From Kineosporia corallincola (GTDB taxonomy: Bacteria > Actinomycetota > Actinomycetes > Actinomycetales > Kineosporiaceae), in NCBI RefSeq assembly GCF_018499875.1, contig NZ_JAHBAY010000005.1:124001-188000 (forward strand): a DNA stretch of 64,000 nt, given 5' to 3'. A program made the translations under genes and the position numbers. Position 1 is the first letter of the stretch. Each line of letters opens with the position of its first letter. Below are positions 1-64,000 of the stretch, in pieces. Under the pieces are notes generated by a model. That model was not told where the DNA came from. It ran no database searches and saw only the letters and a program-made list of their open reading frames with translations.

Positions 1-578
1 CGGCGCATGAAGTCGTCGAGCTGTGCCAGCTGCCGCTGCGCCGTGGCCACGGTCGGGGCGAGGGTGGCCTCGATCTGGAGTCCCATGAGCATCGACACCA
101 GCTCGTCCGCCACGGTGATCAGGTCGAGGTGCGCGGGCAGGTCACCGTCGGACCTGGCCTCGTTCAGGTGGGCGACCATCTCGGTGCGCCAGCCCGCGGT
201 GATCCCGGCGTACAGCGTGGCCTTGTCCGGCGAGTTCAGGGCCTGCTGCCAGAAGTTGATGGCCAGCCGGGCCTCCGCCAGCCGCTCGGCGTCCAGCGGC
301 ATGATCTCCAGGCACAGCGTGCGCAGACCGCCCAGGCCGTGCCGGTCCGGGTCGGCGCGGTCGGCACGGCGGTTGGTGGCGGCCACGATGTGCTCGAAGG
401 CGGCCGTCAGGGCGGCCTCCTTGCTCGGGAAGTAGTAGCGCAGCGCCCCGTTCGAGGCCCCCGACACCTCGGCGATGCGCCGCGTGGTGACCGCCTGGAT
501 CCCCTCGTCGGCGATCAGCCGCCAGACCACCTCGACGATCTCCCGCCGCCGCACGTCATGGTCCACGATCTTCGGCAC
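1..578 (-). CDS. TetR/AcrR-family transcriptional regulator (C-terminus cut by window edge)
   Basis: The frame runs off the left edge, leaving about 192 residues. An N-terminal helix-turn-helix is clear: residues 1-60 include TTRRIAEVSG, then GALRYYFPSKEAAL, the classic TetR recognition helix followed by the YYF-xxKEAL turn. The rest is helical, as in ligand-binding TetR C-domains of the BetI/AcrR type. The GTG start at 578 is chosen because AGGGAAAGG lies about 8 nt upstream; the nearest ATG (559) is out of frame. Its target is unknown. It could control a gene left of the window, since the small membrane gene beyond 657 lies behind it on the same strand. Confidence 0.85.
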   Translation of the reverse strand, partial: MPKIVDHDVRRREIVEVVWRLIADEGIQAVTTRRIAEVSGASNGALRYYFPSKEAALTAAFEHIVAATNRRADRADPDRHGLGGLRTLCLEIMPLDAERLAEARLAINFWQQALNSPDKATLYAGITAGWRTEMVAHLNEARSDGDLPAHLDLITVADELVSMLMGLQIEATLAPTVATAQRQLAQLDDFMR

Positions 579-656
579 TGCCCGAGCCTTTCCCTGTCGC
601 AAACGTCCGGTCCCAGCCTACGGGCCGGGCGGACGCGGCGAGGGGCGGGAGCTCGT

Positions 657-812
657 TCAGAAGGCGATGAAACATCCCAGGACGGCCAGGAGCAGACCGG
701 TCACGGCGATGACCCGGCCGGCGATGCCGAGGTACTGGGCGAGTGCCCCCAGGGCGATGCACAGCAGGCCGACCATCAGGGTCGCCAGTCCTGCGTATCT
801 TCTCGGGGTCAT
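657..812 (-). CDS. Small hydrophobic membrane protein, 51 aa
   Basis: A 51-residue reading frame starts MTPRRYAGLATLMVG and consists almost entirely of two hydrophobic segments (about residues 7-27 and 31-51) separated by one arginine. This is the profile of a small two-helix inner-membrane protein. A basic N-terminus followed by a hydrophobic stretch ending at the stop is unlikely by chance. No ribosome binding site of quality is visible before the ATG. It lies 78 nt upstream of the TetR gene on the same strand and may be co-transcribed with it. The family is not recognised. Confidence 0.5.
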   Translation of the reverse strand: MTPRRYAGLATLMVGLLCIALGALAQYLGIAGRVIAVTGLLLAVLGCFIAF

Positions 813-963
813 CGCCGCATCGTAACCAGCCTGACCGGCGCCGGCTCAGTCACCGCACCCGTCCGCCGCAGCGCGGGCCCGCACGTGCAGGTGGCCCCGC
901 ACTGCACGGCGAAACTGATCCGCTCCCCGCTCCGCGAGCCACGCCACTGCCGGCACCCGCCCG

Positions 964-1755
964 TCAGACGCCCGCCGTCACCAGTTCGTCGATCGCCCCG
1001 GCCGGACCGGTGCGGGTGAACCACTCCACGCCGTAGGCCGACCGCAGGTCGTCCTGCTGGAGGTGGGCCGGGTCGATCTGGCTGGAATGTGCCTGGAGCG
1101 CGGCCAGTTTGGCGGCGAAGTCGGCGGTCCCGGCCTGGTAGTGCGTGACGATGCGGGAGGCCGGCAGCCCGACCGGCACGCTCGGCAGGCCGGCCCGGCC
1201 GGCCGCGTCGTTGGCCCCGAGCACCAGGTGCCGCACGGCCCGGTCGCGCAGCCCCTCGGCGTCCACCGTGGCCTCGTAGTAGGTGAGTTCCGGCCTGCTG
1301 CGGGCCACTTCGGCGACCGAGCGGTGCACCGCGACGTGGTCGGGGTGCGGGTAGATGCCGCCCTCGTCGTAGCCGACCAGGGTGTCGGCGCCGGCGCGGG
1401 CCACGATCGCACCGATCTGGCTCGCCACCGTGGCGACGGGCTGGCGGGCCAGGGCGTGGTCGGGCTGAACACCGCCCAGACCGGAGTCGGCCCAGCCGAG
1501 GGTGACCAGCTCGTGCACGCCGAGCACCTCGGCGGCACGCTCCAGCTCGCGGGCACGCACGCTGCCGACGTGACGGCCCTCGCCGGCCAGGTCCTGACCG
1601 GCCTGGCCGTCGGTGGCCACGACCAGGGTGACCCGGGCACCGCCCCGGGCCAGGGCGTGCATCACGGCGCCGGTGAAGATCGTCTCGTCGTCCGGATGGG
1701 CGTGGACGAATACGACAGAACGAGTGGGAGCAGGGGAAACGGGCAGGACGGACAT
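964..1755 (-). CDS. PIG-L / LmbE-family metal-dependent deacetylase, 263 aa
   Basis: The family removes acetyl groups from N-acetylglucosamine-type substrates (MshB in mycothiol synthesis, Mca, PIG-L) using zinc. Near the N-terminus lies HAHPDDE, the zinc-binding and catalytic-base motif, and further on HPDHVAVH, the second histidine pair. I start it at ATG 1755 (MSVLPVSP), which has GGAG about 9-12 nt upstream. An in-frame start at 1998 would add 81 residues, mostly a Gly-Glu-Leu-Pro repeat translated from a DNA tandem repeat, and looks non-genuine. It stands alone, divergent from the amine oxidase. The exact substrate cannot be told from the sequence; MshB itself, Mca or a natural-product deacetylase are all possible. 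Confidence 0.85.
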   Translation of the reverse strand: MSVLPVSPAPTRSVVFVHAHPDDETIFTGAVMHALARGGARVTLVVATDGQAGQDLAGEGRHVGSVRARELERAAEVLGVHELVTLGWADSGLGGVQPDHALARQPVATVASQIGAIVARAGADTLVGYDEGGIYPHPDHVAVHRSVAEVARSRPELTYYEATVDAEGLRDRAVRHLVLGANDAAGRAGLPSVPVGLPASRIVTHYQAGTADFAAKLAALQAHSSQIDPAHLQQDDLRSAYGVEWFTRTGPAGAIDELVTAGV

Positions 1756-1813
1756 GCGCGGGAACTCCGGTGGCAAGAAACGGTCGGTGGGGGCGGGGGT
1801 CAGCCCCGACAAC

Positions 1814-1876
1814 AGCTCGCCGGGCAGCTTGCCGGGCAGCTTGCCGGGCAGCTCGCCGGGCAGCTCGCCGGGCAGC
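1814..1876. repeat. 12-bp tandem repeat, 5.25 copies
   Basis: The unit is AGCTCGCCGGGC or its one-base variant AGCTTGCCGGGC, repeated head to tail five times with a partial sixth copy. It lies in the 394-nt gap between the deacetylase start (1755) and the amine oxidase start (2150). It would read as Pro-Gly-Glu/Lys-Leu if the deacetylase were extended upstream. A 12-bp period keeps frame, so copy-number change would be silent to any overlapping frame. No regulatory role can be inferred. Confidence 0.85.
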
Positions 1877-2149
1877 AGGAGATCACCATGGTCGTCGTCG
1901 CAGGCAGCATGAGGAACCCCCGTCCGATCACAAGGAACCGCTTCAGAATTCTCGACAAGATTACTCGACTTACCGCCCACAAGGCCAGGCGAGAACACCC
2001 GATCGGCCGCCGAACGTGGTTTACCTCGATGTAACAGCGCGAAATCTTTTTTTGTACATCTGTTGATTTACCGTGATGCCACAGCCGCCCGAGACCGTCA
2101 GGTCGCGCACCACACCACCGGCCGGACCAGCTCACGAAGGAAACCCGCT
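1877..2149. other. AT-richer intergenic stretch upstream of the amine oxidase
   Basis: This 270-nt gap has locally high A+T (for example the T-run near 2045-2055 followed by GTACATC), unlike surrounding coding DNA. It should hold the divergent promoters of the deacetylase and amine oxidase. GAAGGAAA at 2136-2143 is a good ribosome binding site for the oxidase GTG. I could not assign convincing -35/-10 pairs. Confidence 0.4.
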
Positions 2150-4102
2150 GTGAACCAGACATCTTCAGCACCCGCACGGCACCCCCTCGCCCCGGTCACC
2201 GAGTCCGAGATCCACGCGGTCCGGCAGATCGTCGCCGAGGCCGGAAAGCTCAGCGACAGCACCCGGTTCGCCTACATCGGCCTGCACGAGCCGGCCAAGG
2301 CCGAGGTCGCGGCGCACCGCGACGGCGACGTCGTGACCCGCGTCTTCCGGGCCCTGCTGCTCGACCTGGCCACCCAGGCGTCCTCCGACCTTCTCGTGAA
2401 TGTCACCACCGGACAGATGGTTTCGGACACCGAGCTGGACCCGTCCGCGACCGGTCAGCTGCCGGTGCTGGACGAGGAGTTCGAGCTGGTCGAGCAGTTG
2501 CTGAGTAAGGACGAGCGCTGGCTCGCCGCGATCGCCGAGCGCGGCCTCGACATCACCCGGGTGCGCGTGGCGCCGCTGTCGGCCGGGGTGTACGCCGACG
2601 AGTACCCGGACGAGGCCGGCCGACGCGTGCTGCGCGGCCTGGGCTTCTACCAGGAGCACGAGAAGGACTCCGCCTGGGCGCACCCGATCGACGGGCTGGT
2701 GGCCTACGTCGACACCATGAACCACGTCGTCGACCAGGTCATCGACTACGGGATCGTGCCGCTGCCGGCCGAGTCGGGCAACTACGACGACCCGGCGGTC
2801 AGCGGGCCGATGCGCACCACCCAGAAGCCCCTGCTGATCACCCAGCCCGAGGGCTCGAGCCTGGACATCGACGACGACAACCTGCTCACCTGGGAAAAGT
2901 GGTCGCTCCGCGTGGGTTTCGACGCCCGTGAGGGCCTGGCCCTGCACCAGCTGGCATTCGACGGCCGGCCGATCATGCACCGCGCCTCGATCGCCGAGAT
3001 GGTGGTGCCCTACGCCGACCCCTCGCCGGTGCGGTCCTGGCAGAACTACTTCGACACCGGTGAGTACCTGGTCGGGCGGTACGCCAACGCCCTGGAGCTG
3101 GGCTGCGACTGCCTGGGCGAGATCACCTACCTGGACGCGGTGATCGCCGACGAGAAGGGCGAGCCGAAGCGGCTGCGCAACGCGATCTGCATCCACGAGG
3201 AGGACTTCGGCATCCTCTGGAAGCACTCCGACCTGTGGACCGGATCGCACGAGACCCGGCGCCAGCGGCGGCTGGTCGTGTCGTTCTTCACCACGATCGG
3301 CAACTACGACTACGGTTTCTACTGGTACCTCTACCTCGACGGCACCATCGAGTTCGAGGCCAAGGCCACCGGCATCGTGTTCACCAGCGCCCACCCGGGC
3401 GGCGACTACCCCTACGCCACCGAGATCGCGCCCGGCCTGGGCGCTCCCTACCACCAGCACCTGTTCAGCGCCCGGCTCGACATGACGGTGGACGGCGAGA
3501 AGAACCGGGTGGAGGAGATCGACGTGGTCCGCGTGCCGAAGGGCCCGGACAACCCGCGCGGCAACGCCTTCGGCACCTCCAGCACCGTGCTGACATCCGA
3601 GGCCGTGGCCCGCCGCGACGCCGACCCGTCGAAGAACCGGGTGTGGCACATCAGCAACCCGGACCGGCTCAACCGGCTGGGCCGCCCGGTCTCCTACGCC
3701 CTGATCCCCGAGGGCCTGCCCACCCTGCTGGCCGACCCGGACTCCTCGGTCGCACACCGTGCCGCGTTCGCCACCAACCACCTCTGGGTCACCCAGTACC
3801 ACCCCGACGAGCGTTATCCCGCAGGCGATTTCGTCAACCAGCACCCGGGCGACGCCGGCCTGCCCGCGTTCGTCGCGAACGACCGCCCGCTCGACGGCGA
3901 GGACCTGGTGGTCTGGCACACCTTCGGCCTGACCCACACCCCGCGCCCCGAGGACTGGCCGATCATGCCGGTCGACTACAGCGGCTTCAAGCTCAAGCCG
4001 GTCGGCTTCTTCGACCGCAACCCCACCCTCGACGTGCCGCCGTCCGCGTCCGCCCACTGCTCCACCGACACCAGCACCGGATCGGGAGCCTGCCATGACT
4101 GA
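2150..4102 (+). CDS. Copper-containing primary amine oxidase (TPQ cofactor), 650 aa
   Basis: It oxidises primary amines (tyramine, phenethylamine or similar) to aldehyde, ammonia and hydrogen peroxide. The cofactor tyrosine lies in NYDYG (Tyr386, converted to topaquinone), the catalytic base in YFDTGEY (Asp302), and the copper ligands in HQH (His435, His437) plus His596 in [14 protein letters not shown]. Each is offset by four residues from the well-studied Arthrobacter enzyme positions as I remember them. The length is normal for bacterial members and no signal peptide is present, so it is cytoplasmic. The GTG start follows GAAGGAAA; an upstream ATG at 2063 would add an unrelated 29-residue leader. 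The last 8 nt overlap the permease, which probably imports the substrate. Confidence 0.95.
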
Positions 4103-5522
4103 GACGAGCACCGGCACCGAACGGCTGAGCGGCACCCTGGGCGCCGGCTCCATCGTGTTCATGGTGGTCGCCGCCGCCGCGCCGCTCACCGTGATCGCCG
4201 GCAGCGTGCCGCTGGGCATCGCCCTGGGCAACGGCACCGGCTACCCCGCCATGTACGCCGTCGCCGCGGTCATCCTGGCCCTGTTCGCCGTCGGGTTCGT
4301 CGCGATGGCCCGGCACGTGCCGCAGGCCGGGGCGTTCTACTCCTACGTGGAGCAGGGGCTGGGCCGCGGCGCCGGGCTCGGCGCGGCCTTCCTGGCCCTG
4401 CTCACCTACACCGCCGTGCAGGGCGCTGTGTACGGCTATCTCGGCTTCGCCCTCAACGAGCTGCTGGTCTCCTACGGCGTGCCGTCACTGCCCTGGTGGC
4501 TGTGGACGCTGGTGGCCATCGCCGTCACCGGCCTGCTCGGCTACCGGCACATCGACCTGTCCGGAAAAGTGCTGGGACTGCTGCTGATCGCCGAGATCGG
4601 CATCGTGCTGGCCCTCGACGCCGTGGTCGTCGCGCAGGGCGGCAGCGACACCGAGGGCCTGTCCGGCGGGGCCCTGCACCTGGACTCGATCACCTCCGGC
4701 GCCCCGGGCATCGGCCTGATGTTCGCCATCGCCGGGTTCATCGGTTTCGAGGCCACCGCCGTGTTCCGCGACGAGGCCCGCGACCCCGACCGCACCGTCC
4801 CCCGCGCCACCTACATCGCGCTGGCCGTGATCGGCGTGTTCTACTCGGTGTCGGCCTGGGCCGTGATCAGCGCCTGGGGCGACAACGGCGCCCTGGCCGA
4901 GGCCGCCGCCGACCCGGGCACCATGGTCCCGGTGACCGCCGAGCAGTACCTCGGCGGCGCGGCCGGGCACGTCGTTCAGGCCCTGCTGGTCACCAGCCTG
5001 TTCGCCAGCGTGCTGTCGTTCCACAACGTGCTCTCGCGCTACCTGTTCGCGCTGGGCAGGTCCGCGGTGCTGCCCGGTGTGCTGGGCCGCAGCCACCCCC
5101 GCCACCACTCGCCGCACCTCGGCTCGGTGGCCCAGACCCTCAGCGCCGCCGTGCTTCTGGTGATCTGCGCGGCGGCCGGGCTGGACCCGGTGGCCGAGGT
5201 GTTCGCCTGGCTGTCCGGTGCGGCGACCGCCGGCATCCTGCTGCTCATGCTGATGACCAGCATCGCCGTGCTGCTGTACTTCCACACCAGCCGCGTCGAC
5301 ACCCGGCTCTGGAACACCCGGATCGCCCCGGCCCTGGGCCTGCTCGGGATCGCCGGCTGCCTGGTGATCACCGTGCGGAACCTGCCGCTGCTGGTCGGTG
5401 GGTCGCAGACGCTGGCCCTGGTGCTCGACGCCCTGCTGGTGCTCTCGGTGGTGGCCGGTTTCGCCCTGGCCGCGGCCCGGCCCGCCGCCGGAACGGCCCT
5501 GCTGCCCGAGCAGGCGGGCTGA
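4095..5522 (+). CDS. APC-superfamily amino acid / amine permease, 475 aa
   Basis: A polytopic protein of about 12 membrane segments. The first helix carries [24 protein letters not shown], typical of the unwound TM1 of APC transporters, and [15 protein letters not shown] precedes TM3 as in the family signature. Hydrophilic loops include [16 protein letters not shown], a well-known cytoplasmic loop in the amino acid-polyamine-organocation group. Its ATG lies inside the end of the amine oxidase gene (8-nt overlap), so translation is coupled. The natural inference is that it brings in the amine that the oxidase deaminates. Exact substrate unknown. Confidence 0.9.
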
Positions 5523-5526
5523 GATC

Positions 5527-5985
5527 ATGACCACGGCGACGTTCTCGGCACCACGCACCATGGCACCGCTCGTGGGCACCCGGCTGGTCGCGGCGCTCGC
5601 CGCGGCCGGCGGGGCCGCCCACCTGGCCACCCTGACGGCGCCGTTCGGGTTCCACGCCGGGTTCTTCGCCGCCATGGCTCTCGGATGTCTCGGCTGCGCG
5701 GCCCATCTCGCGCGCAGCGGATCGCCCCGGGCCCTGGTGACGGCGGCGGTCATGGCCGCGGCCATGCTGGTGCTGCACCTGGGCTACCTGCTGGCCACCG
5801 CTCCGGCCTTCGCCGGGGTGGAGCACGTGCACGGCGGCGCGGTCGTCGTCACCGCCTCGGCAACATCACATTCCGGCCATCACGACCTGTCGTGGGCCAC
5901 CCTCGTGCCGTTGCTGCCCGAACTCGCGGTGCTGGCCCTGACCGGCCCGCTCCTGCGACGCGGCCGCACGGCCTCCCTGCCCTGA
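5527..5985 (+). CDS. Predicted four-helix membrane protein, 152 aa
   Basis: The family is not recognised. Four hydrophobic stretches are visible (about residues 18-38, 45-62, 70-95, 125-142). Between helices 3 and 4 is a loop with clustered histidines (EHVHGG, then HSGHHD) that could bind a metal such as copper. It starts with ATG 4 nt after the permease stop and is therefore in the same operon. A metal-handling role beside a copper oxidase is attractive but is only inference. A hairpin terminator follows at 6001. Confidence 0.6.
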   Translation: MTTATFSAPRTMAPLVGTRLVAALAAAGGAAHLATLTAPFGFHAGFFAAMALGCLGCAAHLARSGSPRALVTAAVMAAAMLVLHLGYLLATAPAFAGVEHVHGGAVVVTASATSHSGHHDLSWATLVPLLPELAVLALTGPLLRRGRTASLP

Positions 5986-6000
5986 AAAGCCTTTCCAACC

Positions 6001-6042
6001 ATGGACGACGGTGAGCTCCGGCCGGGGCTCACCGTCGTCCAT
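6001..6042. terminator. Bidirectional hairpin terminator between convergent genes
   Basis: A perfect 16-bp inverted repeat (ATGGACGACGGTGAGC and its complement) with a 10-nt loop sits between the plus-strand operon ending at 5985 and the minus-strand gene ending at 6057. CATTTT follows on the plus strand. Its GGACGACG core recurs in hairpins at 13255, 30760 and 32655. Confidence 0.8.
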
Positions 6043-6056
6043 CATTTTGCCGGTCG

Positions 6057-6788
6057 TCACCAGCTGCGGGCCGCCCAGGTGGCCGAGACGATGCCCGGCA
6101 CGAAAAGGCACAGGAGAAGGGCCCATCCGCCGGTGAGCCGGCGATCCGGGTTCCTCGGGGCCGGCACGAACGGGGTGGGGCCGCTCAGCAGCAGGAACAG
6201 CGGAACGGCCACGGGCGAGACGAACATCCAGGCCCAGAACCAGGCCCAGCGGGTCGCCCGCCAGGCATGCCGGTCGATGACGATCCGCAGCAGCACCACC
6301 AGGTTCACCACCAGCAGGGCCAGCCCCAGCCCTGAGGGCAGGTGCCGGAAGCCGAGAATGCTGCTCTCGGAGGAGCGGTCCCACTCCGTGTTCACCGTCA
6401 GGTCCGGATAGGTCCGGCGCAGGTAGTCCGCGAGATCACGCTCACCGGAGAGGACCGGCCCGCTGGAGGTGCTGCCGGAACCGTCCTCGTCGGTGGTCAC
6501 CCTGACGTCGTCCTGCCGGGTGATCCCCCAGCCGCCCTCCCAGACCACGGTCTGGAGAACGGAACCGGTCTCGTTCCTCAGCAGCCCTTCGCCGCGCACG
6601 GTGACCGAGCTGATCTTCCCCTCCGCCAGATCGTTCTGGAGATTCCCGAACCGGCCCTGCCGCTCCCCCAGCAGGACCGCGAACACCACGAGCACGACAT
6701 AGACAATGAAAAGGGCCCAACGCACCCAGTCCGCCGCCTGTTTCGACGATCGGTGCGGGCGCTGCGGTTCGGTGACGATCACGTGCAC
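6057..6788 (-). CDS. Predicted membrane protein beside the retron, 243 aa
   Basis: The family is not recognised. It has an N-terminal membrane helix (about residues 22-42), a soluble region of about 110 residues rich in charged and Thr/Ser residues, and three C-terminal helices (about 155-175, 187-207, 222-240). It lies 97 nt downstream of the reverse transcriptase on the same strand, with no obvious terminator between, so it may be transcribed with the retron. Some retrons use membrane-spanning effectors, making this the natural effector candidate. It could equally be an unrelated gene. The GTG start at 6788 lacks a clear ribosome binding site. Confidence 0.6.
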   Translation of the reverse strand: MHVIVTEPQRPHRSSKQAADWVRWALFIVYVVLVVFAVLLGERQGRFGNLQNDLAEGKISSVTVRGEGLLRNETGSVLQTVVWEGGWGITRQDDVRVTTDEDGSGSTSSGPVLSGERDLADYLRRTYPDLTVNTEWDRSSESSILGFRHLPSGLGLALLVVNLVVLLRIVIDRHAWRATRWAWFWAWMFVSPVAVPLFLLLSGPTPFVPAPRNPDRRLTGGWALLLCLFVPGIVSATWAARSW

Positions 6789-6885
6789 AGGGACGCCGCA
6801 CGGTCACCGGGCGTTGCGGGACCGCCGCGAGGGGAACATCACTCCCCCGTGCCCCGAACGACGGCTTGCGATCCAGCCGTTCCGG

Positions 6886-8265
6886 TCAGGGCTGCTCCCC
6901 GGGCCAGACGATCCGCTCGAACTGTGCCCGCAGTTTCTGCCCGCGCGCGGGGTTCAGCTGCGTGGCCCAGGCGATCCGGCCGAGCAGGTGCGCCCGGAAA
7001 TCGGCGTGCTGCTCGCGGTTCTGGACTGCGGGGTCCGACCGCGCGGCGTTGTGCAGAATCGCCCGGAGCCGGTCGTACTCGGTACGGGGCAGATTGCTGT
7101 GCTCGTTGACCACGATCCCGGTCACCTCCTGGCGCCGGGACCGCTCGCGCACCCGAGTCTTCGCCGGTTGCAGGGCCAGGCCCTCGGAGCGCACGATCCG
7201 CCCGACGGCCTCGGTCACGCGTTGCGCGGCCCGTGGCTCCAGGTCGCCGGAGAAGGTGAGGTCGTCGGCGTACCGGGTGTAGGTCAGACCGGTCGCGGCG
7301 GCCAGACCCGACAGCCTGCGATCCAGCGCCATCACGCACAGATTGGCCAGGGCCGGTGAGGTGGGTGCTCCCTGCGGCAGGTGAGCCCCGGCGAGCAGAC
7401 GGCGCAGGCCGGGCCGGGCACTGACGGCTTCCGGGGTGCTGCCGGGCCGGGCCGGCGGCATGGCGGCGATCACGGCGACCGGGGTGCGGTGCACGCACAA
7501 CCCGGTCAGTGCGTGGGCGACCGGCTGGGCGTACCCGGCCGTCCGGAACACCCCGTACACCCGGCCGCCGTTCAGGTGCGCGAAGAACGCGGCGAGGTCG
7601 AGGGAGATCACGACGGCCGCCCCGGTGTGACGGCGGGCGCCGGTGACCGCGCTACGGCCGGGGACGAAGCCGTGGGCGGCCGGGTGCACCGGGATCAGCG
7701 CCAGGACCTCGTCGAGCAGGGTCCGCTGCACCGAGCGCAGCCGGGGCCGGGGCGCCTCGAGCAGGCGGGGCCGGCCCGAGCCCGGCGTCGTCCACCGGTA
7801 CCGGTAGTGGTGCAGGGGCCCGGGTGCGGCCCGCCGTTGCAGGCCCTTGACGTCGGCGAACCAGTCCAGGTGCGCCGGATCCAGGTCGAGCAGGGCAGCC
7901 AGGTCGGCAAGGTCGTGCAGCTCGGGCACGGGCCAGGGACGACGGTCCGCCATCCGCACCGGCGTGGGCGGGATGCGCCGGGCCCGCAGAACCGGTGCCC
8001 TGCCCGGAGGGGCCGAGCGGTTCAGGGCCGCCCACAGCACTGGGCTGTTCTCGATGAACCGGGCCAGCTCGCGGGGCCGGTCGGCCGGCGGGCGCGGGTA
8101 GGCGGCCAGCACCTCCCGGGCGAGTTTCCGCGGCCAGCGCCGCCGCCCGCCCACGCCCACCACACTCACGGCGGCCTCGGCCATCGGCCGGGTCGCCCAG
8201 GCCTCAGCGCCCAGGAAGGCGTTGCCCAGTCCCCGGGCCAGAGTCCGGACCCGGTCGGAGGTCAT
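6886..8265 (-). CDS. Retron-type reverse transcriptase, 459 aa
   Basis: It would copy part of its own RNA into multicopy single-stranded DNA. Motifs in order: RLLEAPRPRLRSVQR (RT1, about 167-181), AAHGFVPGRSAV (RT2, 196-207), SLDLAAFF with the first catalytic Asp (221-228), LPQGAPTSP (296-304), RYADDLTFSG with the catalytic YADD (332-335), and VTGIVVN (381-387), the VTG block that marks retron enzymes. There is no maturase or endonuclease domain, which argues against a group II intron. An N-terminal extension of about 140 residues ends in LDWFADVKGLQRR. I chose ATG 8265, 2 nt beyond the RNA; a GTG at 8430 is in frame but lies inside the RNA's 5' arm. Confidence 0.9.
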   Translation of the reverse strand: MTSDRVRTLARGLGNAFLGAEAWATRPMAEAAVSVVGVGGRRRWPRKLAREVLAAYPRPPADRPRELARFIENSPVLWAALNRSAPPGRAPVLRARRIPPTPVRMADRRPWPVPELHDLADLAALLDLDPAHLDWFADVKGLQRRAAPGPLHHYRYRWTTPGSGRPRLLEAPRPRLRSVQRTLLDEVLALIPVHPAAHGFVPGRSAVTGARRHTGAAVVISLDLAAFFAHLNGGRVYGVFRTAGYAQPVAHALTGLCVHRTPVAVIAAMPPARPGSTPEAVSARPGLRRLLAGAHLPQGAPTSPALANLCVMALDRRLSGLAAATGLTYTRYADDLTFSGDLEPRAAQRVTEAVGRIVRSEGLALQPAKTRVRERSRRQEVTGIVVNEHSNLPRTEYDRLRAILHNAARSDPAVQNREQHADFRAHLLGRIAWATQLNPARGQKLRAQFERIVWPGEQP

Positions 8266-8267
8266 GA

Positions 8268-8432
8268 CGGTGGCGTCCGGGTGCGACCTGTCGTGCAGTG
8301 CGCGTGCGTAGCAGCGCGGAGCGCTGCGTGGCACGTGCGGCGTGATGCCGAGGACGTGCCGGTTTCCCCGGGGTAGCCCCGGAGCGACCGTCCGGACGAG
8401 GCCAGCCGGAGTTCTCGCCCCGGACGCCACCG
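8268..8432 (-). ncRNA. Retron msr-msd RNA (predicted)
   Basis: The 165 nt directly upstream of the reverse transcriptase begin with CGGTGGCGTCCGGG (8432-8419) and end with its exact complement (8281-8268), as expected for a retron a1/a2 stem. Right after the 5' arm comes GCGAGAAC, resembling the sequence next to the branching G in known retrons. Between the arms are four consecutive stems: TCCGG/CCGGA (8410-8391); CTCCGGGG/CCCCGGGG with a CTA loop (8384-8366) inside CGGT/ACCG; GGCACGT/ACGTGCC with an inner CGGC/GCCG (8360-8330); and GCAGCGC/GCGCTGC with a TCC loop (8327-8311). The msr/msd boundary and branch nucleotide are inferred. Confidence 0.8.
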
Positions 8433-8442
8433 CATGCGCCGA

Positions 8443-8448
8443 ACCCTA
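8443..8448 (-). promoter_or_regulatory. Putative -10 element of the retron RNA
   Basis: TAGGGT on the minus strand ends 10 nt before the 5' arm of the msr-msd RNA, placing a transcription start at about 8434-8436. That would make the transcript begin almost exactly at the inverted repeat. No strong -35 is visible. Confidence 0.45.
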
Positions 8449-8598
8449 GCGCGCGCCCACAACGGGAGCCGGAAGAACGTGAGTGGCCTTCCTGCTTCTT
8501 CCAGCTCGCGCCGATCGACATCCCAGTAAAAGGGGCATTCCGCTTTCAGCGATCCCTTCGTAGCCTGAGGCGAGCTCACCCGACGGAGAGGAGCTCGT

Positions 8599-9597
8599 GT
8601 GTCGTCACGGCACCCCGGAGCCATCGTTGTCGCCGGGATCGGAGCGGCGGCACTGCTCGTCCTCGCGGCCTGCGGGCAGCAGGCCCCCACCCGCAGCGCC
8701 TCCGGATTCCCCTCCACAGGGCGTCTCCAGCTCATCGCCCCGGCCGCGCCCGGCGGCGGCTGGGACAGCACCGCGCGGGCCCTCCAGCAGGCCGTCGACG
8801 ACTCCGGCCTGGTACGCAACACCCAGGTCATCAACGTCGATGGGGCCGGCGGCACGATCGGGCTGGCCCGGTTCGTGGCCGACGACGACCCGAAACAGCT
8901 CATGGTCATGGGCGCGGTGATGATCGGCGCGATCGCGGTGAACCAGTCGCAGATCACCATCGCCGACGCCGTGCCGGTGGCCCGGCTCACCGGGGAGAAC
9001 GAGGTTCTCGTCGTCCCTGACAGCTCTGAGTTCACCACCCTCGGCGAGTTCACCGCCGCGTTCACCGCCGATCCGGGCGCGCATCCGATCGCCGGCGGCT
9101 CGGCCGGCGGCACCGACCAGGTGACGGCCGGACTGTACGCCGAGGCGGTCGGCGCCGACCCGCGAAAGGTCAATTACATCCCCTATTCCGGCGGCGGTGA
9201 GGCCCTGGCCGCGATCCTCGGCGGGAAGGTCGCGGCCGGCATCTCCGGGGTGCAGGAGTGGGCCGGGCAGATCGAGTCCGGCGACCTGCGGGTACTGGCT
9301 GTCAGCTCGCCCGCGCGGATCGAAGCCCTCGACGCCCCGACCTTCACCGAGCAGGGCGTCGACGTGCAGGTCACCAACTGGCGCGGTGTGCTCGCTCCTC
9401 CGGGCACCACGGCCGCCGAGGTCGCCGACATCCAGCAGTTCCTCACCGAGGTGCACGGTACCCCGCAGTGGAAAGAGGCGCTGCGCACCAACAACTGGGA
9501 CGACCAGTTCCTGGTCGGCGACGAGGTGCAGCCCTTCTTCGATCAGCAGGTCACCGAGTTCGCCGGCACCCTCAAGAAGATCGGACTGGTCGAATGA
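8599..9597 (+). CDS. tctC: Tripartite tricarboxylate transporter substrate-binding lipoprotein TctC, 332 aa
   Basis: Periplasmic-type binding component of a TTT transporter, here a lipoprotein: a hydrophobic signal ends in LAACG, with the Cys as lipidation site. The mature part opens with LQLIAPAAPGGGWDSTARALQQ, the Bug/TctC signature in which APGGGWD contacts the ligand carboxylate. The GTG start at 8599 follows GGAGAGGAG. Its stop overlaps the tctB start (ATGA). The ligand may be citrate or another di- or tricarboxylate, or an aromatic acid, as the family is broad. The gene order C-B-A is standard. Confidence 0.93.
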   Translation: MSSRHPGAIVVAGIGAAALLVLAACGQQAPTRSASGFPSTGRLQLIAPAAPGGGWDSTARALQQAVDDSGLVRNTQVINVDGAGGTIGLARFVADDDPKQLMVMGAVMIGAIAVNQSQITIADAVPVARLTGENEVLVVPDSSEFTTLGEFTAAFTADPGAHPIAGGSAGGTDQVTAGLYAEAVGADPRKVNYIPYSGGGEALAAILGGKVAAGISGVQEWAGQIESGDLRVLAVSSPARIEALDAPTFTEQGVDVQVTNWRGVLAPPGTTAAEVADIQQFLTEVHGTPQWKEALRTNNWDDQFLVGDEVQPFFDQQVTEFAGTLKKIGLVE

Positions 9598-10088
9598 CCG
9601 CTCAGGAGAACAGGGGCCGGGCCGAGATCGTCCCCGCCCTCCTGCTGGCCCTCACCGGCGTCTACATGATCGCCGACGGGCACTCGCTGCGCACCCCGCC
9701 CACCGAGGGCGCCATCGGCCCGCGCTTCTTCCCCTACGTCGTGGGCGGCGCCCTGATCGTGGTCGGCCTGTGGCTGGCCGTGGCCGTGTGGCGCGGCGAC
9801 CGGGCCGAGGCGGAACAGGGTGAGGACGTGGACACGCAGGCCCGCACCGACTGGCGCACGCTCGGCACCCTGGCCGCGATCATGCTGCTGTACGTGCTGA
9901 TCCTCGACCCGGTCGGCTATCTCCTGTCCACCGTCGGCCTCTTCGCCGGCACCGCCTGGACCCTCAGCGCCCGCAACCCGCGCTCACTGGTGCTGGTCAG
10001 CCTGCTCGTGCCGTTCGTGACCTTTCTGCTGTTCACCCGCGCACTCGGGGTGTACCTGCCCAACGGCGTTCTCCAGACGGTGATCTGA
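9594..10088 (+). CDS. tctB: Tripartite tricarboxylate transporter small membrane subunit TctB, 164 aa
   Basis: A four-helix membrane protein of the usual TctB size. The first helix begins after [16 protein letters not shown], then [17 protein letters not shown] matches the G-P-x-x-F-P pattern of the family. A charged cytoplasmic loop (residues 65-90, [12 protein letters not shown]) separates helices 2 and 3. It pairs with TctA to form the translocation unit. It overlaps tctC by 4 nt and precedes tctA by 4 nt, so the three are translated together. Confidence 0.9.
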
Positions 10089-10092
10089 GCCC

Positions 10093-11607
10093 GTGGACAG
10101 CATCGACGCCCTGATCCGGGGTTTCGGCGACGCCCTGACCCCCACCTACCTGCTGTATGCCCTGGCCGGGGTGCTGATCGGCACCGCGGTCGGCGTGCTG
10201 CCCGGCATCGGCCCGGCGATGACCGTGGCCCTGCTGCTGCCGATCACCTTCACGCTCGACCCGACCGGCGCGTTCATCATGTTCGCCGGGATCTACTACG
10301 GCGGCATGTACGGCGGCTCCACGACGTCCATCCTGCTGAACACCCCGGGTGAGGCGTCGTCGATCGTGACGGCGCTGGAGGGCAACCAGATGGCCAGGGC
10401 CGGGCGCGGCGCCGCGGCCCTGGCCACCGCCGCGATCGGCTCGTTCGTGGCAGGCACCCTGGCCACGGTCGCGCTCACGCTGCTCGCCCCGCAGGTCGCC
10501 GGCCTGGCCGTGAAACTCGGCCCGCAGGACTATTTCGCGCTCATGGTGCTGGCCTTCCTCACCGTTTCGGCCGTGCTCGGCTCCAGCCTGGTGCGCGGTA
10601 TCGCCAGCCTGCTGATCGGCCTGACGCTCGGCCTGGTGGGCATCGACTCGCTCACCGGCCAGGCCCGCCTCACCCTCGGCGTCGCCCAGCTGGCCGACGG
10701 GGTGGACGTGGTGGTGGTCGCGGTGGCGCTGTTCGCGGTGGGCGAGGCCCTGTGGGTCGCCTCCCGCCTGCGGCACACGCCCGCCCAGCTGCTGCCGGCG
10801 TCCGGGCCCTGGATGACGCGCGAAGACCTGCGCCGCTCGTGGAGGCCGTGGCTGCGCGGCACCGCGCTGGGCTTCCCGTTCGGCACGCTGCCGGCCGGCG
10901 GCGCGGAGATCCCCACCTTCCTGTCCTACGCCGCGGAGAAGCGCCTGTCGAAGCACCCCGAGGAGTTCGGGCACGGCGCGATCGAGGGCGTGGCCGGGCC
11001 CGAGGCCGCCAACAACGCCGCCGCCGCAGGCGTTCTCGTGCCCCTGCTCACGCTCGGCCTGCCCACCTCCGCCACCGCGGCCGTACTGCTGGCGGCATTT
11101 CAGCAGTACGGGCTCCAGCCCGGCCCGGCCCTGTTCGAGAGCAACGGCGACCTGGTCTGGGCGCTGCTGGCCAGCCTGTACATCGGCAACGTGCTGCTGC
11201 TCCTGCTCAACCTGCCGCTGGCCGGGCTGTGGGTGCGGCTGCTGCGCATCCCCCGGCCCTACCTCTACGCGGGCATCCTGATGTTCGCCGCGCTCGGCTC
11301 GTACACGATCAACCTGTCCGCCGTCGACGTCGCCCTGCTCTTCGCCATCGGCGCGATCGGTTTCGGCATGCGGCGTTTCGGCTGGCCGGTGGGCCCGGCC
11401 GTGGTCGGGCTGATCCTCGGGCCGGTGGCCGAGCAGCAGCTGCGCCGGGCCCTGGCGATCAGCCAGGGCGACGTGAGCACCCTGTGGTCGACGGCGTTCT
11501 CGGCCGTCGTGCTGACGATCTGCGCCGTGCTGGTGCTGACGCCACTGGTTCTACGATGGACCCGCACGACCCGCAGCACCCCGATCCCCGATGAGGTGGA
11601 GAAGTGA
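10093..11607 (+). CDS. tctA: Tripartite tricarboxylate transporter large membrane subunit TctA, 504 aa
   Basis: The main permease, with about 12 helices. Family motifs are clear: [17 protein letters not shown] near residue 36 and [20 protein letters not shown] near residue 73, followed by [15 protein letters not shown]. The second half repeats the PGIG-like theme at [27 protein letters not shown]. Transport is ion-driven and fed by the TctC lipoprotein. Starts at GTG 10093. Its stop overlaps the next gene, a UspA protein, by 4 nt. Confidence 0.93.
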
Positions 11608-11999
11608 CCGTCGTACTCGCCCACATCCCCAACGCCGCCGCCGAGGCCGCGTTCGAGGCCGCCCTGCAACAGGCCGTGTTCCGTTCCAGCGAAATGGTTC
11701 TCGTGAACGCGACCCGTGGCGAGGCGCTCGTCGACCCGACGTACGCCACCGACGAGTCCCTCACCGCCCTGCACGAGCGGGCCCGCGAGCGCGGCGTGAT
11801 GCTGGCCATGGAGCGCCCGGTGGACGCCGACATCCCGGCGGCGGTGCTGGCCGTGGCCGAGCAGCGCGACGCGTCGCTGATCGTGCTGGGGGTGCGGCAC
11901 CGCTCGGCCGTGGGCAAACTGCTGCTGGGCAGCGTGGCGCAGCGGATCATTCTGGACGCCCGGTGCCCGGTGCTGTCGGTGAAGTCACCGGCCGGCTAG
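11604..11999 (+). CDS. Universal stress protein, UspA family, 131 aa
   Basis: A single Usp domain. The C-terminal nucleotide-binding pattern G-2x-G-9x-G(S/T) is seen as [20 protein letters not shown], followed by [11 protein letters not shown], the final strand of the fold. The N-terminal strand [16 protein letters not shown] lacks the usual DGS-like start, so the protein is slightly short. It is translationally coupled to tctA, so it may modulate the transporter or sense energy state, as with other transporter-linked Usp proteins. It ends 6 nt from the convergent SDR gene. Confidence 0.85.
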
Positions 12000-12005
12000 A
12001 CCGTT

Positions 12006-12833
12006 TCAGAGCCCGAGTAGCTGCTCGCTGCGCACCCACAGCTGCCGGGCCAGCTCGTCGTCGGAGGCCTGGGGGCTGGTCTTGCTCGGCAGCTGGTCCA
12101 CCACGTAGTACTCGCCGGAGCGCCAGGTCTGGCCGGGTGTGCCGTCGATGTAGCGCAGCAGGGTGCGACCGCCCTCGTCGACGCCGGACAGGAACCGGCG
12201 GCCCAGCCAGGTGCGCCAGATGAAGCGGGTCGGGCTGCTGGTGTCGCTGCCCATGTTGGTGGCCACGGCGCCCGGGTGGAAGCTGACCGCGTTCAGGCCC
12301 TGGGCGTGGTGGCGGCGGTGCAGCTCGCGGGTGAACAGGATGTTGGCGAGTTTGCTGTCGCCGTAGGCCTTGTCGGCGCTCCACTTCCGCTCGTTGTCCA
12401 GGTCGTCCAGGTCGAGGTGGCCGAACAGCCGGGAGGCCTCGCTGGCGGTCTGCACCAGGGTCGCCCGGGACTCCAGCAGCCGGTCCAGCAGCAGGTGGGT
12501 GAGCAGGAACGGCGCGAGATGGTTGACCTGCATGGACTTCTCGAACCCGTCGCGGGTGGTCTCGTGCCGGAAGTTGTTGCCGGCGTTGTTGGCCAGCACG
12601 TGGATGCGCGGGTAGGCCTCGCGCAGCTCGGCGGCCAGCCGGCGCACCTGGGCCAGATCGGTGAAATCGGCCAGGTGGTAGGGAACTCCCACGGCGTCGG
12701 CCACGGCCGCGGTCTTGGCCGGCGAGCGCCCGACCACCACGACGTTCTCGCCGCGGCGGGCCAGTTGCTGTGCGGCGGCGGCGCCGATGCCGTCGCTCGC
12801 GCCGGTGATGACGATGGTTCGGGGGCTGCTCAT
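12006..12833 (-). CDS. Short-chain dehydrogenase/reductase, 275 aa
   Basis: An NAD(P)-dependent oxidoreductase. It shows the cofactor loop TGASDGIG (residues 10-17), the structural NNAG, the catalytic Ser in QTASEAS and the catalytic Tyr-Lys in AYGDSKLANILF. The arrangement resembles retinol-dehydrogenase/WW-oxidoreductase-like SDRs, which reduce varied aldehydes and ketones. Arg in VVGRSPAK after the second strand suggests NADP preference. It is divergent from a MerR regulator, with a MerR-type promoter between them, so it is probably induced by that regulator's signal. Confidence 0.9.
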   Translation of the reverse strand: MSSPRTIVITGASDGIGAAAAQQLARRGENVVVVGRSPAKTAAVADAVGVPYHLADFTDLAQVRRLAAELREAYPRIHVLANNAGNNFRHETTRDGFEKSMQVNHLAPFLLTHLLLDRLLESRATLVQTASEASRLFGHLDLDDLDNERKWSADKAYGDSKLANILFTRELHRRHHAQGLNAVSFHPGAVATNMGSDTSSPTRFIWRTWLGRRFLSGVDEGGRTLLRYIDGTPGQTWRSGEYYVVDQLPSKTSPQASDDELARQLWVRSEQLLGL

Positions 12834-12840
12834 GCCGGTT

Positions 12841-12872
12841 ACGCTAGATTCTCACATCCATGTGAGGTTCAA
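12841..12872 (-). promoter_or_regulatory. MerR-type promoter/operator of the SDR gene
   Basis: On the minus strand TTGAAC (12872-12867) and TAGCGT (12846-12841) are about 20 bp apart, and the spacer contains a perfect palindrome, CTCACAT-GG-ATGTGAG (12866-12851). A long spacer filled by a dyad is the hallmark of MerR-activated promoters, where the regulator twists the DNA. The divergent MerR gene lies immediately alongside. Confidence 0.7.
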
Positions 12873-12894
12873 GTCGTTGTGAGGGAGACCACCC

Positions 12895-13296
12895 GTGCGG
12901 ATCGGTGAGCTGGCGACGCGGACCGGCGTGAGCGTGCGCTCGCTGCGCTACTACGAGGAGCAGGGCCTGCTGGCGAGCGTGCGCAGCTCGGGCGGGCACC
13001 GGCACTACGGCGAGCAAGCGGTCGACCGGGTCGAGTACCTCCAGCGGCTCTACTCCGCGGGGCTGTCCAGCCAGATGATCCTCGAGGTGCTGCCCTGTCT
13101 GGAGTCGCCGAGCGCGTCCACCAGCGACGCGGCCTTCGAGCACCTGCTGGCCGAGCGCGACAGGCTGCGCGGGCACATCGCCGGGCTCAGCCGCACGCTG
13201 GAGTCGCTCGACGAGCTCATCACCCTCAACCGCTCGCGGCGTCAGGGCACAACGGTGGACGACGCCGGGCCCGCACGGCCCGGCGTCGTCCACTGA
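12895..13296 (+). CDS. MerR-family transcriptional regulator, 133 aa
   Basis: The N-terminus is a canonical MerR winged helix: MRIGELATRTGVSVRSLRYYEEQGLL, then the wing R-x-x-x-GHRHY. A coiled dimerisation helix follows (about residues 80-118, ERDRLRGHIAGLSRTLESLDEL). No conserved metal-binding cysteine pair is present, so it is more like the small-molecule or redox-type regulators beside reductases. GTG start with GAGGGAGA upstream. Its last 14 codons run through a perfect hairpin terminator. It is expected to activate the divergent SDR gene and repress itself. Confidence 0.9.
   Translation: MRIGELATRTGVSVRSLRYYEEQGLLASVRSSGGHRHYGEQAVDRVEYLQRLYSAGLSSQMILEVLPCLESPSASTSDAAFEHLLAERDRLRGHIAGLSRTLESLDELITLNRSRRQGTTVDDAGPARPGVVH
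13255..13293 (+). terminator. Hairpin terminator embedded in the 3' end of the MerR gene
   Basis: A perfect 17-bp inverted repeat (GTGGACGACGCCGGGCC and complement) with a 5-nt loop ends directly at the MerR stop codon (13294-13296). It can also serve the convergent gene ending at 13329. No T-run follows, which is common in high-GC actinomycetes. Confidence 0.75.
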
Positions 13297-13328
13297 TGTG
13301 ACCGCATGTATCGCGGCGGGCCGGGAGA

Positions 13329-14780
13329 TCAGGTCATCGGCAGCACCCGGGCGATCTTCACCGACCCGGTGTCGGTGCCGGCGGCCGCGTAGGCGGCGCT
13401 GCCGTCGTCGTACTGCTTGAACGACATGTAGTCGTGGTCGGCCACGTCGATGCTGAGCGTGGAGCCGACCGCCTTGCCGGTGGAGCGGTCCAGCACGGTC
13501 GCGGACGTCTTGCTGCCCGACTCCCAGCTGAGCAGCATGCGGTCGGAGCCGTACTGCACCAGGTGCGGGTGCTGGGTGGCCGCGCCCGGGTTCAGGGTCT
13601 GGTCGGCCTGGCCGGTGGTGAAGTGCGAGAGCTTGGTGGCGTTGCCCTGGCTCCACGCCGTCCAGTAGCCGCCGTCCTGGCCGAGCACCAGGTCACCGCC
13701 GAACAGGGTGCCGTCGCAGGTGCTCGCCGCCACGGTGCGATAGGGGTTGGGCTGGGCGATGCGGCAGTCGTTGTCGGTGGCACAGGTGGTCACGAACTTC
13801 TTGGCGTCGGGGTCGTAGACGATGCGGGAGGTCCAGGCGTGACTGCACCCCACCTCGAACCCCTGGTTCTTCACCAGCTCGCCGGTGGAGCTGACCACCT
13901 GCATGCGGTCGCCCTCGTGGATGTCGACGCAGTCGCCGTTCTGCACGGTGATGGCCGTGCCGAAGTAGGCGGCGTAGTTCTCGCCGTCGGTGGCCAGGCG
14001 GCCGTGGTGCTGGTACCACCAGACGAACCGGGCGCCGTCGTCGTAGCCCTGCACGCTGTCGCTGAGGTTGGTGACCTGCTGGTCCCAGACCTGCGCGCCG
14101 GTGTTGTCGAACCGGATCATGTGCATGGTGTTGCACGGGCTGGACTCACCGCCGCACAGCGGCCCGTCGCCGCAGTCGCCCTTACGGGTCAGCAGCAGCA
14201 CGCCGCCGTCGGCGTCGGCCTGCACGTCTTGCAGGTCGATGCCCTCGAAACTGACCGGCGTGCCGGTGAGTTCGTCGTCGCAGCCGAGCTGCCCCAGGTA
14301 GACCCGGTCGTCGGTGCCGGCCCAGGCCAGCCACGAGGTGCCGCCGGGCACCGAGGCGATCGCCATCGGCAGCACCTCGGTGTCGCCCTCGGAACCGTAG
14401 CCGCGCACCTTGTTCGGCAGCTTCACGTCGGTGACCTCGACCTGCGCCGTGCTGCTCGCGGCACGGTCGCAGGTGCCGGCGGCGGAGCCACCGGCCGAGG
14501 AGCCGGTGCTGGTGGTCGCCGAAACGTCTTCCGGCGTGCTGGTACTGGTCGCCGGGGAGGTGGCGGCGGGCTGTGTGGTCGCGGTGGCCGCGGGGGTGGA
14601 AGTGGCGGTGCTGACCGGGGTGGTGGCGGCGGCGCGTGGCGGGCGGTGCCGGGCGGGCTGCCCGGACGCCGAGCTGATCGCGACCGTGGTGCCGGCGACG
14701 GCCAGGACGACCGCGCTCAGGCTCAGGGCCCACAGGCGCCGGGACGACGGGCGCCGTCCCGGCGTGGATGAGGTTCGCAT
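13329..14780 (-). CDS. Secreted protein of unknown function, 483 aa
   Basis: A signal peptide or anchor is clear (RRLWALSLSAVVLAVAGTTVAISSASG), followed by a low-complexity Ala/Thr/Pro/Ser linker to about residue 105 and then a globular domain of roughly 370 residues. The globular part has several cysteines (for example GDCGDGPLCGGESSPCNTM) suggesting disulfides, and repeated short blade-like stretches such as GGVLLLTRKG, RFVWWYQHHGRL and GGYWTAWSQGN, which hint at a beta-propeller. No catalytic motif was recognised. It has a private terminator-bounded locus and is convergent with the MerR gene. Confidence 0.75.
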   Translation of the reverse strand: MRTSSTPGRRPSSRRLWALSLSAVVLAVAGTTVAISSASGQPARHRPPRAAATTPVSTATSTPAATATTQPAATSPATSTSTPEDVSATTSTGSSAGGSAAGTCDRAASSTAQVEVTDVKLPNKVRGYGSEGDTEVLPMAIASVPGGTSWLAWAGTDDRVYLGQLGCDDELTGTPVSFEGIDLQDVQADADGGVLLLTRKGDCGDGPLCGGESSPCNTMHMIRFDNTGAQVWDQQVTNLSDSVQGYDDGARFVWWYQHHGRLATDGENYAAYFGTAITVQNGDCVDIHEGDRMQVVSSTGELVKNQGFEVGCSHAWTSRIVYDPDAKKFVTTCATDNDCRIAQPNPYRTVAASTCDGTLFGGDLVLGQDGGYWTAWSQGNATKLSHFTTGQADQTLNPGAATQHPHLVQYGSDRMLLSWESGSKTSATVLDRSTGKAVGSTLSIDVADHDYMSFKQYDDGSAAYAAAGTDTGSVKIARVLPMT

Positions 14781-14870
14781 GACCGCATGCTCGCGAGCCC
14801 CGGTTTAAGCGCGGCTGGCCTACGGGTCAAATTCGGCATATCGGCTATTTGATCCGGACGGGGCGGCCTC

Positions 14871-14919
14871 TCTCGTTTTTGACACCGGCCTGAAGGGCAG
14901 GCCGGTGTCAAAAACGAGA
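14871..14919. terminator. Strong symmetric terminator after the FAD monooxygenase gene
   Basis: Perfect 22-bp arms with a 5-nt loop (AAGGG). The outer part of each arm is TCTCGTTTTTG or its complement, so a T-run follows the GC stem (ACACCGGCCTG) on either strand. It closes the minus-strand operon that ends at 14956 and insulates the gene starting at 14780. Confidence 0.9.
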
Positions 14920-14955
14920 AGCGGTTCCCGGGACCCGCGGTCCCTCGCGGCACCG

Positions 14956-16743
14956 TCAGCCCGAGCGCCCGGCTCCCAGCACCAGGTCCAGCACCCCGTC
15001 CGCCCCGCCGTCGGGCAGCGCGTCACCCCGCCAGGCCACGTGCTGGTCGGGCCGCACCAGGAAGTACGCCGCGTCGCGGTAGGCCTCACCGGCCGGGACC
15101 TCGCCCAGGTAGACCACGGCCAGCGGCACCCCTCGCCGCCGGGCCGCCTCCTCGAAGGAACTCTCCAGCGAGCGGTCCGTCCCCAGCGAGATCAGCGCGA
15201 AACCGCTGCCGATCCGGTCGTACAACGTGCCTCCATAGGTGTCCACGAGCCCGTTCGGGGCCCGGTGGCCGGGCCGCGGGTCGTCGGTGTAGACGTCCGG
15301 CGCCCAGTCCGGGGCCGGTTCCCCCGAGTACCAGATCGCCCGCGAGCGGTCGTACCGCTCGTCGAAGGTGACGCCCGGCGCTACCACGGTCTCGGCGGCG
15401 AGCCGGGTCCGGATCTGGTCGCGGCGCCGGGCGGCCGCCTCGCTGTCGTCGTCATCGGCGGGAATCCCCCCGGCCCGCAGCTCGGCAAGGGTGAGACGGC
15501 CACGGCGGGAACGTTCCAGGGCGTGGTCGGCCACCCGCCGGTTGTGCGGGCGGCGCTCCTCGTCGTAGGAGTCCAGCAGGCTGTCCGGGGCCTGCCCGCC
15601 CAGGACGGCCGCCAGCTTCCACCCGAGGTTGACCACGTCGCCGAAGCCCTCGCCCAGGTTGCCGCCCGGCGTGCGCACGTGCGCCGCGTCGCCCGCCAGC
15701 AGCACCCGCCCGCGCCGGAAGACCCGCGCGATCCGGGTGGAGTCGTAGTAGGCCGTGGCCGACACCAGCTCCAGGTCGAGATCGAGACCGAAGGACGCCC
15801 GCGCGGTCTCGAGCAGTTCGCTCTCGGACGGCTCGTGGTCGAGGGGGAAGGGGCCGGCGTAGACCCGCCACTCCCGGTGACTGACGGCCGCCAGGAACCC
15901 CGACGACCTCTCGTTGAACACGATGTTGACGCCGCTGGGGGCCGGGCCGATCGTGGCGTGCGGGTCGCCGGTGCGCACGATCAGCCGGAACCGCTTGTCC
16001 GCCGCCCGTTCCCCGTCCCGGTCGATGCCCGCCAGGGTGCGCACGGTGCTGCGGTTGCCGTCGGCGCCGATCAGGTAGCGGGCGCGCACGGTGCGCCCGT
16101 CGGTGGCCACCGCCTCGATCCCGTCGACGGTCTCGGCGAGGGAGGCCAGTTCCCAGCCGCCGGCGACCGGCACCCGCAGCTCGGCCAGGCGTTCCAGAAA
16201 GACCTTCTGGAGAGCCGATTGTGGACGACGCAGCGCCTCCTCCACGCCCGGCCGCGCTCCGGCGGTGTGAGCGCGGGCAGGGCCGGGGCCGAGGTCGTGC
16301 CCGGTCAGCGAGGTGACCAGGCGGATGCCGCGGTTCCACTCCGGCGGGAAGGTCCACTCGTCGCGGATGCGCTGGAGCAGACCCCAGCGGCGGAAGTGCT
16401 CCACCACCCGCGGGGTGTGCCCCATCGCCCCGGCCCGGGCCAGGGTGGCCTGCCTGCCGCGGTCCACCACCGCGACGTCGACGCCCCGCCCGCGCAGCTC
16501 GATCGCGGCCGAGAGCCCGACCGGCCCGGCCCCGACCACCAGCACGTCCACCGTGGCCGGGAGCGGGTCGGTGGGAAACCGGACGACGTGCACGTCGCGC
16601 CCGCCGGTCAGGGACAGGTCGGGCCGGTACGCCGCGCCCTCACCGTCGTCGCGGGCCTTGCCGTCGTCGCGGGCCTCACCGTCGTCGCGGGCCTCACCGT
16701 CGCCGCGGGCCTTGCCGGCCTCACGGGACGGGACTGCGGTCAC
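14956..16743 (-). CDS. FAD-dependent aromatic-type monooxygenase, 595 aa
   Basis: A group A flavoprotein hydroxylase of the PheA/TfdB/MhpA fold, using NAD(P)H and oxygen. The FAD-binding VDVLVVGAGPVGLSAAIEL is near residue 65, and the FAD ribityl motif RVLLAGDAAHVRTPGGNLGEGFGDVVNL near residue 345. A thioredoxin-like C-terminal region follows, as in long family members. The first 45 residues are an Arg/Asp/Gly hexapeptide repeat encoded by an 18-bp tandem repeat and are atypical, so a later start (before VHVVRFPTDP) is possible. It overlaps the upstream LLM gene by 4 nt and is last in the operon. The substrate is unknown, perhaps an aromatic released by the LLM enzymes. Confidence 0.88.
   Translation of the reverse strand: MTAVPSREAGKARGDGEARDDGEARDDGKARDDGEGAAYRPDLSLTGGRDVHVVRFPTDPLPATVDVLVVGAGPVGLSAAIELRGRGVDVAVVDRGRQATLARAGAMGHTPRVVEHFRRWGLLQRIRDEWTFPPEWNRGIRLVTSLTGHDLGPGPARAHTAGARPGVEEALRRPQSALQKVFLERLAELRVPVAGGWELASLAETVDGIEAVATDGRTVRARYLIGADGNRSTVRTLAGIDRDGERAADKRFRLIVRTGDPHATIGPAPSGVNIVFNERSSGFLAAVSHREWRVYAGPFPLDHEPSESELLETARASFGLDLDLELVSATAYYDSTRIARVFRRGRVLLAGDAAHVRTPGGNLGEGFGDVVNLGWKLAAVLGGQAPDSLLDSYDEERRPHNRRVADHALERSRRGRLTLAELRAGGIPADDDDSEAAARRRDQIRTRLAAETVVAPGVTFDERYDRSRAIWYSGEPAPDWAPDVYTDDPRPGHRAPNGLVDTYGGTLYDRIGSGFALISLGTDRSLESSFEEAARRRGVPLAVVYLGEVPAGEAYRDAAYFLVRPDQHVAWRGDALPDGGADGVLDLVLGAGRSG
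16638..16727. repeat. 18-bp tandem repeat, 5 units, at the FAD monooxygenase 5' end
   Basis: Units such as CCTCACCGTCGTCGCGGG recur five times with up to a few changes. Read on the minus strand they encode EARDDG/KARDDG. They may be an in-frame expansion of a linker. The neighbouring LLM gene end carries a different 9-bp repeat only 47 nt away. Confidence 0.8.
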
Positions 16744-18155
16744 CGGTCACCGCCCACGGTCACGGGCGCGTCCGCCTGACCGGCCTGACCGGCCTGACCC
16801 GCCTGACCCACCTGACCCACCTGACCCGCCCGCCGGGCCTGCGTGTACCGGTTCTCCGGCACCGGCAGCCCGAGATGCCCACGCAGGGTGTCACTCTCGT
16901 AGCGGGTGCGGAACAGCCCGCGGGCCTGGAGCAGCGGCACCACGTCACCGGCGAAGCGCTCCAGGTCTTCCAGGGTGCGGAAGTTCAGGTTCAGGCCGTC
17001 GGCGGCGCGGGCGGTGAACCAGTGCTCGATCGCATCGGCCACCGTGCCCGGCGCGCCGGTGAACGGCGACGCCCGGTACTCGGTCAGCGTGTCCACCACC
17101 TGGCGCAGGGTGAGCCGCTGGGCGGTGGCCTTCTCCACGATCGCCGCGCCCGCCGTGCGTCCCCCCTTCTCGGCCAGGTGCGCCACGTCGGGGAACGGCG
17201 CGTCCAGGTCGTGCCGGGAGAAGTCGTACGCCCCGAACGAGCGTCCGAGAAAGCCCAGCTTGCGGTCGAAGTCGTCGTCCTCGTCGTAGATCTCGCGGGA
17301 GCGCCGGTGGGCCAGCTCGTCGGTGGCCGCCACCACCGGAGCGGCCCCGGTGAAGATCACCACGTGGTCGGGGTCGCGGCCGGCGGCCAGGGCCCGGCGC
17401 TTGACGTCGGCGTAGTAGTCCTGCGCCTGCTCCAGCGACCCGCCGGGCGCGTAGATGCCCTCGGCCACCCGCGCGGCCAGGTCGCGGCCCTCCGGCGACA
17501 CCCCGGCCTGGAAGATCACCGGCCGGCCCTGCGGCGAGCGCGACACGTTCAGCGGCCCGGCCACCGAGAAGTGCTCCCCCACGTGGTCGAGAGCGTGCAG
17601 CTTCGAGGGGTCGAGGAAGACGTTGCGCCCGACGTCGGCGGGAAAGGCGTCGTCCTCGTAGGAGTCCCACAGGCCGTGCACCACCTGCACCGCCTCCAGC
17701 GCCCGCCCGTAGCGGGTGGCGTAGTCGAGGTGCTCGTCCAGGCCGTAGTTGCGGGAGGTGCCGGTGTCGAAGCTGGTCACCACGTTCCAGGCCGCGCGCC
17801 CGCCGCTGATCAGGTCCAGCGAGGCGAAGCGCCGGGCCAGGTTGAACGGCGAGTTGTAGGTGGAGCTGGCGGTGGCGACCAGGCCGATCCGCTCGGTGTG
17901 GGTGGCCACCGCCGACAGCAGGGTCAGCGGTTCCAGCCGGTTGAGGTAGTGCGAGGGGTAGTCGGCGGTGATGAACTGGCTGTCGACGATGAAGAACGCG
18001 TCGAACAGCGCCTGTTCGGCGATCTGGGCCTGGCGGATGTAGTACCGGATGTCGGTGCTGGCGTTCTTCGGCACCCGGCTGTCCTTCCACAGCCCGTGCT
18101 GGCCGGGCCCGCCGACACCGTAGGCGGCGACGGCCAGGTGGAGTTTCCTCGTCAT
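16740..18155 (-). CDS. LLM-class flavin monooxygenase (NtaA/SnaA/DszA type), 471 aa
   Basis: A TIM-barrel FMN-dependent enzyme that uses reduced flavin from a separate reductase. The start LHLAVAAYGVGGPGQHGLWKDS, then YYIRQAQIAEQALFDAFFIVDSQ, LEPLTLLSAVATHTERIGLVATAS and LISGGRAAWNVVTSFD are diagnostic of the NtaA/SnaA/DszA group, whose members oxidise chelators, pristinamycin or thiophene-sulfone substrates. GRPVIFQAGVSPEGRDLAARVAEGIY is the flavin-phosphate region. The last 30 residues are GQV/GQA repeats. It sits after the ABC ATPases and overlaps the FAD monooxygenase. An organosulfur role is inferred from context. Confidence 0.9.
   Translation of the reverse strand: MTRKLHLAVAAYGVGGPGQHGLWKDSRVPKNASTDIRYYIRQAQIAEQALFDAFFIVDSQFITADYPSHYLNRLEPLTLLSAVATHTERIGLVATASSTYNSPFNLARRFASLDLISGGRAAWNVVTSFDTGTSRNYGLDEHLDYATRYGRALEAVQVVHGLWDSYEDDAFPADVGRNVFLDPSKLHALDHVGEHFSVAGPLNVSRSPQGRPVIFQAGVSPEGRDLAARVAEGIYAPGGSLEQAQDYYADVKRRALAAGRDPDHVVIFTGAAPVVAATDELAHRRSREIYDEDDDFDRKLGFLGRSFGAYDFSRHDLDAPFPDVAHLAEKGGRTAGAAIVEKATAQRLTLRQVVDTLTEYRASPFTGAPGTVADAIEHWFTARAADGLNLNFRTLEDLERFAGDVVPLLQARGLFRTRYESDTLRGHLGLPVPENRYTQARRAGQVGQVGQAGQAGQAGQADAPVTVGGDR
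16774..16827. repeat. 9-bp tandem repeat, 6 units, at the LLM gene 3' end
   Basis: Six units of GCCTGACCG/ACCTGACCC encode repeated Gly-Gln-Val/Ala at the protein C-terminus (minus strand). The tail lies beyond the conserved LLM fold and is probably disordered. Confidence 0.8.
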
Positions 18156-18171
18156 GGGTGGATTCCCTTCT

Positions 18172-19020
18172 CTACAGCTGGGCCCGGAGGGCCTGGCGTT
18201 GCTGCCGGGAGGCGGAGGGGGCGTGCAGCGTGGGCACCGACCCGAGCAGCAACCGGGTGTAGGCGTGCCGGGGAGAACGAAGGACGACGCCGGCCGGCCC
18301 CTCCTCCACCAGCTCCCCCTGGTAGAGCACGGCCACCCGGTCGGCCACGCCGGCCACCGAGCCCAGGTCGTGCGAGATGAACAGCAGCGCGGTGCCGGCG
18401 TCGCGCAGGTCCTTGATGATCTGGAGGATCTGCACCCGGTTGGCGGCGTCCAGGGCGGAGACCGGCTCGTCGAGGATGATCAGCCGCGGCCGCACCACCA
18501 GGGCCCGGGCCACCGCGACGCGCTGGCGCTGGCCGCCGGACAGCTCACCGGGCAGGCGGGGCAGCAGATCCGGTTCCAGGTTGACCCGTTCCAGCTGCTC
18601 CAGCACCTGCTCACGCGCGGCCCCGCGGGATTCGCCGCGCAGCAGAAGGGGTTCGGCCAGAGAATCCTGCACGCTCAGGTCGGGGTCGAGGCTGCGCAGC
18701 GGGTCCTGGAACACGTACTGCACCACGCCGCGCCGCCGGAAGGCCCGCCACCGGCGCCGGGACCAGCCGGTCACGTCCTCGCCGCCGATCACCACCGATC
18801 CCCCGCCGGCCGGCACCAGGCCGAGCACGGCGCGGGCCAGGGTGGACTTGCCCGAGCCGGTCTCGCCGATCAGGCCGACCGCCTGGCCGGGGGCCACCTC
18901 CAGCGACACCCCGGACAGCGCCCGGTGCCGCTTGCGGCCGATTCCGTAGTGCACGTCGAGACCGGTCACGCGCAGCACGGGCTCCTCGTCGTCCCTTGTT
19001 GTCACGGGGTTTTCAGGCAT
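18172..19020 (-). CDS. ABC transporter ATP-binding protein, OppF/DppF type, 282 aa
   Basis: Second nucleotide-binding subunit of an oligopeptide/nickel-type importer. Walker A is GETGSGKSTLA, the signature is LSGGQRQRVAVARAL and Walker B is LIILDEPVSAL. The C-terminal extension of the OppF group is present (VEEGPAGVVLRSPRHAYTRLLLGSVPTLH). It starts inside the end of the partner ATPase (8-nt overlap) and is followed by an LLM gene 17 nt on. The substrate is likely an organosulfur compound or small peptide; the sequence does not say. Confidence 0.92.
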   Translation of the reverse strand: MPENPVTTRDDEEPVLRVTGLDVHYGIGRKRHRALSGVSLEVAPGQAVGLIGETGSGKSTLARAVLGLVPAGGGSVVIGGEDVTGWSRRRWRAFRRRGVVQYVFQDPLRSLDPDLSVQDSLAEPLLLRGESRGAAREQVLEQLERVNLEPDLLPRLPGELSGGQRQRVAVARALVVRPRLIILDEPVSALDAANRVQILQIIKDLRDAGTALLFISHDLGSVAGVADRVAVLYQGELVEEGPAGVVLRSPRHAYTRLLLGSVPTLHAPSASRQQRQALRAQL

Positions 19021-19825
19021 CGGCGGGCTCCTCGACGAAGGTGTCCAGTCCGTACTGCTCGTGCTCGCCGATCAGCAGGCGGGTGTACTCGTGCCGCGGG
19101 TCGTGCAGCACCTGGGCGGTCGGGCCCTGCTCGACCACCTCGCCGGAGCGCATCACCAGCACCTGCTCACACAGCTGGGCGATCACGGCCAGGTCGTGCG
19201 ACACCACCACCAGTGCCAGTCCGGTGCTCTCCCGCAGGTCCGAGAGCAGGTCGAGGATCTCGGCCTGCACGGTGACGTCGAGGGCGGTGGTGGCCTCGTC
19301 GGCGATCAGGACCCGGGGGCCGAGCGAGATGGCGGTGGCGATCAGCACCCGCTGCTGCATGCCGCCGGACAGCTCGTGCGGGTACTGGTCGTACACCTTC
19401 AGCGGGTCGCGCAGGTGCACCGCCTCCAGCAGCTCCAGCCCGCGGGTGCGGGCCTCGCGCCGCCGCAGACCGGCCTTGACCCGCAGCACCTCGCCGAGCT
19501 GCGAGCCGACGGTGAGTGAGGGGTTGAGGTAGGAGGCCGGGTCCTGGAAGACGGCGCTGATCGTGGTGCCGCGCAGCGTCGTCCACTGTTTGACCGACAG
19601 CGCCGAGATGTCCTGCCCGGCAACGGTGATCGAACCGCCCGAGACGGTGAAGCCGTCCGGCAGGATGCCCAGGGCGCTGCGGCAGGTCAGGGTCTTGCCG
19701 CTGCCGGACTCCCCGACGATGCCGACCACGCCGCCCGGGTACAGGTCGAAACTCGCCCCGTGCACGAACTCCCGGGCGCCCTGGCTGATCCGTACGTCGC
19801 GCAGCGACAGCACCGGCTCGCTCAT
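19013..19825 (-). CDS. ABC transporter ATP-binding protein, OppD/DppD type, 270 aa
   Basis: First nucleotide-binding subunit. Walker A is GESGSGKTLTC, the signature is LSGGMQQRVLIATAI and Walker B is VLIADEATTALDV. The protein begins MSEPVLSLRDVRISQGAREF. ATG 19825 is chosen because the 4-nt overlap with the preceding permease gene is the operon's usual coupling; the same frame stays open upstream but reads antisense-like Pro/Arg/Gly-rich sequence. It forms a heterodimer with the following ATPase. Confidence 0.92.
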   Translation of the reverse strand: MSEPVLSLRDVRISQGAREFVHGASFDLYPGGVVGIVGESGSGKTLTCRSALGILPDGFTVSGGSITVAGQDISALSVKQWTTLRGTTISAVFQDPASYLNPSLTVGSQLGEVLRVKAGLRRREARTRGLELLEAVHLRDPLKVYDQYPHELSGGMQQRVLIATAISLGPRVLIADEATTALDVTVQAEILDLLSDLRESTGLALVVVSHDLAVIAQLCEQVLVMRSGEVVEQGPTAQVLHDPRHEYTRLLIGEHEQYGLDTFVEEPADA

Positions 19826-20664
19826 CGTTCTCCCACCTTGGTCACCAGTGATCGGCCGGCCTGGCCGGACACGTCGCGCAGGGCGTCGGCCAGCAGGTTG
19901 CAGCCCCACACCGTGCCCATGATCAGCAGCGCCGGCACCGCCGGGGCCCACGGCTGGTAGTCGAGATAGCCCAGGTCGGAGGCCAGCAGGCCACCCCAGG
20001 TCGGTGCCGGCGGCTGCACGCCGACCCCCAGGAAGGTCAGGCTGGACACCACCACGAACCCGATGCCGATGGTCTGGGCCAGGGCCACGCCGATCGGCGG
20101 CAGCACCTTGACCCAGACGTGCCGGCGCACCACCTGGCCGAACGAGGCCCCGCTGATCAGGGCCGCCTCCACGTACTGCGAGCGGGCCACCGCCAGCGTC
20201 GCGGCCCGGGAGACCCGGAAGAACAGCGGCGACACCAGCACCCCGACGGTCAGCATGGCCTGAGTGATGCCGTTGCCCAGCAGCGCGGTGACGGCGACCG
20301 CGAACACCAGGAACGGCAGCGAGATCAGGGTGTCGGTCAGGCGCAGCACGCTCCACTCGAAAACCCTTCCCAGATAGACCGACAGGATGCCCGGCAGGAC
20401 CCCGACCAGCAGCGCCGTCAGCGCCACCTCCAGGGATCCGACGATGCTGGTACGCGATCCGGCCAGGAGCCGGCTGAGCACGTCGCGGCCCAGGTAGTCG
20501 GTGCCCAGCCAGTGCGCCCCCGACGGCCCGGTCAGGGCCTGCGGGCTGCCGGCCAGCGGGTCCTGCGGGGCCAGCAGCGGCCCGGCCACGGCCAGCACGG
20601 CCACCAGCGCGAGGATGCCGAACGCGATCTTCCCGGTGGGCAGGGCCCAGATCCGGCGCAGCAT
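19822..20664 (-). CDS. ABC transporter permease, OppC/DppC type, 280 aa
   Basis: A six-helix inner-membrane permease. After an N-terminal helix it has the family's LAGSPQALTGPSGAHWLGTDYLGRDVLSRLLAGSRTSIVGS, where H-W-x-G-T-D-x-x-G-R-D is the OppC hallmark. The EAA-like loop (EAALISGASFGQVVRRHVWVKVLPP) contacts the ATPases. It pairs with the OppB-type permease 3 nt upstream. Confidence 0.92.
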   Translation of the reverse strand: MLRRIWALPTGKIAFGILALVAVLAVAGPLLAPQDPLAGSPQALTGPSGAHWLGTDYLGRDVLSRLLAGSRTSIVGSLEVALTALLVGVLPGILSVYLGRVFEWSVLRLTDTLISLPFLVFAVAVTALLGNGITQAMLTVGVLVSPLFFRVSRAATLAVARSQYVEAALISGASFGQVVRRHVWVKVLPPIGVALAQTIGIGFVVVSSLTFLGVGVQPPAPTWGGLLASDLGYLDYQPWAPAVPALLIMGTVWGCNLLADALRDVSGQAGRSLVTKVGER

Positions 20665-20667
20665 GCC

Positions 20668-21696
20668 TCACACCCCCCGCTGCGAGGCCGGGGTGATCCG
20701 GCCCAGCACGACGTTGACGATCAGGTTGAACACCACGACCAGCACGATCGAGACCACCAGCACGCCCTGCACCGCCGGCACGTCACCGGCCTGGGCGGAG
20801 TCGTTGGCGAAGCGCCCGAAGCCCTGGAGCCCGAAGATCCACTCGGTCACCACGGCACCACCGATCAGCGCCGGGAACTTCAGCCCGAGCACCGCCAGGG
20901 TCGGCCCGGTCCCGTTGCGCAGCACGTGCTTCCAGAAGATCCGGCGCGGGCTCAGGCCACGCACCAGCGCCCCGGTGACGTAGTTCTCGCGGGAGGCCGC
21001 GATCAGCCCGGCCCGCAGCTGCCGGGCCACGTCGGCGACGGTGTCGAAACTCAGCGCCAGGGCCGGCAGCAGGATGTGCGACAGCCACGGCCACAGGCCC
21101 AGTTCCAGGGGCACGTAGCCGGAGGCCGGGAACCAGCCGAACCCGACCGCGAACACCGCCACCAGCACGATGCCGACCACGAACGCCGGCATCACCGAGA
21201 ACACCGTCATCACCGCGGTGATCGAGCGGTCGATCCAGGTGGTGTGCTTCACCGCGGCCAGCGCGCCGAACCCGAACCCGAACGTGATGCCGATGAACAG
21301 GGCCAGGGCGGCGACCGACAGGCTGACGCCCAGGCCCATCCCGATCAGGGTGGACACGCTCACCCCGTTGGACCAGCTGGTGCCCAGATCGCCGTGCAGG
21401 ATGCCGGTGAGCCAGGTCCAGTACTGGGCCAGGAACGGGCGGTCCAGGCCCCACTGCGTCTCGATCCGGGCGATCGCCTCCGGCGTGGCCTGCTCACCCA
21501 GCTGCATCCGGGCCGGGCTCAGGCCGCTGACCGACCGGAGCGCGAAGGTCACGAAGGTGGCGACGCCGAAGACCGGCACGAAGATCGCGACCGACCGGGC
21601 GAGCGTGACCAGGACGCGCCAGGCCACCCGCCGCAGGCGTACCAGGTTCACCGGAAGCCGCCGGGTCCCCGGCAGCGCAAGGGTGTTCACGGCCAT
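20668..21696 (-). CDS. ABC transporter permease, OppB/DppB type, 342 aa
   Basis: A six-helix permease. The N-terminal helix is followed by EAIARIETQWGLDRPFLAQYWTWL and GDLGTSW, both typical of OppB proteins (long first periplasmic loop with G-D-L-G). The cytoplasmic EAA loop reads RENYVTGALVRGLSPRRIFWKHVLRN. The N-terminus is about 30 residues longer than usual, so a later start is possible. It follows the binding-protein gene by 14 nt. Confidence 0.92.
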   Translation of the reverse strand: MAVNTLALPGTRRLPVNLVRLRRVAWRVLVTLARSVAIFVPVFGVATFVTFALRSVSGLSPARMQLGEQATPEAIARIETQWGLDRPFLAQYWTWLTGILHGDLGTSWSNGVSVSTLIGMGLGVSLSVAALALFIGITFGFGFGALAAVKHTTWIDRSITAVMTVFSVMPAFVVGIVLVAVFAVGFGWFPASGYVPLELGLWPWLSHILLPALALSFDTVADVARQLRAGLIAASRENYVTGALVRGLSPRRIFWKHVLRNGTGPTLAVLGLKFPALIGGAVVTEWIFGLQGFGRFANDSAQAGDVPAVQGVLVVSIVLVVVFNLIVNVVLGRITPASQRGV

Positions 21697-21710
21697 CGCC
21701 GTCCCCCGTT

Positions 21711-23246
21711 TCAGTTCGAGATGGTGACGCCGGTCCAGTTCACGTGGCCCGGGTTCTTCGGCAGGGCGGAGATCGACGGGTCCTTCACGAACACGTTGGG
21801 CTGCGAGAAGGTGAACACCAGGGCCCGGCTCTCCAGCCCGGCCCGGGTGGCCGCCTGGAGGTTGGTGGCGTAGGCGCCGTCCTCCAGCGGGGTCTGGCGC
21901 ACCTTCGCCACCGCGTCCTCGAAATCGTCCGGCTCGTAGGGGCTGCTGAGGTTGAGCACGCCGTTCGGGCCGAAGTGCGCGGTCAGGGTCTGGAGCGGCG
22001 AGTCCCGCCCGGTGGTGCCGTAGATCGAGGCCACCAGCTCCTTGGCGAAGAACGGTGTGGCCCAGTTCTTGTCGATCTTGATGTTGATCGTGATCCCGAT
22101 CGCGGCCAGCTGCGACTGGATGATTTCGGCCGAGGCGTCCTCCTCCGGGATCACCAGGTCGACGGTCAGGTCGTCACCGGAGTATTTCGACTCCGCCAGA
22201 GCCGCTTTCGCCTTGTCCACGTCGTACGGCCACAGGTCCTTCGACTGCGGGTCGTAGGCGATGTAGGTGTCCGGGAAGGGCTGCGTGGCCGGCGTTCCGT
22301 AGCCGAAGGTCAGCTTGGACACGAACTCCTCGCGGTTGATGCCGTAGCGCACCGCCTCGACCACCTTCGGGTCGTCGAACGGCGCCTGGTTCACGTTCAG
22401 GCTCAGGTTCGAGGCGTTGTAGCCGGGCTGCACGAACACGTCCAGGCCCGCGCTCTCGGCCGACTTGGCCTGGCTGGCGGCCACGTCGGCGAAGTTGTAC
22501 ACCCCGGTCTGGAGCCCCGACACCACCGTGGAGGCGTCCGGCGCCGCGGTGAGCTCGACCCTGTCGATGTGGATGTTCGCCGCGTCCCAGTAGTCCGGGT
22601 TCTTCTCCAGCACCGCCTTGGTGCCCGGGATGATCTGCGTGACCACGAAAGGCCCGTGCCCGACCGGACTCTGGTCCAGCGTCTTCGGGTCGGCCGCCGC
22701 CTTCGGGCTGGCCACCTGGAGCACGCGCTCACCGAGCAGCAGCGGGATCTGGTAGTCCACCTGGGTCAGCTTCACCACCACGTCCAGGTCGCCGTCGGCC
22801 GTCACCTCGTCGATCGAGGTGAGGTCGCCGAACAGGGCCGAGTCCTCCTGGGTCTTGGCCCGCTCGATCGCCTTTTTCACCGCGTCCGCGTCCACCGGCT
22901 CGCCGTCGCTGAACGTCAGGCCCTCGCGCAGGTGGAAGGTGACCTCGTCGCCCTTGTCGTTGTAGTCCCAGCTCTCGGCCAGGTCGGGCTGTGCCTCACC
23001 GTTCTCGTCCACCCGGGTGATCGAGGCGTAGACCAGGGCCAGGTGCCGGAACTGCGCGCCGCTGCCGCCGACCACCGGGTCCCAGTGCGTCGGGAAGTAC
23101 GACGAGGCCCACTTCAGGGTGGCGGCGCCGGCCGAGGCACCGGCGTCCGCGCCGCCGCAGGCGGCCAGCGCCGAGCCGAGCACGGGGGCGGCCAGCAGGC
23201 CGGTCAGGAACGATCTGCGGCGCAGGTCGGTGATATTCGTGTTCAT
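21711..23246 (-). CDS. ABC transporter substrate-binding lipoprotein (SBP family 5), 511 aa
   Basis: An extracellular solute-binding protein for the Opp-type importer. A twin-arginine-like signal (DLRRRSFLTGLLAAPVLGSALAACGG) ends in a lipobox, so it should be a surface lipoprotein. The family 5 pattern is clear: QPDLAESWDYNDKGDEVTFHLREGLTFSDGEPVDADAV. It lies 25 nt after an LLM gene and precedes the permeases. In organosulfur loci of actinomycetes such proteins often accompany NtaA/SnaA-type monooxygenases. The ligand is not predictable. Confidence 0.93.
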   Translation of the reverse strand: MNTNITDLRRRSFLTGLLAAPVLGSALAACGGADAGASAGAATLKWASSYFPTHWDPVVGGSGAQFRHLALVYASITRVDENGEAQPDLAESWDYNDKGDEVTFHLREGLTFSDGEPVDADAVKKAIERAKTQEDSALFGDLTSIDEVTADGDLDVVVKLTQVDYQIPLLLGERVLQVASPKAAADPKTLDQSPVGHGPFVVTQIIPGTKAVLEKNPDYWDAANIHIDRVELTAAPDASTVVSGLQTGVYNFADVAASQAKSAESAGLDVFVQPGYNASNLSLNVNQAPFDDPKVVEAVRYGINREEFVSKLTFGYGTPATQPFPDTYIAYDPQSKDLWPYDVDKAKAALAESKYSGDDLTVDLVIPEEDASAEIIQSQLAAIGITINIKIDKNWATPFFAKELVASIYGTTGRDSPLQTLTAHFGPNGVLNLSSPYEPDDFEDAVAKVRQTPLEDGAYATNLQAATRAGLESRALVFTFSQPNVFVKDPSISALPKNPGHVNWTGVTISN

Positions 23247-23271
23247 CGAAGTCCTTAGGTCTGGGGGTTGC

Positions 23272-24606
23272 TCAGGGGACGAGGGCCGCGGTGTGCCGGT
23301 TCTCCGGCACCGGCAGGCCGAGATTGCCGCGCAGGGTGGAGGATTCGTACTCGCTGCGCACCACGCCGCGCTCCCGCAGAATGGGCAGCACCTGGTCGGT
23401 GAAGCGGGCGAAGTCGGCCGGCGAGTTCACCGTGATGTTGATGCCGTCGAAGCCGCCGGCCTCGAACCAGCGCTGGATCTCGTCCGCCACGGTCAGCGGC
23501 GAGCCGACGAACGGCGACCAGCCCTGGGCCAGCTGGTGCTCCACCACCTGCCGCAGCGTCCAGCCCTTCTCGGCGGCCAGGCGCTTGACCGCCTCGGCCT
23601 GGGTGCGAAAGCTCTCGCCGGACGGCACGTCCGGGAACGGCGCGTCCAGGTCGTACTGCGCGAAGTCGTGCCAGCCGAACGGGCGGCCCAGCTCGGCCAG
23701 CGCCTTGTCGAAGCTCTTCGCCCCGAGAACCGCCGCCTGCCGGGCGATCGCCTCCTCGTCGGTGTCGCCGATGATCGGGTGGATGCCCGGAACGATCAGC
23801 ACGTGCCGCGGGTCGCGGCCCTTCGCCGCGGCCCGCTCGCGCAGCTCGGTGCGAAAGGCCACCGCCTGCTCCAGGTTCGCGGCGTGTGTGAAGATCGCGT
23901 CGGCCACGGCCGCGCCCAGGTCACGGCCCTCCTCGGAGTCGCCGGCCTGGAAAATCACCGGCTGCCCCTGCGGGGTGCGCTCGATGTTCAGTGGGCCGGC
24001 CACCCGGAAGTGCTCGCCGACGTGGTTCAGGGCGTGCAGTTTCGAGCGGTCCAGGAACACGCCGGCCTCGCGGTCGCGGGGCAGTGCACCCGGCTCGTAG
24101 GAGTCCCACAGCCCCTGGGCCACCCGCACGTGCTCCAGGGCGCGGCCGTACCGGGTGGCGTAGTCGTAGTGCGCGTCGCGGCTGTAATTGCCCGCGGTGC
24201 CCTGATCGCCGCTGGTCACGACGTTCCACCCGGCCCGGCCGCCGCTGATGTGGTCGAGCGAGGCCAGCCGGCGGGCCACGTCGAACGGCTCACTGTACGA
24301 GGTGGTGAGAGTTGCGACCAGGCCGATGTGCTCGGTGTGCACGGCGATCGCCGACAGCAGGGTGAGCGGTTCCAGGCGGCTGAGGTAGTGGTGCGGCGAG
24401 TCGGGGGTGATGTACTGGCTGTCGACGATGAAGACGTGGTCGAACCTGGCCGCCTCGGCCTCCTGGGCCCGGGCGATGTACCAGCGCACGTCCACGCTGG
24501 CGTCGGCCGGGATCTGCGGGTCGAGCCAGGTGTGGTGCTGGCCGGGACCGCCCACTCCGAGCAGGACGGCACCGAGTTTGAGGGTGCGACGGGGGTTTTC
24601 GGGCAC
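23272..24606 (-). CDS. LLM-class flavin monooxygenase (NtaA/SnaA/DszA type), 444 aa
   Basis: First structural gene of the operon. The start KLGAVLLGVGGPGQHHTWLDPQIPADASVDVRWYIARAQEAEAA closely parallels the enzyme at 16740-18155, as do HYLSRLEPLTLLSAIAVHTEHIGLVAT and HISGGRAGWNVVTSGD. The two look like paralogues acting on related substrates. The C-terminus SSTLRGNLGLPVPENRH is the terminal motif shared by the group. GTG start with GAAGGG upstream. It lies downstream of a Cys-rich leader reading frame. Confidence 0.92.
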   Translation of the reverse strand: MPENPRRTLKLGAVLLGVGGPGQHHTWLDPQIPADASVDVRWYIARAQEAEAARFDHVFIVDSQYITPDSPHHYLSRLEPLTLLSAIAVHTEHIGLVATLTTSYSEPFDVARRLASLDHISGGRAGWNVVTSGDQGTAGNYSRDAHYDYATRYGRALEHVRVAQGLWDSYEPGALPRDREAGVFLDRSKLHALNHVGEHFRVAGPLNIERTPQGQPVIFQAGDSEEGRDLGAAVADAIFTHAANLEQAVAFRTELRERAAAKGRDPRHVLIVPGIHPIIGDTDEEAIARQAAVLGAKSFDKALAELGRPFGWHDFAQYDLDAPFPDVPSGESFRTQAEAVKRLAAEKGWTLRQVVEHQLAQGWSPFVGSPLTVADEIQRWFEAGGFDGINITVNSPADFARFTDQVLPILRERGVVRSEYESSTLRGNLGLPVPENRHTAALVP

Positions 24607-24696
24607 GGTGAACCCTTCGGGAGATTGTGTGGACGACGCGGGCTCGCGCTCTCGCGGCGTGGTGCACCCGGACCGGGCGGGTGGGGAGACGAGGGG

Positions 24697-24771
24697 TCAG
24701 CGACAGCAGGCCGTCGGCCCGCCGGGGCGGCGGTGGCAGCGACAGCATCTGGGGGTCATGGATTCGAGCAT
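24697..24771 (-). CDS. Putative Cys-rich leader peptide, 24 aa
   Basis: A 24-codon frame between the LysR gene and the operon it faces. It has five Cys codons in two clusters (PRCCRCHRR in the middle and ACCR at the very end). Such Cys codon runs would stall ribosomes when cysteine is scarce. A hairpin, CACCCG/CGGGTG (24665-24683), follows the stop, and the LLM start is 90 nt downstream. It lacks the DLxRV core of the other two leaders in the window and has no clear ribosome binding site, so it is the weakest of the three. Confidence 0.45.
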   Translation of the reverse strand: MLESMTPRCCRCHRRPGGPTACCR

Positions 24772-24806
24772 GCGTGACCAGGGGATTTTCTGTCCAACGA
24801 TGCTTT

Positions 24807-24824
24807 GTGATGAACACCCATCAC
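24807..24824. promoter_or_regulatory. Dyad operator between LysR gene and operon
   Basis: GTGATG-AACACC-CATCAC is a perfect 6-bp dyad with 6-nt spacing, about 34 nt upstream of the LysR start and 36 nt upstream of the leader ORF. LysR-type regulators bind dyads in exactly such divergent spaces. TATTCT at 24845-24850 could be the LysR gene's -10, only 7 nt from its ATG (leaderless). Confidence 0.5.
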
Positions 24825-24857
24825 GATTCCGAATCATTCTCTAGTATTCTGGTAGAC

Positions 24858-25763
24858 ATGAGTCAGATCCTGGACATCGCCCCACTCCGCAGTTTCGTGG
24901 CGGTCGCGGACACCGGCGGTTTCCAGCGCGCCGCCACGTCTTTGCATCTCAGCCAGGCCGCGGTGAGCCAGCACGTGCGCAAGCTGGAGAGCGCCACCGG
25001 CCGGGTCCTGGTGGAACGGCACGGCCGCGGGTCCCGGCTCACCGCCGACGGTGAGCGGCTGCTCGCCCAGGCCAGGCGCATCCTCTCGCTGCACGACGAG
25101 ACGCTGCGCGGCTTCGGCCGGCACACCGCCGAGACCGTGGTGATCGGGTCCACCGAGCACGCCGCCGCGCAGCTGCTGCCCTACCTGTCCTCGCAGCTGG
25201 GCACGTCGCTGCCCGACACCCGCATCCGCTTCCGGCTGGACCGCGGCACCAAGCTGCGCGAGGGCGTGGCCGAGGGCCGCGTCGACCTGGCGCTGCTGCT
25301 CGGGCCGGCCGACGACCTGCGCGCCACACCGGTCGGCGACCTGGAGCTGACCTGGTACTCCGCACCCGGCTGGCAACTGCCGCCGGCCCCCGCCCCGATC
25401 CCGGTGGTGGCGTTCGACCAGCCCTGCGCGCTGCGCAGCCGGGCCCTGGAAACCCTTGCGGAAAACGCCATCCCGGCTATGGTTAACGCCGAGGCGATCC
25501 AGCTGGCCGGGGTCCAGGCCGCCGTCGGGGCCGGGCTGGGCGTGGCGCTCATGGCCACCCTGGGCCAGACCCCCGAGGGACTCGCGCCGCGCACCGACCT
25601 GCCCGCACCCCGTCCCCTGCCGCTGGCCGTGTGGTCACGGCAGGGCCTGTCCTCCCGCACCTCGGCACCGGTCGCCGAGGCCCTGCGCCAGCTGCTCGCC
25701 CGGCCATCGTCGTCCACCCTCACCGCGTCCTACCCCGACGTCGAGTACGCCCAGGGAGCCTGA
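24858..25763 (+). CDS. LysR-family transcriptional regulator, 301 aa
   Basis: The N-terminal winged helix is complete: LRSFVAVADTGGFQRAATSLHLSQAAVSQHVRKLESATGRVLVERHGRG, followed by LTADGERLLAQARRIL. The effector-binding domain starts near residue 90 (TVVIGSTEHAAAQLLPYL) and has the usual two lobes. ATG 24858 is used because a longer frame would add 77 low-quality residues that read through the intergenic region. It probably controls the divergent leader-LLM-ABC operon and perhaps the cupin gene that follows directly (stop adjacent to next ATG). Confidence 0.92.
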   Translation: MSQILDIAPLRSFVAVADTGGFQRAATSLHLSQAAVSQHVRKLESATGRVLVERHGRGSRLTADGERLLAQARRILSLHDETLRGFGRHTAETVVIGSTEHAAAQLLPYLSSQLGTSLPDTRIRFRLDRGTKLREGVAEGRVDLALLLGPADDLRATPVGDLELTWYSAPGWQLPPAPAPIPVVAFDQPCALRSRALETLAENAIPAMVNAEAIQLAGVQAAVGAGLGVALMATLGQTPEGLAPRTDLPAPRPLPLAVWSRQGLSSRTSAPVAEALRQLLARPSSSTLTASYPDVEYAQGA

Positions 25764-26285
25764 ATGTCCGCAGTCCACCTGACCTCCGCCGATCATGGCG
25801 GCGAGCCCGTGCGCACGCCCAGCGGGGTGCTGCTGCCGCCCGGCATCGACCCCTTCCACACCCGCCTGCACCAGATCGCCCCGGCGAACCTGGTCGGGCA
25901 GACCACCCAGACCTCCGGCATGAAGCGGCTGGAGGCGGTCAGCGGCAAGACCGTCGGGGCGCGCAGCCTGTGGATGGGCCAGACCCACGTGCCCGCCCTG
26001 ACCAACTCCGGCAACCATCACCACGGCGCCTCGGAGACCGCGATCTACGTGGTCTCCGGCCATCCGGTGTTCGTGTTCGCCGACCTGGACGGCGACGAGC
26101 CGGCCGAGCGGCGGATCGAGACCTCGCCCGGTGACTACGTGTTCGTGCCGCCGTGGGTGCCGCACCGCGAGGAGAACCCCGACCCCTCCGACGAGGCGCT
26201 GGTGGTGATCGCCCGCACCACCCAGGAGGCGATCGTGGTCAACCTCGACGCACTGGACTGGTCGCAGGTCGACCCGCGGGCCTGA
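25764..26285 (+). CDS. Cupin-domain protein, 173 aa
   Basis: A single cupin barrel. Motif 1 is seen as GNHHHGASETAIYVVSG (two metal-binding His and a Glu) and motif 2 as SPGDYVFVPPWVPHREEN (final His), so the metal site looks intact. A long N-terminal arm (residues 1-60, VRTPSGVLLPPGIDPFHTRLHQ) is present. It starts 0 nt after the LysR stop and must be co-transcribed with it. A dioxygenase or isomerase acting on the same substrate as the divergent monooxygenases is possible, but no specific reaction can be named. Confidence 0.85.
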   Translation: MSAVHLTSADHGGEPVRTPSGVLLPPGIDPFHTRLHQIAPANLVGQTTQTSGMKRLEAVSGKTVGARSLWMGQTHVPALTNSGNHHHGASETAIYVVSGHPVFVFADLDGDEPAERRIETSPGDYVFVPPWVPHREENPDPSDEALVVIARTTQEAIVVNLDALDWSQVDPRA

Positions 26286-26339
26286 GCACCGGCCCGGCCC
26301 GCGGCGAAAAATCAATGGTGGACAACGTCCTGGTCGGCC

Positions 26340-26954
26340 ATGCTCGGCGGGATGGAAACACCGCTCCGTCAGATCCGTGCCATCTGGGACGCGACCACGA
26401 TCACCGTGTACCAGGCCTACTCCCCCGAGATCGCCGAACCGGCCCTGGCCGCCGGACGTTTCGTGGCCCCGTTCCGGCGGGGCCGGATGACCTGGGTCAA
26501 GCCGTCGTTCCTGTGGATGATGTACCGCTCCGACTGGGCCACCGCGCCCGGCCAGGAGCGGGTGCTCGCCGTGCGCCTGACCCGCGAGGGGTTCGCACGG
26601 GCCCTGGCCGGGGCTGCACTCAGCAGCTATGACCCGGCGGTGCACGCCGACCGCGAGGCCTGGTCGCGGGAGCTGAAACGCTCGTCGGTACGGGTGCAGT
26701 GGGACCCCGAGCGCTCCCTGACCATGCAGCGGCTGCCCCACCGCTCGCTCCAGCTCGGGCTGTCCGGCGGGGCGGTGGACCGGTACGTGGACGAGTGGAT
26801 CACCGGCCTGACCGACGTCACCGCCACCGCCCACGCCGTGCACGAACTGGTGCGGGCCGGCGACCTGGCCACCGCCCGCACCCTGCTGCCGGCCGAAACC
26901 CCTATCCGGAGCCCTACCCCCTGGCCCAGGGCCCTGACCCCGGGCCCCGCCTGA
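26340..26954 (+). CDS. DUF4291 family protein, 204 aa
   Basis: Recognisable by the family opening ETPLRQIRAIWDATTITVYQAYSPEIAEPAL and by RMTWVKPSFLWMMYRSDWATAPGQERVLAVRLTREGF. The family is widespread in bacteria and some eukaryotes and has no established activity. RVQWDPERSLTMQRLPHRSLQLGLSG is the conserved C-terminal block. The start could be 26340 or ATG 26352; the family normally begins with Met-Glu, favouring the latter. No operon partner is evident. Confidence 0.85.
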   Translation: MLGGMETPLRQIRAIWDATTITVYQAYSPEIAEPALAAGRFVAPFRRGRMTWVKPSFLWMMYRSDWATAPGQERVLAVRLTREGFARALAGAALSSYDPAVHADREAWSRELKRSSVRVQWDPERSLTMQRLPHRSLQLGLSGGAVDRYVDEWITGLTDVTATAHAVHELVRAGDLATARTLLPAETPIRSPTPWPRALTPGPA

Positions 26955-26994
26955 GTGACGGCCGGACGCCTCAACCGGCGCCCCGACCCCCACC

Positions 26995-27771
26995 TCAACC
27001 GGCCTGGCGGTACTCCCGGCCGGTGCGGTCGGTCAGCCGGAACAGTGTCGAGGGGGCCGGCGGCGCCGGCCAGACCACCATCTTGTGATGCTCGCGAGGC
27101 TCGTCAGCGTCACGGCTCAGGTCACGGCTCAGGTCACGGCTCAGGTCACGTCCTCGGCAGTGGAACCGCAGCCGATACCAGCCGGGCCCCTGCTGGTTGA
27201 CATCCGGCCAGTCCCAGGGACACTCGTCCTCGGAACCACCCGGCCGGGCACCGGCCACCGGCAGCTCCACACTGATCTCGACCACCTCGTCCCAGCCGTC
27301 CAGCTCCGCCACGACCGGCGCGGACGCCCGGAACTCGGCCTCCAGGAACAGTTCCCCGGACGCGATGCCGGTGTGCACCTGGATCACCGGGCCGTACACG
27401 TCGACCAGGCCGTTGCGCACATCGGTGTCCGGCCGGCCGACCGGTGCCTCGTCCTGGTCCCCGGCCATGATCAGGAACTGATGACCCCTGACGGACAACA
27501 GTTTCGGCCCTGTCCGCATCAGCCGCGGACCACCCGGCGCCGCGGAAGCACCGGCCGCCTCAGCCACGGACTGCGGCCGACGTTCCTCCTGGGCTGATGA
27601 CGCCGATGAGGCCGACTGCGGCGCGATCCACACCTGCCCGGCTGCCAGGCTCTCGTTCCGCCGCCTCAGCGCGGCCTCGGCGTGACGCCGGCGTGCATCG
27701 GGGGCCGTGATGTAGGCCAGCCCGAACGACCCGACGTGCCGGTGGTCTCCCGGTGTTCCTTCTGACGACAC
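26995..27771 (-). CDS. Hypothetical protein, 258 aa
   Basis: The family is not recognised. The first 90 residues are Arg/Ala/Ser-rich and probably disordered after an initial HRHVGSFGLAYITAPDARRRH. The rest looks globular with a beta-rich pattern (LLSVRGHQFLIMAG; LVDVYGPVIQVHTGIASGELFLEAEF; VVEISVELPVA). Near the C-terminus RDLS is repeated three times, encoded by a 12-bp DNA repeat. It lacks a signal peptide and stands alone between convergent and co-directional neighbours. Some stand-alone immunity-like or stress proteins look similar, but I cannot assign it. Confidence 0.65.
   Translation of the reverse strand: MSSEGTPGDHRHVGSFGLAYITAPDARRRHAEAALRRRNESLAAGQVWIAPQSASSASSAQEERRPQSVAEAAGASAAPGGPRLMRTGPKLLSVRGHQFLIMAGDQDEAPVGRPDTDVRNGLVDVYGPVIQVHTGIASGELFLEAEFRASAPVVAELDGWDEVVEISVELPVAGARPGGSEDECPWDWPDVNQQGPGWYRLRFHCRGRDLSRDLSRDLSRDADEPREHHKMVVWPAPPAPSTLFRLTDRTGREYRQAG
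27109..27144. repeat. 12-bp tandem repeat, 3 copies
   Basis: GTCACGGCTCAG occurs three times in a row inside the 26995-27771 gene, giving the peptide repeat RDLS on the coding (minus) strand. A fourth, partial copy follows. Confidence 0.85.
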
Positions 27772-27904
27772 ATGCTCAACCTAAGGTGACGTTCAGATCT
27801 CTCCTAGGGCAATAGGTCTCGTTCCGTGAGGGCCCAGATTCCCTCGCGCCCGCCGCACCTCCACGCCCGCCGCACCTCCACGCCATCCACAGCCGACGCC
27901 GTCC

Positions 27905-29179
27905 TCACCCCACGCCGAGCAGCCCCGCCGCCACCCGGGTGCCGTCGGTGCGGATCAGTCCCGACACTTCCCTTGCCCGCCGCGCCGTCCCCGGCTCCAG
28001 TGCCTGCCCGAGTGCCTGCGACAGCGAATCGGCGCTCGGCACCGGCCCGTCGTGGGCCACCCCGATGCCCAGCTCCGCCACCCGCGCCGCGAAGTACGGC
28101 TGGTCCACCACCTGCGGCACCACCTGCGGTGCACCGGCCCGGGTGGCGGTGGTCGTCGTGCCCGCGCCGCCGTGGTGCACCACCGCCGCGCACCGCGCGA
28201 ACAGGGCCTGCTGGTTGATCTCCCCCACGGCGAGACAGTCGTCGCCGTCGTCGCTCAAGCCCAGGCCCGCCCATCCCGCGTGCACCACCACCCGGCGCCC
28301 GTGCTCGCGGGCCGCCTCGATCGCCAGCCGGCCGGGCCCCTTCAGCTCCTGCTGCATGCCCATGCTGCCGAACCCCACGTACACCGGCGGCTCACCGGCG
28401 TCCAGGAAAGCTCGCAGGTCTTCGGGCAACCGACGACGATCGGGCAGGATCCACGCCCCCGTCTGCACCACGTCCACACCGAAGTCCACCCCGGCGTCCG
28501 CACCGGCGTCGTCCGGCCAGGGCGCGAGCAGCGGATCGGCCGCCAGCCACGGCTGCCGGGTGAACACGTACTCGCGCACGTCGTCCACCGTTTCGAGTCC
28601 CACGCCGACCCGGTGCTCGTCGAAGACCCCGCCGAACACCACTTTCATCGTCTCCCGGTCGTACTCCCACAGCACCCGGTTGTCGGTCTCGCCCTCCGGC
28701 AGCGGACGCCCCGGGTAGGGATAGGGCCGGTGATGCGGCGAGGGCAGCGTGGTCGGCTGGAACCGCACCGACACCCACCGTGCCCCCACCCGGTCGGCGG
28801 CCGAGCGGGCCCCGCACGCGGCCGGCATCAGCCCGGTGCCGACCACCACGTCGTCCGGCCCGGCCGATCCGCCCAGGGCCGACAGCACCGCCTCGTACTG
28901 CGTGGCCACGATCCGCCGGGCCCGCAGCTGGAGTTCCTCCAGCGGCAGCCGGCGACCGACGTTCGGCCCCTGCTTGCGGGTGACCTCGGCGATCATCTCC
29001 CTCACCGCCTGGCCGGCCCCGACCAGCGGCACCCCCGCCCGCTCCAGCAGCCGGGCGAAGTCGTCGTCCGGCGGCGCGCACACCACCGCCTCGGCACCCC
29101 GTTCCCGCAGCTGCACCGCGAGCGCGGCCAGCGGCTCGACGTCCCCTCGCGACCCGTAGGTCGACAGCACGACGCGCAT
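27905..29179 (-). CDS. UDP-glycosyltransferase-like GT1 glycosyltransferase, 424 aa
   Basis: A GT-B glycosyltransferase of the antibiotic/macrolide and sterol type. The N-terminus MRVVLSTYGSRGDVEPLAALAVQLRERG matches the acceptor domain of this group. The sugar-nucleotide signature lies near residues 335-375: VVHHGGAGTTTTATRAGAPQVVPQVVDQPYFAARV, containing the HGG and D-Q pair. ATG 29179 is preferred over 29185 because AGGGGG lies 6 nt before it. The closest functional analogues are macrolide-inactivating or natural-product glycosyltransferases, but substrate cannot be predicted. Divergent from a methyltransferase gene. Confidence 0.88.
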   Translation of the reverse strand: MRVVLSTYGSRGDVEPLAALAVQLRERGAEAVVCAPPDDDFARLLERAGVPLVGAGQAVREMIAEVTRKQGPNVGRRLPLEELQLRARRIVATQYEAVLSALGGSAGPDDVVVGTGLMPAACGARSAADRVGARWVSVRFQPTTLPSPHHRPYPYPGRPLPEGETDNRVLWEYDRETMKVVFGGVFDEHRVGVGLETVDDVREYVFTRQPWLAADPLLAPWPDDAGADAGVDFGVDVVQTGAWILPDRRRLPEDLRAFLDAGEPPVYVGFGSMGMQQELKGPGRLAIEAAREHGRRVVVHAGWAGLGLSDDGDDCLAVGEINQQALFARCAAVVHHGGAGTTTTATRAGAPQVVPQVVDQPYFAARVAELGIGVAHDGPVPSADSLSQALGQALEPGTARRAREVSGLIRTDGTRVAAGLLGVG

Positions 29180-29329
29180 GATCATCCCCCTGTTTCTCGG
29201 TGACAGTCCGTGATTCTGGGGGACGACGGGGGCCTTGCCGCAAGACCCCCCGTGCGCTATAAGTTGAGGAGGGAGAGAGGAGCGAAAATCCTTTCTCCCT
29301 TTTCTGTGTCGCGGCTAGGGTCGTGCGTC

Positions 29330-30154
29330 GTGGACCAATGGATCGCCCTGAACCGCGACAACTGGGACGAGCGCGCGCAGCCGCACGCCGAGTCGCCGTC
29401 GTACGCCGTGGACAAGTTCCTGACCGACCCGGACTTCCTGTCCGACGTGGTGCGGTTCGACCTGCCGCGGCTCGGCAGCATCGAGGGCCTGAAGGGTGTT
29501 CATCTCCAGTGCCACATCGGCACCGACACCCTGTCGCTGCACCGGCTCGGCGCCCGGATGACCGGGCTCGACTTCTCCGGCGCGGCCCTGGAACAGGCCC
29601 GTGACCTGGCGGCGCGCACCGGTGCCGACATCACCTACGTGCAGGCCGAGCTGTACGACGCGCCGCAGGTGCTGCCGGCCGGGGAGTTCGACCTGGTGTT
29701 CACCGGAATCGGTGCCCTGGGCTGGCTTCCGGACATCCACCGCTGGGCGCAGGTGGTCGCGCACCTGCTCAGGCCGGGCGGCCGGCTGTTCATCCGCGAG
29801 GGCCACCCCGTGCTGTGGAGCATCGACGAGACCCGCCACGACGTGCTGGCGATCCGGTATCCGTACGTCGAGCGCGCCGAGCCGGACATCTTCGACGAGC
29901 CCGGTACCTACGTGGCCACCGATCACCAGTTCCAGCACACCCGCACCGCCTCGTGGAACCACGGCCTGGGCGAGATCGTCACCGCCCTGCTGGAGGCCGG
30001 CATGCGCCTGACCATGCTGGTCGAGCACGACAGCGTTCCGTGGAACGCGCTGGAGGGCCAGATGGACGAGTTGCCTGGCGGCGAGTACCGGCTGAGCGAC
30101 CGCCCCTGGCGCCTGCCGCACACCTACACGTTGCAGGCGGTCAGGGAAGGCTGA
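29330..30154 (+). CDS. SAM-dependent class I methyltransferase, 274 aa
   Basis: Rossmann methyltransferase. The SAM loop is degenerate but recognisable as GVHLQCHIGTDTLSLHRLGARMTGLDFSGAALEQARDLA, with the acidic residue after strand 2 in GLDFS. The post-I to IV region reads FDLVFTGIGALGWLPDIHRWAQVVAHLLRPGGRLFIREGHP, a typical Methyltransf_25/11 block. The N-terminus (DQWIALNRDNWDERAQPHAES) is shared with a group of uncharacterised actinomycete enzymes. The GTG start has AGGG 9 nt upstream. The 3' end overlaps the convergent 2H-like gene by 14 nt. Target unknown. Confidence 0.88.
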   Translation: MDQWIALNRDNWDERAQPHAESPSYAVDKFLTDPDFLSDVVRFDLPRLGSIEGLKGVHLQCHIGTDTLSLHRLGARMTGLDFSGAALEQARDLAARTGADITYVQAELYDAPQVLPAGEFDLVFTGIGALGWLPDIHRWAQVVAHLLRPGGRLFIREGHPVLWSIDETRHDVLAIRYPYVERAEPDIFDEPGTYVATDHQFQHTRTASWNHGLGEIVTALLEAGMRLTMLVEHDSVPWNALEGQMDELPGGEYRLSDRPWRLPHTYTLQAVREG

Positions 30155-30746
30155 CCTCGCCGACCGTGGTCCAGGCGAAAGCCCGCTCCCCGGCGGTGAC
30201 CTCGATCAGCCGCACCGCGTCCACGGTCAGCCGGGCGTGGCTGGGCCGCACCCGCCGCAGGGTGCGGGCCAGCTCGTCGGTGGACGCCTCGGCGTACGCG
30301 TAGCCCAGGGTCATGTGCTCGATGCCGGGGTGCCCGGCCTCCGCGCCCCGCACCGCGGCGACCGCCGCCCGCACCGCGCTGCCCAGCGCGGCCAGCGGCT
30401 CCACCTCCAGGTCGCACAGCGCCCCGGTGGCGTAGGCCAGCGGGCTGCCCGCGGTGACCGTGACCGGGGGGATCGGGGCCAGGTGCTCGCGCAGCCCCTC
30501 CAGCAGGGCCTTGCGACCGGCGTCGTCGATCTGCCCGGCGGGCGCGTCGTTGACCTGCGCCAGCGTCACCCGCAGCAGTTCGTCCGGCACCGTGGTGATC
30601 GGGAACGGCGCCATCGCCTCCCGGCAGTCCCGCACCAGCACGCCGAGCCCCCGGTCCCGGGTCAGGTCGGGCACGATGCACACCGCCAGCCGGGCCTCCC
30701 CGGTGGACCAGGGGCCGGTGGCAGGGCGGAAGTTGAACGGCTGCAA
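30141..30746 (-). CDS. 2'-5' RNA ligase-like (2H phosphoesterase superfamily) protein, 201 aa
   Basis: The fold is suggested by a C-terminal HxT block (IEHMTLGYAYAEAS) and a matching N-terminal strand DELLRVTLAQVND. In the second, the expected His is Arg (RVT instead of HxT), so one of the two catalytic histidines may be missing. I start it at TTG 30746, which has GAAAGGAAAG 5-6 nt upstream. The longer frame from 30806 would translate a hairpin repeat. Family members act on 2',3'-cyclic phosphates or bind RNA. If the His is truly lost, this protein may only bind ligand. Confidence 0.65.
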   Translation of the reverse strand: MQPFNFRPATGPWSTGEARLAVCIVPDLTRDRGLGVLVRDCREAMAPFPITTVPDELLRVTLAQVNDAPAGQIDDAGRKALLEGLREHLAPIPPVTVTAGSPLAYATGALCDLEVEPLAALGSAVRAAVAAVRGAEAGHPGIEHMTLGYAYAEASTDELARTLRRVRPSHARLTVDAVRLIEVTAGERAFAWTTVGEVSLP

Positions 30747-30829
30747 GGGCTTTCCTTTCAATGGTGGACGACGAAACACCCGGACGGGCCCCTCGTCGTC
30801 CACCATTCTGCCCTGCCAACAACGACGGC
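30746..30829. repeat. 84-bp direct repeat, copy 1, containing a hairpin
   Basis: Matches 32641-32724 at 82 of 84 positions in the same orientation. Inside is an inverted repeat with 15-bp arms (AATGGTGGACGACGA at 30760-30774 and complement at 30793-30807). On the minus strand the right edge supplies the ribosome binding site for the 2H-like gene. With copy 2 it flanks the toxin/immunity pair, 1.9 kb apart. Confidence 0.9.
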
Positions 30830-30999
30830 ATTGATTTCAGCATCATCAGCACGATGTGGTGACGTGTCTGCTTCCACTGGCCGCCCACTACGACGATTTC
30901 GTTCCATGAATCGTCCGCATGACCAACACCATCGGCGTCCCAGCTCCAGAAGGCGGCGATGTAAGACCGAGTCTCACCACAATCAGGAACCTGACACGG
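30830..30999 (-). pseudogene. Possible gene remnant (unrecognised)
   Basis: In one minus-strand frame, after a stop at 31000-31002, the translation looks protein-like rather than random: it contains GETRSYIAAFWSWDADGVG and then DDSWNEIVVVGGQWKQTRHH. No start codon with a ribosome binding site precedes it, and it runs into the repeated hairpin. It could be the end of a gene truncated when the neighbouring cassette was inserted. The evidence is weak. Confidence 0.25.
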
Positions 31000-31107
31000 T
31001 CACGGCACCCTCCACAACACAGCTGTACCCGTCACGCAGCAATGCACTTAATTTCATCAGCGCACAGGACTGCAACCTCACTTGTTCAGGGACGTCGATA
31101 ATGTAAT

Positions 31108-31209
31108 CTACTGCCCCTTCTGCGGACGCTCAGGTGACTGCTCAAGGTTTTGCTCGCGCTTCCGCTGTTCATACTTGATCCGCTCGACCTCCTCAACAAA
31201 GTCAATCAT
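31108..31209 (-). CDS. Small ORF, 33 aa, possibly a remnant
   Basis: The frame begins MIDFVEEVERIKYEQ and is strongly charged and helical (Glu, Lys, Arg, Gln), ending at TAG. The composition is protein-like and the DNA is AT-richer than the surroundings. No good ribosome binding site is visible and it overlaps the presumed toxin promoter region. It may be a real micro-protein, the tail of a deleted gene or chance. Confidence 0.3.
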   Translation of the reverse strand: MIDFVEEVERIKYEQRKREQNLEQSPERPQKGQ

Positions 31210-31239
31210 GGCACCGCTACCGGGTTGCGACGGGGCGGC

Positions 31240-31245
31240 TATACT
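31240..31245 (+). promoter_or_regulatory. -10 element of the toxin gene, leaderless layout
   Basis: TATACT, a near-consensus -10, ends 8 nt before the ATG at 31254, so transcription should begin at or next to the start codon. No ribosome binding site is present, consistent with leaderless translation. Confidence 0.55.
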
Positions 31246-31253
31246 CTGCCGAT

Positions 31254-32150
31254 ATGACGAATTTGTCCCACCGAGCCCGTTCCGAGGACCAGATAAAGAG
31301 ACGTCGCCGCCGAGGTGCCGCCGGAGCCGCCCTTACGATCATGGCCCTGGCTGCGACCGGAGCGCCGGCAGTGGCAGACGCTCTGCCCACGGCCACGGTG
31401 ACCAACGCACCCCCCGAGACCACGGCAGCCGGCACCACCCCCGAGATCACACCGCCCCCCGAAGCCACCAGCCCGGCCTCCACGGCGACCAGCATCAATT
31501 CTGATGCCACGCCGTCCCTCGACACAGAGCAAAGCAACCTGGCCTGGGTTTCTGTTGAGTCCGACGATGACGTCCTGCAGGTCGGAGATACGATCCCCAA
31601 GTCCGCCAAGGTTCTCACCACCACAGGAGAAACTACTGGTGCGGCCCTATCTGCTCCGCCGACCGGCGGGGCCAACGTCTCGTCCAAAGCGGCGGCGCAA
31701 ACGTGGGCTGCCTGCCCATCCACCGGCAGCAACAGTAAAGTGGTACGCGTGTTCAACCGACTCGCGGCCACCACCTCGACCGGTCACAACGCCAGCAGAG
31801 GCTCGGCGACCGTGCGCTGCGGCTTTGCGCACGCCACGAAGGCGCACGTCGGTTCAGGATACCGGCACATCAAGAAAGAACATATGAGCGACTGGGAAGC
31901 CCTCGGCTCCGTCGCAGGCGAGAACTGGCGTGACGTCGCAGACCTAGCCATGTCGTCCGCCTTTGGCGACCCCGAGAAAGTAACGCACCGGGGCAAGAAC
32001 GACACTTTTTGTTATCAACATAAGCTCGTTTTGGCGAATCGGAACACGGGTAAGGTTGTGGCGACCACGTTCACCCGCAATATCGTGGGAAATGGAAACT
32101 GGGACGTCATCACCACCTTCCCCAACGCCAAATGCCCGGCGGATGCTTAG
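31254..32150 (+). CDS. Secreted protein with C-terminal RNase-toxin-like (BECR fold) domain, 298 aa
   Basis: An Arg-rich N-terminus and hydrophobic core (RRRRRGAAGAALTIMALAATGAPAVADA, to about residue 43) form a signal peptide. A Thr/Pro/Ala-rich linker reaches about residue 145. The C-terminal 120 residues show GYRHIKKEHM (His205, His210), then DPEKVTHRG, a hydrophobic strand with GKVVATTF, and a final DVITTFP. That order is what I know from the Barnase-EndoU-ColicinE5-RelE nuclease superfamily, common as polymorphic toxin tips. Three cysteine-containing strands suggest disulfides. An immunity candidate follows 8 nt on. Lower GC than neighbouring genes. The nuclease call is motif-based inference. 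Confidence 0.65.
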   Translation: MTNLSHRARSEDQIKRRRRRGAAGAALTIMALAATGAPAVADALPTATVTNAPPETTAAGTTPEITPPPEATSPASTATSINSDATPSLDTEQSNLAWVSVESDDDVLQVGDTIPKSAKVLTTTGETTGAALSAPPTGGANVSSKAAAQTWAACPSTGSNSKVVRVFNRLAATTSTGHNASRGSATVRCGFAHATKAHVGSGYRHIKKEHMSDWEALGSVAGENWRDVADLAMSSAFGDPEKVTHRGKNDTFCYQHKLVLANRNTGKVVATTFTRNIVGNGNWDVITTFPNAKCPADA

Positions 32151-32158
32151 GAGGATAC

Positions 32159-32572
32159 ATGCCTCAATCCTGGGACGACGTACTCAAGGAAATTGCCGCT
32201 GCTGATGGGACCCTCACACCGGATCCCGATGTGCCCCTGCGGTGGCTGATCACGCGGTACAGCGACACGGTCCTGGAGCCACCCACCGTGTTGGAACTGG
32301 CCACGCACGACGCGTTCGACCAATATCTCGCGGGCATTGAGTCCGAGGACCCTGAGCATGCCCATGTCTATGCCGAACGGGGGGTGGACAACGTCGCCGT
32401 AGACGCGCTCGAAATGGCGTTGGCCTCGTTTCTGGGACCACGCAGACGACCTCTCCGCCTGGTCATGACAGATCAGGGCCTCATCCCGCACGACCGGCTT
32501 CCGGACCCTTTGGCTGCGATCGATCCCTCGATGAAAGAGAACCTGCACTGGATCGCGCCTCCGCGCGAATAA
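32159..32572 (+). CDS. Probable immunity protein of the secreted toxin, 137 aa
   Basis: A small acidic cytoplasmic protein with no signal peptide, starting MPQSWDDVLKEIAAADGTLTPDPD. It has a near-perfect ribosome binding site (AGGAGG, 4 nt before ATG) immediately after the toxin stop. No family was recognised. Size, acidity and position directly behind a secreted nuclease-like gene are the pattern of immunity proteins in polymorphic toxin systems. An alternative is an unrelated passenger gene. Confidence 0.55.
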   Translation: MPQSWDDVLKEIAAADGTLTPDPDVPLRWLITRYSDTVLEPPTVLELATHDAFDQYLAGIESEDPEHAHVYAERGVDNVAVDALEMALASFLGPRRRPLRLVMTDQGLIPHDRLPDPLAAIDPSMKENLHWIAPPRE

Positions 32573-32640
32573 GCTGGTCCGTGCCCCGCTGGGGCCGCGT
32601 CACACCGGTAATCAGCCAGTCCCGGTCGACCAACGCGGCC

Positions 32641-32724
32641 AGGGCTTTCCTTTCAATGGTGGACGACGAAACACCCGGACGGGCCCTTCGTCGTCCACCA
32701 TTCTGCCCTGCCAGCAACGACGGC
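32641..32724. repeat. 84-bp direct repeat, copy 2, and operon terminator
   Basis: Same sequence as 30746-30829 with two substitutions. Here the hairpin arms are 16 bp (32655-32670 and 32687-32702) and uninterrupted. The hairpin follows the stop of the minus-strand operon at 32730 by 28 nt and should terminate it. It may be the ancestral copy, the other having arisen with the cassette. Confidence 0.9.
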
Positions 32725-32729
32725 GACCG

Positions 32730-32951
32730 CTACGGCGTCGCCCAGATGATGTCCTGGTCCGCCTTCTCCCACTCGTCGTAGGGCACCGGTTCCCCCGGCA
32801 GGTCCGCCTGGCCCGGCCCCCGCGTCGTCACGACCCACACCTGTTCCCCGCCCCCGGTGGAGGGCGAGGCGATGAGGGCCTCGACCACGAGCAGGACACC
32901 GATCAGCGCCGCGATACCCGTCGCGAACCAGACATGCCTGTTCCGTGACAC
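32730..32951 (-). CDS. Small single-helix membrane protein, 73 aa
   Basis: Begins VSRNRHVWFATGIAALIGVL, where one membrane helix (about residues 8-29) follows a basic start, giving an N-in topology with a 44-residue outer tail rich in Gly, Pro and acids (ending DEWEKADQDIIWATP). The GTG start has only a weak ribosome binding site. It lies 27 nt after the last LLM gene and before the terminator, so it is probably the last gene of the long operon. Unrecognised. Confidence 0.55.
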   Translation of the reverse strand: MSRNRHVWFATGIAALIGVLLVVEALIASPSTGGGEQVWVVTTRGPGQADLPGEPVPYDEWEKADQDIIWATP

Positions 32952-32977
32952 ATGTCCAGAATATCCCTCGGAACGCC

Positions 32978-34321
32978 TCAGCCCGGCGGGTACTTCAGCC
33001 CGAGGTGGTCGCGCAGCGTGGTGCCCTCGTACTCGCTGCGGAACACCCCGCGCTCCTGGAGCAGCGGCACCACCTGGTCCACGAACGGGGCCAGCCCGTC
33101 CGGGGTGATGTGCGGGACCAGGATGAAGCCGTCCGAAACATCTTCCTGCACGAAGTGATTGATGCGCTCGGCCACCGTGGCGGGTGAGCCGATGAACGTC
33201 TGCCGTCCGGTCACCTCGATCACCAGGTCCCGGGCCGACAGCTTCTCCGCCTCCGCCTTCGCCCGCCACTCGTTCGCCAGGGCCACCGGGTCCTTGGCCA
33301 GCTGCCGCACGCTGGCGCGGCCCTTGGAGATCAGGTCGCCCTCGACCACCGGGTCACCGGCCGGCAGCGGGCCGTCCACGTCGAACCCGGACAGGTCGGT
33401 GTTCCACAGCTGCTCCAGGAAGTGGATCGCGGTCTGCGGCGACACCTGCGCCCGGCGCACCTGGTGGGCGAGTTCCTCGGCCTCGGCGTCGGTGTCGCCC
33501 AGCACGAAACTCGCCGCCGGCAGGATCAGCAGATCGTCGCGCTCCCGGCCGTATTTCGCCAGGCGCCCCTTCACGTCCTGGTAGAACGCCCTGCCCTCGG
33601 TCAGGGTGGCGTAGCGCGAGAAGATCGCGTCGGCCTGCCCGGCCGCGAACTCCCGCCCGTCCTCGGAGTCACCGGCCTGGAAGATCACCGGCCGGCCCTG
33701 CGGCCCGCGCGGCACGTTGAACTGGCCCTCGATGTCGAAGAACCGGTCGTGGTGGGAGAATCGGCCCGGCTCGTCGGTGTTCAGGAACCGGCCGGCCTCG
33801 GCGTCGGCGACGATCTCCACGCCGTTCCAGGAGTCGAACAGCTCGGTGGCCGTGGCCAGGAACGTGCGGGCCCGCTCGTACCGGTCCTCCTGCGCCAGAT
33901 AGCCCCCACGCCGGAAGTTCTCACCGGTGAACCGGTCCCAGCTGGTCACCACGTTCCAGGCCGCCCGGCCCCCGGACAGGTGGTCGAGGCTGGCGAACTG
34001 CCGGGCCACCTCGTAGGGCTCGTTGAACGTCGAGTTGATCGTGCCGGTGAGGCCCAGCCTCTCGGTGACCGCGGCGAGCGCGGCCAGCACCGTGAAGGTG
34101 TCGGGCCGGCCGACCACGTCCAGGTCGTGGATCAGGCCCTTCTGCTCCCGCAGGCGCAGGCCCTCGGCCAGGAACAGGAAGTCGAACTTCCCCCGCTCGG
34201 CGGTCTGCGCGAACCGGCGGAAGGAGTCGAACTCGATGTGGCTGCCGGCGGCCGGGTCGCTCCAGACCGTGGTGTTGTTGACGCCCGGGAAGTGCGCAGC
34301 GAGGTGAATCTGCTTGACCAT
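32978..34321 (-). CDS. LLM-class flavin monooxygenase (NtaA/SnaA/DszA type), 447 aa
   Basis: The start KQIHLAAHFPGVNNTTVWSDPAAGSHIEFDSFRRFAQTAERGKFDFLFLAEGL is diagnostic, as is LDHLSGGRAAWNVVTSWDRFTGENFRRGGYL. The long RPVIFQAGDSEDGREFAAGQADAIFSRYATL region binds flavin phosphate. The active site opens on NNTTVW, a variant of the ...GHH/GQH stretch in its paralogues, pointing to another substrate. C-terminal GTTLRDHLGLKYPPG closes the fold. Lies 9 nt after another LLM gene in the leader-controlled operon. Confidence 0.92.
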   Translation of the reverse strand: MVKQIHLAAHFPGVNNTTVWSDPAAGSHIEFDSFRRFAQTAERGKFDFLFLAEGLRLREQKGLIHDLDVVGRPDTFTVLAALAAVTERLGLTGTINSTFNEPYEVARQFASLDHLSGGRAAWNVVTSWDRFTGENFRRGGYLAQEDRYERARTFLATATELFDSWNGVEIVADAEAGRFLNTDEPGRFSHHDRFFDIEGQFNVPRGPQGRPVIFQAGDSEDGREFAAGQADAIFSRYATLTEGRAFYQDVKGRLAKYGRERDDLLILPAASFVLGDTDAEAEELAHQVRRAQVSPQTAIHFLEQLWNTDLSGFDVDGPLPAGDPVVEGDLISKGRASVRQLAKDPVALANEWRAKAEAEKLSARDLVIEVTGRQTFIGSPATVAERINHFVQEDVSDGFILVPHITPDGLAPFVDQVVPLLQERGVFRSEYEGTTLRDHLGLKYPPG

Positions 34322-34330
34322 CGGTCCCTC

Positions 34331-35536
34331 TCAGGCGTTCGCGTAGCGGTTGGCGGGCCGGGGCAGTCCGAGAAGGTCTCGCAGGGACGCCTTCTCGGGG
34401 TAGGCAGTGCGGAACAGTCCGCGCCGTTGCAGCTCCGGCACCAGACCCCGGGTGATCCCGGTCAGGTCGTGCGGCAGGCTGGCCGGGCGCAGCCGGTAGC
34501 CGGTGATCCCTGCCTCCTGCCAGCCGGCCAGCAGGTCGGCGACGGTGGACGGCGTTCCGGCCACGATCTTCGCGTCACTGGTGTACTCGGTGCCGGCCAG
34601 CTCGTTCAGCCGCTCCAGCCGATCGCGGGCAGCCTGCTCGGTGTCGTCGATCAGCACCACGAGATCGGCCCACACGTGCACCTTCTCGTGCTCCCGCCCG
34701 GCCGCCCGGCGCTGGGTGTCGATACGCCGCGCCAGGTCCGCGGCCTGGGCGTCGTCGTGCGGGGTGACGAAGCCGAGATCGGTGGCCCGCCCGATCAGCC
34801 GGTACGGCGCGTCCGCGTGGCCGAGGGCCGCGACCAGCGGCTGGCCCTGCGGGGGCCGGGGCGTGATCGAAGGGCCCTTGACCGAGAACCAGCGCCCGGT
34901 GAAGTCGATGTAGTGCAGCTTGTCGCGGTCGACGAACCGGCCGGTGGCGACGTCCCGGATCTCCGCGTCGTCCTCCCAGCTGTCCCACAGCCGGCGCAGC
35001 ACCTCCACGTAGTCGGCGGCCTCGTCGAAGTACTCGGCGAACCGGGCCTGCACGTCGGGTTCATTGATCCGGTCGAGGTCCAGAGACGGTAGCTCACGTC
35101 GTCCAAAATTTTCGGCGGAGTCGGGACGGACCGCGAGCTGCACCCGCACCCCGGCCCGCCCCTGGGCGACGTAGTCCAGGGTGGCGACGGCCTTGGACAG
35201 GTGGAACGGCTCGGTGTGGCTGACGATCGCGGTCGGCACCAGCCCGATCGAGTGCGTCAGCGGGGCCACCCGGGCGGCGATCAGCACCGCGTCGAGACGC
35301 CCCCGCACCCGGTCGGCGCGCCGGTCCTGGGTAGCGAACTCGTCGGACTGGAGGTTCAGCGCGTCCTCGACGGTGACCAGGTCGAGCAGCCCGCGCTCGG
35401 CCTCCAGCACCAGGTCGGCCCAGTACCGCGGCGAGAAGAGCTCTTTCGGCCGGGCGCCGGGCTCCCGCCAGGCCGCGGGGTGCCATCCGGCCCCGTCCAG
35501 GGCGACGCCGAGGTGGAGCGGTCGATCGGTGGTCAT
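34331..35536 (-). CDS. LLM-class flavin monooxygenase, 401 aa
   Basis: Diverged member: LHLGVALDGAGWHPAAWREPGARPKELFSPRYWADLVLEAERGLLDLVTVEDAL opens the barrel, with HPAAW corresponding to the substrate-side loop. TRITLV-type strands are replaced by VAPLTHSIGLVPTAIVSHTEPFHLSKAVATLDYVAQGRAGVRVQLAV. Both neighbours in the operon (an LLM gene and a DUF1684 gene) are directly adjacent, the latter overlapping by 4 nt. It may act on a precursor or product of the partner enzyme's substrate. Confidence 0.9.
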   Translation of the reverse strand: MTTDRPLHLGVALDGAGWHPAAWREPGARPKELFSPRYWADLVLEAERGLLDLVTVEDALNLQSDEFATQDRRADRVRGRLDAVLIAARVAPLTHSIGLVPTAIVSHTEPFHLSKAVATLDYVAQGRAGVRVQLAVRPDSAENFGRRELPSLDLDRINEPDVQARFAEYFDEAADYVEVLRRLWDSWEDDAEIRDVATGRFVDRDKLHYIDFTGRWFSVKGPSITPRPPQGQPLVAALGHADAPYRLIGRATDLGFVTPHDDAQAADLARRIDTQRRAAGREHEKVHVWADLVVLIDDTEQAARDRLERLNELAGTEYTSDAKIVAGTPSTVADLLAGWQEAGITGYRLRPASLPHDLTGITRGLVPELQRRGLFRTAYPEKASLRDLLGLPRPANRYANA

Positions 35537-36321
35537 GGGAGGGTCTTTCCCTTCTTCTCGCCGGCCTCGATCGCCACCGGCAGGCGGTTCTCCGGGGGCG
35601 GCAGCGGGCAGGTGGCCAGCGGCGTGTAGGCGCAGGGCAGGTTGGCGGCGCGGTTGAAATCGAGGACGACGCTCCCGTCCGCCCCCGGCGCCGGCACCTG
35701 GAGCGAACGGTTGGCCGCGTACGTGGTGACGCCGGAGGTGGCGTCGGTGAACAGCACGGTCAGGGTGCCGGGGGCGTGCCCCTCGAAGGCGGTGAGGGTC
35801 AGGGCCTGGCCGTCGATCTCGAAGGTCAGTTCGCCGGGCGCGTCGTAGACGTGCTCCAGTCCCTCGACCGCGGCGCCGACGGTGACCGGGCGGGGTGTCT
35901 CGAACGCCCGGTAGGTGGCCGGCACCACCCAGCGCTCGTCCGGCTCGTAGCGCGGGGTGCCGTCGTAGGCGCGCAGGATGTCGTGGTGCGGGTGCCGCGG
36001 GCGCACGATGTCGTGCCCGCCCCGCTTCGCCACCTCGATCACCGCGTCACCCCAGGTGGCGAACACGCTGGCGCGCTCGGGCAGCACGCCGAAGGAGTAC
36101 CGGCCGGAGTGCTTCTCGTCGTCCACCAGGATGGTCTCGCCCTCGCCGAGCTCGACGCTCACACCGCCGGGCCCGGTCGACCACGCCCCGGGCGCGTCGT
36201 CGAAACGCTGCGGCGCCTCCTCCAGCCAGTGCAGGCCGGTGATGGCCAGGAAGCCGTGCGGGTCGGCCAGTTTCGCCTCGCGCTCGCGGGTCCACTCCTG
36301 CCAGTCGGCGATGAACGTCAT
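35533..36321 (-). CDS. DUF1684 family protein, 262 aa
   Basis: Shows the DUF1684 pattern: DWQEWTREREAKLADPHGFLAITGLHWL at the start and, near the C-terminus, DFNRAANLPCAYTPLATCPLPPPENRLPVAIEAGEK. The family has no established activity. It overlaps both neighbours by 4 nt (ABC ATPase upstream, LLM enzyme downstream), so it belongs functionally with the import and oxidation of the operon's substrate. The conserved DFN...PCAY...PPPEN block may form an active or binding site. Confidence 0.88.
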   Translation of the reverse strand: MTFIADWQEWTREREAKLADPHGFLAITGLHWLEEAPQRFDDAPGAWSTGPGGVSVELGEGETILVDDEKHSGRYSFGVLPERASVFATWGDAVIEVAKRGGHDIVRPRHPHHDILRAYDGTPRYEPDERWVVPATYRAFETPRPVTVGAAVEGLEHVYDAPGELTFEIDGQALTLTAFEGHAPGTLTVLFTDATSGVTTYAANRSLQVPAPGADGSVVLDFNRAANLPCAYTPLATCPLPPPENRLPVAIEAGEKKGKTLP

Positions 36322-37946
36322 GGTCGTGCTCCTTCTTCCGTCAGAGTGCGGCCGGGGATGGCGGCCAGCAGCTCGCGGGTGTAGTCGTGCTGCGGATCGG
36401 TGAACAGGTCGTGGGTGGTGCCGGTCTCCACGATGCGCCCGTGACGCATCACCGCCACCCGGTGCGCGATCCGGCGCACCACGGCCAGGTCGTGCGAGAT
36501 GAACAGGTAGGCCACGCCGGTGTCGGCCTGGAGCTGCACCAGCAGCTCCAGCACCTGCGCCTGCACCGACACGTCGAGCGCGGAGACCGGCTCGTCGCAG
36601 ACCACCAGGCCGGGCGACAGGGCCAGCGCCCGGGCGATCGCCACCCGCTGCCGCTGGCCGCCGGACAGTTCCGCCGGGCGCCGCCGGGCCAGGGCGCCGG
36701 GCAGGGCGACCCGGTCGAGCAGGTCGTGCACGCGGGCCTGCCGCGAGGCCCGGTCACCGACCCGGAACACCCGCAGCGGTTCCTCGATCGTCTCGGCCAC
36801 GGTGAACCGGGGATCCAGTGAGGCGTAGGGGTTCTGGTAGATCAGCTGGGCCCGGCGACGCAGCTGCCGGGTGGCCGCCGGGCCGGAGCGGGTGATGTCC
36901 TCGCCGTCGAACCGGATCGTGCCGGACGTCGCCTCGGCCAGCCGCAGCACCAGCCGGCCGGTGGTGGACTTGCCCGACCCGGACTCCCCCACCAGCGCCA
37001 GCGTCTCGCCCCGGCCGATGTGGAAACCCACGTCGTCGACGGCCTTCACGGCGGCCGGGCCGGCCGCGGTGCGGGGCAGGGGGAACACCTTGGTCAGCCC
37101 GGACACCTCGACCAGCGGCGAGCCCGTGACTCTTCCCGCGGCCTTTCCGGCCGGGACCGGCCTGCTGCTGGGGACACTGGCCAGGAGCTTCTTCGTGTAC
37201 GCATGCCGCGGGTCGGCCAGAACGGCTGCGGTGGGCCCGGTCTCGACCACCCGCCCGCCGGACATCACGACCAGCCGGTCGGAGCGGTCGGCCGCCACCG
37301 CCAGGTCGTGGGTGACCAGCAGCACCGCCGCGCCAGAGGCCGCGACCAGGTGCTGGAGGTGGTCGAGGATCACCTTCTGCACGGTGACGTCGAGGGCACT
37401 GGTCGGCTCGTCGGCGATGATCAGCTTCGGGTCGGCCGCGACGGCGATCGCGATCAGCACCCGCTGCCGCATGCCGCCGGACAGTTCGTGCGGGTACTGC
37501 CGGGCCCGGGTGGCCGCGTCGGGAAGGCCGGCCCGGTCGAGGATGCCGATCGCCCGCGCCGCCGCGTCCCGCCGGTTCGCCAGGCCGTGCAGCCGCAGCA
37601 CCTCGGCCACCTGCTCGCCGATCCGCTTGACCGGGTTCAGCGACACCGCCGGGTCCTGCGGCACCAGGCCGATGCCCGCGCCACGCACCGTGCGCAGCAC
37701 CCGCGGCGGCGCGTTCTCCAGATGCTGCCCACCGAACAGGATCTCGCCCCGGTCCACGGTGGCGTTGCCGGCCAGCAGCCGCACCACGGCGTGGGCCGTG
37801 GTGCTCTTGCCCGAGCCCGACTCCCCCACCACCGCCACGATCTCGCCGGGCGCCACCGTCAGTGACACCCCGTCCACCGCCGGCACCGGCCCGGAACGGG
37901 TGCGGTACGACACGGCCAGGTCCCGGATCTCCAGCAACGGGCTCAC
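36318..37946 (-). CDS. Fused ABC transporter ATPase (OppD-OppF type), 542 aa
   Basis: Two complete nucleotide-binding domains in one chain. Domain 1 (about 1-265): GESGSGKSTTAHA, LSGGMRQRVLIAIAVA, LIIADEPTSALDV. Domain 2 (about 275-542): GESGSGKSTTGRL, LSGGQRQRVAIARALA, LVVCDEPVSALDV. Each ends in the Opp-type tail (PRHAYTKKLLASVPS and PQHDYTRELLAAIPG). A GTG start overlaps the permease stop as GTGA. The fusion replaces the separate pair used by the 18-20 kb transporter. Confidence 0.93.
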   Translation of the reverse strand: MSPLLEIRDLAVSYRTRSGPVPAVDGVSLTVAPGEIVAVVGESGSGKSTTAHAVVRLLAGNATVDRGEILFGGQHLENAPPRVLRTVRGAGIGLVPQDPAVSLNPVKRIGEQVAEVLRLHGLANRRDAAARAIGILDRAGLPDAATRARQYPHELSGGMRQRVLIAIAVAADPKLIIADEPTSALDVTVQKVILDHLQHLVAASGAAVLLVTHDLAVAADRSDRLVVMSGGRVVETGPTAAVLADPRHAYTKKLLASVPSSRPVPAGKAAGRVTGSPLVEVSGLTKVFPLPRTAAGPAAVKAVDDVGFHIGRGETLALVGESGSGKSTTGRLVLRLAEATSGTIRFDGEDITRSGPAATRQLRRRAQLIYQNPYASLDPRFTVAETIEEPLRVFRVGDRASRQARVHDLLDRVALPGALARRRPAELSGGQRQRVAIARALALSPGLVVCDEPVSALDVSVQAQVLELLVQLQADTGVAYLFISHDLAVVRRIAHRVAVMRHGRIVETGTTHDLFTDPQHDYTRELLAAIPGRTLTEEGARP

Positions 37947-38839
37947 CACTGGCCCACCTCCCCGTCGAGGGCACGCGCGATGCGGTTGGTGGCCAGCACC
38001 GTCGCGGCGATGGTCAGGCCCGGCAGCGTGGTCAGCCACCAGGCGTTGGCCAGGTAGTTACGGCCGTCGGAGATCAGCGTGCCCCACTCCGGCGCCGGCG
38101 GCGGGGCGCCGTAGCCGAGGAAGCTCAGGCTCGACACCGCCAGGATCGACGTGCCGAACTCCAGCGTGGCCAGCACCAGCACCGGCCCGATGCTGTTCGG
38201 CAGCACGTGCCGGCCCAGCACCGTGAACCAGCGCGCGCCACTGCCCCGGGCCGCCTCCACGTACACCGCGGTGCGCACCCGCAGCACCTCCGAGCGCATC
38301 ACCCGGGCGAACCCGGCCACGTTCGCCACCCCGACCGCGACCGCGACCTTGGTGGTGCCGTAGCCCAGGGCCGTCACCACCGCCAGTGACAGGAACAGCG
38401 TCGGGATCGACAGCACCACGTCGACGAACCGCATCACCACGTCGTCCACCCACCCGCCGGCGAAACCGGCCACCAGGCCCAGTGTTCCGCCCACGACGAA
38501 CGCGAACAGCACCGCGATCAGGGTGGCCCGCAGTGACAGCTGCGCGCCGTGCACGACCCGGGCGAACAGGTCACGGCCCAGGCTGTCGGTGCCGAACCAG
38601 TGCGCCGCCCCCGGCGCGGTGAAGTTCTCCTCCGGCACTCCGCGGGCCGGGTCCTGACCGCTGAACACGCCGGGGGCGAAGGCGGCCACGGCCACCAGCA
38701 CCACCAGCACGAGCGACAGCACCAGGCCAGGCCGGCGGGCCAGGAAGAGCAGGGTGCGCCGCAGTCCGCTCTGGCCTGTTATCACTGGTGCGGTCGCCGG
38801 TTCCAGGTCCAGGCCGTCGATCAGGATCTGCTCACTCAC
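37943..38839 (-). CDS. ABC transporter permease, OppC/DppC type, 298 aa
   Basis: Six helices; AAHWFGTDSLGRDLFARVVHGAQLSLRAT is the OppC signature loop after the first helix, and ARGSGARWFTVLGRHVLPNSIGPVLV carries the ATPase-coupling EAA loop. The GTG start (SEQILIDGLDL) overlaps the stop of the preceding permease by 4 nt; the open frame further upstream is antisense-like. Its first 25 residues are cytoplasmic. Confidence 0.92.
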   Translation of the reverse strand: MSEQILIDGLDLEPATAPVITGQSGLRRTLLFLARRPGLVLSLVLVVLVAVAAFAPGVFSGQDPARGVPEENFTAPGAAHWFGTDSLGRDLFARVVHGAQLSLRATLIAVLFAFVVGGTLGLVAGFAGGWVDDVVMRFVDVVLSIPTLFLSLAVVTALGYGTTKVAVAVGVANVAGFARVMRSEVLRVRTAVYVEAARGSGARWFTVLGRHVLPNSIGPVLVLATLEFGTSILAVSSLSFLGYGAPPPAPEWGTLISDGRNYLANAWWLTTLPGLTIAATVLATNRIARALDGEVGQW

Positions 38840-39801
38840 GCCGTCACCACCCCCGCGGGCCGGGCCGGGGCCAGCACGATCCGCGGGTCCAGCACCGGGT
38901 AGACCAGGTCGACGAGCAGATTGACGACGACGAACACCAGCGCCCCGTAGACCACCACTCCCTGCACCACCGGGATGTCCTGTGCCGTCACCGCGGCCTG
39001 GGTGACCCGCCCCAGCCCGTTGCGGGAGAACACCGTCTCGATCACCACCGCGTTGGCCATCAGCTGGCCGACCAGCAGCCCGGCCACGGTCAGGGCGGGC
39101 AGCGAGGCGTTGCGCAGCGCGTGCCGCAGGTGCACGTGCACCCGCCCCGCGCCCTTGGCCCGGGCGGTGCCGATGTACGGCTCGTCCAGCGTGGTGCTCA
39201 GGCTCTTGGCCAGCACCAGCGCGATCTGCGCCCCGGTCGGCACGGCCAGCGTGAGGGCCGGCAGCACCAGGCCTTTCAGCCCGTCGTTGCCGAACGCCGG
39301 GAACCACGGGTTCCGGAACGAGAAGAACTGCACCAGCATCAGCCCGACCCAGAACGTCGGCACCGAGACCCCCAGCGGCGGCAGCGACAGCAGCACCTGC
39401 CGCAGCCACCGCCGGGAGCTGTAGGTGGCGGCCAGCGCCAGGCCACCGCCGAACAGGAAGGCCAGGCCCAGCCCGGTGGCGGTGAGCAGCAGGGTCTGCG
39501 GCAGCGCCTCGGTGATCATCGAGGCGACCGGGCGGCCGGTGGCCACCGAGTCACCCAGGTCACCGGTCAGGGCCCGGCCCAGGTGCTCCGCGTACTGGAG
39601 GGGAAGCGGCTGGTCGAAACCGTATTCGTGACGCAGGGCCTCGATCCGGGCCGGGTCGACCGGTGCGGAGTCCATGCCCGCCCCGGCCATCGCCGACACC
39701 GGATCGCCCGGCAGCAGCACGAGGATGAAGAACGACAGCGTGTACGCCGCCAGGAGCACCCCCACCGCCTGGGCGATCCGCCTGATCACGTAGCGGGTCA
39801 C
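38836..39801 (-). CDS. ABC transporter permease, OppB/DppB type, 321 aa
   Basis: Opens TRYVIRRIAQAVGVLLAAYTLSFFILVLLPGDP, the standard OppB first helix ending in L-P-G-D-P. A periplasmic loop with EYGFDQPLPLQYAEHLGRALTGDLGDS follows. The coupling loop is EPYIGTARAKGAGRVHVHLRHALRN. GTG 39801 overlaps the last base of the binding-protein stop (TAGTG). Confidence 0.92.
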   Translation of the reverse strand: MTRYVIRRIAQAVGVLLAAYTLSFFILVLLPGDPVSAMAGAGMDSAPVDPARIEALRHEYGFDQPLPLQYAEHLGRALTGDLGDSVATGRPVASMITEALPQTLLLTATGLGLAFLFGGGLALAATYSSRRWLRQVLLSLPPLGVSVPTFWVGLMLVQFFSFRNPWFPAFGNDGLKGLVLPALTLAVPTGAQIALVLAKSLSTTLDEPYIGTARAKGAGRVHVHLRHALRNASLPALTVAGLLVGQLMANAVVIETVFSRNGLGRVTQAAVTAQDIPVVQGVVVYGALVFVVVNLLVDLVYPVLDPRIVLAPARPAGVVTA

Positions 39802-41408
39802 TACTCGACCCAGGTGTCGTGCAGCTGGATCCGGCTGGACGCCTCGAAGTTCAGGTCGTGCACCCGCTTCGCCACCCCCAGCTTGGTCTGGAGTTCCACC
39901 ACCGGCACCACGAAGGCGTTCTGCACGACGGTCTCCTGCGCGGTGGCGACCAGCTCGTCCCGCGCGCCCTGGTCGATCGTGCCGGCCTGCTCGGTCAGGG
40001 TCTCGTCCAGTCCGCTCTCCGGCAGCCGGTACGGGTTGACCAGAGCGGTGGAGAACTGGGTGCGCAGGATGTCCGGGTCGGCGCGGGTCACGTTGCCCCA
40101 CACCAGCTCGTAGTCGCCGCCCTGCACCACCGAGGCGTACTGCGAGATCTCGGCCTGCTTCAGCTGCACCGTCACGCCGATCCCGGCCAGTTGCTGCTGC
40201 ACCAGTTCCAGCGCGGGCTGGTTGGTGGGCGAGTTGGCGAACCAGGTGATGGTGAAGGCGAGTTGCTTGCCGTCCCTGGTCCGGGTGCCGTCGGCCCCGG
40301 CTTTCCAGCCGTCTTGCTCCAGCAGGGTTTTCGCCTTCTCGGCGTCGTGGGTCAGTTGCGCGGACAGGTCCTCGTAGCCGGGTGTGGTGTGGGCCAGCAC
40401 GCTGGTGGCGGGCTCGGTGCCGCTGTTGAACACGGTGTCGGCGATCTGCCGGCGGTCCACGCCGTAACTGATCGCCTGGCGCACCGCCTCGTCCTTCAGC
40501 ACCGGGTTCTCGTTGTTGGCGGCCAGGTTGAACACCACGCCCGGGTTGGCCCGCGCCTGCAACGTGGCCCCGGACGCCTCCAGCGCGCTCTCGTCGGCGC
40601 GGGCCACGTTGCCGATGGCGTCGACCTGCCCGGACTGGAGGCTGCCGGTGCGCACCCCGGCCTCCGGCAGGACCTTGAACACGACCTGGTCGAGGTAGGC
40701 CTCGCCGTCCTTCTTCCACAGCGACGAGCCCCACGCGTAGCCGGTGCGCTTCTTCAGCGTGATCGACTGGTTGGGCGTGTACTCGCCGAGGGTGAACGGG
40801 CCGGACCCGACGATGCCCTGGGTGCAGCGCTCCTGCGCCGAGAGTTTCGTGCTGGCCTCCGACACGATGCCCAGCGAGTGAGTCGAGGTGGCTTGCAGGA
40901 ACTGGGCGTTGGGCTGGGCGAACTCGACGGTGAGGGTCTGGTCGTCGTCGGCGGTGATCTTTTCCACGCCGCTCAGGTAGCCGGTGGCCAGGCCGGCCAG
41001 CACCCCCAGGCCGGGCACGGCCTCGAAGTTCTCCTTCACCACCCCGGCGGTCAGCGCGGTGCCGTCGCTGAAGGTGACGCCGTCGCGCAGGTGGAAGGTG
41101 AAGGTGGTGGCGTCGTCGCTGATGTCCCAGCTCTCGGCCAGCCAGGGCACGATCTCACCGGTCTGCGGGTCCTGGTCGGTGAGCGAGTCGACCAGCTGGC
41201 GCACCGAGTAGATGGAGTCGTTGCTGGCCACCTGCTGCGGATCGGTGCACCCGGTGTCGGAGCCGACCGCGAAGGTCAGCGTGCCACCGGTTTTCGGCGC
41301 GGCGCTACCACCGGCGTCGTTCGCACCGGAGCCCGAGCCGCAGCCGGCCAGCACGAGCACACCGGCGGTGAGCCACAGGGCGGGGGCGTGCGTCAGCTTT
41401 CTTCCCAC
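39801..41408 (-). CDS. ABC transporter substrate-binding lipoprotein (SBP family 5), 535 aa
   Basis: Signal and lipobox: LTAGVLVLAGCGSGSG. The family 5 core is evident (VPWLAESWDISDDATTFTFHLRDGVTFSDGTAL), and so is the hinge-region VVFNLAANNENPVLKDEAVRQAISYGVDR. GTG start. It is the first structural gene behind a Cys-codon leader peptide and attenuator-like hairpin, which links the whole operon to cysteine or sulfur status. Ligand unknown. Confidence 0.93.
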   Translation of the reverse strand: MGRKLTHAPALWLTAGVLVLAGCGSGSGANDAGGSAAPKTGGTLTFAVGSDTGCTDPQQVASNDSIYSVRQLVDSLTDQDPQTGEIVPWLAESWDISDDATTFTFHLRDGVTFSDGTALTAGVVKENFEAVPGLGVLAGLATGYLSGVEKITADDDQTLTVEFAQPNAQFLQATSTHSLGIVSEASTKLSAQERCTQGIVGSGPFTLGEYTPNQSITLKKRTGYAWGSSLWKKDGEAYLDQVVFKVLPEAGVRTGSLQSGQVDAIGNVARADESALEASGATLQARANPGVVFNLAANNENPVLKDEAVRQAISYGVDRRQIADTVFNSGTEPATSVLAHTTPGYEDLSAQLTHDAEKAKTLLEQDGWKAGADGTRTRDGKQLAFTITWFANSPTNQPALELVQQQLAGIGVTVQLKQAEISQYASVVQGGDYELVWGNVTRADPDILRTQFSTALVNPYRLPESGLDETLTEQAGTIDQGARDELVATAQETVVQNAFVVPVVELQTKLGVAKRVHDLNFEASSRIQLHDTWVE

Positions 41409-41507
41409 GTAAGGGGTACTCCTCGTCCGCGAGGGATCCGGCAGGCCGGCGAACGCCGCGGACAGGCGGCGTCAGCTCACGGCCGGATCAGGGTGTCGGG
41501 GAAAATG

Positions 41508-41540
41508 CCGGGTGCGCAACGCGGTTCGCGCGGCACCCGG
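41508..41540 (-). promoter_or_regulatory. Attenuator-like hairpin between leader peptide and operon
   Basis: CCGGGTGC and its exact complement (8-bp stem, 17-nt loop) start 20 nt beyond the leader stop. A second stem, ACGCCG/CGGCGT type, follows near 41455-41475. Ribosome stalling in the leader could select between structures. Confidence 0.5.
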
Positions 41541-41559
41541 TTCATGACGGGCGGGGCTT

Positions 41560-41646
41560 CTAACGGCAGAGGGTCTGGCGACAGAGGCTGGTGCACACGC
41601 GCAGAAGATCGACGTGCCGGCGCCGGGAGAACCGGTGGTTCTTCAC
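41560..41646 (-). CDS. Cys-containing leader peptide, 28 aa
   Basis: A 28-codon frame with strong GAGGAGG ribosome binding site, starting VKNHRFSRRR and continuing HVDLLRVCTSLCRQTLCR. The (H)VDLxRV core with Cys codons at the end is a pattern I know from short putative leader peptides upstream of sulfur-assimilation and sulfonate-uptake operons in actinomycetes. It has three Cys codons (18, 22, 27). A promoter, TTGACC-17-TAGCGT, sits 29 nt upstream. Expected to couple operon expression to charged tRNA-Cys. Confidence 0.75.
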   Translation of the reverse strand: MKNHRFSRRRHVDLLRVCTSLCRQTLCR

Positions 41647-41674
41647 ATTGCCTCCTCAGCAGCCGACTCCCCTC

Positions 41675-41703
41675 ACGCTAAGCCGCGACTGCATTCAGGT
41701 CAA
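41675..41703 (-). promoter_or_regulatory. Promoter of the leader-SBP operon
   Basis: Minus strand TTGACC (41703-41698), a 17-bp spacer, and TAGCGT (41680-41675). Spacing is ideal for a housekeeping sigma factor. The leader peptide starts 29 nt after the -10. Confidence 0.7.
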
Positions 41704-41708
41704 TGCAT

Positions 41709-41727
41709 ATAGACAAGATAGACAATG
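41709..41727 (-). promoter_or_regulatory. Tandem TAGACAA motif just upstream of the -35
   Basis: ATAGACAAG and ATAGACAAT are directly repeated end to end (9-bp period), 6 nt beyond the -35. The second gives TAGACAATG, the same nonamer as at 54386 and, on the other strand, at 51911. The position fits an activator site. Confidence 0.55.
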
Positions 41728-41901
41728 TGTCCGGCATCTCGTCCGGTTATGCCCTGCTACGTGCGCTTTTCCGTGCCTCGCCCGGACGGCCGTCCCCGCT
41801 CCCACGCCCCGATCCCGTTCCCGGCGGCCCCCGTGAACCCCCGGTGAAAGTGATTGCATACCCCTCGTCTCAGACGCATACGCCTGCATACAGTTGCATC
41901 C

Positions 41902-42897
41902 ATGAGCGCTGAGGACACGAGGATGAGCGCCCGGGACGCCATCTACTCGGCCCTGCGGCGCAGGCTGATGGCCGGCCACTACCGGGAGGCCGGGCCGCTG
42001 GTGCCGACCGCGCTGAGCGAGGAGTTCGGCGTGTCCCGCACCCCGGTGCGCGAGGCCCTGGCCCTGCTGGAGCGGGACGGCCTGCTGATCGCCGGCAGTC
42101 GCGGTTTCACCGTGCGCCGGCGCAGCATCGAGGAGACGCTCGAGATCTTCGAGGTGCGAGCCGTTCTCGACTCCGCCGCCGCCTCGGCCGCGGCTCTGCA
42201 ACGCAGCTCGATCGACCTGGCCAAGCTGGAGGAACTGCACCGCCGGGCCACCGCCGTCACCGACGCCGACGGCACCGCCCCGGACGAGACCGCGCACCAG
42301 GCGGTGCGGGCCCTGTTCAACCAGTGGCACGACTGCATCCGGGCAGCCGCGCACAACCGCACGATCCTGAGCGTGCTGCACACCCTCGACGCCCAGGTGA
42401 AGTCGAGCGCACCGTGGACGCCCGCGCCGGCCGCCACCTCGTTCGCCGACAGCCACGCCGAGCACGCCCGCATCCTCGACGCGATCCGCCGCACCGACGC
42501 GGAGGCCGCCCGCACCGAGATGCTCGACCACCTGGCCCGCGACCGTGACGTGCGGGTGCGTCACCTGGTCGCCCAGTCCCTGGAACTACCCGGCGACGAG
42601 GCCGGACCCGTGGACGGACAAGCGATCTCGCCCCGGATCACCGTCGTCGGGCTCACCGGCACCGCACCCGTGGTGAGGGCTGCCGACGCCGTGGTCAGCA
42701 CAACCGGGGCCGTGATCAGCACGAGCGGGCCCGTCGCCAACCACGCCGGGCCTCCCGTCGCCACTGCTGGATCCCTGGTCAGCGCTGCCGGGTCCGGGGC
42801 CGACGCGGCCGGGTCCGCGTTCGGCGGCGACATCGGCAGCACGGGCGACGACACCGCCCCCGGCTTCCCGGTTCCTCTGCCCGGAGAGTGTCCGTAG
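41902..42897 (+). CDS. GntR-family (FadR/FCD) transcriptional regulator, 331 aa
   Basis: The N-terminal wHTH is complete: AIYSALRRRLMAGHY, LVPTALSEEFGVSRTPVREALALLERDGLLIA. An FCD effector domain follows (about 70-220) with FEVRAVLDSAAASAAA, FNQWHDCIRAAAHN and HAEHARILDAIRRTDAEAA, including the metal-ligand His positions. Beyond residue 225 is a 100-residue Ala/Gly/Thr/Ser/Val tail that is absent from ordinary family members. Repeated GCATAC-like sequences lie just upstream of the start and may be its operator. It heads the LLM-ThiM-ABC operon and probably regulates it. Confidence 0.9.
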   Translation: MSAEDTRMSARDAIYSALRRRLMAGHYREAGPLVPTALSEEFGVSRTPVREALALLERDGLLIAGSRGFTVRRRSIEETLEIFEVRAVLDSAAASAAALQRSSIDLAKLEELHRRATAVTDADGTAPDETAHQAVRALFNQWHDCIRAAAHNRTILSVLHTLDAQVKSSAPWTPAPAATSFADSHAEHARILDAIRRTDAEAARTEMLDHLARDRDVRVRHLVAQSLELPGDEAGPVDGQAISPRITVVGLTGTAPVVRAADAVVSTTGAVISTSGPVANHAGPPVATAGSLVSAAGSGADAAGSAFGGDIGSTGDDTAPGFPVPLPGECP

Positions 42898-43038
42898 AGG
42901 GTTGTGCCACCCGGCGCCCCCTCCCGTGCCGTCCTGCCCCGCTCACCGATCGGCCCTCGCCGGCAGAGGGCCTGCCGGGCCACGCCACCCGACCACCGGC
43001 GTCCCCTTGTTCCGCCCTTGAACCATCAGGAGTTTCCC

Positions 43039-44406
43039 ATGTCTCACAAGCAGATCCACCTGGCCGCCTTCATGAACGCCGGGCCGATGGGAACGGTCGG
43101 CTGGCGTCATCCGGACGCCCGCGACGACTTCCTGTCCGCCTCGTACTACGTCGACACCGCGCGACTGCTCGAAGAGGCCAAGTTCGACATGATCTTCATC
43201 CCGGACTCGCTGGCCGTGCCGCGCAGTCTCGGTGGACGCTTCGACCCGGCCGTGCGCTACGGGGCCGGCTCGCCGCGGATCGACCCGATCCCGGTGCTGT
43301 CGCTGCTGGCCGGCGCCACCAGCCGGATCGGCCTGGCCGGCACCACCTCCACCGGGTACACCGAGCCCTACAACGTGGCCAGGTCTTTCGCCACGCTGGA
43401 CCACCTGACGGCGGGACGGGCGGGGTGGAACGTCGTCACCAGTTTCCAGGACGCGGAGGCCCAGAACTACGGTTTCGACCGGCTGCCGCCGCGTGAGCAG
43501 CGGTACGCGCGGGCCGAGGAGTTCCTCGAGGCCACGGCCCGGCTGTGGGACAGCTGGTCCGACGAGGCGATCGTGCAGGACAAGGCCACCGGGCAGTTCG
43601 GGCGCCCGGAACAGGTGCGGTCCGTGGACTTCCGCGGCGAGTACGTGAGCACGCAGGGCCCGCTCGGGGTGCCCCGCCCGCCGCAGGGCTACCCGGTGAT
43701 CGTGCAGGCCGGGGCCTCGCCGAGCGGCCGTGACTTCGCCGCGCGCTGGGCCGACGTGATCTTCTGCTCGCACGAGTCGATCGAGTCGGCGATCGAGTTC
43801 TATTCCGACGTCAAGACTCTCGCCGCGAAATACGGCCGCGACCCGGACCAGCTGAAGATCCTGCCCGCCGCCGCGGTCGTGGTCGGCGACTCCCGGCAGG
43901 ACGCGCAGGCGAAGCACCGGGCGTTCGAGGACCTGGTCGACCCGGAGGCCGGACTGTCCCGGCTGGCCTACCACATCAACGTCGACCTGACGAAATTCGA
44001 TCTGGACGGACCGCTTCCGGAGATGGAGGTGGCCGGTGTGATGGGGCACTACCGGGAGGTGCTGGAGTACGCGCTGGCCAGGAACCTGACCATTCGCGAG
44101 CTGGGCAAGTGGTACGGCGCCCGCACCGAGGGATACCTGGTGGGCTCGGCCTCCGACATCGCCGACGGCATGCAGGAGTGGGTCGACCGCGGCGCCGCCG
44201 ACGGCTTCATGGTGGTGGCCACCCACGTGCCGGCCGCGTTCGCCGACTTCGCCGCCCAGGTGGTGCCGGAACTCCAGCGCCGCGGGCTGTTCCGCACCGA
44301 GTACGAGGGAAGCACCCTGCGCGACAACCTGGGCCTGGCCCGACCGGCCCGCGACGAGTGGAAGAACCGCGCCCAGAGCGCCCTTTCCGGGGAGACCAAC
44401 CGATGA
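43039..44406 (+). CDS. LLM-class flavin monooxygenase (NtaA/SnaA/DszA type), 455 aa
   Basis: The fold markers are KQIHLAAFMNAGPMGTVGWRHPDARDDFLSASYYVDTARLLEEAKFDMIFIPD, LDHLTAGRAGWNVVTSFQDAEAQNYGFD and GYPVIVQAGASPSGRDFAARWADVIF. The C-terminus GSTLRDNLGLARP is the family closing motif. ATG 43039 has AGGAG 6 nt upstream. It overlaps ThiM by 4 nt. Compared with its paralogues the substrate loop reads GPMGTVGWRHP. Confidence 0.92.
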   Translation: MSHKQIHLAAFMNAGPMGTVGWRHPDARDDFLSASYYVDTARLLEEAKFDMIFIPDSLAVPRSLGGRFDPAVRYGAGSPRIDPIPVLSLLAGATSRIGLAGTTSTGYTEPYNVARSFATLDHLTAGRAGWNVVTSFQDAEAQNYGFDRLPPREQRYARAEEFLEATARLWDSWSDEAIVQDKATGQFGRPEQVRSVDFRGEYVSTQGPLGVPRPPQGYPVIVQAGASPSGRDFAARWADVIFCSHESIESAIEFYSDVKTLAAKYGRDPDQLKILPAAAVVVGDSRQDAQAKHRAFEDLVDPEAGLSRLAYHINVDLTKFDLDGPLPEMEVAGVMGHYREVLEYALARNLTIRELGKWYGARTEGYLVGSASDIADGMQEWVDRGAADGFMVVATHVPAAFADFAAQVVPELQRRGLFRTEYEGSTLRDNLGLARPARDEWKNRAQSALSGETNR

Positions 44407-45194
44407 CGACCGAGATCCGCTGGCCCGAGCCGTATGTCACTGAGGCACTGCGCGCCGTACGCGACACCTCACCGCTGGTGTTCGGGCTGACCAACTACAT
44501 CACCGCCGGCCTGAACGCGAACATGGTTCTCGCGGTGGGCGGTTCACCGGCGATCGGCGGCAACCCGGCCGCGGTGCGGCCCCTGGCCACCGCCGCCGGC
44601 GGGGTCTGGATCAACCTGGCCGCGCAGGTCACCGACTCCCCCGAACTGCTGCTGGACGCGGCCCGTACCGCGCACGCGGCCGGCACCCGCTGGGTGCTCG
44701 ACCCGGTGACCGTCGGCGCCGGGATCAGCGTCAGCGACGACCTGGCCGCCGAACTGATCGGCTCCGTGCCGCCGACCGCGGTGCGCGGCAACGCCAGCGA
44801 GATCATCGCGCTGGCGGGGGGTTCGGCCACCTCGCGCGGCGTGGACGCCACGGCGACCGCCGAGGACGCGGTGCCGTACGCCCGGCGACTGGCCACGCGG
44901 ACCGGCTCGGTGATCGCGATCAGCGGGCCGACCGACTACGTCACGGACGGCGAGCAGGTGGTCGCCGTCCCGGGTGGGCACCGCTGGCTGACCCGGGTGA
45001 CGGGCGCCGGGTGCAGCCTGGGCGCCCTGGTGGCGGCGTTCCTGGCGCCCGGCACCGACCCGCTGCGGGCGACGGTCGCGGCTCACGCCGTGCTGGCCGT
45101 GGCGGCCGAGCGGTCGGCCCTGATCTCCCGGGGCACGGGCACTTTCGCGGCCAACGTGCTGGACGAGCTGACGATCCTGTCCGAGGGGCTGTGA
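44403..45194 (+). CDS. thiM: Hydroxyethylthiazole kinase ThiM, 263 aa
   Basis: Phosphorylates 4-methyl-5-(2-hydroxyethyl)thiazole for thiamine salvage. SPLVFGLTNYITAGLNANMVLAVGGSP is the substrate-binding opening of ThiM (usual form ...ItNxVxxNxtANxlLAxGaSP), WVLDPVTVGAGISV the nucleotide strand, VRGNASEIIALAGG the conserved GNxxEI, and RVTGAGCSLGALVAAFLA holds the catalytic Cys/Asp-type anion hole. The usual TNxVxxN reads TNYITAGLN. It is locked between an LLM gene and an Ssu-type ABC permease, implying that the imported compound contains or yields a thiazole. Confidence 0.88.
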   Translation: MTTEIRWPEPYVTEALRAVRDTSPLVFGLTNYITAGLNANMVLAVGGSPAIGGNPAAVRPLATAAGGVWINLAAQVTDSPELLLDAARTAHAAGTRWVLDPVTVGAGISVSDDLAAELIGSVPPTAVRGNASEIIALAGGSATSRGVDATATAEDAVPYARRLATRTGSVIAISGPTDYVTDGEQVVAVPGGHRWLTRVTGAGCSLGALVAAFLAPGTDPLRATVAAHAVLAVAAERSALISRGTGTFAANVLDELTILSEGL

Positions 45195-45195
45195 C

Positions 45196-46089
45196 GTGGC
45201 CGCGCCCCAGGCGACCCCGGAGACCGGCTCCGGAACCGGGGCGGGCGCCATGGCCGGGCCGGTGATCCCGGGAACGGTGCCGAATCCGCCGGGCTCATCG
45301 TCGTCCCCAATTTCCGGCCACACCGGGCGTTTCGTCGGTGCGGTGCTGCCCTGGCTCAGCCCCCTGGTGATTCTCGGCCTGTGGTTGCTGGGTTCGCGCC
45401 AGGGCTGGATCGACGACACCGTGCTGCCCAGCCCGGGAGCCGTTCTCGGTGCGGCACGTGACCTGACGGCCGACGGCACCCTGCCCGACGCCCTGGGCAC
45501 CAGCCTGACCCGGGTGGTGCTGGGGAGCGTGCTCGGTGTGACGTTCGGCCTGATCATGGGGGTGATATCAGGATATTCGCGGTTCGGCGAGCTGACCGTG
45601 GACCGGCCGCTCCAGATGCTGCGGGCGATCCCGTTCAACGCGCTGCTGCCGTTGTTCATCATCGCCTTCGGCGTGGGTGAGTCGATGAAGGTGCTGCTGA
45701 TCGCCGAGGGTGTGCTGATCCCGGTGTATCTGAACACCTACGCGGGCATCCGCAACGTGGACGCGAAGCTGGTGGAGCTGGCCACGGTGTACCGGTTCTC
45801 CCGTCGTCTCATAGCGTTTCGCATCCTGCTGCCCGGGGCCCTGCCGAACATCCTGACCGGCCTGCGGTTCGCGCTGGCCATCGCCTGGATCGCGCTGGTC
45901 ACCAGCGAGACCGTGAACACCACCTCGGGGATCGGGTTCATCCTGATCAACGCGCAGCGCTTCGTGCGTCCCGAACAGGTGGTGCTGTGCATCATCATCT
46001 ACGCCCTGCTCGGCGTTCTCACCGACTGGCTGGTGCGGCTGCTGGAGAACCGGCTGCTGCGCTGGCGCAAGGGTTTCAGCGGTCGCTGA
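45196..46089 (+). CDS. ABC transporter permease, SsuC/TauC/ThiX type, 297 aa
   Basis: Six-helix permease with a Gly/Pro/Ser-rich N-terminal tail (residues 1-45). LPSPGAVLGAARDL and LGTSLTRVVLGSVLGVTFGLIMGVISGYSR are the SsuC opening. The coupling loop reads ELATVYRFSRRLIAFRILLPGALPNILTGLRFAL. GTG start 1 nt after the ThiM stop. Family members import sulfonates, taurine, nitrate or thiamine precursors. Confidence 0.9.
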   Translation: MAAPQATPETGSGTGAGAMAGPVIPGTVPNPPGSSSSPISGHTGRFVGAVLPWLSPLVILGLWLLGSRQGWIDDTVLPSPGAVLGAARDLTADGTLPDALGTSLTRVVLGSVLGVTFGLIMGVISGYSRFGELTVDRPLQMLRAIPFNALLPLFIIAFGVGESMKVLLIAEGVLIPVYLNTYAGIRNVDAKLVELATVYRFSRRLIAFRILLPGALPNILTGLRFALAIAWIALVTSETVNTTSGIGFILINAQRFVRPEQVVLCIIIYALLGVLTDWLVRLLENRLLRWRKGFSGR

Positions 46090-46119
46090 ACCCCCGGATC
46101 CGATCCCCAAGGAAACACC

Positions 46120-47085
46120 ATGCGTCTCAGAATCCCCGCCGTCGCCGTCGCCTCCCTGCTGGCCCTGTCGGCCTGCGGCGGTTCCTCGTCCGGTTCCTCC
46201 TCCGCCGACGGCGACGTCGAGTTCCGCGTCGCCTACCTGCCCACCGCCAACTACCTGACCACGGTCAAGGACTCCGGCTACCTGGAGGAGGAGGGCAAGG
46301 CCGTGGGCGCCACGGTGAAGTGGGTCGGACCGCTCGACCCGGTGACCGCCTACGACACGGTCACCGCCGGCGAGGCCGACGCCTCGTCCACCGGCACCGG
46401 CTACTTCGTCAACCTGGCCGGGAACAGCGACACCTGGATGGCTTTCGCACTGGAGAAGTACTCCGGCAAGAGCCAGGGCATCGTGGCCAACCGGCAGAGT
46501 GGTGTCAGCTCGCTGAAGGACCTGTACGGCAAGAAGGTCGGCATCGACTCCCCCGGCGGTACCGGCGACTACCTGCTGAACCTGGCGTTCGAGGAGGCCG
46601 GGCTGGACGTGAGCAAGGTCGAGAAGGTCACCCTGGACACCTCGACGTTCGCCACCGCCTTCGCCAGCGGCCAGGTGGACGCGATCGCCTCCTACGACCA
46701 GAACCTGGCCGCCGCCGAGGCCACCGAGGGCTCGAAGGTGCTGATCACCGGCGCCGACATGAACTCGTACAACTGGTCCATCCACATCGTCAGCCGCACC
46801 TGGGCGGAGGCTCACCCGGAGCAGCTGAAGGCGATGTACGACGGCCTGGTGAAGGAGGCCGCGCGGGCCAAGGCCGACCCGAGCGTGATCACCGACACCT
46901 ACCAGGAATTCGGCGCCACTGACGAGCTGACCGAGCAGATCGCCACCTTCGACGTGCCGACCATCGAGCCGATGGACGACGAGGTGGTCTCCGACCTGGA
47001 GAAGCTCGGCCAGCAGTACGTGGACTTCGGGTTCCTGGACTCGGTGCCGGACATCGCGAGCGCCGTGGTCGACGAGTCGAAATGA
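46120..47085 (+). CDS. ABC transporter substrate-binding lipoprotein, SsuA/NMT1 type, 321 aa
   Basis: Signal peptide with lipobox (AVASLLALSACGGSS). VEFRVAYLPTANYLTTVKDSGYLEEEG begins the SsuA-like fold and LKDLYGKKVGIDSPGGTGDYLLNLAFEEAGLDVSKVEKV is the ligand-cleft region. Lies between permease and ATPase in the same operon (4-nt overlap with the ATPase). The ligand is probably a sulfonate or thiazole-like compound given the LLM and ThiM genes. Confidence 0.9.
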   Translation: MRLRIPAVAVASLLALSACGGSSSGSSSADGDVEFRVAYLPTANYLTTVKDSGYLEEEGKAVGATVKWVGPLDPVTAYDTVTAGEADASSTGTGYFVNLAGNSDTWMAFALEKYSGKSQGIVANRQSGVSSLKDLYGKKVGIDSPGGTGDYLLNLAFEEAGLDVSKVEKVTLDTSTFATAFASGQVDAIASYDQNLAAAEATEGSKVLITGADMNSYNWSIHIVSRTWAEAHPEQLKAMYDGLVKEAARAKADPSVITDTYQEFGATDELTEQIATFDVPTIEPMDDEVVSDLEKLGQQYVDFGFLDSVPDIASAVVDESK

Positions 47086-47768
47086 TCAGCTTCGAGGGCG
47101 TTTCCAAGCGTTACGGCTCCACGGTCGTGCTGGACGGCCTGGACCTCCGGGTGGCGCAGGGCGAGTTCGTGGCCGTGATCGGCCGCTCCGGCACCGGCAA
47201 GTCCACCCTGCTGCGGATCGTGGCAGGGCTGGAGAAGCCGGATTCCGGAACGGTTTCCGTGCCGGAGGGGGTGGCTGTGGCGTTCCAGGAGCCGCGGCTG
47301 CTGCCGTGGCTGGGCGTGGGGGCGAACGTGGCCCTGGGTCTGCCGGCGTCGCAACGGGACCGGGCGGTGCGGGCTCTGGCGGAGGTCGGGCTGGAGGACC
47401 GGGCCGGGGCCTGGCCGCTGGAGCTGTCGGGGGGCCAGGCGCAGCGGGCGTCGCTGGCCCGGGCGCTGGTGCGGGAACCGCGGGTGCTGTTGCTGGACGA
47501 GCCGTTCGGGGCCCTGGACGCGCTGACCAGGCTGGAGATGCAGTCGCTGGTCGGGCGGCTGTGGCGGGATCACGGCTGGACGGTCGTGATGGTGACGCAC
47601 GACGTGGACGAGGCGGTGCGGCTGGCTGACCGGGTGATCGTGCTGGGCGAGGGCTCGATCCGGCTGGAGCTCGAGGTGCCCGGTAAGGGCCCTCGCCGGG
47701 CCGAGGACCCACAGCTGGCCGGCCTGGGCCGGCAGCTGCTGGGGGCGCTGGGCGTCACCCTGGCCTGA
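47082..47768 (+). CDS. ABC transporter ATP-binding protein, SsuB/TauB type, 228 aa
   Basis: Single nucleotide-binding domain: GRSGTGKSTLLRIVAGLEKP, Q-loop FQEPRLLPWLGVGANVALGL (the SsuB-like EPRLLPW variant), LSGGQAQRASLARALVREP and VLLLDEPFGALD. Slightly shorter than most SsuB proteins. Last gene of the operon, followed by a hairpin. Confidence 0.92.
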   Translation: MISFEGVSKRYGSTVVLDGLDLRVAQGEFVAVIGRSGTGKSTLLRIVAGLEKPDSGTVSVPEGVAVAFQEPRLLPWLGVGANVALGLPASQRDRAVRALAEVGLEDRAGAWPLELSGGQAQRASLARALVREPRVLLLDEPFGALDALTRLEMQSLVGRLWRDHGWTVVMVTHDVDEAVRLADRVIVLGEGSIRLELEVPGKGPRRAEDPQLAGLGRQLLGALGVTLA

Positions 47769-47775
47769 GACCGTC

Positions 47776-47813
47776 GGCTGCTCCTGACCATCTTCCGGTG
47801 GTCGGGAGCAGCC
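47776..47813. terminator. Hairpin terminator after the ssuCAB-like operon
   Basis: GGCTGCTCCTGACCA and its near-complement (one G-T pair) form a 15-bp stem with an 8-nt loop, starting 8 nt past the ATPase stop and 28 nt before the end of the convergent MarR gene. Confidence 0.75.
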
Positions 47814-47840
47814 GTCGTCTGCCCACCGCCGCGAACCGGC

Positions 47841-48287
47841 TCAGGCCCGCTGCCGCTCCAGCGAGGCGGCCAGGCTCTCCAGTTCGGGGACCTCCGCCGC
47901 CCGCGCGAGCGATTCGGCCAGCACCCGGTCGTGGGTGGGGCGGGCGTCTTCCAGCAGGCGCTGACCGGCCGGGGTGAGCTCGGTGTAGATGCCGCGGCGG
48001 TCGTCCACGCACAGGAAGCGGGCCAGCAGCCCGCGGTCTTCGAGACGGCCGACCAGGCGGGTGGTCGCGCTGCTGGAGAGGGCGGCGGCGCGGGAGAGCT
48101 GCTGCATGCGCATGTGCCAGCCGTCGTCCTGCCGGTTCAGGGCGTCCAGCACCGTGTACTCCACGACCGACAGCCGGTGGGCCGCCTGGAGCTCTTTCTC
48201 CAGGGCGGACTCGATCAGGCCGTGCAGCGCGGCGAGGCGGCGCCAGCCCTGGGCCCGCACCTCGACCGCGTCGTCATTCTTCGTCAT
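47841..48287 (-). CDS. MarR-family transcriptional regulator, 148 aa
   Basis: Winged-helix MarR: SVVEYTVLDALNRQDDGWHMRMQQLSRAAALSSSATTRLVGRLEDRGLLAR, with the wing CVDDRRGIYTELTPAGQRLL. ATG 48287 (MTKNDDAVEV) has GGAGG 6 nt upstream; an earlier GTG is less likely. Divergent from an Old Yellow Enzyme gene, a common MarR target. The sole Cys lies at the wing (FLCVDDRR), so thiol or electrophile sensing is possible. Confidence 0.88.
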   Translation of the reverse strand: MTKNDDAVEVRAQGWRRLAALHGLIESALEKELQAAHRLSVVEYTVLDALNRQDDGWHMRMQQLSRAAALSSSATTRLVGRLEDRGLLARFLCVDDRRGIYTELTPAGQRLLEDARPTHDRVLAESLARAAEVPELESLAASLERQRA

Positions 48288-48369
48288 CTCCGGCCTCCCT
48301 GCCCGTGCCCGCACAGTGTAGCCACCTTGCGCTCATAGGCGGCGTCTGCAAACATCCGGGATTGTTGCT

Positions 48370-48377
48370 GTTGCAAC
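48370..48377. promoter_or_regulatory. Possible MarR operator
   Basis: GTTGCAAC, an 8-bp palindrome in TGTTGCAACTACA, lies in the 188-nt divergent gap in the AT-richest part. It is the only candidate dyad seen; the match is too short for confidence. Confidence 0.3.
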
Positions 48378-48475
48378 TACAGGCGTGTGCGACTTTTGCG
48401 CCCGCCTGGGAAGGGACGCTGCCGGCCCGGCCGGGCAGCTCCCCCGGGTATCCGATCGCCGAACGAGGTCTTGTC

Positions 48476-49564
48476 TTGTCCCAGAAGCTTTTCGAGCCCA
48501 TCACCCTGCGCGGCACCGAGTTCCGCAACCGCATCTGGGTGCCGCCCATGTGCCAGTACGTCGTGGAGAAGCAGGACGGCGTCGCCACCGACTGGCACAT
48601 GGCCCACCTGGGTGGCATGGCGCAGGGCGGTGCCGGGGCGATCATCGTCGAGGCGACGGCGGTCAGCCCGGAGGGCCGGATCTCGGCTCAGGACCTCGGG
48701 CTGTGGAACGACGAGCAGCGCGACGCCCTGGTCCCGATCGTGGCGTTCCTGCGGTCCCAGGGAGCGGTGGCCGGGATCCAGCTGGCCCACGCCGGCCGCA
48801 AGGCCAGCAGCCTGCGCGAGGGCGTCCCGGGCGCGGGTCGCGACGTGCCGCCCGCCGAGGGCGGCTGGGAGACGGTCGGCCCGTCCCCCGTCGCCTTCCC
48901 CGGCCTGCGCGCCCCGCGCGAGCTGGACCAGGCGGGCATCGACGCCGTCGTCGCCTCGTTCGCCTCCGCCGCCCGGCGCGCCGTGGAGGCGGGCTTCGGG
49001 CTGCTGGAGGTCCACGGGGCCCACGGCTACCTGATCCACGAGTTCCTCTCCCCGCTGAGCAACCGGCGCACCGACTCCTACGGCGGGTCGCCGGAGAACC
49101 GGGCCCGTCTGCTGCTGGAGGTCGTCGACGCGGTGCGCGCCGAGGCCGGCGAGTCGCTGCCGGTGATCGTGCGGCTGTCCGCCACCGACTGGGCCGAGGG
49201 CGGCATCACCCTCGACGACACCGTGCAGGTGGCGCAGTGGCTGCGCGAGCGCGGCGTCGACCTGGTCGACGTCTCCACCGGCGGCAACGTGCGGGCGTCC
49301 ATCCCGGTCGGCCCCGGCTACCAGACCCCGTTCGCCGCCGCGATCCGCGAGCGGGCCGGCATCCCGACCGGCGCCGTCGGCGAGATCACCGAACCGGCCC
49401 AGGCCGAGCACATTCTCGCGACCGGGCAGGCCGACGTGGTGCTCGTCGGCCGGGAGATCCTGCGTGACCCGCGGTTCCCGCAGCGCGCCGCCCTGGCCCT
49501 GGGCGTCGACGCACCCCCGATCCCGGTGCCCTACCTGCGCGCGTTCGGGATCAGGCCGGCCTGA
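48476..49564 (+). CDS. NADH:flavin oxidoreductase, Old Yellow Enzyme (YqjM-like), 362 aa
   Basis: FMN-dependent ene-reductase. LFEPITLRGTEFRNRIWVPPMCQY holds the YqjM-type Cys in PMCQY (residue about 27). IQLAHAGRKAS contains the substrate-binding His pair region (H-A-G-R-K), and GFGLLEVHGAHGYLIHEFLSPLSNRRTD is the family hallmark. FMN phosphate is held by GEITEPAQAEHILATGQADVVLVGREILRDP. The TTG start at 48476 has ACGAGG 7 nt upstream. It reduces activated C=C or nitro/electrophilic compounds. Probably induced via the divergent MarR. Confidence 0.92.
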   Translation: MSQKLFEPITLRGTEFRNRIWVPPMCQYVVEKQDGVATDWHMAHLGGMAQGGAGAIIVEATAVSPEGRISAQDLGLWNDEQRDALVPIVAFLRSQGAVAGIQLAHAGRKASSLREGVPGAGRDVPPAEGGWETVGPSPVAFPGLRAPRELDQAGIDAVVASFASAARRAVEAGFGLLEVHGAHGYLIHEFLSPLSNRRTDSYGGSPENRARLLLEVVDAVRAEAGESLPVIVRLSATDWAEGGITLDDTVQVAQWLRERGVDLVDVSTGGNVRASIPVGPGYQTPFAAAIRERAGIPTGAVGEITEPAQAEHILATGQADVVLVGREILRDPRFPQRAALALGVDAPPIPVPYLRAFGIRPA

Positions 49565-49579
49565 CCGTCGTCCGGATGC

Positions 49580-50713
49580 CTAGCGCGACGCCCACTCCTG
49601 GGCCAGCAGCTCGTAGCTGCGCACCCGGTCGGCGTGGTCGTGCGTGATGGTGGTGATCAGCAGCTCGTCGGCGCCGGTGGCGTCGCGCAGCCGCTCCAGC
49701 TGGTCGGCCACCTGGGTCGGCGTGCCGGTGAACTGGGTGTCCACCCGGTCCTGCACCAGCGCCCGGTCGGCATCGGTCCACACCCGCTGGTGCGCCTGCC
49801 GCGGTGTCGGGAACTGGATCGCCCCCTCGGCCGTGCGGATGCTGCGCACCCACGCACCGTAACCCGCGGCCAGTTCCCGCGCCTCGTCCTCGTGCGGGGC
49901 CACCACCACGTCGGCCGACACCGTCACGTAGGGCCGGTCCAGGTCGGCCGACGGCTTGAACGCCGCCCGGTAGGCGTCCACGGCCTGGAGCACACTGGCG
50001 GGCGCCACGTGGTAGTTGGCGCCGAACCGCAGCCCGCGCTCGCCCGCCACCTCGGCGCTCTCGCCGCCGCTGCTGCCCAGCACCCAGATCTGGAGAGCGG
50101 CCCCCTCGCCGGGGATCACGTGCGCCTCCTCGCCCTCGGCCGAGGTGTAGGTGCCGGCGATCAGCGCCAGCACGTCACCCACCAGCTCGTCGTAGTCCTG
50201 CGGCTGCGCGCCCGGCTGCGCCAGCAGCTTCTTCTGCAACGCGAAACGGGGCGAGCCGAGCAGCGGCCGGACGTCGAACTTCGGCGGGATCAGCAGGCCG
50301 TTCGGCGTGCGCCCGTCGACCACCTGGGAGGCCCGGGAACCCTCCGCCGGCACCTGCCGCGGCTCCCGCGGCACCCCGCCCGATCGGCCCAGCCCCAGAT
50401 CGAACCGGCCCGGGTGGACGGCGTCGAGCAGGCCGAACTCCTCCACCACCGAAAGCGCTGTGCGGTGCCCCATCTGGACCGCTCCCGAGCCCAGCCGGAT
50501 GGTGGAGGTGGCCGCGGCGGTCAGCGCCAGCAGCACGGCCGGCGAACTGCCCGCCACCCCGGGATTGAGGTGGTGCTCGGCGAACCAGAACCGGGTGTAC
50601 CCCAGCCGCTCGGCCTGGCGCGCCAGGTCGGTGCTGTTGCGGATGGCCTCGGCGGCGCCGGACCCGGTGGAGATCGGCACCAGGTCGAGAATGCCCAGCG
50701 GAGTGGCTGTCAC
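49580..50713 (-). CDS. LLM-class flavin oxidoreductase, MsnO8 type, 377 aa
   Basis: LGILDLVPISTGSGAAEAIRNSTDLARQAERLGYTRFWFAEHHLNPGVAGSSP is the MsnO8 group signature; AEHH is its active-site motif. It continues with AAATSTIRLGSGAVQMGHRTALSVVEEFGLLDAVHPGRFDLGLGRSGG. GTG start overlaps the preceding LLM gene stop (GTGA). Members are annotated luciferase-like and generally uncharacterised; some are flavin-dependent oxidases or reductases. C-terminal HADRVRSYELLAQEWASR ends the fold. Confidence 0.9.
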   Translation of the reverse strand: MTATPLGILDLVPISTGSGAAEAIRNSTDLARQAERLGYTRFWFAEHHLNPGVAGSSPAVLLALTAAATSTIRLGSGAVQMGHRTALSVVEEFGLLDAVHPGRFDLGLGRSGGVPREPRQVPAEGSRASQVVDGRTPNGLLIPPKFDVRPLLGSPRFALQKKLLAQPGAQPQDYDELVGDVLALIAGTYTSAEGEEAHVIPGEGAALQIWVLGSSGGESAEVAGERGLRFGANYHVAPASVLQAVDAYRAAFKPSADLDRPYVTVSADVVVAPHEDEARELAAGYGAWVRSIRTAEGAIQFPTPRQAHQRVWTDADRALVQDRVDTQFTGTPTQVADQLERLRDATGADELLITTITHDHADRVRSYELLAQEWASR

Positions 50714-51810
50714 GGGACGAGCTCCTGTTCTGACGACTGCGGCGTCTGAGGGGCGGGAAGCACGGGGGCCCACGGCCACGGCGGGTCGGGCAGGTCACGG
50801 CGCAGCACCGGGGCGATCTGCGACTGGAACAGCTCGAGGCTCGCCCGGTGCTCGGCCTCCGGCAGCCCGGGGGCGTCGGCCTGCACGTTCAGCACGCTGT
50901 GGCCGAACTGCTCGTGGTAGCGGTGCACCTTCTCGATCACCTGCTGCGGGCTGCCGATCAGCGCCGAGCTGCGCTCCACGTAGTCGTCCAGCGTGGCGAA
51001 CACCGGCTCCAGGCCCATCCGGCGCTGCATGGCCAGGTGCCCGGCGAACACCGGCGCGTAGGCCGCCAGCGCGTCCTGCGAGCGCGGCCGCGCGTGGTAG
51101 CCGGCCGAGGCAGCGCCGACCGTGGCCAGCGCCGGGTCGTGGCCGTAGTGTGCCCAGCGCTCGCGGTAGTGGCGGATCAGCTCGGCGTACGGGCCGATCG
51201 CGTGGGTGACGTTGGCGGAGAACAGCGGGTCACCGTAACGTGCTGCCAGATCCACCGATTCGCGGCTGGTGGCGCTGCCGTGCCAGACCCGGACCGGCTG
51301 CTGGAGCGGTCTTGGCCAGGCTTCGGCCTCGTGCAGCGGCGGCCGGAAACGGGTTTCGGCGGTGACCCTGGGGTTGCGCCACAGGGCCCGGAACACCTCG
51401 TACGACTCGGCGTTGCGGGCCCACTGGTCGTCGGGGGTGACGTTGAACAGCTCGCGCTGGGCGGCGCCGTTGCCCTTGCCGATGATCAGTTCCAGCCGGC
51501 CGCCGGAGAGGTGGTCGAGCGTGGCGTAGTCTTCGTAGGCGCGCACCGGGTCGAGCAGACTCAGGGTGGTGACGGTGGTGAACAGCCGGATCCGCCGGGT
51601 CAGGGCGGCCAGGTGGCTGAGCACCACGGTGGGCGAGGAGGAGATGAACGGCCGCTCGTGCCGCTCCCCCACGCCGAACCCGTCGAACCCGAGTTGCTCG
51701 GCCAGCAGGGCCTTCTCGATCACCTCGGCGAACCGCTGCGAGGTGGACTTCTGGACGCCGGTGACGGGGTCGGGTGCGTGGACGATCAGGGTGCTGAGCA
51801 GAAATCTCAT
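50710..51810 (-). CDS. LLM-class flavin monooxygenase, 366 aa
   Basis: Opens MRFLLSTLIVHAPDPVTGVQKSTSQRFAEVIEKALLAEQLGFDGFGVGERHERPFISSSP, where GERHE is the canonical luciferase-like active-site motif. LDHLSGGRLELIIGKGNGAAQRELFNV follows. Distinct from the NtaA-type enzymes: closer to the bacterial-luciferase-like group that includes alkanal monooxygenase-type proteins. Directly coupled to the MsnO8 gene. The upstream space holds a TAGACAATG motif and a dyad. Confidence 0.9.
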   Translation of the reverse strand: MRFLLSTLIVHAPDPVTGVQKSTSQRFAEVIEKALLAEQLGFDGFGVGERHERPFISSSPTVVLSHLAALTRRIRLFTTVTTLSLLDPVRAYEDYATLDHLSGGRLELIIGKGNGAAQRELFNVTPDDQWARNAESYEVFRALWRNPRVTAETRFRPPLHEAEAWPRPLQQPVRVWHGSATSRESVDLAARYGDPLFSANVTHAIGPYAELIRHYRERWAHYGHDPALATVGAASAGYHARPRSQDALAAYAPVFAGHLAMQRRMGLEPVFATLDDYVERSSALIGSPQQVIEKVHRYHEQFGHSVLNVQADAPGLPEAEHRASLELFQSQIAPVLRRDLPDPPWPWAPVLPAPQTPQSSEQELVP

Positions 51811-51866
51811 GCGACGGTGTCGCCGGCCGCGCGGATCTGGCGCGGATCGGCGGAACTCCCTTCCGG

Positions 51867-51919
51867 CCTGACGGTATTCGTCAGGTTAACCCGCTCGTTC
51901 GACCACTGTCCATTGTCTA
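51867..51919. promoter_or_regulatory. Dyad and TAGACAATG motif upstream of two LLM genes
   Basis: CCTGACG-GTATT-CGTCAGG (51867-51885) is a perfect 7-bp dyad. CATTGTCTA (51911-51919) reads TAGACAATG on the minus strand, exactly as at 41719 and 54386. Both fall in the 128-nt gap before the 51810 start, the only sizeable gap within 49.6-54 kb. Confidence 0.55.
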
Positions 51920-51938
51920 TGGATTTGATCGGGATGAC

Positions 51939-52832
51939 CTATCCGACGACGATCGGGGAGGGCAGGCCGAACACCTGGCGCAGAGTCGATCCGGTGGCCG
52001 GTTCCAGGCGCGGCACAACAGATTTGAGGACGCCGATGAGCTCGTCCCGGCCTCCCGTCGTCGCCAGTTCCAGGCCGTCCAGGGCGTGGGCCGTGGTCCA
52101 CCGGGCCAGCTCCGAGGCGGTGGTGCGGCCGTTCTCGCGCACGATGCCGGCCCGGGCCAGCAGCGCCACCTGGTCGCGGCGGCGGCCGGAGCGGGCGACC
52201 GCCTCGGTCAGCCGGGTGTCGCCGCCGTCGACCAGCTCGATCCGGGGCACCACGAGCACGTCGGCCAGGGCGATGGCCGCGCTCCGGTCCAGATCGTCGC
52301 GCCCGTCCGCCACCAGCAACGGAAGCCCTTGCGGCGAAACTTCTTCCAGCGCCCCGGAGACCCGGTAGAAGCGTCCCTCGTGGGCCACCTGCCCGCCGCC
52401 CCACAGCTGGTTCAGCACGGTGGCGTACTCGGCCCAGCGGTTCGGCCGGGCGGCCCCCGAGACGTCCACCGGAAGGCCGGGTTTCGGCAGGTCGTCGGCG
52501 GCGGCCGCGGTCACCGCGTCACCGTCGCCGGCCCGCAGCGCGAGCCCGGACCGGCCGCCCGTGGCCCGGTCCAGCGAGGCGATCCGCCGGGCCAGGTCGT
52601 AGGGCGCGTTGTGGGTGGTGGGGGCGTCGACGATCCAGTGCAGCCCGGGCTGGCGGGCGGACAGGTACGAGGCCACAGACCCGGCGTCGAGCAGGGCGAG
52701 CTCGCCGGGTGGGCCGTCGCTCACCCGGATCGCGCTGACCCCCACGTCGGCCGCCACGGCGGCCACCTCGTGCGCCTGCTCCAGGGTCAGGCCGTCACCG
52801 ACGGCCAGGTCGAGGATCACCACGAGAGGCAT
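51939..52832 (-). CDS. LLM-class flavin oxidoreductase, short form, 297 aa
   Basis: Smaller than typical (usual 340-450). PLVVILDLAVGDGLTLEQAHEVAAVAADVGVSAIRVSDG is a barrel start without the His found in others; ATGGRSGLALRAGDGDAV replaces the usual GRAGWNVVTS. The second half (NRWAEYATVLNQLWGGGQVAHEGRFYRVSGALEEVSPQGLPLLVADG) is well conserved. It may be a partner subunit or degenerate paralogue of the next enzyme, whose gene lies 3 nt upstream. Missing C-terminal helix ~ truncated relative to family. Confidence 0.82.
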   Translation of the reverse strand: MPLVVILDLAVGDGLTLEQAHEVAAVAADVGVSAIRVSDGPPGELALLDAGSVASYLSARQPGLHWIVDAPTTHNAPYDLARRIASLDRATGGRSGLALRAGDGDAVTAAAADDLPKPGLPVDVSGAARPNRWAEYATVLNQLWGGGQVAHEGRFYRVSGALEEVSPQGLPLLVADGRDDLDRSAAIALADVLVVPRIELVDGGDTRLTEAVARSGRRRDQVALLARAGIVRENGRTTASELARWTTAHALDGLELATTGGRDELIGVLKSVVPRLEPATGSTLRQVFGLPSPIVVG

Positions 52833-52835
52833 CGC

Positions 52836-54062
52836 TCACCGGCTCCCGGTCAGGGACGCCGCGCGGCGGCGTCCGGCGGGCGCCACCGGCAGGCCGAGAT
52901 GACCTCGCAGGGTGCGGTTCTCGTAGCCGTCGCGGAACAGGCCGCGACGGCGCAGCTCGGGCACCAGGTGCTCGGTGAACGCCTCCAGCGCGTCCGGGCC
53001 GTCGCCTCCGGGGACGACGTCGAAGCCGTCCGCGGCCCCCGCGCGCACCCAGCGCTCCAGCTCGTCGGCGACCCGGCCGGGGGTGCCGGCCACGGCCCGG
53101 TGACCGTCGCGGCGGGCCGGCAACGGCGTGACCTCGCGGGCCTCGTGCTCGGTGCTGCTCAGCAGGGTGGTGACGGCGGGCAGCACCAGCACCGCGTCCG
53201 GGTCGCGGCCCGCGGCGTGGGCGGTGGCCCGGACCGCGGTGCGGAAGGCGCGGGAGCGCGCGATGCCGGCCCGCTCGCCCCTGCCGTGCTCGGGGTCGCG
53301 GTTGTCGTGGGCGGTGGATCGTGCGTGGATCACCACGTCGGCCACCCCCGCGACCTCCGCGCCGCCCGGCCAGACCAGCACCGGGCGTCCCTGGGCCGAG
53401 AGAAGGTCGTTGCGGCGGTTCCAGCGGGCCAGCACGGCGCCCACCGCCTCGGTGCGGCGGCGGGCCCGCTCGGGCCGGCCGGGCTCTTCGAGGGCACCGA
53501 AACGGGCTGCGCCGGTAGGGTTGTCCGAACCGACGTGCCAGCCCACCCGGCCGCCGCTGAGGAAGTCCAGGTCGGCCAGGCGGCGGGCGAGCTCCAGCGG
53601 GTCGCCGTGAGCGGCGGGCAGGGTGCCGATCAGGCCGATCCGCTCGGTGACGGCGGCGAGCCGGGCCAGCAGGCCGGCCGGGTCGGGACCGTCGTCGGTG
53701 AGGGTGACCGCGTCGAGGCCGGCCGCCTCGGCGAGGCGGACGGCGGCGAGCAACCGGTCGATGTCGGCCGGACGACCGGGTGCGGCTTCACGGCCGGGTG
53801 CGGCCCTACCACTCGATGCGGCTTCACCACCCGGTGCGGCTTCACGGCCGGGTGCGGCCCTACCACTCGATGCGGCTTCACCACCCGGTGCGGCTTCACG
53901 CGCCGGCTCGGCCACGCCGCTCGGCTCGCTGATACGGCTCGGCTCGGCCACCCGACCGGGCCCGGCCACCCGGCTCGGTCGGTTCACGGCGGCGGTCGCA
54001 CCCGTGGCTCGCGGCGCGGCCCGGGGCGGGAGGGTCAGGGTGAGGTGGATCCGGCGGTTCAT
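52836..54062 (-). CDS. LLM-class flavin monooxygenase with repeat insertion, 408 aa
   Basis: The barrel begins NRRIHLTLTLPPRA and resumes at DIDRLLAAVRLAEAAGLDAVTLTDDG; in between is a 75-residue Ala/Pro/Gly/Arg/Glu stretch from a 54-bp DNA repeat, located where paralogues have the substrate-loop after strand 1. The rest is standard: LDFLSGGRVGWHVGSDNPTGAARF, ENRTLRGHLGLPVAPAGR at the end. First gene after the third leader peptide. Whether the insertion leaves it active is unclear. Confidence 0.85.
   Translation of the reverse strand: MNRRIHLTLTLPPRAAPRATGATAAVNRPSRVAGPGRVAEPSRISEPSGVAEPAREAAPGGEAASSGRAAPGREAAPGGEAASSGRAAPGREAAPGRPADIDRLLAAVRLAEAAGLDAVTLTDDGPDPAGLLARLAAVTERIGLIGTLPAAHGDPLELARRLADLDFLSGGRVGWHVGSDNPTGAARFGALEEPGRPERARRRTEAVGAVLARWNRRNDLLSAQGRPVLVWPGGAEVAGVADVVIHARSTAHDNRDPEHGRGERAGIARSRAFRTAVRATAHAAGRDPDAVLVLPAVTTLLSSTEHEAREVTPLPARRDGHRAVAGTPGRVADELERWVRAGAADGFDVVPGGDGPDALEAFTEHLVPELRRRGLFRDGYENRTLRGHLGLPVAPAGRRRAASLTGSR
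53781..53900. repeat. 54-bp tandem repeat, 2.2 perfect copies, inside an LLM gene
   Basis: Two identical 54-bp units (53781-53834, 53835-53888) plus 12 bases of a third. Each unit encodes an 18-residue Ala/Gly/Arg/Glu/Ser block on the minus strand. Perfect identity suggests very recent or frequently rearranged duplication. Confidence 0.9.
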
Positions 54063-54116
54063 GCCCGGGTCTCCGGGCGGGTACGACTACGCACGTCGGT
54101 TCCTTCTGATCAGGCC

Positions 54117-54224
54117 GGCCCGCCCAGGGGCGGGCCACGCGAAGAACCAGGATCGGGAAGTGAGGAAAACGCCGGGAAGGGGTGACGGGAGCGCGTTCCG
54201 GGGCACTCCGCCGAAGAATCGGCG
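54117..54224 (-). promoter_or_regulatory. Two hairpins between leader peptide and LLM gene
   Basis: CGCCGA-AGAA-TCGGCG (54209-54224) and GGCCCGCC-CAGG-GGCGGGCC (54117-54136) are perfect stems in the 206-nt region between leader stop and LLM start. A layout of leader peptide plus mutually spaced hairpins fits transcription or translation attenuation. Confidence 0.5.
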
Positions 54225-54268
54225 CCCGTGACACCCTGCCCGGCCTAAGCTTTCAGACAACGGCGAGG

Positions 54269-54340
54269 TCAACACCGGGCGCTGGAGACCCGTGACAGGT
54301 CTAGCCAGCGCACGCTCGTGAGCAGTGGACCTCGTTTCAT
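54269..54340 (-). CDS. Cys-terminated leader peptide, 23 aa
   Basis: Starts MKRGPLLTSV and ends RWLDLSRVSSARC, with the single Cys codon directly before the stop. The LDLSRVSSARC tail clearly parallels VDLLRVCTSLCR of the leader at 41560-41646, so the two are related regulatory peptides. It lies between the divergent promoter region and the 54062 LLM gene, with hairpins after it. Stalling at the terminal Cys codon when cysteine is low is the likely signal. Confidence 0.72.
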   Translation of the reverse strand: MKRGPLLTSVRWLDLSRVSSARC

Positions 54341-54363
54341 GACATCCAGTGTCCGGGCGGTGA

Positions 54364-54400
54364 CCTACATTGTCAATCATTTCTGTAGACAATGTAGGCT
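54364..54400. promoter_or_regulatory. Divergent operator and leaderless promoter of the SsuD-like gene
   Basis: CCTACATTGTC and its exact complement GACAATGTAGG (11-bp arms, 13-nt centre, 54364-54398) form a strong operator. It contains TAGACAATG. On the plus strand TTGTCA (54370-54375) and TAGGCT (54395-54400) could be -35/-10, and the ATG at 54407 is then only 6 nt away, implying a leaderless transcript. Confidence 0.65.
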
Positions 54401-54406
54401 GACCCG

Positions 54407-55471
54407 ATGTCGCTGGATTTTCTCTGGTACATCCCGAACACGGTCGAACCCGGGCACCGCGGCGACGACACCACCGAGGGCTGGGGCTCTCTGGACTACT
54501 CCACCGGGCTGGCCCGGGCGGCGGAGCGGCACGGGTGGTCGGGGGCCCTGATCGGCACCAGCTGGGGCCGGCCCGACACCTTCACCGTGGCCACCGCCCT
54601 GGCCGCGCGCACCACCACCTTCCGGCCCCTGGTCGCGGTGCGGCCCGGCTACTGGCACCCGGCCCAGTTCGCCGCGGCCGCAGCCACTCTCGACCAGCTC
54701 AGCCAGGGCCGGGCGCTGGTGAACATCGTCAGCGGGCTGGACCAGCCCGCCGCCTACGGCGACGACGTGACCGACTCCCCGCAGCGCTACGCGCGCACCC
54801 AGGAGTTCATGCATTTGGTACGACGGCTGTGGACCGAGCCCGAGGTGACGTTCGAGGGGCGGTTCTATCGGGTCACCGATGCCACCCTCGCCCATCGTCC
54901 TTACGCTTCGCCGCCTCCGCTGTACTTCGGCGGGGCCTCGCCGGCCGCCGAGCGGGTCGCCGCGGCGGAGGCCGACGTGCAGCTGTTCTGGGGCGAGCCG
55001 CTGGAGGCCCTGGCCGAAAGGATCGCCCGACTGCGCGAACTCAGCGCCGACCGGGTGCACGCACCACTGGAGTTCGGCCTGCGCATCACCACCCTGGTGC
55101 GCGACACCACGCAGGAGGCCTGGGCGGAGGCCGAGGCCCGGGTGGCCCGCATGCGCGGCGAGCAGCCCGAGGCCTGGTGGCAGGGCAACCGCGAGCACGC
55201 CGTGGGCCAGCGCCGCCTGTACGACCTGGCCGAGCGCGGCGAGGTGCTCGACACCTGCCTCTACACCACGCCGGGCACGGTCGGCGGCGGTGGCGCGGGC
55301 AGCACCTGGCTGGTCGGCTCGCCCACCGACGTGGCCCAGGCCCTGCTGCGCTATCGCGGCCTGGGCATCACCCGGTTCATCCTGTCCGACACCCCGTACC
55401 AGCGGGAGATCCGGCGGCTGGGCGAGCAGCTCCTGCCGCTGCTGAGAGAACCCGGAACCGAAGACGCCTGA
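54407..55471 (+). CDS. ssuD: FMNH2-dependent alkanesulfonate monooxygenase (SsuD-like), 354 aa
   Basis: Would release sulfite from alkanesulfonates using reduced FMN. LDFLWYIPNTVEPGHRGDDTTEGWGSLDYSTGLARAAERHGWSGALIGTSWGRPDTFTVATALAARTT and VAVRPGYWHPAQFAAAAATLDQLSQGRALVNIVSG match the SsuD group; R-P-G-Y-W-H-P contains the substrate-side Arg and His. RRLWTEPEVTFEGRFYRV and PPPLYFGGASPAAERVAA follow. No ribosome binding site, consistent with a leaderless message. Its reductase partner (SsuE) is not in the window. Confidence 0.88.
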   Translation: MSLDFLWYIPNTVEPGHRGDDTTEGWGSLDYSTGLARAAERHGWSGALIGTSWGRPDTFTVATALAARTTTFRPLVAVRPGYWHPAQFAAAAATLDQLSQGRALVNIVSGLDQPAAYGDDVTDSPQRYARTQEFMHLVRRLWTEPEVTFEGRFYRVTDATLAHRPYASPPPLYFGGASPAAERVAAAEADVQLFWGEPLEALAERIARLRELSADRVHAPLEFGLRITTLVRDTTQEAWAEAEARVARMRGEQPEAWWQGNREHAVGQRRLYDLAERGEVLDTCLYTTPGTVGGGGAGSTWLVGSPTDVAQALLRYRGLGITRFILSDTPYQREIRRLGEQLLPLLREPGTEDA

Positions 55472-55582
55472 ATCCCCCGTCGGGGCAATGGGTCAGGATC
55501 TGTTCCGGGGACTGGGCGCGAGCCACTCCAGCCGTTCTTGCGAGAAGACGAATCCGCCCTCGGGAAACCAGGACCGAAGGAG

Positions 55583-55610
55583 GGTGGCCGGTCGTCTGGC
55601 CCCGGCCACC
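55583..55610. terminator. Hairpin between convergent genes
   Basis: GGTGGCCGG and CCGGCCACC (9-bp stem, 10-nt loop) lie in the 187-nt gap between the SsuD-like gene and the conflict-system gene, both ending toward it. The rest of the gap shows nothing else. Confidence 0.6.
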
Positions 55611-55658
55611 TCTCACCTCGACACCGACGCCCTGGTCCCACCAGTGGGCTGAGCAGTT

Positions 55659-58600
55659 TCAGCCGGCCGCCAGGTGACGAATCTCCTCGACGACGTGGTC
55701 AGGTTCGGCCAGGCACTTCCAGAGGGGCACCCGCAGTACCGCCACCTCGTCCCCAGAGGCACTGTCGACGACGTCCAGCCTGGCCAGAACACGACGCAGG
55801 GCCCGCCCGTCCGGGTCCCCGCCTGGATCGTCCACCAGGACCGCGACCCCCTTGCCGGGACCCGAGACCAGCAGATCGACGGGATGTCCCGCGAAATGCG
55901 GGTCCCACCGCACGGTGAACCCTGACGCGCGCAGTCCCCCGATGAGCCGGTCCACGGAGCGCTCACCGTCGAGCTGAACCGGCGCAGACGTCGCCGGTGG
56001 TTGTGCCAGCTTGCTCAGCAGGCCGTTCTGCCCGGACCACCACGATCGATCGCCCACGACGATCAGCTGGGACTTGGCCCGGGTGATGGCTACGTTCCAC
56101 AGGTTGGTCTGCCCGACGAGCCAGCCGCGGGTGCGTTCGGTGATACCCGAGGCGCCCACCGCCGAGATCACCATGACATCACACTCACTGCCTTGAAACT
56201 TGTGCACCGTCGCGCATTTCACCCGACCGTCCAGACCGGCGGCCCGCAGCTCGCGGACCAGGAGCTTCTGGTGGGCCGACAGCGGGGTCACGACGCCGAT
56301 CGACGCCGCCGGATACGTCCGGCACAGTTGCTCGACCTCGGCGACCACGGCCCGGGCCTCGGTGTCGTTCTGGCCCGATCCGGTGACACCGCGGGTGAAG
56401 TGGCCGGTGACGTCCACCCACCGGAATGCCTCGTCGGCCGGCGCCTTCAGACTCTCCGGGGAGGTCAGCACAGTGAGCCGCCCCTGATAGACCACCTGGT
56501 TGGGTACACCGATGATGTTCGGGTGGCACCGGTAATGCTGGTCCAGAAGATGCGACTGCCCCGCCGCGAGGGCGAACGCATCGTAGGCGGAATCCTTTTC
56601 GTACAGAAGACGGCGTTGCGCCATCCAGCCTTCGCCCAGGCCCGCGCGAGCCCGCTGGTCCCGGTCGTCCTCCGGCGACAACTGCACCACCGGTGTCAGC
56701 TGTCTGGGGTCCCCGATGACGAGAACCCGCCGGGCCCGGAAGAGCATGGGGAGGATCGCCGGGATGGTGCACTGGGCGGCCTCGTCGATGATCACCAGAT
56801 CGAACATCGCCGGTTTCAGAGGAAGCACGCGCGCAGACTGTGTGGTCACCGCCCAGCCCGGAACGGCTGCCAGCATCGCCGGCTGCTGACTCCAGCTGCG
56901 CGGACGGTCGCCCGACATCTCGTCCGCGCGCTTGCGCAGCAACTCCTGGTGGGCGGTGACCCGCTGGACGATCTGGGCCTTCAGCAACTGACGGCTGTGC
57001 TCGACGAGCGGCTCCCAGCGCAACTCCCCCCACATCGCCTCCACGCTCGAGGGCAGCATCTCCAGGGACATGCGGGTGTCACGCCAGCACAACTCGGTGA
57101 ACGCCCCGTCGCGCAGCTCGGCAATGGCCTCACGATCACCGACACCTTGTCTGCGCAGCTGCCACCGATGCCACCATCCGGTCCACCGGCTGTCCAGCGC
57201 CCGGCCGGTTCTCACGACAAGTTTCTTCAGTTCGGCATCGCCGTCCGGAAGCGACAGGCCACTGACCCGATCCCGCTCGACCGCCAGCGCGGCCAGATCC
57301 CGTTCCAGCAGGCGCCAGGTGTCGAGGTCCTTGCGGATACGCTCGGTGGTCTGGGCGAGCAGCCGGAGTTCCTCACGAGGCGTGCGCTCGTCAGGAACCG
57401 AAGATCCGTTTTTGGGGACTCTTTCGAGGATCTCGGCCAAGAGCTCGGGTTCTTTGGCCTGTTCTTTCTTGTTGCCGCTCCGCAGCAGCAGCCCAGGACC
57501 GACTGTTCCGGATATCCGATCGACCACCTGATCGACCGCCTGGTTGTTCGTCGAGCCGATCAGCACGCTCTGGCCCATGGCGGTCGCCGTGGCCAGCAGT
57601 GCACCGACGAGCTGGCTCTTGCCTGTTCCCGGCGGTCCCTGCGCGACGGTGAGTCGCGAGGACATCGCGGCTCGGATGATCTCTTCCTGGGTTTCGCTCA
57701 CCTTCTCTGGTGACACCGCGACGACATTGATGTCCGGCGAGTTGTCCAAGTCGCCGGTCAGCGCCGCGAGCGCCGTGCCCGCGATCTGCCCCGGCTGCTT
57801 GGCGATCCCCTCGAGGTCCTGGGTCAGCCGGGCCACCGGTGAGCTGCCGGATCCGGCCGAGAAGAGAAATCCCGCGTTCTGCACCCGGTTGAACGGCCCG
57901 CGCCGGACCGTTCCCGTCAGGTTCGCCGGATCCAGCGCGGTCACGGGTCGCAGGTCGAAGGTCGAGGCGACACGACTGGCGGTCTGCCCGAGCGAGTCCA
58001 GATCCCCGGGGACGAACGTCTCGCCCACGGTCCGCTGCAACTCGTCCGCCTCCACGGCAGACAGGTCGTAGTGGTCGATCAGCGCCGGGCTGGGCCGGGG
58101 CGGCTGGGGATGGAGCAGCCCGTCGTCGCCGACGGTCAGATCGCACACCAGGAGCGGCGCCAGCCACACCTGCCGCTGGCCTCGCCGTTGCAGCGCGACC
58201 ACCGGATAGCCGTACTGGAGCTGCTGTTCCTTGTCCGGAGCGGACTGTACGAGGGCTCGTGCCGAGTCCCAGAGCGGTACCGGTTCCACCGACGAGAGCA
58301 CGGTCTCCGGTCCTGACGGGGCTGCCGCGTACGTCTCGTACCGGCCGGCGTCAACGAAGAACTCCAGCACGGCGCTTCTGCGCAGACAGGCGACGTAATA
58401 GCTGAGCAGACGCCGCCATTGGTCGGCATCGAAGGGCGTGTCGTCCGGCGCACGGTGTTCGGCCACGGTCCTCCGCTGCCGGGGCGTCTGCGACGACGCC
58501 ACCAGGCGGATAGGCTCGGTCACGCCTTCACTCGACTCGACGGGAGCCTGCTGCCGGCGCGACATCTCGGCCATCACGTACCGGGACAGGTCGCTGGTCG

Positions 58601-59213
58601 TGATCCAGCCGTCCTCGGAGGTCGCCTGTGCCTCGCCCCGCAGACCGTTGAGCACGGCCTCGGTGAACAGGGACGGCTTGTCGGACCCCTGCGCCTTGGA
58701 CTCCTTGTCGTACGGGCTCGACTGGAGCATGTAGGTGCCGCGCTCGTACCTGCCACGACGTGGTTCCTGGCGCACGGCACCGGTGAAACGGTGCCGCGCG
58801 GTGAACGATCCCGAGAAACAGCAATCAAGCAGCACGATCTTCTGGCTGGCCTTGGTGATGTTCAGCATGTGCCGGAGGATGCCGTCGACGTCGAACGCGG
58901 TGGCGTGAAAATTGCCCGCCCGGGTATCAGTCGCCGCGAGAAACACGGACTGCCGGTCGACATGCCTCAGCCCGTGGCCCGAGAAGTAGAACAGCGCGAG
59001 GTCCCCGGGGCCCCGGGCGCCGTAGAACTCCTCCACGACGTGCCGCATCTCACCGGCCGTCAGGTCGAGATGAGATTCGGCGGTGTCGAAGTCCCCGTCG
59101 GCATCGAGAACGGCCTTCAGCTCCTCGACATCGCGCCGGACGCCGGGTAGAGGCGTGAGCGTACGGTCCTCCCGGTGGACCGAGGTACCGAGAAGCAACG
59201 CGTGCCGCCCCAT
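55659..59213 (-). CDS. Caspase-like protease fused to SF1 helicase and REase-like domain, 1184 aa
   Basis: Domain 1 (1-240): caspase/metacaspase fold, with catalytic His80 in FYFSGHGLRH and Cys131/132 in LLDCCFSGS. Domain 2 (about 500-1060): superfamily 1 DNA2/NAM7-type helicase, Walker A QGPPGTGKSQLV (525-536), Walker B VIIDEAAQC (807-815), GDPRQLTPV, YRCHPNII, TVHKFQGSE and VAITRAKSQL. Domain 3 (1085-1184): restriction-endonuclease-like core with PVDLLVSG and AVLVDDPGG; the acidic residue usual in ...E-x-D-G is Leu, so cleavage may be lost. Region 250-500 is unassigned. It is one base overlapped with the EACC1 gene. The layout points to a defence or programmed-death system. Confidence 0.85.
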   Translation of the reverse strand: MGRHALLLGTSVHREDRTLTPLPGVRRDVEELKAVLDADGDFDTAESHLDLTAGEMRHVVEEFYGARGPGDLALFYFSGHGLRHVDRQSVFLAATDTRAGNFHATAFDVDGILRHMLNITKASQKIVLLDCCFSGSFTARHRFTGAVRQEPRRGRYERGTYMLQSSPYDKESKAQGSDKPSLFTEAVLNGLRGEAQATSEDGWITTSDLSRYVMAEMSRRQQAPVESSEGVTEPIRLVASSQTPRQRRTVAEHRAPDDTPFDADQWRRLLSYYVACLRRSAVLEFFVDAGRYETYAAAPSGPETVLSSVEPVPLWDSARALVQSAPDKEQQLQYGYPVVALQRRGQRQVWLAPLLVCDLTVGDDGLLHPQPPRPSPALIDHYDLSAVEADELQRTVGETFVPGDLDSLGQTASRVASTFDLRPVTALDPANLTGTVRRGPFNRVQNAGFLFSAGSGSSPVARLTQDLEGIAKQPGQIAGTALAALTGDLDNSPDINVVAVSPEKVSETQEEIIRAAMSSRLTVAQGPPGTGKSQLVGALLATATAMGQSVLIGSTNNQAVDQVVDRISGTVGPGLLLRSGNKKEQAKEPELLAEILERVPKNGSSVPDERTPREELRLLAQTTERIRKDLDTWRLLERDLAALAVERDRVSGLSLPDGDAELKKLVVRTGRALDSRWTGWWHRWQLRRQGVGDREAIAELRDGAFTELCWRDTRMSLEMLPSSVEAMWGELRWEPLVEHSRQLLKAQIVQRVTAHQELLRKRADEMSGDRPRSWSQQPAMLAAVPGWAVTTQSARVLPLKPAMFDLVIIDEAAQCTIPAILPMLFRARRVLVIGDPRQLTPVVQLSPEDDRDQRARAGLGEGWMAQRRLLYEKDSAYDAFALAAGQSHLLDQHYRCHPNIIGVPNQVVYQGRLTVLTSPESLKAPADEAFRWVDVTGHFTRGVTGSGQNDTEARAVVAEVEQLCRTYPAASIGVVTPLSAHQKLLVRELRAAGLDGRVKCATVHKFQGSECDVMVISAVGASGITERTRGWLVGQTNLWNVAITRAKSQLIVVGDRSWWSGQNGLLSKLAQPPATSAPVQLDGERSVDRLIGGLRASGFTVRWDPHFAGHPVDLLVSGPGKGVAVLVDDPGGDPDGRALRRVLARLDVVDSASGDEVAVLRVPLWKCLAEPDHVVEEIRHLAAG

Positions 59214-59584
59214 CAGCGCGACCGCTCCACGGCGCCACGAACGATGTCGATGATCTCGGACGTCTGCTCCGGGCTGAGCCCGTCGAGGGTGACGTCGACG
59301 TCACCCACGCGCAGGTGGGCGGTGCGGCCACGGTTACGCCCCAGGAATCCCGTGACCAGCTCGACAAGAGCCTGCACGTAGGCGGGATCGGCGGCCACGA
59401 CCAGCGTGGCCAGCAGCAGCTCCCCGATGCCCTTGCTCTCGGGACCCGACGACGCCGCCTCCACGCGACGGACGTCACCGGTATCCTGAAGGTCTTCGGC
59501 CAGTTCCTCGGTCAGCTGGTCGAGGACGAAGTCGTCGTCCTCCGGAAGCTGGGTGAACGTGACCTCGACGACAGCGCTGGACAT
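59213..59584 (-). CDS. EACC1 (effector-associated constant component 1) protein, 123 aa
   Basis: Small protein with a long N-terminal acidic part (FTQLPEDDDFVLDQLTEELAEDL), a hydrophobic helix (GELLLATLVVAADPAYVQALVELVTGFLG) and a final RTAHLRVGDVDVTLDGLSPEQTSEIIDIVRGAVE, the L-x-L/V-x-G-x(n)-I-x-x-V-x-x pattern I associate with EACC1. In known systems EACC1 pairs with caspase-type or other effectors in actinomycete conflict islands, possibly membrane-linked. It is translated just before the caspase-helicase gene (TGATG overlap). GGAAAGG lies 7 nt before the ATG. Confidence 0.75.
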   Translation of the reverse strand: MSSAVVEVTFTQLPEDDDFVLDQLTEELAEDLQDTGDVRRVEAASSGPESKGIGELLLATLVVAADPAYVQALVELVTGFLGRNRGRTAHLRVGDVDVTLDGLSPEQTSEIIDIVRGAVERSR

Positions 59585-59672
59585 CCGGATGCCTTTCCTT
59601 AGACCCCTGGGACAGGTATCGGAAAGTACCAGTTTCGCTACTGGTGGTCATAATTGTGCTGGCTAAATCTCC

Positions 59673-60452
59673 TCAGCCGATCAGCTGTTTCAGCAGTTCC
59701 GCCTCCAGCGCAGCGAACCGCGGGTCGGAGAACAGCTCCGGGGTGCGCGGGCGCGGGAAGTCCACCACCACCTCGGCCGCCACCCGGGCCGGGCGGGGGC
59801 TGAACACGTAGACCCGGTCGGACAGGTACAGCGCCTCCCGCACGTCGTGGGTGATCAGCAGCACCGTCCAGCGGTACTGCTCCCACATCTGCTCCAGCCA
59901 GCGCTGCATCTGCGAGCGGGTGAGGGCGTCCAGGGCCCCGAACGGCTCGTCGAGCAACAAGACCGGCTGCTCCTGCGCCACCGTGCGCAGCAGCGCGGCG
60001 CGCTGCCGCATACCTCCAGAAAGCTGCGCCGGATAACGGTTCTCGAAGCCGGACAGGCCGAAGGGCTCCAGCAGTGGCTGGACCTTCTGCCGGGCCGCCC
60101 GACGCCGGACGCCACGCACCTCCAGACCCAGCGTGACGTTGTTCAGCACCGTGCGCCAGGGCAGCAGGGCGTCGCGCTGGGGCATGTAGGCCACCCGCGA
60201 GCCCCGGCCCAGGCCGTCACCCTCGATCCGCACGTCACCGGCATCCGGGTGGACGTCGCCGGTGAGCACCCCGAAGGTGGTGCTCTTGCCGCTGCCGCTG
60301 GGGCCGAGAATCGACACGAACTCGCCGGGCCGGGCGTGCAGATCGAGGCCGCGCACCACCGGCAGGCCGCCCAGGGTGACGTCGAGTCCGCTGATGCTGA
60401 GCGCGTTCTCGGTGGCCGGCGGAGTGGCCGCCGGAGTGGTCGGCACAGTCAT
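59673..60452 (-). CDS. ABC transporter ATP-binding protein, SsuB/ThiZ type, 259 aa
   Basis: Walker A GPSGSGKSTTFGVLTGDVHP, Q-loop MPQRDALLPWRTVLNNVTLGLEV, signature LSGGMRQRAALLRTVAQEQ, Walker B VLLLDEPFGALDAL. The PQRDALLPW loop and PFGALD are common to nitrate/sulfonate/thiamine-precursor importers. Last gene of the minus-strand operon at the right end. Overlaps the permease by 4 nt. An 88-nt gap separates it from the EACC1 start. Confidence 0.92.
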   Translation of the reverse strand: MTVPTTPAATPPATENALSISGLDVTLGGLPVVRGLDLHARPGEFVSILGPSGSGKSTTFGVLTGDVHPDAGDVRIEGDGLGRGSRVAYMPQRDALLPWRTVLNNVTLGLEVRGVRRRAARQKVQPLLEPFGLSGFENRYPAQLSGGMRQRAALLRTVAQEQPVLLLDEPFGALDALTRSQMQRWLEQMWEQYRWTVLLITHDVREALYLSDRVYVFSPRPARVAAEVVVDFPRPRTPELFSDPRFAALEAELLKQLIG

Positions 60453-61282
60453 CGGGACGCCTCCCCGGCGCGCACGAGGAAGGCCCAGGGCAGGGCGATC
60501 CGCTCGATCAGGTAGCTGAGCGCGAACAGCGTCAGGGTCAGCGACGCGGTGACGAACACCGCGGCCAGCACCAGGTCGGTGCGGAACGAGTTCTTCGCGA
60601 ACTGCATGTACACGCCCAGGCCGGCCTCAGCCCCGGCGTACTCGGCGAAGATCGCCGACACCACCGAGTAGGTGATCGCGATCCGCAGCCCGGCCATGAA
60701 GTACGGCAGGGCCGAGGGCAGCCGCACGGTGCGGAACACCCGCCACCGCCCGGCGCCCATCGAGCGCAGCAGCGCCACGCTGTCGGGATCGGCCGAGCGG
60801 AACCCCTCCACGAAACTCAGGGTGGTGGAGAAGAAGTTGACGAACACGATGAGCAGGATCTTGGGGAACTGGCCGAAACCGAACCAGACGATCACCAGCG
60901 GGGCCAGCGCCACCAGCGGCAGCGTCTGGCTGACCACCAGCACCGGCAGCACGGCGCGCCGGGCCAGGCCGGAAAGGTCCACCAGCACGGCGAAACCGAA
61001 CCCGACCGCCACCGACAGGGCCAGCCCGATCAGCGTGGCCCGCAGCGTGGGCCAGGTGTTGGCCAGCAGGTTCTCCCGGTCGCCCCAGCCCTGCTGCACC
61101 ACCCTCAAGGGGGTGGGCAGCACGTCCGGTCCGGGTCCGGCGGTCGCGGCGTACAGCTGCCAGATCCCGAACAGGAGGACGACGAGAAGCACGGGCGGGA
61201 GCACCGTGCCCGGGCGCAACCACCCGGGACCGTTTCCGCCGGAGCCGGTTTCGTCCGTCGAGGTCTCGCCCCCCGCGCTCAT
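60449..61282 (-). CDS. ABC transporter permease, SsuC/ThiX type, 277 aa
   Basis: After a Gly/Ser-rich tail, six helices beginning VLPPVLLVVLLFGIWQLYA. LPTPLRVVQQGW is the conserved periplasmic-start motif. The coupling loop reads SVALLRSMGAGRWRVFRTVRLPSALPYFMAGLRIAI. It starts at ATG 61282, overlapping the upstream gene by 4 nt; an apparent longer frame is antisense-like. Confidence 0.91.
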   Translation of the reverse strand: MSAGGETSTDETGSGGNGPGWLRPGTVLPPVLLVVLLFGIWQLYAATAGPGPDVLPTPLRVVQQGWGDRENLLANTWPTLRATLIGLALSVAVGFGFAVLVDLSGLARRAVLPVLVVSQTLPLVALAPLVIVWFGFGQFPKILLIVFVNFFSTTLSFVEGFRSADPDSVALLRSMGAGRWRVFRTVRLPSALPYFMAGLRIAITYSVVSAIFAEYAGAEAGLGVYMQFAKNSFRTDLVLAAVFVTASLTLTLFALSYLIERIALPWAFLVRAGEASR

Positions 61283-62199
61283 GCCACCGGCACCGGCAGG
61301 TAGTCGTTCGTGAACGAGTGCTGCCACGCGTCCGCGTCCGGCAGGATCCCGTACGAGGCCAGCCACTGCGTGTACGGCTGCATGAGGTCGGCCCGCACCT
61401 GGCCCCAGCGACCGTCGTGGAACCAGGTCGGGGTGAGCAGGTCCAGCGACGTCCTCAGGATCTCCCGGGAGAAGTACGGCACGTACCGCTCGAAAGCGTC
61501 CAGGGCAAGCGCCGGTTCGTCGCGGGCGGCGAGGTAGCCGCGCTCGACGATGCCCAGCAGCGTGCGCACCAGCACCGGGTTGCGCTCCAGGGTGGACTCC
61601 TGGGTGCCGAGCAGGTAGCTGTGGTAGGGCGGCGCGCCGATCGTGTCGACCGGCCAGATCACCCGTTCCTGCTGGGGCAGGGCACCCAGCAGCGCGTCCC
61701 ACGCCCAGTAGTTGCCGAAGGTGGCGTCGGCCTCACCGGCCGCCACGTCGTCCGCCAGCAGTTCTCGCAGGCCGCTGTCGACCACGGTGACCTTGTCGAA
61801 ATCCCCTCCGTCGGCGGCGATCAGGTGCCGCACCATGGCCAGGCCGCGCGGTGTCGGGTTCAGCGCCAGGCGCCGGCCCTCCAGGTCACGGGGCCGGGTG
61901 ATGCCGGTGCCGGTGGTGGTGAGGATGGTCTCCATGCCGCGGTGGTTGATCGCCGCGACCGCCTTCAGCGGCTGGTGCGCGGCCCGGCGCACCAGCAGCC
62001 GGTTGGTCGGGAACACCGCGAAATCGGCCTCGAACCGGGACAGATAGGCCAGCGAGTCGCCCCGCGAGGGGTCGGCCACGGCCAGCTCGACGTCCAGCCC
62101 GGCCTCGGTGAACCAGCCCTGCCGGCTGGCCACGAAGAAGCCCGCCGAGTTCGTCCACGGGTGGAGGTATTCCAGTACGACGCGCAGTCTCGAGCTCAT
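61279..62199 (-). CDS. SBP-like protein without signal peptide (NMT1/THI5 type), 306 aa
   Basis: Shares the THI5/SsuA fold: RLRVVLEYLHPWTNSAGFFVASRQGWFTEAGLDVELAVADP, then LAYLSRFEADFAVFPTNRLLVRRA and FGNYWAWDALLGALPQQERVIWPVD. The protein starts directly with the first strand, so it should stay in the cytoplasm. FVASRQGWFTEAGLDVEL and NHRGMETI resemble HMP-precursor-binding proteins and HMP-P synthases of the THI5 group. It overlaps the permease. It may be a cytoplasmic ligand-binding or enzymatic relative, or the start codon may be mis-set. Confidence 0.78.
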   Translation of the reverse strand: MSSRLRVVLEYLHPWTNSAGFFVASRQGWFTEAGLDVELAVADPSRGDSLAYLSRFEADFAVFPTNRLLVRRAAHQPLKAVAAINHRGMETILTTTGTGITRPRDLEGRRLALNPTPRGLAMVRHLIAADGGDFDKVTVVDSGLRELLADDVAAGEADATFGNYWAWDALLGALPQQERVIWPVDTIGAPPYHSYLLGTQESTLERNPVLVRTLLGIVERGYLAARDEPALALDAFERYVPYFSREILRTSLDLLTPTWFHDGRWGQVRADLMQPYTQWLASYGILPDADAWQHSFTNDYLPVPVA

Positions 62200-62207
62200 C
62201 GTCGTCC

Positions 62208-63263
62208 TCAGTTCGGCAGGTAGTCGTTGGTGTAGTACGTGGTCCAGTCCGGTTCCGCCGTCAGCTTTTTGCCGTCGGCGTCGGTCAGGAGCCCGTTGTC
62301 GTAGAGGAACGAGCCGTAGTCGTCCCAGAACTTCTCGTCCTGGGCGCCCACCGAACCCTTCTCGGTGTTCAGGTAGCCGTCGTCGGCCAGCAGCTTCTGG
62401 CTGGCCCGCACCAGCTCGGCGTCGGTGAGCTGCGTGGAGTTGGCCTTCACCAGCAGGTCCGCCGCCTTCTCCGGATCGCTGGCGGCGTAGGCGTATCCGT
62501 CGGCGGTGGCGGCCAGGAACTTCTTCGCCAGGTCGGAGTTGGCGTCCAGGTACTTCTGGCTGCTGGCCAGCAGCACCGAGTACTGGTCGGGGAAGCCGTA
62601 GTCGGTGGGGGCGAACGACTTCAGCGCCTTGCCCTGCCGCTCGGCCTCCACGCCCTCCCAGGTCAGCACCGGGATGGTGAAGTCGGCCTGGCCGCTGTAC
62701 ACGGCCTGGTAGGCCGAGGTGTCCAGGGTGACCGTACGGAAGTCGCCCTTTCCGCCGTCGTGCTGGATGACGTACTTCAGCAGCGGGCCCTCGTCCGGGG
62801 AGCCGAAACCGGCGTAGATCTTGCCGTCCAGGTCTTTCGGGCTGGTGATGTCGGTGCGCTCGGCGCTGTAGGCGATGCCGTAGGTGCCCTTGCGGTTGGG
62901 CGCGTACACCGACAGCACGTCCTGCCCGGCGGCCCGGGCATAGGCCACGCCGGCCTGGTAGGAGAAGCCGAAATCCGCCTTGTCGTGGGCGATCAAGGTC
63001 TCCGGCGAGGTGGAGGAGTAGGGGATCACCTTGAGCTTGATGCCCTGCTTCTCGTAGTAGCCGAGCTGGTCGGCCACGAAGACGCCGGTGTAGTCGGTGT
63101 TCGCCGTCCAGCTCAGCGCCACGCTGATCTCGGTCAGGTCGCCGTCCGGGGAACCACCCGACGAGGACGACGAGCCGGCGCAGGCCGAGGCCGCGAGCGC
63201 GGTGACGGAGAGCGCGGCGGTCAGCAGGCCACGACGGGTGAGCTGTGCAGATCTGTTCATCAC
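62208..63263 (-). CDS. ABC transporter substrate-binding lipoprotein, ThiY/NMT1-like, 351 aa
   Basis: Tat-like signal and lipobox: QLTRRGLLTAALSVTALAASACAGSS. EISVALSWTANTDYTGVFVADQLGYYEKQGIKLKVIPYS is close to ThiY, which binds a formylaminopyrimidine thiamine breakdown product. TTYYTNDYLPN at the C-terminus matches the equivalent end of the signal-less paralogue, so the two are duplicates. The GTG/ATG start overlaps the kinase stop. The ligand is likely a pyrimidine or related compound. Confidence 0.88.
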   Translation of the reverse strand: MMNRSAQLTRRGLLTAALSVTALAASACAGSSSSSGGSPDGDLTEISVALSWTANTDYTGVFVADQLGYYEKQGIKLKVIPYSSTSPETLIAHDKADFGFSYQAGVAYARAAGQDVLSVYAPNRKGTYGIAYSAERTDITSPKDLDGKIYAGFGSPDEGPLLKYVIQHDGGKGDFRTVTLDTSAYQAVYSGQADFTIPVLTWEGVEAERQGKALKSFAPTDYGFPDQYSVLLASSQKYLDANSDLAKKFLAATADGYAYAASDPEKAADLLVKANSTQLTDAELVRASQKLLADDGYLNTEKGSVGAQDEKFWDDYGSFLYDNGLLTDADGKKLTAEPDWTTYYTNDYLPN

Positions 63264-63976
63264 GAAGTCCGTTTACGGCTCGGGGGCGGGGTTTTCAGAA
63301 CGTTGAGGCGGGGTGGGTGGAGATCGTTGTGCACCACGACGTCGGCGCGGGCGGGGATGTCGTCGGCCGCCAGCAGGGCTTGCTCGTCGGCGGCCCAGGC
63401 GCTGAGGTGGTGCTGGTAGCCGGGCCAGTCGGCGCGGGCGCGCAGGCGTTCCAGCCGCACGGCGTCGGCCGCCTCGACCCAGACCAGCAGGGCGAGATAC
63501 TCGTCCAGCAGGGCACTTCCGGCACCGCAGCCCTCCAGAACCACGATGGTGGACGACGTGAGCTCCTGCCAGTCCCCCCGGGTCGCGGTGGCCCACAGGT
63601 AGGGCCGCCAGCGGGCCGGGCGGCCCGCGGCCAGGGGTTTGGCGATCCACTCGCGCAGCAGCGCGCCCACGCCGGGCAGGCCGTCCCAGCCCTCGTAGAG
63701 GTCGTCGAGCTCCAGCAGCGGCGCGCCGAGTTCGGCGGCCAGCTCGCGGCCCAGGGTGGTCTTGCCGGAGCCGGAGCGCCCGTCGACCGCCACCAGCCGG
63801 GTGCCGCCCGCCGAGGGCGGGCGGGTACGGGCGAGCTCGGCGAGCACCGTGACCAGAGGGCTGACGGGAGCCACGGGCGGGGCACCCGTCAGGTCGGCCG
63901 CCGCAGCGGCCGTCACGTCGCCCCCGGCAGTGGCCCTGACGTCGGCCGTTGCCTCTGCCGTCACGTCGCCCGTCAC
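63260..63976 (-). CDS. P-loop nucleoside/uridine kinase-like protein, at least 238 aa
   Basis: Walker A is VDGRSGSGKTTLGRELAAEL; LLELDDLYEGWDGLPGV and the lid-like WVEAADAVRLERLRARADWPGYQHHLSAWAADEQ resemble the uridine kinase group. TSSTIVVLEGCGAGSALLDEYLALLVWV is the second strand. The first 45 residues (VTAEATADVRATAGGDVTAAAA) are low complexity and the frame stays open to the window edge, so the true start may be elsewhere. It is translationally coupled to the substrate-binding lipoprotein, implying that the imported ligand is phosphorylated, as HMP and nucleosides are. Confidence 0.8.
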   Translation of the reverse strand: MTGDVTAEATADVRATAGGDVTAAAAADLTGAPPVAPVSPLVTVLAELARTRPPSAGGTRLVAVDGRSGSGKTTLGRELAAELGAPLLELDDLYEGWDGLPGVGALLREWIAKPLAAGRPARWRPYLWATATRGDWQELTSSTIVVLEGCGAGSALLDEYLALLVWVEAADAVRLERLRARADWPGYQHHLSAWAADEQALLAADDIPARADVVVHNDLHPPRLNVLKTPPPSRKRTS

Positions 63977-64000
63977 ATCGGCCAGGCCGGGAGCCGGGCC

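Follow-up and report, generated by a model that had tools for sequence, protein, structure and literature searches.

A widespread actinomycete leader peptide with a single conserved cysteine codon precedes a monooxygenase/transporter operon of Kineosporia corallincola and is a putative cysteine-responsive attenuator

Cysteine-rich leaders are already known in mycobacteria. Cysteine-responsive attenuation in Mycobacterium smegmatis was reported by Canestrari et al. 2020, as related in the available portions of PMC13236596, PMC9094748 and PMC9031893, and the accessible text of PMC4633059 describes ribosome occupancy on a Cys-rich ORF located before the cysA2 ortholog of this species. Leaders with runs of Cys codons were predicted for Mycobacterium, P. 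acnes and B. longum by Seliverstov et al. 2005 (PMC1262725, available in part). The reannotation of S. lividans lists eight leader peptides, none of which is assigned to Cys in the available part of that paper (PMC8079986). A rule requiring an invariant UGU codon was not found in the accessible text of the literature searched; Canestrari et al. 2020 and D'Halluin et al. 2023 could contain it.

The window analyzed here is a stretch of 64,000 nt from the genome of K. corallincola. Its minus strand carries a leader ORF of 28 codons, VKNHRFSRRRHVDLLRVCTSLCRQTLCR followed by a stop codon, which was recognized by translation and homology and extends from GTG at 41646 to TAG ending at 41560 (41646-41560). 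A Shine-Dalgarno (SD) sequence, GAGGAGG (41657-41651, minus strand), and a promoter-like site, TTGACC-17-TAGCGT (minus strand; -35 at 41703-41698, -10 at 41680-41675), were read by eye. The latter pair is near-identical in five of five aligned Kineosporia sequences, but a strict consensus scan reported no promoter and no terminator; a strong promoter had been proposed here in a sequence-only reading of this DNA. No known element was returned by an Rfam search of the window at the gathering threshold. Judged by its own SD sequence, its promoter-like site and its conservation in place, the leader ORF is real.

The gene encoding a putative substrate-binding protein (SBP_bac_5; 39801..41408, minus strand; best NCBIfam match TIGR04028, below its cut-off) starts with GTG at 41408, 151 nt past the leader end, and heads an operon extending to 32978 on the same strand. 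Domain searches assigned the following genes to two permeases and a double ATPase of an Opp/Dpp/Nik-type ABC transporter (36318..39810), a DUF1684 protein (35533..36321) and two luciferase-like monooxygenases (32978..35536). The last monooxygenase of the operon scores 405.7 against the NtaA/DmoA model (cut-off 279.7), the other one lying just under this value (263.9). We infer that the operon probably serves sulfur scavenging. The divergent genes encode a GntR/FCD regulator (41902..42897, plus strand; domain search), a third monooxygenase, a hydroxyethylthiazole-kinase-type protein and a permease. Repeated GCATAC/TGCAT elements located before the GntR gene (41854-41903, plus strand) are largely kept in three of four aligned relatives and probably constitute a GntR site. 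Elsewhere, segments 33620-34095, 17425-18064 and 23495-24620 all match the same stretch (1-1135) of L146, a relative, at 66-86% and probably represent paralogous monooxygenase genes of the window. A protein of 1184 aa encoded inside the monooxygenase cluster (55659-59213, minus strand) resembles a caspase-type peptidase in its first part and a helicase thereafter; the stretch carrying its gene has no blastn match longer than 250 nt in the regions of the relatives, and a defence function is possible.

A search with the leader peptide found it in five of six Kineosporia genomes (that of K. corallincola included), and in the four relatives carrying it the leader always lies ahead of the same binding-protein gene, in agreement with the 28-codon frame originally proposed at this place. 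The promoter-like site, SD sequence and leader align among these genomes, and the region past the leader varies in both length and sequence. Five relatives were named in the search with the binding protein, three of them from Kineosporia; just upstream of the Actinomadura relative (L015) no such leader was present. In the sixth Kineosporia genome, that of K. rhizophila (L014), a monooxygenase-type gene immediately precedes the gene of the binding protein, and a leader of a second kind sits 4.3 kb upstream of the latter. K. rhizophila was therefore ruled out as a leaderless exception, the locus being rearranged so that the operon stands behind this second type of leader. If its genes form one transcript, the operon lies behind a family leader in all six genomes.

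The window itself contains such a second leader, MKRGPLLTSVRWLDLSRVSSARC followed by a stop codon (leader 2; 54340-54269, minus strand), which was identified by alignment of a leader of this kind with the window and was not among the matches listed by profile searches. It reads WLDLSRV where the first leader has HVDLLRV, and its conserved Cys is likewise encoded by UGU. The gene found 206 nt after leader 2 (52836..54062, minus strand) probably encodes a luciferase-like monooxygenase, as judged from its counterparts in two relatives (L059 and L060), which cluster with a Bac_luciferase protein. Alignment further revealed an element common to the promoters of both leaders, CATTGTCTA, located at 41719-41727 (minus strand) upstream of the first leader; at the leader 2 promoter (54368-54394, minus strand) it begins CATTGTC-N13-GACAATG. 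This element is probably the operator of a shared regulator. A further copy is present between two monooxygenase-type genes (51911-51919, plus strand) and a fourth copy in the window at 6708 (minus strand). In three Kineosporia genomes, leaders VDYVWVASSLCRS and VDYARVASSLCRI (L222, L223, L212) were observed about 20 kb from the operon, upstream of putative MetQ/NlpA-like lipoproteins; a tblastn search with one of them revealed no counterpart in the window.

The protein family model NF042934, named "putative leader peptide", matched the window ORF with 22.9 bits (E 4.6e-5, as protein) and, in a genome-wide search, with an E value of 0.0024, in both cases below the curated cut-off of 27 bits by which membership is assigned. 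Another leader of the same genome, located 164 nt before a sulfite/nitrite-reductase-type gene, scores 27.2 bits and exceeds the cut-off. Among 98 genomes of the class (that of K. corallincola included), 74 match NF042934 at E up to 5e-4, 67 of them above the cut-off, and none of 14 control genomes match; in the genome-wide search, run under a loose limit (E up to 10), ten of 14 control genomes match too, none above the cut-off. A purpose-built profile of 28 rows (A2; threshold E up to 2e-4) recovered five of seven class members and none of 73 genomes from other classes of the phylum. The matches to the mycobacterial models leader_Ms4527A and leader_Ms5788A of NCBIfam were weak (18.4 and 11.7 bits, respectively; cut-offs 45). 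On this sequence evidence, the window ORF belongs to a widespread family of actinomycete leader peptides.

For comparison of family members, 112 of at least about 150 matches from the class survey, taken best first, were read as DNA (30 loci and 80 stretches, two of the latter with two leaders), and 14 further loci were added. In this first set, a first regular expression, which required DL, parsed 118 leaders from 124 loci once four rows that were false or duplicated had been removed; the sampling favours high-scoring members. Eight loci missed by this expression were read separately, and all have UGU. Five Kineosporia leaders of binding-protein genes brought the set to 131, and removal of one duplicate (L061) and addition of 12 leaders gave 142 (set D), followed later by five more.

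The next gene of each of the 118 leaders was determined by crude gene calling within a distance of about 0.85 kb; 20 BLAST cluster representatives were annotated and the remaining genes were placed by cluster. With these gene calls, 90 of 118 leaders are followed by sulfur-type families. Short ORFs upstream of sulfur-type genes, our own reading of NF042934 rather than a curated requirement, are thus seen in most of the leaders compared, and the likeness of the window leader to actinomycete sulfur-operon leaders, noticed in the sequence-only reading, is supported. The next genes encode 36 rhodaneses, 27 NIR_SIR proteins and 6 cysteine dioxygenases (all three over the Pfam threshold only; NIR_SIR cannot separate sulfite from nitrite reductases), 7 cysteine synthases, 5 CysH, 6 binding proteins, 5 luciferase-like monooxygenases (NtaA type by best match), 4 ROK regulators, 2 SfnG, 2 SDF symporters, one unassigned pair and 16 singletons. 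The singletons include CysD, SsuE, MetY, a TauD-like, two SsuA-like and one SsuB-like protein; cysteine synthase, CysH, SfnG, CysD, SsuE and MetY exceed their NCBIfam cut-offs, and the TauD, SsuA and SsuB assignments are best matches below cut-off. The 28 next genes not recognized as sulfur-related include those of binding proteins, monooxygenases, regulators and unrelated products, e.g. a 2-oxoacid oxidoreductase subunit. All six binding proteins form one cluster, which includes a Kineosporia ortholog of the binding protein of the window (one of the six). Around a homologue of this protein in Actinomycetospora (L016), five leaders with the motif occur within 21.5 kb. Leaders L080, L098, L108 and L116 are located upstream of ROK-family regulators (L108 was scanned), possibly regulators of a sulfur regulon.

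The Cys residues of the window leader are arranged as C-TSL-C-RQTL-C, and the sequence-only reading had proposed that terminal Cys codons bring about attenuation. The comparison does not bear this out, since only one of these codons (UGU, 41583-41581, minus strand), recognized by its fixed spacing from the VDLxR motif, is conserved family-wide. One to three Cys residues are present in 108 of 118 relatives. In a gapless peptide alignment the last conserved Cys lies 11 residues past the His/Ala of [HA]VDLxR, and 117 of the 118 leaders in the first set share this spacing. The codon at this position is UGU in all 141 leaders of set D (n = 142) that encode Cys, the one exception having a stop codon instead, and in all five leaders added later, i.e. 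in 146 of 146. This count includes ortholog groups, which are not independent of each other, but synonymous sites nearby do vary. Two leaders are devoid of Cys at this position: L105 (plus strand), with the stop codon, and the third leader of L016, which has Thr and lies outside set D. By contrast, UGU accounts for 4.1% of Cys codons in the pooled downstream genes, and the other Cys codons within the leaders of set D are UGC (117) and UGU (28). The conserved Asp is encoded by GAC in 90 and GAT in 28 leaders of the first set, and the Arg at position -6, present in all 118, by CGC (70), CGG (25), AGG (11), CGT (9) and CGA (3). This Arg is replaced by Trp in L222 and L223 and by His in L210, and VDN, VDY and VDF variants of the motif were also recovered; all of them carry UGU. 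Invariance of UGU while Asp and Arg codons vary indicates that the peptide is selected as a peptide and its Cys codon also as a codon. The conserved element, as read from these alignments, is one Cys encoded by UGU at fixed spacing from R..xVDLxR, not multiple terminal Cys residues.

Both tRNA-Cys genes of the genome have the GCA anticodon, so UGU must be read by wobble; no second tRNA-Cys species was found (54 of 55 tRNA matches typed; genome 97% complete). A G:U wobble followed by a pyrimidine is a setting of weak decoding, and 126 of 130 leaders have C or U right after UGU. Rare regulatory codons are also known from leu leaders. The codon might act alone, a slow UGU making one Cys sensitive to tRNA charging, with VDLxR serving another purpose, e.g. 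initiation or ribosome rescue. We consider this unlikely, given that the same Cys spacing recurs in 117 of 118 leaders and that the near-invariant Arg is specified by five different codons, which together tie peptide-level selection to the Cys position. Still less probable, in our assessment, is that UGU forms part of an RNA or DNA site (a protein, sRNA or RNase target) whose translation is incidental. Such a site would explain third-base invariance at UGU alone, and a second, weaker codon preference, that of Ser at position -3 for AGY (70 of 76 in the first set versus about 29% in downstream genes), would also accord with it; however, conservation lies mostly at codon positions 1 and 2 and fades within two bases past the UGU codon. 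Moreover, no consensus structure was found for the leaders, nor a fixed pairing partner of UGU between -60 and +12, although one leader-internal stretch is more folded than its shuffles (z -0.92).

In classical attenuation, an intrinsic terminator would lie between the leader and the first gene. Folding revealed a GC-rich hairpin after the leader, CCGGGTGC...GCACCCGG (41540-41508, minus strand; -25.1 kcal/mol), followed by only four U. The 8-bp hairpin described in the sequence-only reading thus belongs to a stretch that does fold, but its sequence is not conserved and a role as terminator is unsupported. Across the 142 leaders, terminator-like hairpins are no more frequent than in shuffled sequences (1 versus 3.2 with at least four T in six, and 17 versus 16.6 with at least three), and neither these nor the scan of the window provided the intrinsic terminator of a trp-type attenuator. 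Over the initial 40-60 nt at and past the stop codon, folding is slightly stronger than in shuffles (mean z -0.3 to -0.46; mostly about -0.1 further on). The stable hairpin and this tendency notwithstanding, attenuation at an intrinsic terminator appears highly improbable.

C-rich, G-poor RNA is the expected appearance of a Rho entry region. The untranslated stretch after the window leader (41409..41559, minus strand) is of this kind and constitutes a candidate, its skew, defined as (C-G)/(C+G), being 0.19, 0.24 and 0.06 per successive 50 nt; the corresponding values for leader 2 are -0.12, 0.22 and 0.18. In the family (n = 142) the skew rises from about 0 upstream to 0.215 over the 50 nt that follow the stop codon, is 0.180 over the next 50, and then decays. 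It is 0.179 in 45 leader-to-gene segments versus 0.021 in 31 ordinary intergenic segments (p 2.5e-7), these controls coming from the window and nearby-genus loci, with crude gene calls, fewer genera than the leaders and no matching by genus. Such an excess of C over G fits Rho-dependent termination between leader and gene as a matter of composition, which is no proof, and may have other causes than Rho entry.

Alternatively, a stalled ribosome could free the SD sequence of the first gene from pairing with the leader. Cysteine genes of M. smegmatis are described under such translation attenuation in the available parts of PMC13236596 and PMC9031893, and removal of the leader slightly raised the predicted SD accessibility in our set, from 0.277 to 0.330 (n = 73, p 1e-4; six loci with doubtful gene starts left out), an effect that any shortening could have. 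The pairing is not specific, however: native leaders close the SD no more than swapped-in ones (p 0.22, n = 73), and the first-gene SD of the window is predicted to be equally closed in both states (accessibility 0.28 free versus 0.25 stalled). We therefore regard translation attenuation of this kind as unlikely in the family.

The reading that we prefer, with a probability of roughly 0.75, is that the ORF acts in cis as a cysteine-responsive leader attenuator. In the mechanism that we infer, the signal would be tRNA-Cys charging: when Cys-tRNA is scarce, slow decoding would cause the ribosome to pause at the single invariant UGU, assisted by the nascent segment R..xVDLxR located 6-13 residues ahead of the conserved Cys. 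Paused a few codons before the leader stop, the ribosome would bar Rho, or else a translation-blocking structure, from the C-rich RNA, and this would allow expression of the transporter/monooxygenase operon. With ample cysteine, it would terminate and leave, and transcription would end early. The sign of this response is assumed from physiology. A simple rule of activation by starvation does not predict six leaders of the type WRRVHMDLxRYAGCVCRPS (L067-L070, L072, L073), whose next genes form one BLAST cluster with cysteine dioxygenase as its scanned member (L070); this enzyme degrades Cys, the opposite of scavenging. Also weighing against the attenuator are the NF042934 score of the window leader, the 28 next genes outside recognized sulfur families, the two leaders devoid of the conserved Cys, the substitutions of Arg at -6, the negative skew just past leader 2, the small skew control, the folded leader-internal stretch and the Actinomadura relative. 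We put the contribution of the nascent chain at even odds and hold that of Rho more tentatively. A bolder proposal, to which we give somewhat less credence again, is that the leaders are class-wide arrest peptides sensing Cys at one UGU, where R..xVDLxR would render the ribosome hypersensitive at this very codon, with its weak decoding, and the pause would gate Rho. Through thiomethylation at A37 by MiaB, the sulfur state of tRNA-Cys might even be sensed at UGU, in addition to its charging.

The prediction of a "Cys-rich leader" is hereby narrowed to a precise one, in which function would reside in one codon and about six residues. A signature that can be read from the sequence would link sulfur supply to monooxygenase/transporter operons whose role is poorly understood. 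If true, the family would represent an amino-acid sensor in which a nascent-chain motif and a single obligatory synonymous codon act together, and would provide a marker for locating the sulfur regulon in Actinomycetes.

The closest described relative is the cis_reg_atten family NF042934, which shares motif and length with the leaders described here and whose model covers the protein only. Like the polycysteine sORFs of mycobacteria, the window leader is a Cys-containing uORF before putative cysteine/sulfur genes; unlike them, it has no consecutive Cys codons, the family conserving a single Cys. The mycobacterial sORFs are leaderless, and the window leader is preceded by an SD sequence and, some 30 nt upstream of its start codon, by a -10-like site. 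The leaders of PMC1262725 resemble this family in lying near cys operons without obvious terminators, for which the authors weakly suggested Rho, but they are distinguished by runs of Cys codons, and neither a VDLxR motif nor a codon rule is described in the available text of that paper.

In their constant spacing and in the conservation of Asp and Arg, the leaders are also reminiscent of arrest peptides. In one of these, TnaC, encoded by the tna operon of E. coli, nascent residues are conserved close to the place where the ribosome stalls at the ORF end, and transcription terminates downstream, as far as the available descriptions go. Conserved residues at fixed spacing from UGU are present here as well, which makes this codon the candidate stall site. 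TnaC senses free Trp and stalls at its stop codon; in the leaders of Actinomycetes, the stall would occur at a sense codon for the very amino acid that is sensed.
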